Source: Tubiluchus corallicola (lineage: Eukaryota; Priapulida; Priapulimorpha; Priapulimorphida; Tubiluchidae). Taken from it: a stretch of 64,000 bases of DNA. The notes beneath the pieces were generated by a model that did not search any database, was not told where the DNA came from, and saw nothing but the letters and a program-made list of their open reading frames with translations. Within the stretch, counting starts at the first letter, position 1. The number at the start of each line of letters is the position of its first letter. The translations under genes were made by a program, and so were the position numbers. This document shows positions 1-64,000 of the stretch, one piece after another. The stretch lies in the NCBI GenBank assembly GCA_030141605.1, contig JAQGDQ010000042.1:620001-684000 (forward strand), read 5' to 3'.

Positions 1-2507
1 TGTTTTCATTATTTCAGTGTCTAAAAGTTTACGTTTACATTTTTTGTAATTTTCACCAATTATAATCGTACGCCGTATACTTGTGTACGTAAAATTTCAT
101 TTTAAAAATATACACTGCTATCCACTATACCTAGATTTTCTTGATTGCATTGTATTTCATTTCTATTGTAATTTTTGTTTTTGCAACTCGTGACGATTTG
201 TCAGACCGGTAAAGTAATCGATTTTCCTGTATTCTTTTTTGTTCTATAGGCTATCGCTGAGAAACAATATAAAAGGTCTTAGACTATATATGTGGATGTT
301 GAAAGTAAATGAAGAGTTCTACGTGACATGATAATTATCTCTCATGATTACTGCAACTATTGTTATATGATTTTTTTTATAAAATGTAAGGTGGGGACTG
401 TGCAAGAGAGGGTACTTCTGAGCGAGCTTCTGCTTTCCTGGACAACTCTGGCAAGAGGCTGTTGTTTTAAGAAATTAGAGACCCCTGCCACGGAAGGCCT
501 GGTAATATTGAGTTATAAAATGTTGAAAAGGAGTACATGCATAAAATGGATTCCTGGTGTATGTAAACTTTTATACGGTGTGCTGAGCAGTGACATAGGT
601 TATTTAACTAAACATTTTGATTACCTCCAAGTAAATGACTCAGACTGCTATAGAAGCAGTTGCTGAGCTCCCAGAAGTGCTAAGGAGTATGCTAAAAAAA
701 TTGCAAAACAATTAAATGCAGAAAATTATGTACAAAGGTGCTGTGGAATGAAATAAACAGTAAACAAAATAAGAATGATTGCTTGCTTATTCGGCTGAAC
801 AAACAATATTATATAATTTAAAGAAACATCTAATAAATGTGCTAAGCAGTAACCCTACTTTTACAGGAACAATACCTTTGTTATGCAGAATTAGAGACTA
901 TTTATAATTTGGACATCTTAATTTTATCAAAAATAAAGTGTTTTCCTCCACAGCAAAAGGCTCACTATAACTAGCGTTTTTAACTAGCTCGTCAAAACGT
1001 CTAACGTACGGCGAGAAAAAAGCTCTTGCAAAAAGCACTGTAACACTGGAGCGATAAAAATGCCAGTGTAAACATTAATTACAGCCAGAAACGATATCGC
1101 TCCTCAAAATGCCACAAAAACACTCGTGAAAACGTCTAATGCTGTAGCGAGAAAAAAGCTCTTGCATTTTCTTGCTACGCCACAAAAACGCCGTTGAATA
1201 TGGGTATCGCAGCATTTTTGCTGCAGGTTTCGTAATGAGCATGTCACTGAACATTGAACAATGTTGTTGTACATAGTTCTAGTGCAACAGTAGGTGTGGC
1301 AATTGACTTTAAATGAAGCTCAGTCTGGCTATTCCGGGTTCAGTTTTAGTGAGTAACTGCATTCTAAACATCTTACCAAACTCTGAGGTATCCTTTTTTA
1401 GTAATTCTGTCACTATCTTCTCCAAGAAACAATAAGATTACGCCAAGCAATCAAGTTACGAGCTGGTTGTCATCTTATTTTGTATTGTCTCTTGTGTGGT
1501 AAGCACTTCACAGCCGTCCGGGCAAAATTTTCACTCAAAATTAGATGACAAGCATTATACTTCATAAAAATACATGCCAGCTAGACATTTAATTACTTTA
1601 TTAATAATAATAATAATAATAATTGTTTAGGAAACAGTTCAGGAATAACATCTAAAATCAACTCAATGATTATTTCCAATGTGGTCCCCATTTATGCTAT
1701 TACCTGCACGGTTGGTCGAAGAACCAGCTGTATAACTTTTTAAGTCTATCGCGCAACGATGTCCGTTTTCACTGAGTGTTTAAAGCGCAGTGATCGAAAA
1801 AGCTTCTAAGCTGCTAGTGAAAACACTGGAGTGTTCTTCATTCATTTTCATATGGAAAGCGATATTCATTTTCACTGAGCATTAAAAATGACGTAATAAA
1901 CGCAGCTTTAAAAACTCTAGTCAAAACAGACCGTTTACTTGTAATTACTGTGACAAATGAGAAACCTGCTTCTTACAGCCTTCCAACTTTCATCATTTGT
2001 TTGTAATCATAGTGTGAATTAGTAGTGCAGCAAACAGTTTGAATGATCAAACAGTTATGCTGTTTATATAAGCCAGACCAGGGAACATCTTACCAACAGG
2101 GTGGTGGAGCATGCACAGGAATTTTTGTTTTCAACACCATTAGCAATTTAATCCCTTGTATGTTGGGGATTTTGTGTCCTTTCATTGTAATGTCTGCAAC
2201 AAATAGTGTCCCGGGCTTCAAATTTTGGAGGCCTTGCATATTATTGAAAAACAGCCTCAGCTCAACACTGAACACAGTACTAGCCCATTGTATTTTCAAT
2301 ATGCAGGTGGTTTAAATAAATAAACTTGACTTGCCTGTTATTCGATAATATTTCTTTCCACCATTCATGCAAATTTGTGAATGCTTGTTGTGTTATGTTT
2401 GTTTAGACTGTGATTTCTCAGATGCCTTTTAATATGTGCTTTGATTGTTCACAAGACACATTACATATTTGGTAAATAATATTTAGGTTTCTCTTCATAA
2501 TTTTGCT
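1..2507. other. Non-coding, repeat-like 5' flank
   Basis: No conserved coding exon was recognised on either strand. The open frames here are short and have no family resemblance. An imperfect hairpin (ACACTGG ... CCAGTGT) sits near 1039-1068, and related CACTGG-type words recur near 1822-1835 in the opposite sense. The stretch is therefore probably derived from an old non-autonomous transposon, but I could not fix its ends. A short (AAT)n run lies near 1605-1625. The sequence does not resemble the region before the second CHMP5 copy, so it lies outside the duplicated unit. Confidence 0.5.
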
Positions 2508-2605
2508 GACTTTGCAATGATTGTACCAAAGAAGTGACTGAATATAAATTTTAGTTCGTGATTGGTTTGTAGACTTGGTGGTCACTAAATTGTTTTTCTG
2601 TCACA

Positions 2606-5600
2606 ATGAATCGTCTTTTTGGATCATCGAAGCCAAAAGCTCCACCTCCAAATCTCTCGGACTGTATTAGTAATGTAAGTGCAACAGCTGCATTATTTAA
2701 TAAATGTTAGTCTACATTTGTGTTTACGAATACTGAAAAGCTTTTTAAAAACTTTTTCAAGTCCAAAATATTTAACATGTTTTAGCTATAAGCAGAAGAG
2801 TATTGATGGTAAAACTGTAAGTGATGTGGGTGTTTGTGTTACGCTATAAATTGTAGTTGTCTCTGAATGGTGTTCAGATTTTGTGCCACGCTTATGATCT
2901 TGCTTTGGTTGCTGGGTTCACGGACCGCAGTTTTAGTATAAAATATGTATACCAGAACAGTCGGTGAGATTTACACATCAATCGAACAGCGTGCACAGAA
3001 TTAAAAAAATTTTCAACTTAAATTTAAACTGCAGCAGCTTAAAACTATATTTGTATAGCAAATAGTGCTATTTTGTTTTAGTGCAAAATAGATAAAAGTG
3101 CATTTTAACCAATGGCGTGCCTGAATTACTGTTATACCCAACCAACCAGTGGTGTCGGGCGTAATTAACCGATTTAAATAACAATTAGCCAATCAAAAAT
3201 AGCTCAAGTTGTTGTACCGTGGCTGTTGGAAGAACTGTTCAGTTAGAAAACTTGTATCACTTTTCTACTACAAAAATTATGTATAATAATCTTGCACTTT
3301 AGCCATTCAGCAATATAGATTTTTTTATTAGTATTGGACAATTATTTTTATATGATGGCTTTTGAATCAGATTCACATTGACTGAGAAAAGTTGAGAAAT
3401 TTTCCTTGTATTTTAGGTTGACAGCCGTTCAGAGTCAATTGAAAAGAAAATATCCAAATTGGATGCAGAATTAAAAAAATACAAAGATCAGATGAAAAAG
3501 ATGAGAGATGGACCTTCAAAAGTAAGGTTATTTTGTAGTAGTGAACAGCCCCGATAATTATTTAAATATGAACACCCTGACCTGTATTTTGAACTTATTT
3601 TTTGCCGAAAAGACAATGCTTGTTTTTTGTAGCTGGTATCAGAACTTTATTTGTTGCAATAATTTATACAAAATGGTTTTTAACCTAAGCATGATTACTG
3701 AGCATGTTTTTTATATTTTGTATGATTGTACAAACATATTTGCTTGCTTGTTGCTGCAACACGAAAAAGGAAGATGTTTGTTATTTTGTTTCTCAAAAAT
3801 TTTCTCTGTTTCTAGAATATGGTAAAGCAGAAAGCTATGCGAGTCTTAAAACAAAAAAGAATGTAAGTTTTGTGATTCTCTGCTAAAATAGTTGCTTTCA
3901 CTAAATGCATATCACCTTTTTCTTCTATTTTGACATGATAATTGTGAACTAACAAGTTATCGTATCTATTAATTTTGGTTGTGCGGAGTACATATGTATA
4001 TATGTTTCGAGGCTACAGCTCCAATGACAGCACCATTTCCAGCAAAAGGTTTCGATCTACTATCTTGCCATTGGGGGGTTTATTTTTCAAACCAGGCCCA
4101 ATGGGATGAATGGGGGGGGCAAAAAATGCCAGAAAGGGCTCTCTTTTGGCCGTTCTTTGCAAAACTCATACTTCTTATTTCTGGAGAACAGGAATGGGCC
4201 ACGATAGCCCGTTCAGCGGTGGATGGAGTATGCGTTTGAATTTGCGGGAGGGCCACGGTTCCCTGACTCAACTCCTGATTGTTTCCAAAATTTGACTAAA
4301 CAACCTACAGAAAAAACGTTCTAGCAGTGCCTGTTGAGTCTCTTGGAAGGAGATATATTATGGCTGTTTAGAAAGAGGAAGAAAAGGGCTACATGATGGT
4401 GTGGGCTACATTTTAGGAAACCTCCACCGTGAGGAGCTGTGATGAGTTGATTGGAGATTCCATTTTGGACGATTTTCGTTTGGAAAACTGCTGAAGCAAA
4501 GCCATTGTTCTGACGTCATTCCATTGTACTGTGTTTATAACTTTATATATTTCAGTAAAAGCTGCTGCTGGCTTTGCATTAGGTAAATAAACGAACACTA
4601 GGTAGAATGTTCGTGCATTGTTGATTATAAGTGGATTTATAAGCAAAATTTTTTGCAGGGCATTTGTTCATAATCTGTTAATACATATGATGTTTTTTCT
4701 TATTAAATATAAATGGTGATCAGTATGCCTGATTGATATTATTGATATCTTTCTTACAGGTATGAGCAGCAGCGAGACAATTTAATGCAGCAGTCTTTCA
4801 ATATGGAGCAGGCTAACTTTGCGACACAAACGCTTAAGGACACAAAAACAACGGTAAGGCATTCAGAGGCATTCTTACACTTGTGCAAAACCAAAGTGAA
4901 AAAACTTTGGTGACAAAATAGATCAAATTGATGACAGTTAAGGTTTAGGTTTTTTCACGCCACTTTTATACTATAGTACTGTTTCATACTTGTCAGGCAC
5001 ATAGCACATGCAATTTTCAGTTTTTAAATACTCCATTTTTATTAGGGTAGTTTGTATTTAAACATTTCAGTTTGTATGTAGTGCTGTTTTTACTGGTAGT
5101 AATAAGATTGAAATAACAAATATTTCTTTTGTAAATATTTGTCAGTGCTGAATTCATTTAACTATAAATTAATTATCAAGAGGTTATTTGCGTGTTCTTA
5201 CTAATTAACTTGCTAAAATGAAATATCCTTGAGAGCTTTATCAAAATTTGCGCCTTAACATGAGGTTTAACTATTTTGGTATAATAAATGCAACCTCAGC
5301 TTCATGTCAGATGATATATGAAGTAGCATAAAACTGACTTTCCCTAAACAAGATATGTGATTCTAAATTTTTTTAATTACAGTCAGTTCTTGTTATAACG
5401 CCCAAATTTTTCACAAAACAAAATGTCTTTATTTGCATAGGCATGTAGGCATTAATGCACCTCGTTCTAATGCTGAACTCGTTACATCGCCAACTTTTTT
5501 GCTGTTCCTAAGTAGGTGGTATAAAGAAGTTTTACTGTTTTAGTAATTTGTAGTGAATAATTGATCTTTCTATAATACAGGTTGATGCAATGAAAATGGG

Positions 5601-8600
5601 AATGAAAGAAATGAAGAAGGACTATGCAAAAGTTAACATTGATGAAATTGAGGTAAGTAAAATTCAATGCGTGACTGTTCATCAAGCAGTCCAAAATGGA
5701 TGAGCAAAACTGTAACATGAAGGAGACTAATAAGTAAGCATTGCCTTATGCAAAGACAAGTCTAGATGCTATTCAAAAATAAGAGAGTAATTTTATAGAT
5801 TTCTCTTTTGCTGGATTTCATGATTTTTATCAAAGCAAGCAGTATACATTATATACTGTTTCATTAATTTTGTCATGCTTTAAACCGTTTCACAGTTGTC
5901 TGGTATTTTAAGTAGGTGATACTTACTGTAACTACTTTCTGTTTTGGACAGTAGAACTTGTAAACGTAACAAGTTACCCTGTAACAAGTCTGTGCACTCT
6001 AACAGTGCTTGCAGTAATCCTCAGTATAATATACTTGTACAAGCTTGACATTTCAATTTGTATAAGCTAACCAAGTTATTAAAGTTAAAAATGTTTGAAA
6101 CAAGATTACTATAGCAATAGATATTCAGCCGTGTTGTAAACATTTCTGTCACTAACAAATAAGTAACAGGAAATGTAACGTTCTCTTTTAAAATTGTAAA
6201 ATATTCAGCACCGTATAGTACTACGGCATTAATCCGGTATTTCATTTACTATAAAGATTGTCATTTTTATTTTAAGAAATAAACTGTAAGTGTCATTTTA
6301 CAGTGTGCTGAAAATTTGCCACTTTCAGAATCTGCAAGATGATTTGGAAGACATGTTAGAACAAGCTAATGAAGTACAAGAGACGCTTGGTCGATCGTAT
6401 GGAATGCCAGAATTAGATGATGATGAACTTGAAGCTGGTATGTTCTTGCTTGTTAATCTTTTATCACTCTCTGTCATTATTTTTCTTACATTAATTTATG
6501 TATTACCCAAGGTCACAAAAATTGTATTCGCTTGTTTGAATCAACGGCACACTATAACGTGGAAGTTTGTAGCGTGCATTCACACATCCTTTACATATGC
6601 AAATACCTAGTGCTAGTTGTTTACAGGTACTTTACTTTGATTTAGTTATATGCCACCAGTAAGCTCCGCCGCTGTTGTCTTTCCCAGGCACAAACCTGTC
6701 ATAATAAGAATCAGCGCTCTCGCACTGCTGATGCATAATAAACAACGTTCATCTTTACAAATTTACTGATAAAAATAAAAATTAGTTTGTTAAAATAAAT
6801 TGATTTTTGGTATAAATAGATCAGTAAAACAGTACATTTTCGTGCCCAAATTGTAAACAAAATGTATTTACTGTATAACATATAGAACAAACTGTGGCAA
6901 ACCACAATGCAAACTGTTATTTACAATCCTCGCTAGCCTCAGCTTATCTACAAAGTTCAGATTACTGGTTAAAGCAGGTATACATTGTAGAGGTTAGGTA
7001 CCCTGTGTACTTGACACAGTTTCAAAGGTGGAAAAGAAGCCAGAGCGTAAACAGAAAATAGTTATCTGGTTTAGTATGTTAGAATGTTGCTGAGTCCTAA
7101 TTTTGCTATAATTCAAAATTTCAAAGTCAGCTTGCTGGCAAAATTAAAACATCCGGTTTTATGAAGTAGCAGTATGCAGTTTCTCCAAGCCGTATTTACA
7201 GTCCTTGCATTGTAAACTCTAGAGTCTGTGGACTGCTGACTCAAGTACTATGTATGACTTGCTTATTATTGTCAGAAATTAATTCGATTCTCGTCCCACA
7301 TGTTAAAAGATAATAAAGGCTTTTCAATTTTTACTTGTTTGTCAGATATTATGTTAAGCTGTTTCAACAGAGCACAGAAAACTGCACACAATTATGCGAG
7401 AGCAATATCATGCTTGAATTAATTGCATCCTTTATTATAGCAATATTATGCACTTAAGCCTCTAAGACATTTAGCTTAGCTGTGGCTAGGTGTTGTTTGC
7501 CGCTAAGAGGCAAAATGATTCCTACACTGAGTATAGAGTACTGATGCTCTATGCCACCGCCACTGATTCTAATCACATTACTTAGATTCGTTGCCGAAAA
7601 ATCTGTGTAACGGATGTAACACATGTCCATGAATACTCAGATTGCATTTTTCACATGCTTCACCACACTGCATGCCGAAATCTGCCACTTGAGAACAGGG
7701 CTTATTCAATGAGATTTTGTAGCATGACTGAAGCATGGCTCAAGTATCAACGATATCCCTTTAAGATGAGCCACTAAACCAGCAAAGGTGTCTCAAGTAC
7801 GACTGCATGTATTCATATCCTCTCACTACAAAGTAAACAAATGATACCCAGTCCTGAGTGAGCTAGTATCAAAAAAAGAACCCAGGCCGCCAAACACCAT
7901 TAACATGCCTGTCCAATCAGCCTTGAATCTCATCACATCTTACGTTGTCATTAAAACTAACTATGTAGCAGAAGAATAAATAATTGTTGTTTAGCATAAA
8001 TATTTGTTTTTTGTGGGAAGATTTTGTGAATTTAGCCATTACATGCACATGGCCTGTTTATTATTAAACTTAAAAAGTTAACTTTTGTTTGCAAAAAATG
8101 TTTTTAAACTCAATTTGTCTGTTTAAGCCATAATTTTTTGGTAACATTCCATAGTGTCTTCTATGTTAATAGTGTAATTATTTAGTTTTGTTTCAACTTA
8201 TTATCAAGTTAAATTCTATTTAAAGCTGAACTTTTTTTGATATCCCATTTTTAGAACTTGACGCTCTCGGAGATGAAATAGCTTTAGATGACGATACATC
8301 ATTTTTAGATGATGCTATTTCAGCACCCAATGCTCCCAGTAAAGAACCAGGAGCAGACAGTATAGCAGTTAGTGAGGTGAGAAAACCCTCAATTTGCATT
8401 TGCTTTTTGTTAAAGGAAAAGGCAAAGGTCATTAACCTGGTCATACAATTTTTAGTACAACTAATTAACAATTAAAAGTTCTGAAATTATCATGCATGTC
8501 TCTACTTCCTGCTCTAAGATTGACCAAACATACTTGTATTGATTTTTATCTCGCATCCATAGGCGTAGCATAGGTGTGGGACACGGGGTAATCGCTCCGG

Positions 8601-9941
8601 GCGCAAGGGTGAGAGAACGCAAAAGTTTTTTAGAGTTCAATGACTGTTACTTATTAATTACTAATCTGACATTTACAAAATTATTAACAAAAGTTTTCAA
8701 ACTATGACAAAATTGCATAGTCAGAGATCATCATAGCTAATTTAATTACTATGTACAGCCTAAAAAGGCCAATGTTGCTGGTTAATAGTGTGTGTAGAGT
8801 GTTGTGCCTCTTTGCAGATCGATAATTTTGGGAGAAACAGTGTCGTCATTCTCTAAGTGCCGATTGTATTATTGTGAACACCTGTGAATGTTTAAGGACT
8901 GTCGTGTTACACACAACTAATGCATAGAAAAGAGTCACTCTGGTGCAGTACCGCAAATCCAAACTCAGGGCGATTCTTAGGAAAAATTCGATTTCTGTAT
9001 CTCCTCATGCCGGGCTCAGGGACATAAGAAACGTGCACAATTTGCAGCTTCACCCACGAAACAAATGATCAGAACATTAAAAAGTTAGGGCACCAAAAAT
9101 TTTTTGGCCAGTGGGTGCGATATGCACTTGTTGCACCACCGAAAGTTTTTGTTACCATATGAAGGCAATTCTAAAGTTTTGCAGCTGACTCAGAAATATC
9201 ACAAATTTTCCTATTTAAATCTTTGTATCTAAATCTAGGAACACAAAAATTTATAACTTTTTTATTGAAAATTGTCGCAACAACCTTCTTGTGCACACAC
9301 ACTTTTACGCTGTAATAAGAACTGCAAGTACTGTACATAATAAAATTGTAGATTTGTGTTCACTGTTCAGGTAAACGTGCAATTCTGTGAAACTAATAGG
9401 CGCTGGGCTGGCTAATTTTTTGGAGTTTAAGTTTCGGCTTGTTAAAATAACTATTTCGTCACTTTGTCTTAGTGCACTGGCTGAGTTGCAGAGTTATTGT
9501 ACTATTGTTAGTGTAAAAATTTGTTATAATAAAATAAAATGGGATTTGTAAGATTAATCACCTAACTTTATTGGTTTCAACACTTTGTTGTATATTGTTT
9601 TTTGTACGAGAGAAATAAATAAATTGAAATTTAAATTCAAATGAATGATCATGATTTTAAAAACAATTTACTAACTACACGGACTTTTTTACTGTTGAAG
9701 CTTTCCAAGAAGTTTACATTTCGCCACACAGTTTAAAAATCCTAACCCTAATTCACTTCACAAACTAATTTCTTGTGTGTGGGGAATTGTAAAGTAAAAT
9801 TTAACTTTTCGAATTAAAGTAAGCCTTGCCTTTTCCTTCTATATTCATTGGTACAGTAATGTAATTACCATAATGGAATAATCGCTCTTTTAGGGAGGAG
9901 TGCCAGTTGATGAATTCGGATTACCACAATTGCGTGCATAG
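2606..9941 (+). CDS. CHMP5: CHMP5, copy 1 (ESCRT-III-associated protein)
   Basis: Eight exons: 2606-2674, 3417-3521, 3816-3862, 4760-4853, 5581-5652, 6329-6437, 8255-8376, 9894-9941. All have GT-AG borders and the frame stays open for 222 codons (221 residues; the human protein has about 219). CHMP5 is a charged multivesicular body protein of the Snf7 superfamily. It works with ESCRT-III at endosomes and binds VTA1/LIP5, which regulates VPS4. Visible hallmarks are the N-terminal MNRLFG..KPK.PPP motif, a basic helical hairpin (residues about 24-105), an acidic C-terminal half rich in D and E, and the conserved C-terminal DEFGLPQL. Copy 1 keeps F5, K9 and A12 as in the human protein. In exon 5 it has D119, A121 and E127, where copy 2 has E, K and Q. 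Intron 7 is the longest surviving block of shared non-coding repeat. Identity is secure. Confidence 0.96.
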
Positions 9942-11217
9942 AGCTCCACTCGTCATTTGACTGTCGTTTTGTTTGTGAGGACTGGCAGTTGACTCCTCTG
10001 TGATATAGATGTATATTATAAAATGATATATTCTTGTTCATAAAACTTTGAGCTTTGTTAAAAGATCAAACAATTTCCAATTGAAAAACTAAAAATGGAT
10101 TTACATCTTAAATAGCATGGGAAAATATGAGCAACCAACAAGTCACATTTTTGTTATATCTTCTTGGCTAATAAGGCAAGAATATTCTAAAAACAATATA
10201 AATTGAACATTTTGTGTCATTTGATTATTAGAAACCATCACAGAATCTTAGGTTAGAATATTTAACATTAAACTTTTCACAAATTTATATTAATTTTCAT
10301 TGTAAAGTAATAAGTGTTATTAATTGTACAGATAAAATATGTATCACTGAATTTCATTTTTTTCAGTTTTAATTCCCATTTTCTAGTAAAATTTTATTTA
10401 GGAATACTTGTTGATATTTATTTATTTAGATGTTTCCTAGATGTAATGAAATCATTTTTTGGATTGTTTATGCATTATTAATCACCATAAATCTTTGCAA
10501 TTTTTAAAGTAGCTTGTCAATGTACTATGCAAAACAAAAGTTACCCTTTGCTCCATTTGAGGGTATGAAAAGTATTCAAAATATGAATGCTTGAAGTGAA
10601 TGTATCAGCTTTACTGATACATATTATACCTCTTTGTCTGTTATTGTATTGTTGAGATGGACACAGTTGGCAATATCCCATTCTTACCACTGTAAATAAT
10701 GTGACAGTAACTACATTTGCAACATGTTGGCGTTATGATTAGCCCTTTCGTGCCTGTGAGTTTTATATTATCAGAGCTTAGCGTTTATGGAAAAAACTTT
10801 GGCATAGTATAGCAAAATGTTTAGTATTATTGGAACCAACTATTCTTTGGCTTTAATTAACAGTTTATACATTTGAATGTGAAAGAACTATTATAAACTT
10901 AATTAGAGTATAACAAGGTGTGAATTATTTGTTTTTTTTTTGTGAGTTTATTATTTGGTGTTTTACGTATTACATTTTCAAAATTCCACTGTTATAAACA
11001 GTTAAATAAGTGTTTACAGGTCGTGAAATACATAATTCACCAACTGTAATAATCTTGTGATTTAGGCTGTACAAAAAGCGTTACTGAGCCAATTTTTGAT
11101 ATAGAAACACTTTCATGCTGTATTTTGTTGAAGAACTTATTTCTTATGCCGAAAACAAAATCATCATAAAAATTATTTGTTTTATGTTAGTGGCTGTTCT
11201 GGTCTTTATCTTTTTAA
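9942..11217 (+). other. 3' flank of CHMP5 copy 1
   Basis: AT-rich 3' untranslated and intergenic sequence with no coding potential that I recognise. It is shared with 21730-23040 in unit 2. An ATTAAA word near 10265 could act in polyadenylation, but the transcript end cannot be placed. Confidence 0.5.
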
Positions 11218-11622
11218 GAAAAACAAGATGGTTTCTCATATAGTATCCAATTTTAAAGTACGGTAAAAGTATGCATTTTAACACCTATAATAATGGCAAA
11301 AGCAGAAATTGAAGTACGGTGGTACTGTACAATATTCAGTGTGATATACGAAAATTATGCCATATTTTAAGTTTAAAATTCAAATTTCAAGTTTACCGCT
11401 GTGTTTACGCATGAGCTTTCGAACGTGTGCATTACATCAGAACTGAACACCTCTGAACTATGAGAGGTACAGTGCCTTTTTTGTGCAATGCATTTCCCCC
11501 GAGATATAGGCATTAGTGCCCATCTTAACTAGCAAATGGCAAAATACACATAACATTTAGGGAACACGAAATTACGTTTTTTTTGGTGTGGTAATAATTA
11601 TTTCACACAAGTCATTCTTGAA
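11218..11622. mobile_element. TTAA-flanked MITE, copy 1 (truncated)
   Basis: The left end follows TTAA at 11214-11217 and begins GAAAAACAAGATGG. It is homologous to the intact copies at 23041-23304 and 48768-49384. The right end, with its matching inverted repeat, is missing because the sequence passes directly into BEL/Pao coding sequence after the word CATTCTTGAAAA. Target choice suggests a piggyBac-like origin; there is no ORF. Confidence 0.65.
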
Positions 11623-13313
11623 AATCCGGCTGATGATGTTACTCTCGGCCTAGATGCAAATGCACTTTTATGCTCAACCAGATGGAAACATGGACCAGCC
11701 TTCCTGAAACAATCAAAGGAAAATTGGCCAAACTTCGACTTCTTATCAGGAAAGAACTACATGCTGGATGACAAAGAGGTAAAGAGAAAAGTTGCAGCTT
11801 GTGCAATAGAAGTAGTAAGTGAAAAGAGTGTTATAGATAAGCTATGTGAACACTATTCTTCCTTTTTCAGACTGAAACGAGCTGTTGCTTGGCTGATAAA
11901 GGTCAAAAGAAATCTATACAGCCGAATTAGAAGATATAATGAAAATTCATCAATGAAACTAACCTTGTCGGACATTAGTGAAGCTGAAAATGAAATAGTG
12001 AAACACATTCAGCAGATGCATTTCAATAGAGAATACCAGATGTTGTCAAAGGACGTAGGACAATTGGTTCCAAAATCAAGTGATCTCTACAAGCTTGATC
12101 CAGTCATGTCTTCTGGGGGTGTACTGACTATAGGAGGTCGCTTACGCCATGCTGACCTTGCCGACTCAGCAAAACATCCGGTGTTGTTACCTTCCAAACA
12201 CCCATTTTCTAAGCTGGTGATTAGGCACTACCATGACAACTATGGCCATATTGGCAAAGAACACACCATGTCTCTCGTGAGATCCAAGTACTGGATTATA
12301 GGACTTCGTGCAATGACAAACAAGGTAATTCGAGAGTGCAGATTGTGCAGGTTAAAGTTACAATTACCCATGGAGCAAAAATGAGCGATCTGCCACCTGA
12401 AAGAGTTGAAGTTTCCAGATGCTTCGAAAATGTAGACCTAGACTGTTTTGGGCCATACTTAGTTAAAAGAGCACGAAGCCAAGTTAAGCGCTATGGGCTA
12501 ATTACATGCATGGCAACCCGAGCAATTCATTTGGAAGTATTGCACTCTATGGACAGCAGTTCATTGATTAATGCAATTCAACGATTCTCTTGCCGACGAG
12601 GTGAACCAAAAATCATCAGATCTGATTGCGGTACGAACATGGTTGGAGCAGACCGTGAACTCAGGCAGTCAATCAAACAGTTGGAGCAAACAAAGATTTC
12701 TGTTGCAATGCTGAAGCAGAACATAGAATGGAAATTCCACCCACTTGCTGCTCATCACACAGCTGGAGTTTGGGAACGCTTAGTCAAGAGCGTTAAGCGA
12801 GTTTTAAGCTTCGTTATGACCAAGCAAACATTAGATGATGAAGGTTTGCAAACTTACTTTTGTATCGTAGAAAGCATTCTAAATAACAGGCCGATCACGA
12901 GTGTTTCTGATGACATAAAAGACTGTGAAGCACTGACGCCTAATCACCTACTGCAATTACATAAGAACCCAGTTTACGCTCCTTAGCAATTTAGCACAGT
13001 TGACATCTACAAAAAACGTTGGCGACAGATTCAACATATGGCTGACATATTCTGGAGAAGATGGCTTAAGGAATATCTTCCTTTACTTCAGGCACGTTCC
13101 AAGTGTAGTAAAATGAAAAAACCAATTCGCATCGGAGACGTGGTACTCATAAAAGACGAAAATGCTCCTAGAAATTGCTGGTGCCTTGGAAGAGTACAGG
13201 AAGTACATCTTAGCCATGACGGAATCGTACGGACAGCAACCCTGATGACTCAAGGAGGTTTACTGAAACGTCATATCAATCAGCTATGCATGATTGAGGG
13301 AAACAGGGAATAA
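11623..13313 (+). pseudogene. BEL/Pao retrotransposon pol fragment (integrase part), disrupted
   Basis: Three open pieces read as the C-terminal end of a BEL/Pao polyprotein. The first runs about 11623-12384: it begins NPADDVT.GLDA, includes a GP.FL motif, and ends in the integrase zinc-binding region with GHIGKEHT and CRLC. The second, 12336-12986, carries the integrase core, with D in VDLDCFGPY and a later SDCGTN, plus an HHTAGVWERLVKS block typical of the third catalytic (E) region. The third, 13038-13313, resembles the DUF5641 tail found after Pao integrases ([19 protein letters not shown]). One frameshift near 12340-12380 and one stop codon at 12984-12986 break the frame. Gag, protease and reverse transcriptase are absent, so it is 5'-truncated and not functional. 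It lies exactly at the joint between the two CHMP5 units. Confidence 0.88.
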
Positions 13314-13348
13314 ACTGCAATTGGTAAATGCTTTGTCACATCGCATTT

Positions 13349-13358
13349 AAGGAGGCGG
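13349..13358 (+). other. Putative polypurine tract of the BEL/Pao element
   Basis: AAGGAGGCGG lies 35 bases after the last BEL/Pao stop codon and directly before a TG dinucleotide. This is the expected place for the priming site of plus-strand synthesis at the edge of a 3' LTR. Confidence 0.55.
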
Positions 13359-14037
13359 TGTAGGGAATTTCGCTAAGTATCGCGTTGGTCACGTGACCAC
13401 GTTCACTCACCTGTGCAGATCTGTTTCTACCTGGGCAAGTGAGTTAGCTGGCAGACGTTAACAGGCTTCTTTAAAAGTAGTTTTTCACAGTATGATAGTG
13501 ATAATTTGTCAGATATATTGGTAAATACTAGATTTGCTTTATGGAGACATACGATGTAAGTAAATATATCATTTTGTATCATTTTGATTGAACTGATCAC
13601 TTTGAACATTTTAGTTTAATTAATGACAATCTTATAATTTGATAGAACGTGTTACATAGTATAAATTAGTAAAATTACCAAATTAGGTTTACTTAATGTT
13701 TGTGTTTAGTAAAGTCTAGAACTACAGAATTTAATGCAAATTTGTAAAATAGCTTTTTTTATTTATTTATTTTTCAATAGAAATGACGTATTAAATGCTA
13801 CAATATTTTGTTGGAATATGGCGGACATTGATTGTAGTACATTTCTTTATAAAACATTCAATATCTTATTCTTTATTTCTTTTTTCCATTCAGACTTTTT
13901 CATGACCTTCACCCTTTCTTTATTACTATCTATGGTATATTTTTTGCAGCCTCAACTACTTCATTATACCATGACTTTTCATGTGCACTGTTTATTTGCA
14001 TTTCGAGTACCTCAAATGCTAATCTCTTTGGTTTTTG
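13359..14037 (+). other. Putative BEL/Pao 3' LTR and spacer before unit 2
   Basis: The segment begins TGTAGGGAATTTCGC right after the polypurine tract, as a BEL LTR would. The right LTR end is not identifiable, because no second LTR copy exists in the window for comparison. Somewhere before 14038 the element gives way to ordinary AT-rich DNA. No coding feature was recognised; open frames here are chance ones. Confidence 0.4.
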
Positions 14038-14135
14038 GTGACTTTGCAGTGATTGTACCAAAGAAGTGACTGAATATAAATTTTAGTTCTTGATTGGTTC
14101 GTAGACTTGGTGGTTACTAAATTGTTTCTGTCACA

Positions 14136-17100
14136 ATGAATCGTCTTTCTGGATCATCGACGCCAAAATCTCCACCTCCAAATCTCTCGGACTGTATTAG
14201 TAATGTAAGTGCAACAGCCGCATTATTTAATAAATGTTAGTCTACATTTGTGTTTATGAAAACTGAAAAGCTTTTGAAAACTTTTTCAAGTCCAAAATAT
14301 TTAACATGTTTTAGCTATAAGCAGAAGAGTATTGATGGTAAAACTGTATGTGATGTGGGTGTTTGTGTTACGCTATAAATTGTAGTTGTCTCTGAATGGT
14401 GTTCAGATTTTGTGCCACGCTTATGATCTTGCTTCGGCTACTGGGTTCACGGACCGAAGTTTTGGTATAAAATATATATACCAGATCAGTCGGTGAGATT
14501 TACACATCAACCCGAACAGCGTGCACAGAATTAAAAAATTTTCAACATTTTAACTGCAGCAGCTTGAAACTATATTTGTATAGCAAATAGTGCTGTTTTG
14601 TTTGAGTGCAAAATAGATAAAAGGTGCATTTTAACCAATGGCGTGCCTGAATTACTGTTATACCCAACCAGCCGTGGTGTCGGGCGTAATTAACCGATTT
14701 AAATAACAATTAGCCAATCAAAAATAGCTCAAGTTGTTGTAGTGGCTGTTGGAACAACTGTTCAGTTAGAAAACTTGTATCACTTTTATACTACAAAAAT
14801 TATGTATAATAATCTTGCACTTTAGCCATTCAGCAATATAGATTTTTTTTTTATTAGTATTGGACAATTATTTTTATATGATGGCTTTTGAATCAGATTC
14901 ACATTGACTGAGAAAAGTTGAGAAATTTTCCTTGTATTTTAGGTTGACAGCCGTTCAGAGTCAATTGAAAAGAAAATATCCAAATTGGATGCAGAATTAA
15001 AAAAATACAAAGATCAGATGAAAAAGATGAGAGATGGACCTTCAAAAGTAAGGTTATTTTGTAGTAGTGAACAGCCCCGATAATTATTTAAATATGAACA
15101 CCCTGACCTGTATTTTGAACTTATTTTTTGCCGAAAAGACAATGCTTGTTTTTGTAGCTGGTATCAGAACTTTATTTGTTGCAATAATTTATACAAAATG
15201 GTTTTTAACCTAAGCATGATTACTGAGCATGTTTTTTATATTTTGTATGATTGTACAAACATATTTGCTTGCTTGTTGCTGCAACACGAAAAAGGAAGAT
15301 GTTTGTTATTTTGTTTCTCAAAAATTTTCTCTGTTTCTAGAATATGGTAAAGCAGAAAGCTATGCGAGTCTTAAAACAAAAAAGAATGTAAGTTTTGTGA
15401 TTCTCTGCTAAAATAGTTGCTTTCACTAAATGCATATCACCTTTTTCTTCTATTTTGACATGATAATTGTGAACTAACAAGTTATCGTATCTATTAATTT
15501 TGGTGGTGCGGAGTACATATGTATATATGTTTCGAGGCTACAGCTCCAATGACAGCACCATTTCCAGCAAAAGGTTTCGATCTACTATCTTGCCATGGGG
15601 GGTTTATTTTTCAAACCAGGCCCAATGGGATGAACGGGGGGGGGGTTGCAAAAAATGCCAGAAAGGGCTCTCTTTTGGCCGTTCTTTGCAAAACTCATAC
15701 TTCTTATTTCTGGAGAACAGGAATGGGCCACGATAGCCCGTTCAGCGGTGGATGGAGTATGCGTTTGAATTTGCGGGAGGGCCACGGTTCCCTGACTCAA
15801 CTCCTGATTGTTTCCAAAATTTGACTAAACAACCTACAGAAAAAACGTTCTAGCAGTGCCTGTTGAGTCTCTTGGAAGGAGATATATTATGGCTGTTTAG
15901 AAAGAGGAAGAAAACGGCTACATGATGGTGTGGGCTACATTTTAGGAAACCTCCACCGTGAGGAGCTGTGACGAGTTGATTGGAGATTCCATTTTGGACG
16001 ATTTTCGTTTGGAAAACTGCTGAAGCAAAGCCATTGTTCTGACGTCATTCCATTGTACTGTGTTTATAACTTTATATATTTCAGTAAAAGCTGCTGCTGG
16101 CTTTGCATTAGGTAAATAAACGAACACTAGGTAGAATGTTCGTGCATTGTTGATTATAAGTGGATTTATAAGCAAAATTTTTTGCAGGGCATTTGTTCAT
16201 AATCTGTTAATACATATGATGTTTTTTTCTTATTAAATATAAATGGTGATCAGTATGCCTGATTGATATTATTGATATCTTTCTTACAGGTATGAGCAGC
16301 AGCGAGACAATTTAATGCAGCAATCTTTCAATATGGAGCAGGCTAACTTTGCGACACAAACGCTTAAGGACACAAAAACAACGGTAAGGCATTCAGAGGC
16401 ATTCTTACACTTGTGCAAAACCAAAGTGAAAAAACTTTGGTGACAAAATAGATCAAATTGATGACAGTTAAGGTTTAGGTTTTTTCACGCCACTTTTATA
16501 CTATAGTACTGTTTCATACTTGTCAGGCACATGGCATATGCAATTTTCAGTTTTTAAATACTCCATTTTTATTAGGGTAGTTTGTATTTAAACATTTCAG
16601 TTTGTATGCAGTGCTGTTTTTACAGATATTAATAAGATTGAAATAACAAATCTTTTGTAAATATTTGTCAGTGCTGAATTCATTAAACTATAAATTAATT
16701 ATCAAGAGGTTATTTGTGTGTTCTTACTAATTAACTTGCTAAAATGAAATATCCTTGAGAGCTTTATCAAAATTTGCGCCTTAACATGAGGTTTAACTAT
16801 TTTGGTATGATAAATGCAACCACAGCTTCATGTCAGATGATATATGAAGTAGCATAAAACTGACTTTCCCTAAACAAGATATGTGATTCTAAATTTTTTT
16901 AATTACAGTCAGTTCTTGTTATAACGCCCAAATTTTTCACAAAACAAAATGTCTTTATTTGCATAGGCATGTAGGCATTAATGCACCTCGTTCTAATGCT
17001 GAACTCGTTACATCGCCAACTTTTTTGCTGTTCCTAAGTAGGTGATATAAAGAAGTTTTACTGTTTTAGTAATTTGTAGTGAATAATTGATCTTTCTATA

Positions 17101-20100
17101 ATAAAGGTTGATGCAATGAAAATGGGAATGAAAGAAATGAAGAAGGAATACAAAAAAGTTAACATTGATCAAATTGAGGTAAGTAAAATTCAATGCGTAA
17201 CTGTTCATCAAGCAGTCTAAAATGGATAAGCAAAATTGTAACATGGAGGAGTCTAATAAGTAAGCATTGCCTTATGCAAAGACAAGTCTAGATGCTATTC
17301 AAAAATAAGAGAGTAATTTTATAGATTTCTCTTTTGCTGGATTTCATGATTTTTATCAAAGCAAGCAGTATACATTATATACTGTTTCATTAATTTTGTC
17401 ATGCTTTAAACCGTTTCACAGTTGTCTGGTATTTTAAGTAGGTGATACTAACTGTAACTACTTTCTGTTTTGGACAGTAGAACTTGTAAACGTAACAAGT
17501 TACCCTGTAACAAGTCTGTGCACTCTAATAGTACTTGCAGTAATCCTCAGTATAATATACTTGTACAAGCTTGACATTTCAATTTGTATAAGCTAACCAA
17601 GTTATTAAAGTTAAAAATGTTTGAAACAAGATTACTATAGCAATAGATATTCAGCCGTGTTGTAAACATTTCTGTCACTAACAAATAAGTAACAGGAAAT
17701 GTAACGTTCTCTTTTAAAATTGTAAAATATTCAGCACCGTATAGTACTACGGCATTAATCCGGTATTTCATTTACTATAAAGATTGTCATTTTTATTTTA
17801 AGAAATAAACTGTAAGTGTCATTTTACAGTGTGCTGAAAATTTGCCACTTTCAGAATCTGCAAGATGATTTGGAAGACATGTTAGAACAAGCTAATGAAG
17901 TACAAGAGACGCTTGGTCGATCGTATGGAATGCCAGAATTAGATGATGATGAACTTGAAGCTGGTATGTTCTTGCTTGTTAAACTTTTATCACTCTCTAT
18001 CATTATTGTTCTTACATTAATTTATGTATTACCCAATGTCACAAAAATTGTATTCACTTGTTAGAATCAATGGCGCACTATAACATGGAATTTTGTAGCG
18101 TGCATTCACACATCCTTTACATATGCAAATACCTAGTGCTAGTTGTTTACAGGTACTTTACTTTGATTTAGTTATATGCCACCAGTAAGCTCCGCCGCTG
18201 TTGTCTTTCCCAGGCACAAACCTGTCATAATAAGAATCAGCGCTCTCGCACTGCTGATGCATAATAAACAACGTTCATCTTTACAAATTTACTGATAAAA
18301 ATAAAAATTAGTTTGTTAAAATAAATTGATTTTTAGTATAAATAGATCAGTAAAACAGTACATTTTTGTGCCCAAATTGTAAACAAAATGTATTTACTGT
18401 ATAACATATAGAACAAACTGTGGCAAACCACAATGCAAACTGTTATTTACAATCCTCGCTAGCCTCAGCTTATCTACAAAGTTCAGATTACTGGTTAAAG
18501 CAGGTATACATTGTAGAGGTTAGGTACCCTGTGTACTTGACACAGTTTCAAAGGTGGAAAAGAAGCCAGAGCGTAAACAGAAAATAGTTATCTGGTTTAG
18601 TATGTTAGAATGTTGCTGAGTCCTAATTTTGCTATAATTCAAAATTTAAGTCAGGTTGCCGACAGAATTACAACATTGTGTTTATGAAGTAGCAGTATGC
18701 AGTTTCTCCAAGCCGTATTTACAGTCCCTGCATTGTAAACTCTAAAGTCTGTGGACTGCTGACTCAAGTACTATGTATGACTTGCTTATTATTGTCAGAA
18801 ATTAATTCGATTCTCGTCCCACATGTTAAAAGATAATAAAGGCTTTTCAATTTTTACTTGTTTGTCAGATATTATGTTAAGCTGTTTCAACAGAGCACAG
18901 AAAACTGCACACAATTATGCGAGAGCAATATCATGCTTGAATTAACTCCATCCTTTATTATAGCAATATTATGCACTTAAGCCTCTAAGACATTTAGCTT
19001 AGCTGTGGCTAGGTGTTGTTTGCCGCTAAGAGGCTAAATGATTCCTACACTGAGTATAGAGTACTGATGCTCTATGCCACCGCCACTGATTCTAATCACA
19101 TTACTTAAATTCATTGCCGAAAAATCTGTGTAACGGATGTAACACATGTCCATGAATACTCAGATTGCATTTTTCACATGCTTCACCACACTGCATGCCG
19201 AAATCTGCCACTTGAGAACAGGGCTTATTCAATGAGATTTTGTAGCATGACTGAAGCATGGCTCAAGTATCAACGATATCCCTTTAAGATGAGCCACTAA
19301 ACCAGCAAAGGTGTCTCAAGTACGACTGCATGTATTCATATCCTCTCACTACAAAGTAAACAAATGATACCCAGTCCTGAGTGAGCTAGTATCAAAAAAA
19401 GAACCCGACATGCCTGTCCAATCAGCCTTGAATCTCATCACATCTTACGTTGTCATTAAAACTAACTATGTAGCAGAAGAATAAATAATTGTTGTTTAGC
19501 ATAAATATTTGTTTTTTGTGGGAAGATTTTGTGAATTTAGCCATTACATGCACATGGCCTGTTTATTATTAAACATAAAAAGTTAACTTTTGTTTGCAAA
19601 AAATGTTTTTAAACTCAATTTGTCTGTTTAAGCCATAATTTTTTGGTAACATTCCATAGTGTCTTCTATGTTAATAGTGTAATTATTTAGTTTTGTTTCA
19701 ACTTATTATCAAGTTAAATTCTATTTAAAGCTGAACTTTTTATTTTCAGAACTTGACGCTCTTGGAGATGAAATAGCTTTAGATGACGATACATCATTTT
19801 TAGATGATGCTATTTCAGCGCCCAATGCTCCCAGTAAAGAACCAGGAGCAGACAGTATAGCAGTTAGTGAGGTGAGAAAACCCTCAATTTGCACTTGCTT
19901 TTTGTTAAAGGAAAAGGCAAAGGTCATTAACCCGGTCATACAATTTTTAGTACAACTAATTAACAATTAAATGTTCTGAAATTATCATGCAATGTCTCTA
20001 CTTCCTGCTCTAAGATTGACCAAACATACTTGTATTGATTTTTATCTCCCATCCATAGGCGTAGCATAGGTGTGGGACACGGGGTAATCGCTCCGGGCGC

Positions 20101-21729
20101 AAGGGTGAGAGAACGCAAAAGTTTTTTAGAGTTCAATGACTGTTACTTATTAATTACTAATCTGACATTTACAAAATTATTAACAAAAGTTTTCAAACTA
20201 TGACAAAATTGCATAGTCAGAGATCATCATAGCTAATTTAATTACTATGTACAGCCTAAAAAGGCCAATGTTGCTGGTTAATAGTGTGTGTAGAGTGTTG
20301 TGCCTCTTTGCAGATCGATAATTTTGGGAAAAACAGTGGCGTCATTCTCTAAGTGCTGATTTTATTATTGTGAACACCTGTGAATGTTTAAGGACTGTCG
20401 TGTTACACACAACTAATGCATAGAAAAGAGTCACTCTGGTGCAGTACCGCAAATCCAAACTCAGGGCGATTCTTAGAAAAAATTCGATTTCTGTATCTCC
20501 TCATGCCGGGCTCAGGGACATAAGAAACGTGCACAATTTGCAGCTTCACCCACGAAACAAATGATCAGAACATTAAAAAGTTAGGGCTCCAAAAATTTTT
20601 TGGCCAGTGGATGCGATATGCACTTGTTGCACCACCGAAAGTTTTTGTTACCATATGAAGGCAATTCTAAAGTTTTGCAGCTGACTCAGAAATATCACAA
20701 ATTTTCCTATTTAAATCTTTGTATCTAAATTTAGGAACACAAAAATTTATAACTTTTTTATTGAAAATTGTCGTAACAACCTTCTTGTGCACACACAGTT
20801 TTAATCTGTAATAAATACTGCAAGTACTGTACATAATAAAATTGTAGATTTGTGTTCACTGTTCACAGGCTAATTTTTTGGAGTTTAAGTTTCGGCTTGT
20901 TAGAATAACTATTTCGCCGCTTTGTCTTAGTGCACTGGCCAAGTTGCAGAGTTACTGTACTATTGTTAGTGTAAAAATTTGTTATAATGAAATAAAATGG
21001 GATTTGTAAGATCAATCATCTAACTTTATTGTATATTGTTTTTGTATGAGAGAAATGAATAAATTGAAATTTAAATTCAAATGAATGACCATCATTTTAA
21101 AAAAAATTTACTAACTGTTGTGGAGATTGCTGACGTCAAGTAGAAGTGCATGGAACATCACAGAATGTTCCGTCGGGATGACCGCCTTAGCATCTGGATT
21201 GTTCTCGAACATTTGTTCGAGAAGTTTCTCCAGCGCGCTATATAAGGCGAAGCAGGCTGCCGACACGGGATCGCACATCTCACACAGATCTAACACAGAC
21301 TCATACTTGTATACTTACCTTTTCAGATATACTTAAACGTTTTCCAGATTTTCACGTTTAGTATAATCATTTCTTGTTCCTTCATCTTTGTGTTATAGAA
21401 TTCTCGCTGAAATAAAGTAGTTTTATTTGACGGCGTGTTTTCTGGTTTTCGCTACGAGCCTGCCGAGAGAAACAAAACACAACACTAACTACACAGACTT
21501 TTGTACTGTTGAAGCTTTCCAAGAAGTTTACATTTCGCCACACAGTTTAAAAATCCTAACTCTAATTCACTTCACGAACTGATTTCTTGTGTGTGAGGAA
21601 TTGTAAAGTAAGCTTTGCCTTTTCCTTCTGATTCATTGGTACAGTAATGTAATTACCATAATCGAATAATCGCTCTTTTAGGGAGGAGTGCCAGTTGATG
21701 AATTCGGATTACCACAATTGCGTGCATAG
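14136..21729 (+). CDS. CHMP5: CHMP5, copy 2 (ESCRT-III-associated protein)
   Basis: Eight exons: 14136-14204, 14943-15047, 15341-15387, 16290-16383, 17107-17178, 17855-17963, 19750-19871, 21682-21729. Exon lengths and phases are identical to copy 1, giving an intact 221-residue protein. Differences from copy 1 are F5S, K9T and A12S (exon 1) and D119E, A121K and E127Q (exon 5). All other exons match at protein level, with only silent changes in exons 4 and 7. The exon 1 changes alter the N-terminal LFG..KPKAPPP motif, which is strongly conserved in the family and lies in the region linked to membrane contact in ESCRT-III proteins. The exon 5 residues K121 and Q127 match the human protein, so there copy 1 is the derived one. 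The acceptor before exon 5 is AAG here and CAG in copy 1. No stop or frameshift is present, so I treat it as a gene, not a pseudogene. Confidence 0.93.
21111..21489. mobile_element. Solo LTR with 5-bp target duplication
   Basis: The LTR body is 21116-21484 (369 bases). It starts TGTTGTGG and ends CACAACA, so its ends form a short inverted repeat with the TG...CA signature. It is flanked by CTAAC at 21111-21115 and 21485-21489. Inside are a TATA-like CTATATAAGG near 21239 and a polyadenylation-like AATAAAG near 21411, consistent with a plus-strand LTR promoter and end signal. The matching site in unit 1 (about 9664-9680) is uninterrupted with a single CTAAC. The insertion therefore happened after the duplication, or was lost by conversion in the other copy. 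Confidence 0.92.
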
Positions 21730-23040
21730 AGCTCCACTCGTCATTTGACTGTCGTTTTGTTTGTGAGGACTGGCAGTTGACTCCTCTGTGATATAGATGT
21801 ATATTATAAAATGATATATTCTTGTTTATAAAACTTTGAGCTTTGTTAAAAGATCAAACAATTTCCAATTGAAAACTAAAAATGGATTTACATCTTAAAA
21901 AGCATGGGAAAACATGAGCAACTAGCAAGTCACATTTTTGTTATATCTTCTTGGCTAATAAGGCAAGAATATTCTAAAAACAATATAAATTGAACATTTT
22001 GTGTCATTTGATTATTAGAAACCATTACCGGATCTTAGGTTAGAATATTTAACATTAAACTTTTCACAAATTTGTATTAATTTTCATTGTAAAGTAACAA
22101 GTGTTATTAATTGTACAGATAAAATATGTATCACTGAATTTCATTTTTTCAGTTTTAATTCCTATTTTCTAGCAAAATTTTATTTAGGAATACTTGTTGA
22201 TATCATTTATTTATTTAGATGTTTCCTAGATGTAATGTAATGAAATCATTTTTGGATTGTTTATGCATTATTAATCACCATAAATATTTGCAATTTTAAA
22301 GCAGCTTGTCAATATTATGCAAAACAAAAGTTATCCTTCGCTCCATTTGAGGGCATGAAAAGTATTCAAAATATGAATGCCTGAAGTGAATGCATCAGCT
22401 TTACTGATACATATTATGCCACTTTGTCTGTTGTTGTATTGTTGAGATGGACACAGTTGGCAATATCCCATTCCTACCACTGTAAATAATGTGACAGTAA
22501 CTACATTTGCAACATGTTGGCGTTATGATTAGCCCTTTCCTGCCTGTGAGTTTTATATTATCAGAGCTTAGCGTATATGGAAAAATCTTTGACATAGTAT
22601 AGCAAAAGTAATAATTTAGTATTATTGGAACCAACTATTCTTTGGCTTTAATTAACAGTTTATACATTTGAATGTGAAAGAACTATTATAAACTTAATTA
22701 GAGTATAATAAGGTGTGAATTATTTGTTTTTTTGTGAGTTTATTATTTGGTGTTTTACGTATTACATTTTCAAAATTCCACTGTTATAAACAGTTAAATA
22801 AGTTTTTACAGGTCGTGAAATACATAATTCACCAAGTGTAATAATCTTTTGGGATTAGGCTGTACAAAAAGCATTACTGCAAATTAATTGGTAACGAAAT
22901 TTACAGTTTATTACTAGCCAATTTTCGATACACTTGCATGCTGTATTTTGTTGAAGAACTTGTTTCTTATGCCGAAAACAAAATCATCATAAAAATTACT
23001 TGTTTTATGTTAGTGGCTGTTCTGGTCTTCATCTTTTTAA
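21730..23040 (+). other. 3' flank of CHMP5 copy 2
   Basis: AT-rich non-coding sequence shared with unit 1. No gene was seen. One insertion relative to unit 1 (about 22879-22918) has no recognisable identity. Confidence 0.5.
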
Positions 23041-23304
23041 GAAAAACAAGATGGTTTTTCATATAGTATCCAATTTTAATGTATGGTAAAAGTATGCATT
23101 TTAACACCTATAATAATGGCAAAAACAGAAATTGAAATACCGTGATACTGTACAATATTCAGTGTGATATTCAAAAAGTTAAGCCATATTTTAAGTTTAA
23201 AATTCAATGATTTTAAATAAATTCATTCTTGAAAAAATAGTATGTTACCTTTCAATATGGTAAATTGTTTTGAGCTGTAGTTTAAAATTGGGTTCAGTTT
23301 TCAT
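23041..23304. mobile_element. TTAA-flanked MITE, copy 2 (internally deleted)
   Basis: Flanked by TTAA at 23037-23040 and 23305-23308. The ends read GAAAAACAAGATGG on the left and, on the opposite strand, ATGAAAACTGAACCC on the right, an imperfect inverted repeat. Compared with copies 1 and 3, a middle part of about 200 bases is missing (junction near 23205-23225). No ORF. Confidence 0.7.
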
Positions 23305-24499
23305 TTAATCAGATTAAGATTCTTCAGCAAATTGTATGTTTTGATCAATTACTGTGAATACCTGACAACTGCATAAAAAGCATCTTGTTCTGCAAAAGTA
23401 CAAAAATCAAATAAAAATACAGCCAAATAACATTAATTATTTGTAAGTGACATAACTTGTCTGCAGTTGGTTGAGTGATTATAAAGTTGACCGGACAAGA
23501 GACCTAGTTAATTTTACTGATTTACAAATGCAGTTCTTTTTGTTACAGATAATATGAGCAAATGAGCATCATATTGTAGATTAGATTGTATAAAAGCAAA
23601 ATTATACTTCACTACAAAGGCGCACCCAAAAAAATATAAACACTTCGTCTTAAATTTAAGCAGCATGAAATACTGATGAAAAGTAATGCTGACGAATCAA
23701 GAACCAAAAATCTATCTCTGACAGGTTTAATTAGCAAATTAACCTAAATGTACTTTTCATCTCTAAAAGTTTGCATTATGCAGTTTCATATATTATTTCT
23801 CTTGTCAGCACAGGAAGGCTTGAATAGATTAACAATGTACAAAAAATACTATAGCACATTCAAGAATCTCGTTTTTTGCCGTACTTGAACCAAAAAAAAA
23901 ACAAAACAACTACACTGTTGTAGAATCTAACAAAACAATGATTGCAAACTGGAGAAAAGCCAGGAGAATTAATGCAAGAAACTTAATCAATCTTGGTTTC
24001 TACAGAAACAACAAATACTAGAAAATTCAGAAACAACAAATATATGATTACAATCAATCATAAACTAAAGGATAAAATATGGTTGTTCAGACAAAAGTAA
24101 ATCCATTAGGTTGAAAAGGCTAGCAGAAAATACACCAAGCCAACATTATTAGGACCCTTTAATGCCCAGATATACACTGTGTACAGGTTCAGTCAAGGAT
24201 GTGGTGTAATCTAGTTTGCAATGGTAGTGATTTTTTTCAGTTTTTTTTTTTGTTAAACATCATTTGAGTATAGGACTACAGATTCAATTTTATTTCACTT
24301 TTTTGCTGTCTCAGTGCATAAAATTTCCTCCACTAGACAAACAAATTTTAGGTCACAAAGGTAAAAGACTTAAGAATGCTCAAGTTTCTTGCAAACAATA
24401 CTTATACATTAGTATTTTTTCTCGTTTTTGTCTGCCAGTTAAATAAAGCCTAATGTAGAAATAGGCTGTAATCCAAAATGTGACAAACACCAGCCACAT
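23305..24499. other. Convergent intergenic region, CHMP5 copy 2 / SF3A1
   Basis: No coding exon was recognised. The two genes converge here, and the right part should contain the SF3A1 3' untranslated region (minus strand). Confidence 0.5.
24289..24294 (-). terminator. Candidate SF3A1 polyadenylation signal
   Basis: AATAAA on the minus strand, about 205 bases after the SF3A1 stop codon. It is a plausible poly(A) signal, but not the only AT-rich candidate. Confidence 0.45.
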
Positions 24500-27400
24500 T
24501 TACTTCTTCCGGCCTCCTCTCTCTTTCACTTGCAAATGAACACGAGATCCAGGAGCAAAATTGTAAAATGCAAGCGAATTCGAATCTTTGATAAACAGCG
24601 TCTGCAACATAAAAGATTATTTATCTCAAAACAGGTCAGGCAAAAATAGAGAAGATAACTGTAATGCTCTAAAAAGGTGCTTGTTTTTTTAAACAAGAAG
24701 GTGCTATAATAAACTAATGAAGTAACTAATTATATCATTGGTGAAGATGTGCATAAAAGTGTTTTCAATGCAGGGATATTTCAATTAAGCTATATTTTAT
24801 TCACGAATCCAAAAACACAGCACATTTACTATACCTTGTAACACTAATGTAGGCACACGCATTAACAGAGACATCATGCTACTAACGGCTAACTAACTGA
24901 ATAAGAAGGCGCTGAAAAACTGTGTATTGACTAGGGTTTGAACCCACAACTTGTGTATTTATGGTACATGCTTCACCACTTCAGCTACTAATTCAACATG
25001 GTAAAGCCTGGTCTGATATCTCACCCTAGCAAGCCACAATCAGTCAGAGCCACCTATCTGCTACCACTTACACTTGAATATACTCGCAAGTGAGAAATGA
25101 TTTGAACGGTGATGCACATATGCTCACTACACACATACATTACTTGAAAAGTCAAAATGAAAATATACAGCTATAGCAAACTTACATCCATCTGCAGTTT
25201 TTGTTTTCCAGCAGGCATTCCTGTGACTTCGTGTATTTTTGCTTTAATAACAGACACCTGCAAAAACACAATATAAACTGGCTTAACAGTTAACATAACA
25301 ACGATTAACATTGATAATTTGCTTGTATCTTGTTTATACAGTAGACTACACATGACTCGAATTCTTGCGTATCTTGAACAGATCTCGTGGAATGGATTTT
25401 CCCTTTCGTTTTGCCCTTTAACAAACATCTTGCAAGTCGAAATCTGTAACTCGAATTATCATGTAATTCAAATCGAATTCCCGGTGCAATTCTTAACAAT
25501 CTGATTGAAATTACCTTGCCTATTTCGGACAGCCTCTCAAACGATAAATCCTACATGAAAGCGTGCACCACATTATGATTTTAGCTGCTAGTTTCAGCAA
25601 AAAAGTTAGATTTTTTGTATTATATTAGCAGAGTGCTGTACACAACATGGCTTAACGAACGTGGTTTAATGTAGATCACAATATTATTATTCTGTCAACC
25701 CTGCTACTCAGATTACAATAGAGGTGGACCAGCATTCTTTTTCATTATTCATAAACATTGTTGTTTGATATTTTATTAAAGGCTCAGTTTGCTATTTTTA
25801 CAGGCTGTAGTGTTACTAGTGTATTGTCCAACGTTGATGAGTGACTCAATTTCGTTTTCTTATGAACATTGTCTAACTCGTACTTTCGCATAACTTGAAC
25901 AAATTTTCCAGTCCCGAGGTGTTCGAGTTATACATAGTTTACTGTATTTGCTGCAGCATTACACTGCTTTGTGATGCACTGTTACTTTTTGAAGTAGGCT
26001 TTATACATTACTGCAGTACAAGTAAGGCTCTCGCCTCTTAAATGTATAAAGGGGAAAGTGAAATAAACTACAGCAGGCACCACTTAATAGACTCACTTTG
26101 GGATGAGTGTTTTGACTCAATTAATCAAATGAATCTATTAACTGATGGGTGTAGCATTATGAGTCATCACTCATCACCTTAGCATGCATTACAAAGGCTT
26201 TAAATGAATTTTAGAAACAAATTAGTGTCAAAACTCCCATGTCCAATTATTTAAGAATATGTGCAATTATTAAGAATACTAATTCATATAAGGGAATTTT
26301 AGAAAAGAAAAGAAAAAAATCGCACAAAGCTGCTTATTTACACTAAAAATTTCAACAATTCGTGCAAGGTCGATTGCTTCATTTCTTCACGAAGAAGTTG
26401 GTTTATGAAGTTCTCATACTGACAAAAACATTGAAAATCAGGTGTTGTATGCTGCATATGTTGCACTCAAAGCACCTGTTGCTTTACATGCTTGAGCTGC
26501 AGTTGATGACGCCTATGTTTTCCCTGTGAAAATTAGCGGAAGCTTCGAAAGCAAACAGCAGGGCAAGTGATTAAGTTTAACTTCCAGAAACAACGAGGTT
26601 AATTTCAGCAGACGAGTACTAACAGACTCAAAGCAAAACCACTGCACTAGCATATCAGCATGTGATAAATGCACCTGATTACAAACAAAACCAGACTTAA
26701 TATGATTGTTTCTACATACATTGTAGTGCACAGAAGACGAATAAAAATGGCATAAAAATGTTAACAGTAAAAGTTTTTTCATCACACAAAAGTATCTTAT
26801 TTTAAGCACATGAAGCAAAAATGTTGAATCAATTATAAGGAGATGTTTGAGTCAATTGTCGACAATTTTTATATACATTTGAACAGGAGTAGCCTACCAG
26901 ATGTTTTTGAGTCCATGGGGTGACTGATTCTATTAACTGTGAGTCTAACAAATGGCACCTATTGTACAATTAATATTTAGTGTTAATTCAACATATACCT
27001 AACAAGCTGCATTAGTTGTATACTTACATTACCTACATTAAACATCAGTGGTTTACAAATTATAATAGCCACCTTTTTTGATATTTCTTTTACTATGGCT
27101 ACTGCATCATACATAACGGTTTTTACATACTAGCTGCAAAAATCTTGCTTAGAGTATTAAGGTTCCATTATTTCTTACCGTATCAGTGAGTGGCATGCTG
27201 AAGGTAAGCAGTTGTCCATTGAGTTTCCATTCAGGCTTGTCAGGTATGTTAGGAATAGCAACCGAAAATGAAACAGAGCTCTGAAACAAATGTTCAAATT
27301 ATACTAAAATCGAACACAATGCACTGTGAACAATGCATCTACTTATTTTATCATCTAATCCAAGTCGATTAATAAATACGAAATCAGAAGTTTATGTGCA

Positions 27401-30400
27401 TGAAGCTACAAAACAAGAGTATAACCCAAAAACTAGTTAAATATTGGTAAAGTGAACAACAACTGTCGTCACCATATGTACAATTAGCTCTGTGATAAAA
27501 ATAACCTACGAAATGTGTGTTTAATGACTGTACGTACGAGATTTTTCGCAAGCCATTCATTTTCTGCTACCAAACTTTCTTCCGTTCGAGCTTTCTTACT
27601 AACCGGTTCTTCTTCTGATGATGGTGGCGGACGACGTGTACCCTAAATAAAAAATTAACCAGACACTAATAATTACAATGAAAAAATGTTTAAATTTTTG
27701 TCAGGTTTGCTAAAATTTCAACCTAAAATTTGCAAGGACCTATTTTGTTACACTCTTATTATTGTTTTTTTGGCACAGCCATCACAACTGTCAAAGTGAT
27801 AAATAAAATGAATAAATACAGAACTAGTGTAAAAAATGCCCCTTAACTTAGCTAAAAAGCTTTTCTAAGAGTTGCCCAGTCAATTTTGTAAAGAACTGAT
27901 AGCCAGGTATAGCAGGTCATTACGAAATGCTGGGTATTTAAAATGACAAGAAATTTCAGTTAAAACTTACCTGCTGAGGTGGAGGTGGGGGTTGACTAGG
28001 CGGAACTGGTTGTGGGCGTGGTGGCATTGGTACAAATCCCATTCCTTGCGGCATTCCCATACTTGGCTGGGGTCTCATCTGGGGTACAGCCATCATTGGG
28101 GGACCACCGCCAGGTTGTGGAGCCATCATCACCATTGGGGGTCGAGGAGCCATTGGTGGATTAGGCGGCATTGGTGGGTGTCTTAACGGTGCAGGAGGAG
28201 GAGGTGGCAAACTCATTCCAGGGGGTTGCTGCGGAACAGGCGGAGCAGGCTGAGGAGGTTTAGGTGGCTGAGGAGGTACAACTGGTATCGTAGGAGGAGA
28301 AGGCGGTCGAGGAAGTTGCTTCACATTCTGTTGTCCTTTGGGTACCTCCGACGGTCCGATCTTCTCTTTCTCTTCATCTGGTACTAAGCCTTTAATTTTG
28401 TGTATAGCGGCAATCTGTTCCTCAATAGTGATGTGAGCACGGGCAGCCCGGGAGGTGGATTCCATGCTTGCCGTGTGCCCATCCCAGGTAACCTTTTCAT
28501 CTTGTTTCACATCTTCTTCACCGATTTTCTTTCCAATCTGTGTTTCTTCACCGCCCACACCAAAGATATCAGTACGCCTTTCAGCCATTTTTTTCAAAGT
28601 TGTCTCGATGGCACTACCACCCGGAAATACTTCTTCTTGCAGCTCACGAGCCTTTTGCTTCTGTTCCTGAAGTAATCCTGAAAAGTGCAGGCATTAAAGA
28701 ACTTTCAACTTTGAAATCCAAAAAAGTTTTTACTAAAAAACAAATGACATCACGAAGTCAAAACAGATTTTAGATAAGTAAGTATTAAGGTCTTTCATTC
28801 TCATAAAAAAGTTTTCATTCTCCATGGCTACTTTACAATAAGAAACTATTAAACTACAATAAGAAATTGAAAAAATATTTAAACAAGCTGATTTACAACA
28901 TTTCAATTACAAATTCAGTTGCTAATAAACTTACAATACATCAACTAAAAACTTTAATTAAAACAAATCATTAGATACTAAAAGATGTATTAAACAGAGT
29001 AAAATTTTTGTATTAAATATATTTGAAACGGCAATAAAAACAAAATAAAGAGAAGTAGAAGATAAAATATTAATGATAATATACATAAAGAACACATTTA
29101 CTTATAAAAGCATTAGCTGCTCTTTGTATCTTCAATTTGGGTCTAGCAAACGTGCATTTCCTGTGTCTAAGACGTCCGTTTATCTTTCAGATAGACATCC
29201 GAGTGAGTAACTCAGTCCGTCAAAAAGTTGTGTGCAAAATGAATTAAACGAAAATGGACAGTTCCAAAAATGACAACTGAAAAATGGCACAGACTTTCTG
29301 AAATCTTGCCGATATATTTTTCAAATTTGTGTTTCACGTCTTTAATATCAGTGACGTTTATACAGTTAGGACTCTGCGATTTACTTTAACCAATTGCTTT
29401 TTTAAATTGCTAATAAGTACTTTTAGATAAGGATTAAAGCTGAAGAGTGTGTATTTATGCAATGCAGCGATGATAGTGTTTTCTGAGTATTGTCAGGACC
29501 AAAGTTTAATTACAAAAGCACATACCAATACGAATATGATCTTGCATTTTATGAGCAGGTATCTTCTCCCCAGTAATAGGTGAGATGAGATACTGTTCTC
29601 CCACCATTGGTGCTGCATCCAACTTTGGTGCTGAAAAAATACACAAATACACTGTTCATAGACTGTCAAATATAAAAAAATTGCTAAACAGTAAAATATC
29701 AGGACTTTTGCAAACATAACTATGTTGACTAAATATTTGAATTAAGTCAAAAGAAGGGCCTAAAAACCAATACCAAAACCGAAAAAAACATTTAATGCAA
29801 CTTGTAAACTAAAGCAAATATGAACAGTTGTGCGACACTTCCAACAGCACACACCTTTTGGATTGTAATCTTTTCTGACCAATGCTGGATTAGGAAGAGG
29901 TGGTTGGGGAGGAGGTGCAGGTTCTTTGGGTGGCGGTGGCGCTGGAGCTGAACGCAGTGGTGGAACAGGGAAATCTTCTTCTTCTTCACTTGACTCCTGT
30001 TCCATGTCCTGGAAATACAATATACTTCATAACTGAAAAGGAACCAAATTCTGAAATTTTTCCACCATATCTTAAGTGGAAGAAATTTCTAAAAAAAACA
30101 ATTTTTCGTCACTATTTGTTGTACAACAAAACTCTATCCCGCTTTTACTTGAGTAACCTCAGTCAGTTCGTAATAAATACACAAATACTAAACAATCTTG
30201 CAGATGTGTAGTTATACCATTGCACTTATGTATGCAGTAGCAGAGGCAAAACAAATAATAAAGCAACATATTCTTATCATTTGCGCACATTTTTCTGGTT
30301 TATTACAGCAGTTTTTAAGTGACTACTAGTGGGCTAGCGTTTTTGTTTGTGTCTACATACAGCAGATTAAAGTGACACTTACCTAGTATCCGGAATGCGT

Positions 30401-33400
30401 TATGTGTTATTCACCTGTGGGATAGCTGATTATAAAAAAATCAATAGGAAATAGCTACAGAAAAAATAATGCATAACTCAGCTAATTATTTTGCACTGAA
30501 GTGCTATAGGAAGATGCTATATTTACACTAACGTACCTGTATTTGGGTGTTAGTTTCTTTTCCAGGTGGTTTCTCTACCTGTATGTGTTCAACTGGACCT
30601 TCGCTGTCTGTATCACTTTCCTCCTCTTCTTCCTCTTCATCACTAGCAACATCCATCTCGTCAGCATCACCTTGGGCCTGTACCGCAAACATTCAACAAC
30701 TCTTTAAGTTTTTAATAAACATAAAACATTTTCTGCTGCTGCAAGTTTTTTGCAATCTCCAATATTGGCTACTTATGTCTGGGAAATGGCACCTTGAACA
30801 AAAGTTTTACAATCATCAGAAAGTAAGATAAATAAATAGTTGTTAATTTCAGAAATTGGAAACAGTTGGCTGTAAAATGGAAAATATGTCTCTTTATTCT
30901 TTAACTAGTTAATGGCAATAGAAAAGGTCAGGTCTGCATTCAACTTAAGACATGACCAGCCTCAGTGTTTATTAAAGTTTTTTAACTGAAAATTTAATTT
31001 CAAATTTTATTATGTAAAACTATAACTGTCAAACAGAATAAGATGGCTTCACCTGTCATTGTCATCACAGTCATAATCAGCAAACTATGAGGAAAAAACA
31101 ATTCCAGTAAAACCAAAACAAACAAATAAACAAACAAGCTACAACTGCAACAACAACCATCACCAAGATCGCAACGATAACGATAATAACAACACAATAA
31201 CAGCAACACAAATGCACTAATTATAAAATCCAGTAGTTATTTGAAACCCCTACATTTGAAAGTAAAAACCCCACAACAGCATTTTGCGATTCAATCCACG
31301 GTAAATAATGCAAGATCAGTCCACGTGTCTCATTTGCTTTACCTTACACATTTAACTAATGGCATTAGCTAATTTCATTATCAGAAACAACCATTATCGA
31401 TGAATCAGTGACGTAAGATTAATAGCTAGGCATCCCATAATTCTCCTAGCAAGAGGTCTCTGAAATACAACTTGAAATTAAACAATTCTCATTTGCCCTG
31501 ACAAAGAAGCGATTTTTCTGGTGGTCAACATTACTTTATTAACCAGGACCAGGACTGAAAGTCAATGTATTTATTTATTTAATGACGTAAATTACTTTAT
31601 CATTATGCTGCCAGAAGCAGTACATTTTTTTGCCAACATACTTTCATAATTTGACTGTCACTAGTTTTTTCCATTTAAAATAAATTTTGTAGTTTTATCT
31701 GTTTTTTGGAACTTCCTTATATATAGCTCCAGATGTTTTTGTATTCGAGCAACGTAAGCAGACGGTTGCTGGGAGACTGCGGGAGATTTCTGTTTATCCA
31801 TTTTAGCTCCTTGTAGAAATCTTCAGCTCAATACGCATGCGTGCTCTTACGGGGTCAACAACAATCACATGACATGGCTGTGTAGTTGCTTTCTGTACAT
31901 GGCATGGAACGCACGTTTACGAGTGAAGAGCGAAATCACTTATTTAGAATTTTATGCTAAAAAGTAGCCTTCGAGTTCGAGAAACGAATTTCTGGTTTTC
32001 AGCGAGTTGAGTGGTAATTCTTACTAAAGAATTACTTGTTGGCGACTGTAGTTTAATCTCAACGGCAACTTATCAGAAAGATCGTGCAAAAATTCCGTTA
32101 TTCTTACTTGGCAAATCAACGACAAATTTATCGGATTCGCAGAAACTGCCGAAGTTTATGTGATAAACGTCACAATATTTGTGTTTCACGGTACACAAAA
32201 CTAAATGACAACATAAAAAACGTGAATTACCATATCCCATTACAACCGAGACTCTTGAGCACAATGAATGAAAAACGGGAGCATCTTTACAAAATACTTG
32301 TTATTGGTGAATTAGGTGTTGGCAAAACTTCTATAATAAAGCGTTATGTTCACCAGTTCTTCTCACAACATTACCGTGCAACGATTGGTGTAGATTTTGC
32401 ATTAAAAGTTATAAACTGGGATGCAGACACGCTAGTCAGACTTCAGTTATGGGACATTGCAGGCCAAGAAAGATTTGGGAATATGACACGAGTATACTAT
32501 AAAGAAGCTGTAGGAGCTTTTATTGTGTTTGATGTAACACGAGGGTCTACATTTGAAGCTGTCCAAAAATGGAAAAACGATTTGGATAGTAAAGTGCAGC
32601 TACCTGACAGTACTCCAGTGCCTTGTGTTCTTTTAGCAAACAAGTGTGACCAGGAAAAAGACGGTCTTGTTAGTAATTCCAGCCAAATGGATGAGTATTG
32701 CAAAGAAAAAGGTTTTATTGGATGGTTTGAGACTTCAGCAAAGGAAAATATCAATATCGATGAGGCAGCAAGGTTTCTTGTCACTCGAATATTAGCCAAC
32801 GACAAAGCACTAAACTATGAAGACTCATTTCAAGATCCCGATAAGATCACTATAGATGGAGGCAGCAAATTAGTAGGAGGCGAAAAGAAGGGAAACTGTT
32901 GCAGTTAATTTTGTTGTCTGTGCAAATACTTAGATCTGTTCAAAGTCACTGGAAGACTGTTAATTAAATGAATGCAAAAACTTATAATGGATACTGGGTA
33001 GACATTGTTAGTGATGGTGAAAGATTTTAGAATCCAAAACAGTTTGAGCCGAATGTTATACATACCGTCTTGTTAATGTACAGTACGGCACTTTTATAAT
33101 TATTGCGTTGCATTGTGGATTTGTAAATTTTACATATTCAATTGACATAAATTAATAGCCTGAAAACTGTACTGTCATGTGATATGCAAGTATTATAGTC
33201 AAGCTGTTGATATCAAAACTGACTATAGTAATTTATTTTTTGTAAATTACAATATTGGGGCTTTAATAAATATTTTAAATTATAAATAAAAGCAGGCATA
33301 AGGTATAAAAGCTGGCTGAAATTTGAATTTTTAACTTTATTTAACTTATGTAAACAGTATTGATTATAGTATAATATTTTTTTTAGTCTGGGAATGAATA

Positions 33401-35629
33401 AGTGAATCATTGTGCATAATTTTAAATGAACCTTAAATTATGAAATCACTTTTTATTAGTTTCTGAAAACTTAGTTTATGCATTTTGATATGAAATGCTG
33501 TAGTTGAGGCCTATTGTTCAATACATTTAAACTAATCGTGTTCAAAATTTTATTATTAGCCTATCATTTATAAATCTGTGTTACAGCTGAGTAGCTGCCA
33601 GAAAAGTTAAATTACTGTAAATTTACTTTTAGAAATCTGTTTTTAGCAAATGAAGTACCCAGTCCATAAAAGGAACTTTTGTGAGATTGACATATGGGAT
33701 AATACAAGAAGGTGAAACTATACTTAGTAGGTGATTCTGTCCAGAGACAGTTTGAATATTCAATGTCTTTTTACTAGTCGACATTTTGATATTCTATTCA
33801 TTCCATTTATAAAATTTTATGGTTGTTTGAGATAGTGAAAATGTATGCAAATGTGAAAAATGACGCAATAAATAGTGTAAGTTTAAAAATCACCAGTTTG
33901 CATTTATGTTATTGATGTAACTGTGCTAGGTTAGTTTATTCTTTAAAATCAGGGTAAGCCCACATTAGATGGCAAATCGAATAATAATGTGAATGCACAA
34001 AATTTGCCACTCCAAATATAAGTGCAAAATGTTTTAATACCAAGTTTTCAACCCAAGGTATTCATAACAGCATTTAAAAAGTCAAAAGTGCATTTATTAT
34101 AATTTACATGAAGAAAAATCATGGTACCGTTTACTTACAGAACATTTCTTATAGCACAATTTTTTTTCTGTTATACTAATTGCTGGGTAAAGTGCTTCAA
34201 GCACTTGAGTCTGGAAATTGTCAGGATGACCAAAGATGGCTAGGGAAATTTCTGATAAGGAAGCAATGCGAAAGCTTGATCTTTGTAAGCTTGTGCAAGA
34301 ACTAAGTAACTTGTTAGTTCAATATATTCTCTAAGCACGTTTGTGTCCATAGGTAAAATTTAAATTAATGCCAGATGACTTGTACGCAGCAACTAACCAA
34401 ACGTCTTAAAAACAGAGTACCAATCATTTAACAGTTTTTGGAATGCACATGTAATGTACATAATACATACGCAAAAATGTCTAATTTACGCTTAAAATAT
34501 AAGTACTTGTCGTAAAAAAATATTGTTATTAGTACTAGTCGTGTTCATTTTCATATCAGTTCACCATATAGGTGTTTTACTTTTAGAGGATAAAAGTCCA
34601 ACCAGTTTGGTTTTCTCACCTCTGGTAGCACGTCTACCAAACGCATAGTTTAATTACATACTTTCGAATATCAAATTCTGAGTTTATGTGAAATTACTTG
34701 ACATCATGAAATTTAATTTCACTGCTTAGCCTTTAACACTTTAGGGGAGCATAGTTTTGTTTCTTCAATGCATATTCAGCACAATTTTACAACGTTTTGA
34801 TAAATTTGCTACTGGCTAGTAGGCTAAACATTTGGAGCATTACGGCGAGGAGATAAGATATATGTAGCAAGTTTTTGTGTGCAGTCTGATACCACAACAT
34901 ACCATTGTAATTTACCACACATTTATTTTGTAAAACTTATGTACTTTATTCCAAGCTGTCATCGTCATCTTGTTCTTACTTAACTTCCGCTGTACCAGGA
35001 ATGGATTCCCCCGAGAATTTCCTCTATACTTAAACAGCATTAATATCACAAATTCACAGGAAGTTTGACATGTAAAAATTCCACTGATGTTTGATTACGC
35101 ATAGAGAAGCTGGCTTTCTGATAGTTTAATTTTGACTAATCTAAATCCTAAAGCCAACTTCAAGCTTTCCAGCAATACACCCATATCAAATCAAATCAAA
35201 TCATTTATTTTTTTATCCCAATAACAATATAAATAAAAATAGATATAAATAAGAAAAGCCAAACAAAAGGGAAGGGGTGGCGAAAAACATTTGTTATCGA
35301 ATCAGCCACCCCAAACCGAGTATTAAATTATTATTGTGCAATTTCTAATTTTTAACTAAAGAGAACGGAAGTAAACTCCGTTCCTACATGTAGCAACAGC
35401 CGCCATTAGGCAATTTAAATGCGTAGATAATGAAAAATGCGATGCATAACCTCAGAAGGGGTTAGCTACTAGTCTAGCAGCACTCAAATGGGCCAACATA
35501 AAAGCAGTCGTAGACCATTGTCCAAACTAGACGACCGTACTTTTCATTGGAGGATGGCAATTTATGAAACACGGATGAAGATGACGTCAACTGCTGCTGC
35601 TGCTACTGCTGCTGCCACTGCCACTACCA

Positions 35630-35666
<37 letters not shown>

Positions 35667-38600
35667 GACTGCTATTACTACTACTACTCCTGTTGCTACT
35701 GCTTCTACTGCTACTGTTACTACAACTACCACTACAAACAATTTTCCAACAGCAGCTCAAGGAATTATTAAAAAAGAACACGAAATTGTGTTAAACTAAA
35801 CCTCGTTTTCCACAATTGCTTCTTGTTGATTTTGCAGAAAATAAACTGAATACATTAAGTGTTCAAAATACGCAGTCGAGTTTAGTTTCATAAAATTAAC
35901 CGTTTACTTAATTTAGTGAAGACATAATATTGCCATCCACGGCGTTTCAGAACTTGAATTTTGCCTAGTACTACTACTACTACTGCTATTTTATGATAGT
36001 TATAATAAACAACTATCATGGATCAAGTACTGGAAAGGTTTAACGTCTATTCCAATTCTACCGTCGATTACGCAGGTTTAACTCGATCACACTCATTAAC
36101 ACAAGCCCAGTTTACATTCAAAATTCAATGCAGGTAAACATACAATAATTACCAATACCTTGGGCGAACCTAAGCAGTGTTGAATAATAGAAGCACCTAC
36201 TATGTATGATAGCAGGTATCCTGTGGATTGTATCGGAACACCAACGATGGTCTTTCTATGCCTGTGAAATGACTTTGTCTGTGGCCTGTCTAGTGGTCTA
36301 TTTGACCTCGCTAAAAGTGCTGTAAAGCAAGGTGCAATGTAATAAGATGTGGTAACTTTAATAATTCACTTCTTGCAGTACATTATTTGTTTTTCTATAT
36401 ATAGTCGCTCCAAATAAGGCCAGTGAAAGCAATGGAAACGCATTTATGAATATAATAACAATATATTAATATAATATGAATATAATATAACAATAGAGAC
36501 AGACAGAATTCGCTAGAGGAAGTGAATTTGTTGTAGTAACAGCAACGAAAAACAATTTCTTGTAGCTAGCTTGAAAATCTTTTCCAATAACTTTACGAGT
36601 AATCTGAACTTCAAAGAAAAAACCCGAACGAAAAAAATGACTTCATAGACTACTTGTCTCGCGCCCAAGCAACTTGCCAATGTGAAAATAGGCAAGCAAC
36701 AACAAAAAGGACTTCTAGGAAAATTGTCTAGGAACAAATAAAGAAAGCTCATGATAACACATTTAAGTTTAACACCAAAAGAAGTTTAATGTATCAGTTT
36801 CGGATGATTTTGTCCGAGTAAGGAGCTCAGCAGCGGCTGTAAACTTTTCTTCTATTTACTGTAATTATTAGGATGATAATTTGCGTAAACGCGGATCTTA
36901 TAGGAATGTAGTTGTTCGAGTTGTTTTGCTGCAGTTCACGCGTGACTGTCAATACCCAGAATATTTCGCAAATTCACAGTCCCTGTAGTCACACTCAGGA
37001 CAAGTTTCCGGTTGATAAGGAACGCTACTTAGGCCAGATCAAACCGATCCTGTGCCTAAATCCATCAACAGAGGCGCTCTATCAGCTCAAAGTGCAAGAA
37101 ATGATCGACCAGTCCAATCAACATACTGTTAGCATAAGAATGGTATTCAGTAGCTTAAGCAAAATTCACACAAACTCGATCAACACTCAGTGAAAAGTAA
37201 TGCTTGTCAAAATGTCACACTGACTAACAGGGACTGTAAAGGCTGTAACCACAGATTCACGAAAGAGAGCCGACGATGTTTAACTTCGTAAAAACTGTAA
37301 ATTTATACATCTGTGCTGTCTTTTGTGAGTATAAATGCCACAATGTGTATTTGCATATGGAGCAAATTAAATAGCAAATTATGGCGGTGAAAATGCAAAA
37401 GTTTGAAGATTCCTCCTAATAATGACTACATTATTTCAGTTCATTTTCTGGATCACTAATCCTGCGTCTAGCTTCACTTCCTAATATAGGGCACTCATTG
37501 TCATGTAATTCTTTTATTGTTGTTTCTAGCGAGGCGAAGGAACTTTGCATTCGGAATGCATTTCTATTTAGAATAAACTGCCCTTTCAAAGAGAGAAAGG
37601 CTTTCTCTCCAATAAGCAACGTGCACAAACTTGCTCATTTGAGTTAGTTCTTTGCTGAGTTGGTTCCACTTCAAATATGGAATAGCTAGTAAAAACAAGA
37701 AGCGACGAGCTTTGTGTTCTACGCAGATAAGGGATTTGTGGCACTTTGCCGACATTTTTCCCGTCTGATGTAATTAATGGAATTTTAAAACTCGGCGACT
37801 GATTGTAGCAGTAAATCACGGTTTTTATTCTACACTGAATTGTTTGAGCGATGACCAGTCATTTCCTTAATCTCTGAACTCGCTGTCTCTATGTGCCACA
37901 AAAAATTCTGCTTAAATATACTTAAGAACTTATCTTTTCGGGGTGGGGGTGGCGGAACCTTGACATTTAATCATTATCATACAATCATCACTTACCAGCA
38001 AGACAGAGCTTAGGGACATCACTTTATCGTGATATTTATTTCTTGTATGTTACGTATGCCAATCACATCTCTCTCATACAAGAACCATGCACTTGTGTGC
38101 TTCTGTCATTGACTGCCTTGAAGTGAACCAAGGTCATAAAATCTTCAGCAAACTTGCCACCTAGCTCTAATGCTAGTTTGCACAAAGTAATTGACCTTGC
38201 GACTCAAAAACCTATTTAAAACTTGTCTACTCAAAGAAAAAATAATAAAAACTTATTGACCTGTACCCTGATGTCATTACTTGCTCATCAAAAATCACTT
38301 GTTTCATACGCACCAGGATAAAATATTTCAGCTTTAGTTTAACACTGGAAAAGCAAAATGAAATCATTAATTCTATAAATATGTTCTTCAATATTCGATT
38401 ACAAACTTATAATTTTATTAAAACTTGAACGTATTTGTTATCGGTTAAATACAGCGGCTGTGGCTCAATTCAGACGATCTCTAATCAATGGCCAGAAATC
38501 GATCTTTAGGTATTAGCGCGCCGCTAGTCCTGGAATCAATAAGGTGTACAATAAACTTGGACAACGTTGAAAGCATGCACGTGCTACAACATCACAGCTC

Positions 38601-41600
38601 GTAGTAATTAGTGAATAATTGTGAAACACAGCACAAAAGTGAATAATCAAACTTTGAGGTGCAGTAGTCAAATCTTTGATAAACCTTCATTATTAGCAAC
38701 TGTGGCATAACTTGAGGAGTGGCATAAATTCTTGCTCACTCTCGGAATTTACTTCAAATCAAATCTACTATCATTCATTAGGTTAGTGTGAAAATTTAGA
38801 AAAATGAAGTAACTGATTCTCAAACTTAACAACAAAACAAAAACACATGGACTCCCAATTACCGTGATGACAAGCCGAGGTACGCACTCTCTCGTTTGTT
38901 CACAATGATTACATAAATAATACAATATTCATTCATTCAAACAAAAGTGCCCTTATGTGGTGTATTTTAAATCATCGGCTATTTGATCAATGGTGTATGG
39001 GGGCGTACACACGTCAGACACAGCGCTACGCAAAAAAAGGAAAATGACATAATTTATATGGAACTTTGAAGATGAATGCAGATAAAATAAATTATCAAGA
39101 CGATTTTTCGAAAGCGCAATAGGAATGGCACAATTAAGAAGCGACGAGAAGGAGCGAGATTCCTAAACATGTATTTCCACAGGACAACAAATTCACCGAT
39201 ATTACACAAAATAGTGGGGCAGAATAAATAGAATTATACGTACGTATGTACATTGATAAGAACCCACTAATGAGAAAATACCAAGATGCATCAGACAAAA
39301 GGAGAGTTGCAAAGAAGAGACCCAGTTTCAACATTACTTTCAAAAAACTTTTCACTATAATGAAGGTTAAAGCGGCGTCGTTATGTAGCGCAGTGGATAT
39401 TTTTCCTAAAAGGGCTTTGAAAAAGCAAGGAAGATCAAATAAATCAGAGCAAACATTGCACAAATAGTTTGGCTATGGTATTTACAAGGCTATAAAAATC
39501 AGATAGCAATAGAACAAGAACAACTGGTGTTACTGAGTGTCATTTAGCGTTTTTTGGACTTTAAAGCCGTTACTACGTTAAAAATGCTAGTTATTTCATG
39601 AACCAAAATACCAAATCCATCTGTAGATTGTCGGAAAGCCAGGAATGTTATCCAAAACCGATTCATTCACGACGAATAGCACAATCGCGTCTAGACCTTT
39701 TCACGTTGTTTTTATCCAATATGTTCATATTGTCAGTTTTGCCATGGACGAATATCACGTATTTAATTTATCAAAAGCAAAGCGAGGTGCCTCAGAGTCA
39801 GCGCATCTACATTTTGTCTGTGAACGTTCATCTAGCTCGCATTTCAAAAATACGACATTGCAGTATACTAAGTTAATGTGACATTGCGGTATACTAAGTT
39901 AAATAAAGAAATGCATTACTACTGATCATACAATTAATATGATAGCATCACATTTATTAGAAGTATTCTGATGACTCTGAATCATATTATAATTTACAAG
40001 TTTATGCTATATGCTACACATATACAAACTCAAAATCCAATGAGCTCAAAACAAACTCGTGCATATTAAAATGTACATATATGTATTAGGAAAAACCAAG
40101 TTTTTATTTTTTGGCAGTTCGTGGAACGAAAAAAGTTTCAATGTGAAAGGTTAGTCTGTTAATACTAATGCTGTGAGGTTATCAATTCTTATTTTACTGA
40201 TTTAGTCTGTGCTGGTCTTTGCAATAACTGGGACTATAATTGGTGCAACTGCGAACAATCAGCAAATAGAGAGGCAAAAGTGGTGTGACGGCAGCGGCAT
40301 CAAGATTCCTCTCTTTGCATGCATAGAGTAGCAAGTACAGCACCAGGCACCAGTAAGGATACTGAGTAGTAACTGCTCTGATTGTAGTGACTGGAGTCTG
40401 ACTGTGAGTGTAAGCAATCGCGTATTATTGTAAAAGTTTGGACGACTTCACAAAATGGTTTTGAAATTGTGGTTTATAATTCAATAACATTAGATATTTT
40501 ACTTAAAACATGTTTTTGTTTTAATAACTCATTCTGCACCGACTAGACTCGTAACTCAGGAAAGCTTAACAGGATCAGGCCCTAAAAAGTCACTGAATGC
40601 ATTGTGAGTTGTGATTGTATTGTCATGAGAACTTTAATCTCAAATTCGGCCAACAAGGGACTGTTCTTTCCTAAACTTTATTACTACACGAATAAAAATT
40701 GTGGCATTTTAGTCTCAAAATGCAGATTTTAATTATTAAAGGAACCTTAATGAGCTTCATTACTCATTAACTGTACTGTAAAATGTAGAGTGCTGCTGCT
40801 AAGAATCTCTTTTAATCTTACAGGGTTTGGCAACAAGTAATGACTAATGTTATATCATTTGCAAATGGAGGACAGCACACAAAATCAAAACAGCAGCGAG
40901 AGCTTACCATCCGAAAAAGGTGCCGATAAACACAGACTATGCATAGACTCTAAACTAGAAAATAGTGAACAAATTTTGTCTAAGAAACAGTTAAAAAGAA
41001 AGCTAAAGTTTGAAAGAATCAAAGCAGCAAAAAAAGCAAAGCGAAAAATTGAAAAATGCAAGGCAACAGTCACAAAAGTGCCTAAGCAAGTGGACACTAT
41101 AAGAGTGAGTAAGCTTGAAAAAAAGGAGCACATACGTAAAAAATTAGAAGATTCAATGATTTGTGGACAAAAAGTTGTTATTGATCTGAGTTGGACTAAT
41201 ACACTGAACGAGAAGGAACAACATAAGCTGGCAGGTCAGCTTGGCAGAGTTTATGGCAGCAACCGTGCCGCTACGCATTCTTGCCATCTATATTTCACTA
41301 GTTTATGTAAAGATAGTAGACTCTGGCAGACATGCACAAAGAAAAATGATGGATTTGAAAACTACATCATTGATACATACAGTAAAGGTATCTTAGACGT
41401 GTTCTCCAGAGACGAAGTTGTGTATTTGTCACCTGACTCTAAGAATGTACTTGACGAATTAAGAACAGACAAAGTGTATGTAATAGGTGGCATAGTTGAC
41501 GAAACAAAGCACAAAAACATGTCACTACACAAAGCTAATGCAAGTGATGTGTACACAGCTCGTTTACCAATTAGCGAATATCTCGTGGACTCTCATAGAG

Positions 41601-44600
41601 GAACAAGTAACAAAGTGTTGGCGATAAATCAAGTATTTGACATTTTACTGAAGTACCTAGAAACACGAGACTGGGCTCAGGCATTGATAGCTGGTATACC
41701 TAAAAGATCTGGTTTTGTTTTAAAATCATCTCCAACAATATTAAATACATGAAGAGACACAACAAATGCACTGCTAGTTGGTTAAACCAATAAGTTTTGT
41801 TCTAATACCTTCATCAACATCTGTAAATGTGTGGCATGAATAAACAATTGATTAGATGTTAATCATATTGCTGACACTGGGCTATGCTTTTTAAATTCAA
41901 AAGTAGTTTGTCCACGTTTGGCAGTTATTGCTGAAGATAAAGTCAAACTTTGTGACACAAATTTGAAAATTAGTTAGAAACATAACTGGTGACTGGCAGT
42001 TACCAATAAATAAACAGTTAATGAGTTAACTGCTTAAACACATTAAATGTGAATGATAAAAGTTTTTACGGTGATTATTGTTAGTATGGGCACATAAAGT
42101 ATAGTAGAGCAGGACACGAACGATATAACAATGTTCAGTAATTATGCAATTTTTATACATGATAGGCAAGACGCCTTGAATAAAAATAAAGTAAATGATA
42201 ACTTAATTAAATAACAAAAAAGGAATAAAAAAAACCCATGATGATAGTGATGGTGATGACGACACAATATTGTTGATAGCTGTGTCAAGTGATACCTGTT
42301 GAGAAATGTGCCAGTTAGGTGTATCTCGAGGCACAGAGTTTATTCTTATTGTTTATGCTGTTCTTAGATCTATGCTTAGATCTACTAACTAGATTGCAAT
42401 GCTAACAATTTCACGTTTATTTGGGTCTGGATTAAATATTAAGTTTTTGAATTTGGAGCAAAATTTAAGCACCAGTCTAGCAGTCCATAATTACCAAACC
42501 ACCATTCCCCAGTCCCAACACTGGTAATGATGGAGATGGCAATGATGCTGGTAAGAACGATGCTGTCGTCAAGGCAAGCAGAGCTAGGATACTAGCTGTA
42601 ACAGTAATAAGTTATTAAATGTTTTGGGAACCCGATAGAAAATTAAAAACAAACGGATACTGCCACATTAATTTGTGCACAACCAGATAGATTGCCTCCA
42701 CTCTGAAGAATGTTGAGTCAAAAATTAGAAAAAGGAAAGGCTTTAATAGCTGATATCAGAATGCTTGAAATAACTGATAGTTGAGGAATGTTGTAAAAAA
42801 CACAAATAAAAGCTGCCGATGTACTATTATTCCTAAATTATCTAGTAGTGGGGTACATATTCTACCACCGCAGGTGGGTTGGTTCTGACACTTTTTTCTC
42901 CTACTATGACTGCTGTTATTACTGGTTCCATTACACGGTTTTTGCTACTTTCAGGCTTGAGTTGTGTTTGCCTCTGTTAATAAAAATGTCAAGTGCTAGA
43001 AAGCTAGATTAAACTAAATAACAAAATTTAATATCTTCTTGGCAAACAGCTTGTTAAGATGGCTTAGATGGTCCCAAAAAACAATGACATGTAAATTAAA
43101 CTGTGGATTGTCAAAGTTAAGTAAGAAGGCATATTTGGAACTTGGGATTTTTTTAAATTGTATTACATGTATACATAAACTAGTAAAACTTCAACAGCAG
43201 AACATTACCTACAAACCTTTGAAGCCGACAATAAAAACACTTCTGTTTCTGTCTTATCATCTTGGTAATTTTTTTCATCGCACATCGGGCCAGGAATTTT
43301 ATAATTTTTTTTGTACATTCATATACTTACCTGACACAGTCATATAAAAGCATTTTTTTTAAATTTAAAATGTAAAATGCAATAATTATTATTGTTTTTG
43401 CATCCTCATGTTCTTTTACAGCAAAGTCTCGGTTAGGATTGCCATTTTGCATGATGCTTGCTATCATATTGGACGCTAAAATTATCGCATTATCTGCCAA
43501 ATCAGATAACTATCAGAGCATATGTTTATACCATACAAAAAAGAGACTATACAATAATCGATAATTTAGTAATGCAAAACAAAAAAAACTGCAAAAAACA
43601 AAGTATGAAAAAATTGAAAAAGTTTAAAACATTGGTGCTAACTAGTGAGAAATAAATAAACTTTCATTTCAAATGATGTTAAATATTCCACAATTCATCT
43701 TTAAATATTCACAAAGCTTAAAAAAAATTTCCTCCTTTCTTACTGACATCTTTTGAGCTCATGAGGTAAGATTGAAAAAATTTTTTTGTCATCGGTATAA
43801 ATTTTAAAGAAATGAGTAGTTTAAGCAGCTTGTGCTATTATCAACTACGAATCATTAACACTAACTAAATAACTTGCACTCTGCAAAACTGAAAAAAGTC
43901 ATTTATATCACATAGTCCTTTATTCACACCCAAAATCTTTGTGCAAATAACAGTATAATATAGTAGTTTTTATAAATATCAGTATAGAACTATTACTTCT
44001 CTAAATACTCACCTTCCCTCCAACCTCCTTATAACGCTCCTGAGCAATCACACGAGCTCCTACTTCATCAGGGGTGGTCGGGGGAGGAAAATTTCCAGTT
44101 TCTCCTGGTTGGAAATCGACTGTCTCCACGGTAACAAAATCATGCCAGTCTACAGATGCATAAGCCACTGCAAAATAGAAATGTTAAAATGTTTATTTTA
44201 GCCGTGATACTTAATGAACATTTTCCTTTTCTAATTTTCCTTGTTCTTTTCTAATTTCCGAGCTCAACATTCTGAAGAATGAAGACAAACTATCTGGTTG
44301 TGTGTAAATTAATGTGACCATAATCTCTGTTCATTGTTGGTTTTCTATGAAAAACAATGAATTAAATGAAAAATGGCTATAAAGTTTGCAGAGTTTTGCA
44401 TGCTGAGCTTAAATTGGATAAACTCTGATTGTTCAGGCATCTTGTTCGAATCAAAAATGCCAATAGCAACGATATTACGAAAATCATCTTTATTAATAGA
44501 GTTAGATCAATCGTCGAATAACTGAAACATTTCAGGTACTTCACATACCAATTGCCAGTTACACAAAATGCAAGAATAGTCGGTGAAACTTAAACAAGAA

Positions 44601-47600
44601 AATTCTTAATTATATTGTTTTTTTTTGTTTAGTTGGCTAGTGATTAGTATATGAAGCTATTCGGTTGTGGATCTATCTCCCCTAATAAAGATGATATACG
44701 TAATATCACTAGCACTGGCATTGTATAATAATTGAAGTTTTTTAAACAGCTCAGTGAATATGATTGTGACTGAAGAGGTTTACATAACAAATGTCAACAA
44801 TCAAGGAATGATTTATGGTTCTAAAATTGGATTTCAAGAGACTGCAGTAATGGTATACATGACAAAATTAATTCATTAAGTGACATTACTGCATTGGAAT
44901 GCAAAATGTTAAGAATTTAGGAATTAGGGCAAACTACATAAAACTCGAACTGCTATAACTCAAATTCTTGTGTATCTCGAATAGATCTCGTGGAACAGAT
45001 TTTCCCTCCCATTTTTCCCTTTAACAAACATTGTGTAACTGAAAATGTGTAATTCGAATTATTGCGTAACTCAAACCGAATTCCCAGTACAATTCTTAAC
45101 AATCTGACTGAAAGTACCACGCCTATCTCGAACTCCTCCACAAGCAAGAAATCCTACGTGAAAGCGTGCACCACATTACGATTTTAACTGCTAGTTTCAG
45201 TAAAAATGTTAAGATTTTATACATTACCTTAGCAGAACGCCGTACACAACATGGCTTAATGAATGTGTTGAATGTGATTTAGTGTAGATTACAATATTAT
45301 TATTGCCGAATTCTATTAACCATGCTATTCAGATTACAATAGAAACGGACCTGTCATTTCATTTTTTATTATTTATGAAAACTGCTGTTTGATATTTGAT
45401 GAAAGGCTCAGTTTCTCATTTTCAAAGGCAGTAGTGTTACAAGTGTATTGTCAGACGTTGATGAGTAACTCAGTTTTTTTACGAACATTGTCTAACTCAA
45501 AACTTTCACCTAATTTGAACAAATTTTTTAGTCCCGAGGTGTTCGAGTTATACATAGTTTACTGTAATACAATTATACTCACGCTTTTTTGGCCTAAGAT
45601 GTGTCCCATCTATTCAACTTTTCTTCCACATTCAATAAAATCAGAGAGGCATAAAGTAATCAAGGATTTGAAAACTGGATACTGAAAGCTAAGAATATGT
45701 CAGGTTTAGGTGAAAGAAAACGCACCTCTTTCTCTCTCCAAATCCTCCTCTTCCTTTCTCTTCTGTGCTTCGACATGTCTAGCCCAGAGGACACGATACT
45801 GTACGTCTTTGGACACCTAAATAAGTAGGAAAGACAGGTGAACACTTTTTTTGTTAAATATTTTGATGTCAACACAAATCAGTTATAACAAAGGAAATAA
45901 TGAGAGAAAAATTCTTTTTCCATAGAAAATATCTGGATAGCTAAATGGTAGCTTTAGATGGTTTAATTGATATTGTGAGATCGAAAGATCTTAAAGATAT
46001 GAAAAATTTGACATAATAACATAGTCAAATGTCTATCAAAACACGCTAACAGAAATCACTTTTATACAATTTGCTCACTAATTATAGTTGCATTTTTCTA
46101 CTTGATAACTGGTAGCTATCTCAAGTAGGATATGAGACCATCAAGTTACTTTGTGCATCAATTTTTACAAACTCTAGCTCCTAGTTTAACCAGTTATTAC
46201 ACGATGATACATGCCACCTTTTAGGAAGAAATTTAAAACAAACCTCTAAAAACATGAAATTTACCAGTTGATTGCCTCAAATTTAAAAACAAATTGACAT
46301 GTACTAACGTCATTAAATATATTTTTGTATCACTGCTTACAGCTACTGTTACATGAATTTTAAGATCAATACAGCATCATGCATTTATTAATATGGATTG
46401 TATGCGCATAATTACAGAACCCCAAAAAATAAAATGATACGTCTACATTAAAATAATGCTTAGTGAAATTTTGATATGGAACTACCTATAGTATCAGATC
46501 AATAAAACGATACAACAATGCAATTTGTCAGTGAGTACATACATGTTTAGCAGAAAGAGCTTCTTTTGCCAGTTTTGGTTTCAAGTCTTTAGGTGGTATT
46601 AGAACTTTCGTGTACTGTTCCACAAGTTTCGTGAAGTAGTTGAAAAGACTATGTGCTGGTCTTAAAAAGTCAAACTGATAATTGCGAGACTCGTTGTTCA
46701 TAAGGTTCGTGAGGAAAGTACGACCATTTCTTGCAACGAACTGTGCAGTCAGTTTTACGATATCCCTGCAACAGTGATCAGAAGAAGACTTAGTAAATTA
46801 ATCAAAATCAGAAAGCATAGTAAAAATTATCATCATGCTTTAATCATCATGTTTAATTGTCACACTATACTTAGCCTGCTGCACTTTACAACCATGCATG
46901 TGCAATTGCATTTGCATCAAAATTTTATTTACAATATAGAATTTTCAAGAATCCAGTGTCATTTTCAGTGTGCATAAATCTAAATAATTAAAGGCCTATA
47001 TAACCCCAACAGACATTGAAGTTTTTTTTAACACATAATTATGATTACACAAAGAATTCATAGTTATTATTAAACAAAAGAGACTCATAAATGAAATAAC
47101 TTACCATTTTCTAAATTAAATTAAATTTCTATAATTTATAAATTTTCTGTAAATTAAAAAAAGAAAAGAAACAAGTTTTACAGTAAGTTCATAATAAAAT
47201 AAATTGTATATTCGTAATGAGAGTAGGATTTTAAGTTGCAAAAGCTTCACTAAAGTGGTGAAGGATTAGATGGACTTTAAAACAAAATAATTATATCTTT
47301 ATCTAAATTATATTAGTTTTGCTGGTATATGGCTCTAATGGTGAAACTAGCTTTAACAGTGAATATGGAATTTCTATGGCTATAGCTCCAGACAGTTTAC
47401 CATTCATGTCTATTTACACAACAAAAATTCTAGATCTAATATTATATGATTCATATCACTGGTTGTTTAATTTTTGAATCTGGGCAGACGAGAAGAATAA
47501 CATGGGAAAAATTCACATTTAGGCTTTTTATGCTTCTAGTTTGGGAAAGTCAGAATACACCACCCGTAGCTGAATTGGTTGGATGGCCCAAACAAGGCTT

Positions 47601-50600
47601 AGTGTAATATTTCTCTTTAGTTTTCGTGGGCGGCCTACAGCACCCTGCAGTTAGAGTTTTTTTCTACAAATTGCCAAATATTTTCAATAGCAGTAGCACC
47701 TTACTTGCATATGATTTCCTAAATCATCATTTACCTTTAATGTTTGATTTTGGCGGCATATGTAACGTACTTTATTGTAAAGCTACAGCTTAAAGTGCAA
47801 ATATTCAGTAAATTACTCACAGATCAAAAGCAGAAATAGAGGGAGGGTCAGCAATGAACTCAAATTCAACAGGTGGATCCTTGATCTCCATTTCCTGTTG
47901 CTTGGAAACAGCATCATGTATACGGCTTGGCAAATGTGTTTGAGGTTTGACAACAGGTGCGACTGGCTCAGCTCCTGATAAAAAATCATGTACAACATAT
48001 CACTATGTGCCAAGGCAATATAGACTACAGTAAACTATAACTGCAATGAAAATAAATTAAAATTAAAATGAGAAGATAAACGTTTACATTTATATTAGGT
48101 TTTAGCTGATAAGTACATGTATTCATCTACTATTTTTGGCTGTCAAAATCAATTGTCTAACTTCTTTCCTTCTTTTTTTTCTCAGTATCTTAGCTTCTCA
48201 GCATATTAATATTTAGTACAAAATAATTGCTATTTAAAAAGAGCAACGATTTTTTGCAACTAGCAAGATTTCAAAACGATACTGATTAAATTTTATGCAG
48301 GTAACAACAACAACAAAATGCTTGAAAAGCTTTTACATATTATATTATAACATTAACCAAGTAATTTCTTTAACTTTCTTCAGTTTAATTGTACACAAAA
48401 ATTATATCGTTAATTTGCAATCACACTGAAAATCAAATTTACAGCAACAGAAAGAAACTGAGCTCATTTTTGGAAAAAAGTACAAAAAGTACTTAATTAT
48501 ACCTTTTTGGACAAAACTAGCCTACTTAATAAACATGCCTGATGTACATAAGTTAACCTACCCCCTCTACCCTCTTTGAATTCTTTGACTTTATGCTGAT
48601 AATAAGCGTGATACGGATCTCCAGGGATGAGGAAATTAAACTTTGTGTTGCTGATTTCATTTTGTCGAATACGGGATTCAAATTCTGGACCTGCAAAATG
48701 AGATGACGGGTATTTTACAAAATAATTTATGAAACATACATAGATAATGTACCAACAAGCTATTTAAAGGAAGACACGATGATTTTTGATATACAATCAT
48801 TTTTTCAAGTACGGCTAAAAATATACATTTTAATACCAATAATACTGCAAAAAATGTTTTTCATAATTAGGTAATACATTAAAATCTTAGTTAACGACAG
48901 GCAAGCCTAAGTATTGATGACATCACAAACGAACATAATTTTCAACAGGAAAAACAATCCATGAGCGTGTTGCACGTGTTTGTAAAAGAGAAAATTGATG
49001 TAAAGCACTACTGTAAGTGATTCAGCGTGCTGTACTAAAACTCGGCAAGTTTTAAGACAAAAATTCAAATTTCAAATTTACAGCTGTGCTCACGAAGAGC
49101 TGTTGAATGTGTACAGTATGTTACAAACTAGCACATCTAAACTGAGAGGTACAACACTATTTTGTGCAACGTGTTGCTGAAATGCAGGCGCTAGTGTCCG
49201 TCTAAGTAGCGAATGGCGAAACGCATGCAACAACAAAGAACTAGAGGCGCGAACACGAAATTGCTTTTGTGTGGTAATAATTCTTTCACACAAGTCATTT
49301 TTGAAAAAAATACTATGTTTCCTTTCAATTTTTTAAAGAGTAGATTGTTTTGACCTACAGTTTAAAATTAGGTCCAGTTTTCCTTTAACTTATAGAATAA
49401 TAGATTCACAGCATTACAAATATTAAATGTGGTTATTCTTGAAGATTAGAAAACATGACTTGGAAGTATCATGCATAGCTTCAAAATATTAAAACCGCAG
49501 CACAATGAATTACAGATACTTAACAAGTGTAGAAGAGCATAAAATACATTTTGCAGACATACCATTTCGAGCCACAAAGCTTGCAGTCTTGTCAACAATG
49601 TCTAAGTTTTGCTAAGGAATCTAAAAAACACAACTGTCACCAGCAAAATTGAATTTATAACTTTATGAAAATGAAATCGGTCATCAAATTTGGACACACA
49701 ATATCAACATTTGGGTATTTTATCCACACAAGCTCTTGAATAATGTATCCTCAGCACTGAAGTTTATAATCGTCCAAAATTCGACTATACAGCTAGACAA
49801 GAACTTCTCAGTTTAGCAGTTTTATGATCAAATTTAAATATCGGGTGGTGCAAAAAATGTGTCGAAATTTTGATCAGGATTTTATAAGAAAGTAATGGAA
49901 TCGCTTGAAAATTATGACATTGCCGTTGCAGACATTTATGCTTAAACACTAAAAATTTTAGGTCATCCCTTATATATGTCTAAAGATAAAAAAGTTTTAA
50001 TAAAAAATAAATATTGGAAAAATTTTGTATCACTATTGTTTAAATTTCCAGCTTTACGTGTTTATCATTTTCACTGCAAACTACACGAATGCATTTCTTC
50101 CAACAGCTGACACAGTTTCTCACTTCTTTAAGGGCTATTTGGCCCCAGTGTTCAGCAATTTTTGCCTTGAGTTCCTCTGCATTATCATGTGCAGTCATCA
50201 TACACTCTCGTTAAGGAAGTCCAGGGGAACAATTTTTTCTTGATATCATTATTTCCCATGGTGAAGATCATCATGTAAACGGTTGACTTTCTTATTGTTT
50301 TGCTCAGTGCCTTGTATTGAGTGCTTTATACATCAATGCAGCTATTTTGCAGTTGATGATTGTAGTTGATGTTGTTCTGATGTCTATTTAAAGCTAAAGC
50401 CATAAATTTTTAACTTTCACATCCTAAAGTAAAGTACTATAATATCATGCTGTGAAATTTCAACTTTGTAAGACACTTTCTTCTTATATTATTGTAATCT
50501 AAATTTCGGCATATTTTTTCCACCCGATATATAACAAAACTAGGATCATCTTTATTATTAAACTAGACGTTTTCATCACCTGGTAACCACTGCCAACACT

Positions 50601-52075
50601 ATACTATTCTCTAAATATAAGATTCTAAACTGCTTGATTAAGTTTAAAAAGTTAAAAATATTAAAATTTATATTTAAAATGTTTTATTTTTTCTAAATGT
50701 TTTTAAAATTGTCTTTTAAGAGTTTAGATTTAATACGCTGTGAGATTTCACAAAAAATTTACTAAAGTGATTAAATATTGGACAAGTACGCACATGTTTT
50801 TCATGGGCAGCCACCCACTTAGGGTTACTACTTAGACCTAACTGTTGGGCACCGAGTAACCCATTAGCCGAAGTAGGACAATTGGCATACATGGGCTAGC
50901 CCAGGCAGGATCTATCGTACATGGGCTGCCCAAGTAAGACACTAGAGGCAGGTCGCGAATTGAGTCGTTAAGCGTACTGGCACCGTCCATTGTCCTTGTT
51001 TATGTAATAATAAAAATTAAAAATGTCAATACACGTTGAATAATTTATTATGCATCTGATAAAATAAAAGAATTTTATTCTGAGCTGGTAGAACGGACAA
51101 TATTAAATTTGGTTTCGATACTAATGTTTTTGAAGTGAAATAAACCCAGTTTTTAGGCGATTTCAACATTTGTTTAAGGTACATCATTTTTTATTTTGTC
51201 TCGCTTCACAGACAGGTGATCCATTTCACTACCTCTTGGTCAAATAATTGTTTTCTCCTAAGTAAACGTTTTAGTGATCTATGTGCCCTACATGGGCTAG
51301 CGAGCCATGTAGGACAGTGCTCTACATGTTACAATACTATTGATATTATTAAAACTAATTGTCTTTGCTTTTCCTAAAATGCTAAAAATTACTTTTTCAT
51401 GCTGTGAAGGCTTAGCAGCATCTGTCTCATTTTTAAATTTGCAATTATTTCTGTAATAACTGTATGCATAGTTTCCCTCTTTAAAGTACTAAATACTTAG
51501 TTCGATGTTATGATGATTAATGGAGCTAATAATAATGACGATATTATTGTAAAAAATACATTTGTAAATTGCCAAGGGCTATCCATCATTGTTATAAAGT
51601 TATCTTTTTCTTTGATTTGACAAAATTGTCGATTCTCGGGCTACCCATGTATGACAATGCTTTTCCGCAAATTTAGCACGTGCATTTTACCGGAAGGGTC
51701 CTACTTCGGTTAGTGGGTTACCCGGCGCCCTACACTAATTAACACATCAACTACGTTCTCATAAGTAAGTTTATTATTAGTTAGTTATTATCATAACTGT
51801 GTTTTAATAACTTTTATTTCCAAGTGAACAGATAGAGATTTATACTGTCTACTCGATGTCTGTTAGTTACAACGTTCATAAATAATGCAACACTTGAAAG
51901 TTGAATACTATACTGCATAATGAAGTTAGTTTATAAATTAATATTATAATAAAACAGTGCTAGAAAAGATACTCCTCACTTCTGGAGGTGGGTATATAAT
52001 TCCCACAATTGGTTTGCTGCTCATAGTTTCTTCTTGGGGCTCCTGCCCCCCACTTTCTACTTCTAATGCTGGCAT
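24500..52075 (-). CDS. SF3A1: SF3A1, splicing factor 3a subunit 1
   Basis: Fifteen exons, read downwards: 52075-51980, 49611-49563, 48690-48562, 47974-47821, 46765-46543, 45816-45726, 44167-44013, 30677-30537, 30008-29855, 29630-29526, 28677-27971, 27642-27538, 27280-27179, 25257-25186, 24601-24500. They sum to 795 codons including stop (794 residues; human about 793). SF3A1 is part of the SF3a complex of the U2 snRNP and acts in branch-site recognition in the nucleus. Domains: KPIVGIIYPPPE near the N terminus; SURP1 (about 36-88, IVDKTASFVARNGPEFE); SURP2 (about 146-200, VKLTAQFVARNG); a DWHDFV.VETVDF block (about 253-270); acidic D/E runs (about 307-360); an AERRTDIFG motif; a long proline-rich stretch (about 480-668); and a C-terminal ubiquitin-like domain ending RGGRKK. 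The linker after GLL lacks the DPRWLEQ segment of the human protein. Exon 3 has two in-frame donors nine bases apart. Introns 1, 3, 4, 6 and 13 carry mobile repeats; intron 7 (13.3 kb) carries two opposite-strand genes. Confidence 0.96.
24930..24993 (-). repeat. tRNA-derived SINE head (degenerate)
   Basis: On the minus strand, TAGCTGAAGTGGTGAAGC resembles a polymerase III A box in a D-arm, and GTGGGTTCAAACCC resembles a B box in a T-arm. The spacing suits a tRNA, but the acceptor stem does not pair and the usual T before the anticodon is C. It is probably a tRNA-derived SINE remnant in SF3A1 intron 14, not a working tRNA gene. Confidence 0.5.
25337..25946. mobile_element. pogo/Tigger-like MITE, copy 1
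   Basis: The body is 25339-25944, flanked by TA on both sides. Its ends form inverted repeats: CAGTAGACTACACATGACTC on the left, and CAGTAAACTATGTATAACTC on the right (opposite strand). TA target sites and CAGTA...TATAACTCGAA ends are typical of pogo/Tigger members of the Tc1/mariner superfamily. There is no transposase ORF, so it is non-autonomous. It lies in SF3A1 intron 13 and is homologous over its whole length to 44927-45564. Confidence 0.82.
32264..32908 (+). CDS. RAB32: RAB32/RAB38-type small GTPase
   Basis: A 214-residue Rab GTPase in one uninterrupted coding exon. Rab32/38 proteins direct traffic to lysosome-related organelles and also act at mitochondria and autophagosomes. Motifs: P-loop GELGVGKTS (15-23), switch I region RATIGVDFALKV, the Rab32/38-specific switch II WDIAGQERFGNMTRVYYKEA (63-82, with Ile where most Rabs have Thr), NKCD, ETSAKEN, and a C-terminal CCS prenylation site. 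I chose the ATG at 32264 because it gives the normal family N terminus. The frame stays open 60 codons upstream to an ATG at 32084, with no family resemblance. The gene lies inside SF3A1 intron 7 on the opposite strand. Vertebrate RAB32 and RAB38 have introns, so the single exon suggests either a retrocopy that stayed functional or lost introns. Rab38 as the direct orthologue is possible. Confidence 0.94.
   Translation: MNEKREHLYKILVIGELGVGKTSIIKRYVHQFFSQHYRATIGVDFALKVINWDADTLVRLQLWDIAGQERFGNMTRVYYKEAVGAFIVFDVTRGSTFEAVQKWKNDLDSKVQLPDSTPVPCVLLANKCDQEKDGLVSNSSQMDEYCKEKGFIGWFETSAKENINIDEAARFLVTRILANDKALNYEDSFQDPDKITIDGGSKLVGGEKKGNCCS
33265..33290 (+). terminator. Candidate polyadenylation signals of the RAB32-type gene
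   Basis: Two AATAAA words (33265-33270 and 33285-33290) about 360-380 bases after the stop codon. Either could direct 3' end formation. Confidence 0.5.
33300..35160. other. SF3A1 intron 7, non-coding stretch
   Basis: AT-rich sequence between the RAB32-type gene and a retroposon tail. No coding, RNA or repeat structure that I can support. Confidence 0.4.
35181..35240 (-). repeat. Probable 3' tail of a non-LTR retroposon
   Basis: On the minus strand, a T/A-rich stretch runs into AATAAATGATTTGATTTGAT, a short (TGATT)n array. Such simple tails mark the 3' ends of some LINE and SINE families in animals. Only the tail is suggestive; the body was not recognised. Confidence 0.35.
35587..35730. repeat. 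(ACT)n/(TGC)n trinucleotide repeat
   Basis: CTG/CCACTG units pass into a long (ACT)n array and then a decayed ACT/GCT tail. An open frame across it (35488-35799) would encode a Thr/Ala-rich tract flanked by MGQHKSSRR and IIKKEHE. The frame is open mainly because the repeat has no stop in that phase, and I do not call it a gene. Confidence 0.8.
35800..40800. other. SF3A1 intron 7, between the two nested genes
   Basis: Mostly AT-rich DNA without supported genes. A possible LINE fragment (37431-37819) is listed separately. Short frames at 36912-37193, 39246-39467 and 39598-39881 show no family motif. Confidence 0.4.
37431..37819 (-). pseudogene. Possible C-terminal fragment of a LINE ORF2
   Basis: Overlapping minus-strand frames contain a pattern (ERKPFSLKGQFI.N ... 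SSFASLETTIKEL) like the tail that follows the reverse transcriptase domain in Jockey/CR1-type LINEs, where a KR.FS..G...WN block is followed by a S.F...LK helix. Frames switch at least twice. No RT catalytic motif is in range, so the call rests on weak similarity. Confidence 0.3.
40847..41752 (+). CDS. TRMT10B: TRMT10B-type tRNA (guanine/adenine-9 N1) methyltransferase
   Basis: A 301-residue SPOUT-class methyltransferase of the Trm10 family in one coding exon. Trm10 enzymes methylate N1 of the purine at position 9 of tRNAs using S-adenosylmethionine. Seen: a lysine-rich N-terminal region (about 45-105), VIDLSWTN (about 108), LAGQLGRVYGSNR, YLSPDSKNVLDELRTDKVYV, IGGIVDETKHK, ARLPISEYL, LAINQVFDILLKYLETRDW, and a C terminus with KRSGFVLKSS. 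LAGQ..R.YGSN, DGF.NY and the short C terminus point to TRMT10B, not TRMT10A or the mitochondrial TRMT10C. A second ATG at 40865 (MEDST) is an equally good start. A TCTTACAG acceptor at 40816-40823 just upstream suggests a 5' untranslated exon. It lies in SF3A1 intron 7 on the opposite strand. Confidence 0.92.
   Translation: MLYHLQMEDSTQNQNSSESLPSEKGADKHRLCIDSKLENSEQILSKKQLKRKLKFERIKAAKKAKRKIEKCKATVTKVPKQVDTIRVSKLEKKEHIRKKLEDSMICGQKVVIDLSWTNTLNEKEQHKLAGQLGRVYGSNRAATHSCHLYFTSLCKDSRLWQTCTKKNDGFENYIIDTYSKGILDVFSRDEVVYLSPDSKNVLDELRTDKVYVIGGIVDETKHKNMSLHKANASDVYTARLPISEYLVDSHRGTSNKVLAINQVFDILLKYLETRDWAQALIAGIPKRSGFVLKSSPTILNT
41839..41844 (+). terminator. Polyadenylation signal of the TRMT10B-type gene
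   Basis: AATAAA 86 bases after the stop codon, in a normal position for a short 3' untranslated region. Confidence 0.6.
41860..44012. other. SF3A1 intron 7, right-hand non-coding stretch
   Basis: No coding exon, RNA gene or defined repeat that I can support. AT-rich intron sequence up to the exon 7 donor at 44012. Confidence 0.4.
44925..45566. mobile_element. pogo/Tigger-like MITE, copy 2
   Basis: The body is 44927-45564 between TA dinucleotides, in SF3A1 intron 6. The right end is identical to copy 1 over GTTCGAGTTATACATAG and TTTACTG. The left end is decayed (GGGCAAACTACATAAAACTC). It aligns with 25339-25944 throughout and has no ORF of its own. Confidence 0.8.
46994..47275. repeat. Dispersed repeat C, copy 1 (internally deleted)
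   Basis: Shares AAAGGCCTATATAACC at the left, a block around GAATTCATAGTTATTATTA, and GTAGGATTTTAAGTTG at the right with 61712-62125. The middle of the longer copy is missing and replaced by AT-rich sequence. It lies in SF3A1 intron 4. Class unknown; no clear inverted ends. Confidence 0.65.
48764..49388. mobile_element. TTAA-flanked MITE, copy 3 (longest)
   Basis: The body is 48768-49384 between TTAA words. The ends read AGGAAGACACGATGA on the left and, on the opposite strand, AGGAAAACTGGACC on the right. It contains the middle section lost from copy 2 and matches copy 1 up to its BEL/Pao breakpoint. It lies in SF3A1 intron 2. TTAA target sites are characteristic of piggyBac elements, but the termini do not start with CCC, so the superfamily is an inference. 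Confidence 0.72.
50839..51738. mobile_element. Non-autonomous DNA transposon with ~40-bp inverted ends
   Basis: The body is 50842-51735, in SF3A1 intron 1. Left end CTGTTGGGCACCGAGTAACC and right end (opposite strand) GTGTAGGGCGCCGGGTAACC continue as matching inverted repeats through GAAGTAGGAC. TAA flanks both sides (50839-50841 and 51736-51738), as in PIF/Harbinger (TWA targets). Inside, the word TACATGGGCT recurs at about 50891, 50919 and 51289 and inverted near 51646, a subterminal repeat pattern that could bind transposase. No ORF. Confidence 0.78.
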
Positions 52076-52685
52076 TTTTTCTTTTTATTCACTAAAATAA
52101 TAGCAAAATATCAACTCTTCAAATTTGTTTTGCCAAAACTGTAGGAAGTACGCTGTTGCCAAAGAGCAAAAGTGCCAATCTTGTTTTTATTACTTTGGAG
52201 ATAGTTTCGCCGTCTCGTGTCAGATTGTAGAACATAATTGGCCGGCGTTCGTTCTTGTTGAGCTTTCAGAATAGAAAATAATTAATAGTTATACGCCATG
52301 GAAAGATTTTTATCGTTTGCGACAGTTTTAACGAGTTTAGCTTAACGTTAAAGGTGAGTTACTTTTGACTCTGTGCTAGATAGTGAAATCAGGACATTCC
52401 TTGTGTAGTATGCCTAAATCTGTGATTAGGTTAATTCACTCAAAATATTCTGGGATGGGTACAAAGCAGGTTTAGTAGTGTTACCGCCAAGGTAACGAGT
52501 AATCTGATTACGAGACTAAGCAGAGTAATTGCTTTATATTCCTCGTTACTATACAAAGTATTTTGATTACAGTAACACGTTACTATTCAACACTGATTAC
52601 TACTGTTGTTAATTTTTCAATTTTTTGAGTTTATAACCAAAATTCACCTTTTGTAGTGTGTATAATAACGACAAATATATAGAAG

Positions 52686-52918
52686 GCGGTACAAACTAAC
52701 AATTAATTTAATTTTTTAATAACAAACATGAAAGATGGGAAATGTGAAAAGCTTGGAGTACAGCGTGGATTTGAACCAGATACCTAGTGGTCCAAGGTGT
52801 CGTCTTTATAAGCAAAATTCCCGGTTTCAAATCCGGGCTGTACTCCAACTTTTCACATTTCCTGTTTTTCATGTTTGGTATCAAAAATTTCAAGTATTAA
52901 TTGTGGGTTTGTACCACC
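52686..52918. repeat. Long palindrome built on a tRNA-like SINE
   Basis: Two arms of about 100 bases (52686-52790 and 52826-52918) are inverted copies of each other, through GGNGGTACAAAC, CAATTAAT, CAAACATGAAA, GGAAATGTGAAAAG, TTGGAGTACAGC and GGATTTGAA. The right arm begins inside a tRNA-like unit: CCTAGTGGTCCAAGG (A-box-like), then CCCGGTTTCAAATCCGGG (T-arm with B box), then CTGTACTCCA. The left arm is a reversed copy of the part after the B box. It looks like two SINEs joined tail-outward, or a fold-back. Confidence 0.65.
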
Positions 52919-53196
52919 ATTAATTATAATCTTGATATTAAGATTATAGTGATGTACGTCTCCTTATGTTAAACTAATTTTGTGTACTAATTCTGGACGA
53001 AGTTCATTTATTTGTACTTTTTTCACCTGTGCTTAATGCTGATAAGTAGTTTGCTTTCTCTGTTCAGGGCCTAGATTGGGAGCTGTCCAGGCACATCTGC
53101 ATGGACAAATTAGAAAATCATACTTTGGCTTGTTTTGTTTAATCCTGTTACTAATACTACTCCTGTTATTCATGAGCTTATTTGTCTGTCATGTTA

Positions 53197-53282
53197 TTAT
53201 TATTATTAAATTATTATTATTATTATTACTACTACTACTACTACTACTACATCTGCTATTATTATTGTTATCATCATTATTT
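53197..53282. repeat. (ATT)n/(ACT)n microsatellite
   Basis: Tandem TTA/ATT units, then ACT units, then ATT again. Compound trinucleotide repeat between SF3A1 and the cyclophilin gene. Confidence 0.85.
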
Positions 53283-53607
53283 ATTTTTATTTTCCTAACA
53301 AATAAGCCTTGCACTTTATTATGCTGTAAATTTGTTGAACTTATGTAAACATCTGCCTGCAAATGGAAGCAGTCTCTATATATTATCTGTTACATTATAA
53401 TTTGTTCAATAAAAGTTTTGTTATCATCATCAGTTTGTTGTGCTTTGAAGCAAACGGCAGGATGGTATGTCTTTGGTTTCTTTTCTATGAGCTATTTAGT
53501 GTTGTGGTATTTCGATTTTGTAGTTGACATTTCTTGTAAATTTGATTAGGCCTATGTATGTTCAAATTTTTTTATTAATTTAGTGTTAAAAACGAATAAT
53601 TGATGTT

Positions 53608-56600
53608 ATGGCTGCTGCTCCAAGCTACAGACCACGGTGCTTCTTTGACGTAGACATCGATAACAGTTCTGGTAAGCCCAAATTGAGACGTGTTACATTT
53701 TAAAAGTTTTATCATTTTGATTTATACATTTTAGAATTTATTGCACTTTCAGGTGACATATTTATGGTGGAAGTACTGGCAAAATCAACAGTCTATATCA
53801 GCTAAATAAAAATTCTGTATACTGATTGAACATTGCTTGAAAATTACTAAATATCAGTGATCCTTTAGACACAATAATAATTGCAAACAACATTATAATT
53901 GACTGTACTTCAGAAGCACAGAAAGAGGGTTATTTCCTCATGTTCTGGTGATGACAGTGAAATCTGACATGTAAAAAACAGTTTTTTTCGAATAACTTTC
54001 TTACAGCGTTGTAGGAATAATTTATCGTATCCTCTAGTCATACTTTAAGTCAGACTTAAGCTACCATTAACAAAATTTTAATCAGTCAACCCCAGATTGG
54101 TTGTTGGTTTAAACTGTCTTGAAGACCGTAATCAAATTAGTTATAATGCACTTGGGTTGTGTTGAATCTAATTTTAAAACTGCACACTCATGTGCATACC
54201 CATTTTTTGTAAACTTTCCAACCAAAGAGCAAGAAAACCTTGTTGCGTTTTTTCGTTAAAGTTGTTAGTTGTGCTTATGTGTGCTAAAGAACTTGTACTG
54301 TTTAGCATAAAATGAAAAGAAATAATTAGTTGTCATGACATGTGCGTAACAACCAGTGTTAACCAACATTAATACATGGTCTGTGAGTAAATAGGTGACC
54401 ACCTGGAAAACTGCCTCTAGTTGCTTTCATCTTTTATACTACGCCCCCTCCGCTCGTTTATGGTTTGAGTTAGAACTATTTGCAGCTGAATGTTGCAAAA
54501 TCATCTCTGTTAATTTACTGTTTCATCTTAGAGAATTATCTTTCATGAGAGAAATGCCGGTCCTGTCTGCATTAATTAGGCCTGCCACGAAGTGCTAGGT
54601 CCCGTTTTCGAGAGTACCAACTTCTGTGCAAAATTAAAATGATTTCATGTTCTAGATACTTTTATTGCATGGAGTATTAAAATATATATTTTTATATAAT
54701 TATTATTTTATTATATTATCCCTGTATGGCATATTGGCACTTTGCTTTTCCTCCATGATTTTACAAAGCATCCCACTTTTCAGTTATGGTTAGCCATTTA
54801 ATTGTCATGTATGCAAGTACTGTAATTAAACCTGTAAAAGAGTATAACTTATTAAACTTAATATAGGTATTTTATGATAATGTTACGTTTTTATTGCTTT
54901 ACTACTTTTAATTTCTTTTCAGCTGGCCGAATCACTTTTGAACTTTTCTCTGATATTTGCCCTAAAACGTGCGAGAATTTTCGTGCATTATGTACGGGTA
55001 AGTTAACTCATGCTATCAATGTAGGCTTTTTACCGGATTGACCGATTGATAATTATGTAGATGAACACATAATTTCATGGATTTGTTATAATCTTTCTTA
55101 AAAATGAACAACATCTTGCGTTTCCAATCAAATGACGAAGTTATTTTGCTTTTATTTGATATTTAGAAGTGCTTTGATGTGGTTAGATTTCGTTGATACA
55201 ATGGGATTTTACAAAAAATTGTCTTGTGATGCCTGAGGCAAGATTTTTCCAGTACAAAAAGGCAAAATATTTAATTGTCTGTTTCGGCTTTCACAGTCAA
55301 TTCAACATGTCAGTCTCAGATCTCAATATCTGCTTTAAATTGAATCAACAGTAATGCATATTTTTATTACATTGAAAACTGGAAGACTAGAGATGTAGTT
55401 TCACGATTTAATTAAAAAATGTAATGTAATTAATAATCATGCAGAATGATTTTGCAGTCATATAAATTAGTAACAATTGGGAAGGGAGAGCACATACATT
55501 GTTGAACTCATATTCTAACACACTGCAAGAAATATTCTTTGACCTTTGTTATGAGTTGGAATTGGTTACACAAAACATGGTGACTAAACGGAGATGCATT
55601 TGCGACATTACTTCATTTTTATTGCCAGTAAACACACATTAACAAAAACAAAACATCAGGGCTGTCATCCTGAGCAGCCGACATTACTTCCACCTCAATA
55701 ACAACTCCCTAACTAGGTCAAAAGCAAGTACAGAACACAGGTGAGAAGCCAACCTGACGCTTAAATTAAAATCGGCAGGCGGGTCATAACATCTCACCCC
55801 CCATAAGAAAAAAAACAGTTTTTTGTTTAGGTTTACTTTAAACAGTATCTTGATAAGGTGTCCGCTAACACATTGTCTTTACCCTTGACATGTACAATAA
55901 CTAAATCATACTGTTGGAGGAACAGACTCCATCGCAATAAACGTTGATTCTTATTTCTGAATCTGTGTAAAAATGTCAATGGATTATGGTCCGTAAATAC
56001 AACAGTGGGTGAGTGATTACAAGTAACATAAATCTCGAAATGTTGCATAGCCAAACTGTGTAAAGAACTTCAGCAAAGCATCAACTACTGCTGCAGTTGT
56101 CATCTCCTTTAAAGGTATAGCTTCTGGAAACCTCGTCGTCAGATCCATAATAGTAAGAAGATACTGATATCCTGACTTTGTTTTCGGCAGTGGTCCTACA
56201 CAGTCAATTAGGGTTCTGCTGGATGGTTCCTCAAATATTGGAAGTGGATTAAGTGGAGCTATAGGAATTTTCTGGTTTGGTTTGCCCACCATTTGGCACA
56301 CATGACAAGTTTTACAAAATTGAGAGACATCTTTTCTCAACTTTGGCCAAAAGAAGTGTTGTAAAATTTTATCCTGCGTCTTCTTAACACCTGCGTGTCC
56401 GGCTAATGGCAATTCATGGGCTATCTTCATTAGTTCTTTACGGTAACGTTGTGGTACTACAATTTGGTGGTGTACACGCCAATCTTCATCTGCAGGAGCA
56501 TCTGGTGGTCTCCACTTTCTCATGAGTACTTTAGACTGCATGTAGTAGCCTTCTGAAACATTGTCAATTTCCTCTTGTGACATGACTAGTGAAAAGAGCT

Positions 56601-59600
56601 TGTTAAGAGAAGGATCATTTGTCTGTGCCTTAATAAGTTCCTCTTGTTTCAGAGATAATGTTAGTGAATTTTCATCCATCTGTTCGGCAAACGTGTGGCT
56701 TAAAGCCGTCGAACCACTTTGGTTCTCTCTTGGGAAGGTAGACGGTGGTGAACTATCTTTGTCATCCACTTGTTCTGAGCTGCTGTCTTCGTTAGTCTGA
56801 GCCTGTGATCTTGTTACAACACAAGCAGGAAAAATTCCAGGATGCATTTCTTCAAGAATTTCAGTTTCCGCATCCATTTTTGGCTCAGGAGTGACAATAG
56901 GTGTAGCGGTTATAACCTCATCCCCAGCAACATCATTGCCAAGTAATAGGGACACTCCATCTACTGGAATGTGAGAAACAATTCCTACTGTCACGGGACC
57001 TTTAACATAGTCCGAATTCAAGTTGATTCTGTGAAGTGGTACATCTATGTATCCTCCTTCAATACCTTGAATTAAAGCGCTAGCATTTGTATAAGAAGTT
57101 TCATCAAGAGGGATTACACGCTGTAATAATAGTGACTGAGCAGCTCCTGTGTCTCGTAAAATTGTAACAGGTTTAATTGTGTCCACAGACGACACTGGCG
57201 ACACTTCACCTGACGATAGGAAACTGCTATAGGTACCTTCTTTTGAAGAGTTGTGGGCAAAAGCAACTGGAGAGCCGGCTCGCTGCTTTTGTCGTAAGAG
57301 AATCCGACACTCTGATCTGAGATGCCCTTTCTTGCGGCAATATGCACATGTAGGCCCATCACGTGCATAGCCTCCTCCCGATGCATCTTTATTATCTTGG
57401 TGGCGGCCTCCTTTAGAGCTTACAGTTTCTGAATGAGCAGTTTTTTCTTTTTCTAGAAATTTGAAGCAGTCTGTTTTAACATGACCTTTTTTGTTACAAT
57501 AGGTGCACTGAACAGATTTAAAATTAGTTTTATTTGCTAATGAATAATCATCTGCCATAACAGCTGCTTTTTGCAAAGAGTCTACCTTTTGATTCTCCAA
57601 ATGCGTTTTGATCTGCATAGAGATACTGCTTTTAAAATCTTCCAGTAAAACCATTTGTCTTAGTTTTTCATAAGATTCCCCAACGTTTAATGAACGACAC
57701 CATCTATCTAACATAACTTCTTTATCTCTTGCAAACTCGACATAAGTTTGGTTTGACGCTTTCCGACTGTTCCTAAATCGTTGGCGATAGGCTTCTGGTA
57801 CTAATTCATATGCCTTTAGCACAGCGGATTTCAATTGTTCATAATTTGAACTCTGAGTGGAGGGTAGAGAAGAGTAAATCTCCTGTGCTTTACCTGTAAA
57901 ACTGCTTTGTAACAGTACAGGCCAATGAGCTTTTGGCCATTTGAGATTGTTGGCAATTTTCTCAAAAGTTAGAAAAAATATTTCAACATCCGTTTCACTA
58001 AATTTAGGTACAAGGCGAATGTTTTTTATAACATCAAAAGTTTGGTTATTGGCTTGCTGAGCCCCCAAATTAGTGGATGCTGTTAATAATTCCAGCTCTT
58101 TCATCTTAACGTTGTACTCCCAATCCCTTTGTCTTTCTTTGTCCTGATATTCCAACCTTAATTTTTCAAGTTCCATCCTTTCACGTTCGAGTGCAATTTT
58201 TGCTAACTCAAGTTCATTCCTATCTGTTCTAGTGGGAGTATGCACAGGAATATGAGGAGATTTACTAATTACAGATTTCTCCCCTTCACGTGGTCTAGCT
58301 GTTTTCAAAATTTCTGGGTTCCCGAGAATTTCAATAATTTTTGCTTTTCCAGCACTAGTGGGCAACTCAATATTCAGGTAATCGGCCAGGGTAAGTAAAT
58401 TGTCTTTTGTGAGTTTATCTAATCTGGGCAAAGTTACTAAGCCCCCTTTCCAAAACATTTCTGGCTCAAATGTCGCCATAGTTCAGTAATTAGTACAATT
58501 ACTACAATATAACTTTATGACACAAGCCTACCAACTAGCTACACAACGTACTGTACAATACTTAACTTTCAACAATACCGATTAGGCACCCCTTGGGCAA
58601 GTTATCCGTGGGGGAGCACACGTAAGCGTAACAATAGTAGTGCAATTAGCCTAGTAAAAGAAAGCGTTAGGTGATAATTAACAAGATTGCAAATTGTTCA
58701 CCAAACTGCTTTAAAACAAAATCAATGAGTCCAATAAATATCATCCGTTTTTTTTCCTTTACTACTGCAGTACTTGTGTGGAAATATCTCTGATCAATGC
58801 ACTGCTTGTCTAGCTGGCTTCCTCACGTGATACGAGTTTCGGTGTAGCTTGTACTAATCTGTAGATATACCTGCGGCGATTTGACAGTAGCCCCCGACCT
58901 ATACATACACGCTTGTATCCTCAAGGTCGTTATCCCTAGTCTAACGCAGCTACTTGGCTCAGTTCCAGCAAATACAGACGATTGTTACCCACAGTATTTT
59001 ATGCAGTATTCCCGCAAAGCAGAATGAAATTTGTCTCGTTTTTACCCAGAAATTCACAAAAGGATAATCCTGAATTCGAGTATAACGTTTGTCGAAACAT
59101 TATTCATAGTTTAGCAACAGAACTTCGTGACCTCTACACATTTCTCATGTACTTTAGAGATGCTTTATATTAGTATGAAGTTTGTATACTTCAGCTTGTT
59201 AGCAGCTTTTCTCAATAATTCGGAATTTTCCAATGAGCGAATATGCGAATATTTCCAGACACTGACAGACGAACAGACAGAAACAGTTCATACTTGATAT
59301 GATGATAAATCAGACGACGTCAAACAGTTACTGTGTAGAAAAATGAGCCGTAACTTACAGTTTCTCCATTGTCAGCTTTATTAACCGTCGAATCAAGCTT
59401 TAGCATCAACAGAAAAAAAATTCATCGTGACGTTGCACAGTAATTAAAACGAAAAGCGTCCAGACGAAATTCATTGCAACTCGTCGGTAGATTCATTCCG
59501 GCTTCGAGCCCCCACTTTGTTATGAGTTGGAATTGGTTACACAAAACATGGTGACTAAACGGAGATGCATTTGCGACATTACTTCATTTTTATTGCCAGT

Positions 59601-62600
59601 AAACACACATTAACAAAAACAAAACATCAGGGCTGTCATCCTGAGCAGCCGACATTACTTCCACCTCAATAACAACTCCCTAACTAGGTCAAAAGCAAGT
59701 ACAGAACACAGGTGAGAAGCCAACCTGACGCTTAAATTAAAATCGGCAGGCGGGTCATAACACCTGCCATAATTTTACACAGTAACAAAGCAGCTTTTTT
59801 TATTTTAGGAGAAAAAGGCTTGGGACAAAAGACTGGGAAGCCATTGCATTATAAAGGTGTGATATTTCATCGAGTGGTCAAGGATTTCATGGTTCAGAGT
59901 GGTGATTTTTCTGCAGGTAAAGATCTTACACACCTATCATCAACATGCCTGGTTTCGTTTAAGCCTAGCCATCTTCATTTTGTGAAAATAGTTTCAATGA
60001 AAGTTCATTGTATGAATGCACTTGTACATTCACTAGAAGAAGAAACATTTTACTGTGTTACTTTTTAATAATGATAAAATAATATTTTGTATGTGTATAT
60101 ACATAGTAACTTTCATTATTTTAATAATAACTCCCCTGTTAGAATTAAAATTATAATTTTAGATTAACGTTTAGTTTTTGTAGTTATACGTGTTTTTGTG
60201 AATAATTTACATGCTGTTACAAAAGGTGAATGTTACATATGCATGCTTTACGTGTTTTATCTGTTTTTTGCAAAATTGGAATTTTGTTATTTTTTATTTT
60301 CATCTCAGCTAATGGCACTGGTGGAGAATCTATCTTTGGTGGAACATTTGAAGATGAATGTTTTGAAAGAAAGCACGATCGTCCAATGTTGCTATCAATG
60401 GCTAATAGAGGCAAGAATACGAACGGTTCGCAGTTCTTCATGTACGTTTTCTTTAATCTTGGTTGCAATTGTGTATTGTAACCTTCAATAGCTTATTTTG
60501 AAATAATGTATGCAGTAGTGTTTAACGATTGTAAGCTTAGTTTCAAGAGTATTGATTAATGATAGAATGAATGCAGAATCATTAAACTGTTCCAATGCAA
60601 AGAAGTATAAATATGGCTAAGCCAGGGGTTTGAACTAGAGACCTTTGTCGTAATTCCAAGAGCATGCAGCCTTTGTAACGTTGCTGATTTTACGTCAGTC
60701 TTAATAGTTGATCAACCAATGGAGGCTGGTACCTAGTCACTTAACAACAGGTTATACTTATTATGTTGATCCTTGTAGCAGAACTGAAAGCTAACTAATC
60801 ACCCGGGAATAATCTTATGAGGTACTGAACATGGCAGAGGTGTTGCTGGACAAATCACAAACTTTTTTTCAATAGGGGAAACAGCTGGAGGCTGTATGGC
60901 AGTTGAAACCACTGTGTATCATGATTGAAGGACGTTGCTATCAAATTTGTGTTCTTGTGAAAATATTAGTATGATATCCATGCAAGAAAGAGCCATATTA
61001 GCCAGTAGTAATGTATACAATAGAAACCTCAGCTTTTTTAATTTTGGTTTAGTTTTTTTAACTTTGATTTTTAGCTCATTGGGTCATTTTAATCGTAGCT
61101 GCCTCTTTTGTCATTTTCTTGTAATCGTACATGACAAATTTGATTTTTTTATTTTTTATGTAGCACTACAAAACCAGCGCCACACTTAGATGGGTGAGTA
61201 TAAATAATTGCACGTCTTAAGAAATTGTTTGCCGTAAATTATTGTTGTAAGAAATTTGGGTTACTTCTTGAAAAAAGCTGAGTTTGTGTTTGAAATGGGC
61301 AGTGGAAAAAGCTAATTTTAAAACAGACAAATTTTTCTTTTTGTTTATCTTCTAATAGTAGTTATATTTATTTAATAGGTGTTGATCTGACTATGAGTTT
61401 TGTTAATTTGTTAATTTAGTTGTATATTGACAACTAAAAGGATGCAGTGACAGTACTGTCATTTCTATAGACTACAGGAAAATAAACCCCAATGAAATTA
61501 TATATTTGTAACAATTATACTTTCGTCATTTTATTAAAATCATAAATTTTTAATGATCTGCCATTTTTGATAAATTAGCCCCAATAAAGAGTAGATGTGC
61601 TAGACATAAGATGTGAAAGAAATTAGCATTAAGAATCATTTTAAAGTCTGTGCTAGATTGCATGGATTTTTCTTTTGTTTGTTATAGAATTGTACTTTTG
61701 TGCTTATATTAAAGGCCTATATAACCGTAACAGACTTTGAAGTTTTTGAAATGCATTGTTGTGATTACACTAAGAATTCATAGTTATTATTAGACAAAAG
61801 AGACTTATAAATTAAATAGCTTACCTTTTTATTGCAAACTTCGAATGCGTGCATGTTTCGCATCTTTGGCACGAGTGAGACGAGAATGAAGCACCAGGTA
61901 CAGAAAGCGCCTTTGGGTACCAATGTTTGTTTACGGATCTTGGGTGACCTCATGACTGTACTAATAACGTCATTCATCTCGCGCAACGAAAACTGGCAGT
62001 TCTTCAAATTTAATAATAACGAAAGGATAAAAAATCTAAAGAAACAAGTTTTGCAGTATGTTTGTAATAAAATAAATTGAATATTCACAATGACAGTAGG
62101 ATTTTAAGTTGTAAAAGCCTATACTGTCGTGAGGGTTTTTAATATTGAATTTATCAGTGCATTACAGGTGCTATCTTTCTTTCATCAAAGGCAATTTCGG
62201 ACCCAGTTTTGAGTTTATAAAATACTTGGCTGGTTTATTTGTTGTTCTTTTTTCTCATAGAGTGCATGTAGTATTTGGTCATGTGATTACTGGAGCAGAA
62301 GTTGTCACACAGATAGAGAATCTTCCTACAGATGGTAACAGCCGACCTACGGCAGATGTGAAAATCGCTAATTGTGGTGAACTGGTGCTTCAGTTGAAAC
62401 CAAAGACGAAAAGTATTATATTATTACATATAGTAGTAGTTGCAGTATGTATTATGTAGTGCTCAAAGTGTGGATGTTAAACGATACAAATTTTCCGATC
62501 CGATATGATACTTTTTTCCAATAATGTGATAATGATAAACTATTCTTTAGACGACACGATGAATTATTTCGAACAATAAAAATGATAGTGAAGTTGGACA

Positions 62601-63729
62601 GTTTGTACAACAACAGAAAAGTATCATTAATATTTAAAATTATTAAGTGAATCACTCCGTTCAGTGCTTTATACTTAAATGGCTGCTAGTTGTGAAACAC
62701 AAGTTTGTGACAGGTAAACATATTACTGCGATAAAAATATTTATCTATGCGAGCTGCACATGACAGGGAAAGTGACACTGAAAACACGGTATAGTATTTT
62801 TGACAGCTGCGCATCAGTATCAAAGTGTATAAAGGGGCTTCTGTACTTTGTCGGAATGATTCAGAATGAATGCCAGGTGAAAGTACAAGAAAATGATTCC
62901 GCATCTGACAAGCTTTTAATTTCAAATAATTCTTATCCATTTTTTTGCAAAATTATTGTAAATAAATAGAAAAGTGTAGCGATTTTATAAAGGTAAGCGA
63001 TAAACAAGGATACGTGTCAAATTCGATATGATAACGATATTCCTAAAATAATATTGATACAATAATCAATAATTACTAATACGTGTCGTTATCGTTAACA
63101 TCTTTAGCTCAAAGTACGCCCTTAGAATTATTGTGATTTTTACGTACTAATGGTTCAGGGGAAAAGCAGTTAGCTTTCAATTGTAACCTAAAAGATCTGT
63201 GTCTGTTAACCTATAACTGATCACATAACTATGTAATTTGTAAAGTGTGAATATTAACTGGGCAATGTAGCTGTTGTCAAAACTTGGTTGCATGAAGAGT
63301 GATAACATATAGTTTAAAATGGTTGATCATGATTAAATTTGATTATATTTTTTCAAAAAATTGGCATGTTTTGTGTGTGAATTAGCATATACACTTATTC
63401 ACATATAATATACATAATATATAATATAATATATTCGCTTAGGAAATTTTGATTTAGGCTTATATCTCCACAGTATTTCATGTTGTTAGTTTCCATTAAC
63501 ATTCTTTCGTGATAACTATCCTTCTGATGTTATGCTAACTAGTTATGCTTTATCCCTAAAAACCACAATTTATTTATCATTTGTTTTTAGAGAAGAAGCA
63601 AACTGTTGAAACTAGTGACAGTGAAAACGAGAGTAGCAGTGATGATGCAGATGCTGAAAAGAAGAAAGAAAAGTCCAGATCAAAGAAAAAGAAAAAGGAA
63701 AAGCAGAAGGAACAGAAGTCGTCTGAGAG
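53608..63729 (+). CDS. PPIG: PPIG/NKTR-type nuclear cyclophilin (3' partial)
   Basis: Seven exons seen: 53608-53671, 54923-54997, 59809-59916, 60309-60441, 61164-61193, 62261-62412, 63591-63729. The phase stays open and the gene continues beyond the window. Cyclophilins of this type are peptidyl-prolyl isomerases with a long SR-like tail that associate with splicing factors in nuclear speckles. The N-terminal PPIase domain (about 8-178) shows [22 protein letters not shown], the GEKG.G...GKPLHYKG insertion typical of large cyclophilins, catalytic R and F in [35 protein letters not shown], and HLDGVHVVFG. The usual Trp is His, as in PPIG and NKTR. The last exon seen is lysine/serine/acid-rich ([11 protein letters not shown], then a K-rich run), the start of the tail. 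Intron 2 holds an LTR retrotransposon; intron 6 holds a hAT-like element. PPIG and NKTR cannot be separated without the C terminus. A further acceptor may lie at about 63978. Confidence 0.9.
55547..55791 (-). repeat. 3' LTR of the Gypsy-type element
   Basis: 245 bases with inverted 8-bp ends TGTTATGA/TCATAACA. It matches the 5' LTR at 59518-59762 with no difference that I could find by eye. Confidence 0.93.
55793..55804 (-). other. Polypurine tract
   Basis: On the minus strand ATGGGGGGTGAGA directly precedes the 3' LTR. It is the expected plus-strand primer site. Confidence 0.75.
55833..56054 (-). pseudogene. RNase H C-terminal remnant of the LTR element
   Basis: A short frame with the signature of Ty3/Gypsy RNase [20 protein letters not shown] with its catalytic Asp, [12 protein letters not shown], and [11 protein letters not shown] with the final Asp. 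It is the C-terminal half only. It follows the integrase fragment and ends 41 bases before the 3' LTR, with no integrase after it. In the usual Gypsy order RNase H precedes integrase, so this position indicates the alternative order seen in Gmr1-like elements. Confidence 0.85.
56017..58479 (-). CDS. Gag-protease-truncated integrase polyprotein of the LTR element
   Basis: An intact 820-codon frame. Seen in order: an N-terminal region with a charged coiled-coil (about 88-132, E/L/K/R-rich); a Gag capsid C-terminal, SCAN-like segment (about 210-315); two CCHC zinc knuckles ([14 protein letters not shown] at 325-338 and [14 protein letters not shown] at 378-391); a retropepsin-like site [10 protein letters not shown] (441-450) with LLLGND later (511-516); an integrase zinc-binding HHCC domain (about 688-728); and the start of the integrase core with an Asp in IDCVGPLP. 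The core breaks off after FFTQFG (about residue 810), before the second catalytic Asp. The last 10 residues are out-of-frame RNase H sequence. The frame has no internal stop, so Gag and protease could still be made. Confidence 0.9.
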   Translation of the reverse strand: MATFEPEMFWKGGLVTLPRLDKLTKDNLLTLADYLNIELPTSAGKAKIIEILGNPEILKTARPREGEKSVISKSPHIPVHTPTRTDRNELELAKIALERERMELEKLRLEYQDKERQRDWEYNVKMKELELLTASTNLGAQQANNQTFDVIKNIRLVPKFSETDVEIFFLTFEKIANNLKWPKAHWPVLLQSSFTGKAQEIYSSLPSTQSSNYEQLKSAVLKAYELVPEAYRQRFRNSRKASNQTYVEFARDKEVMLDRWCRSLNVGESYEKLRQMVLLEDFKSSISMQIKTHLENQKVDSLQKAAVMADDYSLANKTNFKSVQCTYCNKKGHVKTDCFKFLEKEKTAHSETVSSKGGRHQDNKDASGGGYARDGPTCAYCRKKGHLRSECRILLRQKQRAGSPVAFAHNSSKEGTYSSFLSSGEVSPVSSVDTIKPVTILRDTGAAQSLLLQRVIPLDETSYTNASALIQGIEGGYIDVPLHRINLNSDYVKGPVTVGIVSHIPVDGVSLLLGNDVAGDEVITATPIVTPEPKMDAETEILEEMHPGIFPACVVTRSQAQTNEDSSSEQVDDKDSSPPSTFPRENQSGSTALSHTFAEQMDENSLTLSLKQEELIKAQTNDPSLNKLFSLVMSQEEIDNVSEGYYMQSKVLMRKWRPPDAPADEDWRVHHQIVVPQRYRKELMKIAHELPLAGHAGVKKTQDKILQHFFWPKLRKDVSQFCKTCHVCQMVGKPNQKIPIAPLNPLPIFEEPSSRTLIDCVGPLPKTKSGYQYLLTIMDLTTRFPEAIPLKEMTTAAVVDALLKFFTQFGYATFRDLCYL
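58480..59501 (-). other. 5' leader of the LTR element
   Basis: About 1 kb between the primer-binding-like site and the Gag start. It is non-coding as far as I can tell, presumably untranslated leader and packaging region. Small frames on the other strand are chance ones. Confidence 0.6.
59499..59514 (-). other. Putative primer binding site (tRNA-Pro-like)
   Basis: Three bases inside the 5' LTR the minus strand reads TGGGGGCTCGAAGCCGG. It starts TGG, as a site pairing with a tRNA CCA end must. Its first ten bases equal the classical retroviral proline tRNA site; the rest diverges. Confidence 0.7.
59518..59762 (-). repeat. 5' LTR of the Gypsy-type element
   Basis: 245 bases, apparently identical to 55547-55791. 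It is followed on the minus strand by the primer-binding-like site, which fixes the element's orientation. Confidence 0.93.
60617..60690 (-). repeat. tRNA-derived SINE head (degenerate)
   Basis: On the minus strand, GTTACAAAGGCTGCATGC resembles a tRNA D-arm/A box, and TCTAGTTCAAACCCC resembles a B box. Spacing suits a tRNA, but the stems are imperfect. It lies in cyclophilin intron 4 and is probably a SINE remnant. Confidence 0.5.
61708..62125. repeat. Dispersed repeat C, copy 2 (longer)
   Basis: Homologous at both ends to 46994-47275, with an extra internal segment of roughly 150-200 bases. Found in cyclophilin intron 5. Its ends (AAAGGCCTATATAACC and GTTGTAAAAGCCTATAC) are not convincing inverted repeats. 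Class unknown. Confidence 0.65.
62461..63114. mobile_element. Non-autonomous hAT-like element with 8-bp target duplication
   Basis: The body is 62469-63106, flanked by perfect GCTCAAAG duplications (62461-62468 and 63107-63114). Ends: left TGTGGATGTTAAACGATAC, right (opposite strand) TAAAGATGTTAACGATAAC, sharing GATGTTAA. An 8-bp target duplication with short inverted ends is the hAT signature. No transposase ORF. It sits 48 bases past the exon 6 donor of the cyclophilin gene. Confidence 0.85.
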
Positions 63730-64000
63730 GTGACACCATTGTACTATCACTACTGTATACATATAATCATCAACTTATTACCTATGTGACTTATAACTAT
63801 TCAGCTTTACAACCGAACTGCAACTTAATTAATTAATTATACAAAGCCAACTATAACTTATATTTCTTTCTATTTTTAAGTGCATTAACTAACTTTAAAT
63901 TGTTATCTGTTTTGATAAATTAATCGTAGGCACTGCCATAATTAGTATGTGTAGACACACACATCATCTTCTGTGTAGGAGGGCACTGTTAAAATATATG

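Follow-up and report, generated by a model that had tools for sequence, protein, structure and literature searches.

Two tandem CHMP5 genes with protein differences in two exons: a probable young duplication partly homogenised by gene conversion

The window analysed here (the whole 64-kb stretch of DNA, positions 620001-684000 of contig C246 in a 343.5 Mb animal assembly) contains two intact CHMP5 genes in tandem, copy 1 at 2606-9941 and copy 2 at 14136-21729. CHMP5, the orthologue of Vps60, probably underwent a recent tandem duplication here, after which the copies were partly homogenised by gene conversion and diverged in a near-neutral or relaxed manner, with no demonstrated split of function. 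The initial annotation had read the protein differences, which lie in exons 1 and 5, as complementary functional change.

Each gene, rebuilt directly from the window sequence, has eight exons, GT-AG introns, and a 666-nt CDS encoding 221 aa (Table 1). Both proteins give a full-length Snf7 match (PF03357; E about 1e-48 to 1e-50), scoring 165.1 bits for copy 1 and 169.0 bits for copy 2 at a cut-off of 27.3. Their C-terminal half matches the human CHMP5 chains 2lxm, 4txr, and 3uly, and phmmer matched the C-terminal LIP5/VTA1-binding region (MIM5) to 2lxm_B (E 4e-18) and 4txr_C (E 7e-18). This MIM5-like region resembles residues 139-195 of human CHMP5 and is the predicted LIP5/VTA1 binding region of both proteins; the predicted binding residues, encoded by exons 6-7, do not differ between copies. 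The pair departs from known CHMP5/Vps60 in comprising two tandem copies, one with an altered N-terminal motif (copy 2) and the other with an altered alpha3/alpha4 region (copy 1).

Table 1. Features of the CHMP5 pair and its surroundings (positions in the window; boundaries of the divergence segments were set after the data had been viewed)
Feature	Position	Strand	Remarks
Duplication unit copy 1	2501..11386	+	CHMP5 with ~105 bp of upstream and ~1.4 kb of downstream sequence; self-BLAST
Duplication unit copy 2	14033..23208	+	Same BLAST pairing
CHMP5 copy 1 exon 1	2606..2674	+	Ancestral-like N-terminal motif; L-F-G and K9 common to CHMP2 paralogues
CHMP5 copy 1 exons 2-4	3417-3521, 3816-3862, 4760-4853	+	Gene rebuilt from sequence
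CHMP5 copy 1 exon 5	5581..5652	+	Probably derived; 5 substitutions vs copy 2
CHMP5 copy 1 exons 6-8	6329-6437, 8255-8376, 9894-9941	+	
CHMP5 copy 2 exon 1	14136..14204	+	Probably derived (F5S, K9T, A12S)
CHMP5 copy 2 exons 2-4	14943-15047, 15341-15387, 16290-16383	+	1 silent change
CHMP5 copy 2 exon 5	17107..17178	+	Probably ancestral
CHMP5 copy 2 exons 6-8	17855-17963, 19750-19871, 21682-21729	+	2 silent changes
Near-identical tract over exons 2-4	3266..4967	+	5 substitutions in 1700 bp; 713-bp run without any
Non-coding divergence, exon 1 segment	2501-3265		4.23%
Non-coding divergence, exons 2-4 segment	3266-4999		0.27%
Non-coding divergence, exon 5 segment	5000-5730		2.75%
Non-coding divergence, exon 6 segment	5731-6456		0.49%
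Non-coding divergence	6457-7225		2.87%
Non-coding divergence, exon 7 segment	7226-9220		1.03%
Non-coding divergence, upstream of exon 8	9221-9893		7.6%
Non-coding divergence	beyond 9893		3.5%
Retrotransposon remnant between copies	11554..13313	+	ORFs; integrase zinc-binding domain (Pfam PF17921)
Solo-LTR-like insertion, 369 bp, copy 2 intron 7	21116..21484	.	TG...CA ends; 5-bp target duplication CTAAC

Self-BLAST pairs the two units at 97.6% over 6.88 kb and then at 93.5% farther downstream; boundaries are sharp, and the flanks beyond the units have no homology to each other. Between the copies lie 2.65 kb of linking sequence, with a retrotransposon remnant that is presumably BEL/Pao, and the window contains no N. 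A search of the assembly gave no CHMP5 match outside the tandem pair, neither a third copy nor a retrocopy, and the Rab-like gene and the tRNA m1G methyltransferase gene near the pair were each found once. The solo-LTR-like insertion is observed in copy 2 only, the matching site in copy 1 being empty.

Diverged alleles of a single gene can be set in series during assembly, in which case the differences described here would be polymorphism. Divergence of 1.7-7% falls in the range of heterozygous invertebrates, so the two copies are compatible with alleles in this respect, and the LTR difference taken alone could equally be allelic. The assembly is also redundant elsewhere. A single-exon CHMP2A gene is present on six 100% identical contigs (C1752, C1831, C1974, C2072, C2074, and C2107), and a 3-kb stretch 300 kb from it is likewise identical across all six, indicating that the assembly emits long redundant paths. 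Heterotype false duplications are a documented class of assembly error (PMC8081667), and the CHMP5 pair resembles them in having two near-identical copies in an assembly with redundancy elsewhere. Unlike such errors, the CHMP5 copies are joined by linking sequence without a gap, their flanks are non-homologous, and the neighbouring genes are single-copy. We therefore consider an assembly artefact unlikely.

The coding sequences of the two copies differ by 11 substitutions, seven nonsynonymous and four silent. The codon-by-codon list gives exactly six residue differences confined to two exons, as the initial annotation had claimed. Exon 1 carries F5S, K9T, and A12S (copy 1 to copy 2 throughout), and the N terminus reads MNRLFG in copy 1 vs MNRLSG in copy 2. 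Exon 5 carries D119E, A121K (two substitutions), and E127Q, plus a silent change at Y120; of these three replacements, the initial annotation correctly listed residues 121 and 127 and omitted D119E. Its statement that the remaining exons differ only silently holds, with three silent sites (Q85 in exon 4; L170 and A189 in exon 7). Four of the five exon 5 substitutions fall within 6 bp (5622-5627), a clustering with P=0.0003 under random placement in the CDS. This suggests a single clustered mutation, and the three exon 5 replacements may represent one or two mutational events. A search of both window strands for a local template of the cluster found partial matches only, none convincing.

Polarity of the changes appears to be reciprocal. 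CHMP5 copy 1 has L4-F5-G6 and K9 in common with the CHMP2 paralogues encoded in the same genome, which argues that S5 and T9 of copy 2 are derived, as first proposed. F5 is conserved across ESCRT-III paralogues, conservation of the N-terminal Phe being judged from paralogues. Because the Snf7 profile starts at about residue 13, exon 1 changes are invisible to the profile score. Copy 2 fits this profile better than copy 1 (169.0 > 165.1 bits), and at position 127 of the alignment yeast Vps60 carries K, which is not acidic; copy 1 is therefore probably the derived copy in exon 5, again in line with the first reading. Human CHMP5 has A119/K121/Q127, and the fly protein has E119/K121/Q127. Viral contigs and bacterial and archaeal genomes yielded no outgroup CHMP5, and literature searches for the MNRLFG motif and for CHMP5 duplications returned nothing usable.

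Non-coding divergence between the copies is observed to be patchy along the unit, with a dispersion of 3.5 compared to a maximum of 2.48 in 5000 permutations. The 713-bp run free of substitutions has a permutation P of 0.0002, and the lowest 1700-bp window across 500 permutations held 11 substitutions, vs five in the near-identical tract over exons 2-4. This tract likely reflects gene conversion. Variable mutation rate or local constraint could in principle also produce the divergence mosaic. Whether conversion tracts cover the unchanged exons had been proposed as a check, and the mosaic answers it: conversion fits exons 2-4 and 6, which occupy near-identical segments (0.27% and 0.49%, with boundaries drawn post hoc). 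Exon 8 is unchanged though divergence around it is 5-8%, so conversion is insufficient to account for every conserved exon and purifying selection acts too. The interpretation of exon confinement as complementary functional change is not upheld, since the unchanged exons 2-4 and 6 sit in near-identical tracts while exons 1 and 5 sit in diverged segments. In a young, partly converted duplicate, conversion that erases replacements elsewhere can mimic exon confinement, and caution is warranted. The pair resembles young tandem duplicates with gene-conversion mosaics, in which near-identical and diverged segments alternate, frames are intact, and duplication boundaries are sharp; compared to these, it has nothing distinctive.

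Confinement of replacements to two exons is real yet only mildly unusual, and it was spotted post hoc. If the six replacements are independent, the probability that they fall in no more than two of eight exons is 0.011 by exon length and 0.025 with weights taken from local intron divergence. If the 119-121 cluster is treated as one event, five events remain and P is 0.04-0.07; if exon 5 as a whole is treated so, four remain and P is 0.12-0.17. Overall dN/dS between the copies is 0.43. In exons 1 and 5 together, 7/114 nonsynonymous vs 1/27 synonymous sites changed (Fisher P=1.0; counts are few), and this lack of a nonsynonymous excess also speaks against complementary change. The replacement rate in these exons is mildly above that of flanking introns (P=0.04), but not once the cluster is merged (P=0.22); exon 5 substitutions exceed the prediction from the flanks (P=0.007-0.05). 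Both excesses run against the preferred reading. Outside exons 1 and 5, zero replacements in 418 nonsynonymous sites vs three silent changes in 104 synonymous sites (P=0.008) indicate that constraint persists there. We do not invoke positive selection on exons 1 and 5, where counts are too few and show no replacement excess; there is no basis for a claim of positive or complementary selection.

Both changed regions are functional, as initially annotated: the N-terminal membrane motif is encoded by exon 1, and the alpha3/alpha4 hinge of Snf7 is the counterpart of exon 5 in the alignment (PMC4720517). CHMP5 residues 120, 121, 123, 127, and 128 align to Snf7 His118, S119, L121, K125, and V126, which places residues 119-121 at the alpha3 end and hinge and residue 127 in the first turn of alpha4. 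This hinge matters in Snf7, where sorting falls to 32% in the L121P mutant and function is lost in V126E (PMC4720517). The aligned CHMP5 residues, V123 and I128, are the same in both copies, and the altered sites flank them. The altered exon 5 sites vary among paralogues, so these changes may have a mild effect. In exon 1, F5S takes away a bulky hydrophobic residue and K9T takes away a charge; the Wimley-White sum for residues 1-6 goes from -0.68 (copy 1) to +0.58 kcal/mol (copy 2). Judged from these properties, copy 2, lacking this Phe and Lys, should contact the membrane more weakly. Yeast Vps60(128-186) by itself was reported to stimulate Vps4 via Vta1 (PMC5141497), and mammalian CHMP5 retains VTA1 binding after deletion of an NLS in its N-terminal part (PMC12049546).

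These predicted effects could be combined into complementary subfunctionalisation, with copy 1 providing membrane anchoring and a modified hinge, copy 2 keeping the ancestral hinge and acting as a soluble LIP5/VTA1 cofactor, and selection keeping both. The reciprocal polarity of the exon 1 and exon 5 changes fits such a split, as do the loss of F5 and K9 with its shift in the Wimley-White sum, the sorting defect of Snf7 L121P in the alpha3/4 loop (PMC4720517), and the survival of VTA1 binding in the CHMP5 deletion (PMC12049546). However, the conversion mosaic and the clustered mutation largely account for exon confinement, replacement change is not in excess of silent change, and neither V123 nor I128, at the known hinge and alpha4 positions, has changed, while the altered flanking sites vary among paralogues. 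We regard subfunctionalisation as improbable. Its fuller form is more doubtful still: a membrane-anchored copy 1 with a retuned hinge and a soluble VPS4/LIP5 cofactor copy 2, carried in the extreme to transcripts that splice copy 1 exon 1 to copy 2 exon 5 and so restore an ancestral-like protein. If a split were true, the pair would offer a natural experiment for separating CHMP5 functions that depend on the membrane motif from those for which LIP5/VTA1 binding is enough.

Decay of copy 2 toward a pseudogene, the copy 1 exon 5 change being harmless variation, is the least probable of the readings weighed here. Copy 2 has lost F5, which is conserved across ESCRT-III paralogues, it does not carry the parental upstream region past ~105 bp from the start codon, and an LTR has inserted in it. 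Nevertheless, its frame and splice sites are intact, its Snf7 domain outscores that of copy 1, and, if the exon 5 polarity is correct, it has no replacements outside exon 1.

In the preferred reading, partial conversion of a young duplicate, a recent tandem duplication of CHMP5 would have left two copies that are still intact and coding. Gene conversion would have homogenised them in part, mainly in exons 2-4 and near exon 6, and residue differences would persist in stretches that conversion left untouched and that were under the loosest constraint. Copy 2 would have gained three N-terminal changes, losing the conserved Phe and a Lys, and copy 1 would have acquired an apparent single multi-base mutation at 119-121 as well as E127, in the neighbourhood of the alpha3/alpha4 hinge. 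With an identical C-terminal LIP5/VTA1-binding region, both proteins could act as VPS4 cofactor. The N terminus of copy 2 would probably bind membrane more weakly, and copy 1 would stay the main membrane-associated form. Divergence would be near-neutral or relaxed, and the pair may be kept as dosage or redundancy.

Several other repeats were observed in the window and the assembly. Part of CHMP5 intron 1 (2969-3344) has dozens of dispersed matches in the assembly at 67-91% identity, indicating a repeat family within this intron. The minus strand carries a long open frame at 56017-58482 that resembles a gypsy-like retrotransposon polyprotein in its zinc knuckle, protease, and integrase parts, a name given by reading and not by profile search. 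It is flanked by 248-bp direct repeats at 55544-55791 and 59515-59762 that are probably its LTRs; they are 100% identical, which suggests a recent insertion. The CHMP2A gene lies within a 4888-bp tandem repeat (469-10000 of its extracted locus) with one mismatch in at least 4644 bp (A21T in the protein); this repeat represents a very recent duplication if it is not an artefact of assembly. The same assembly contains another CHMP2A-like gene, diverged and intron-free, at C2279:281040-281537.
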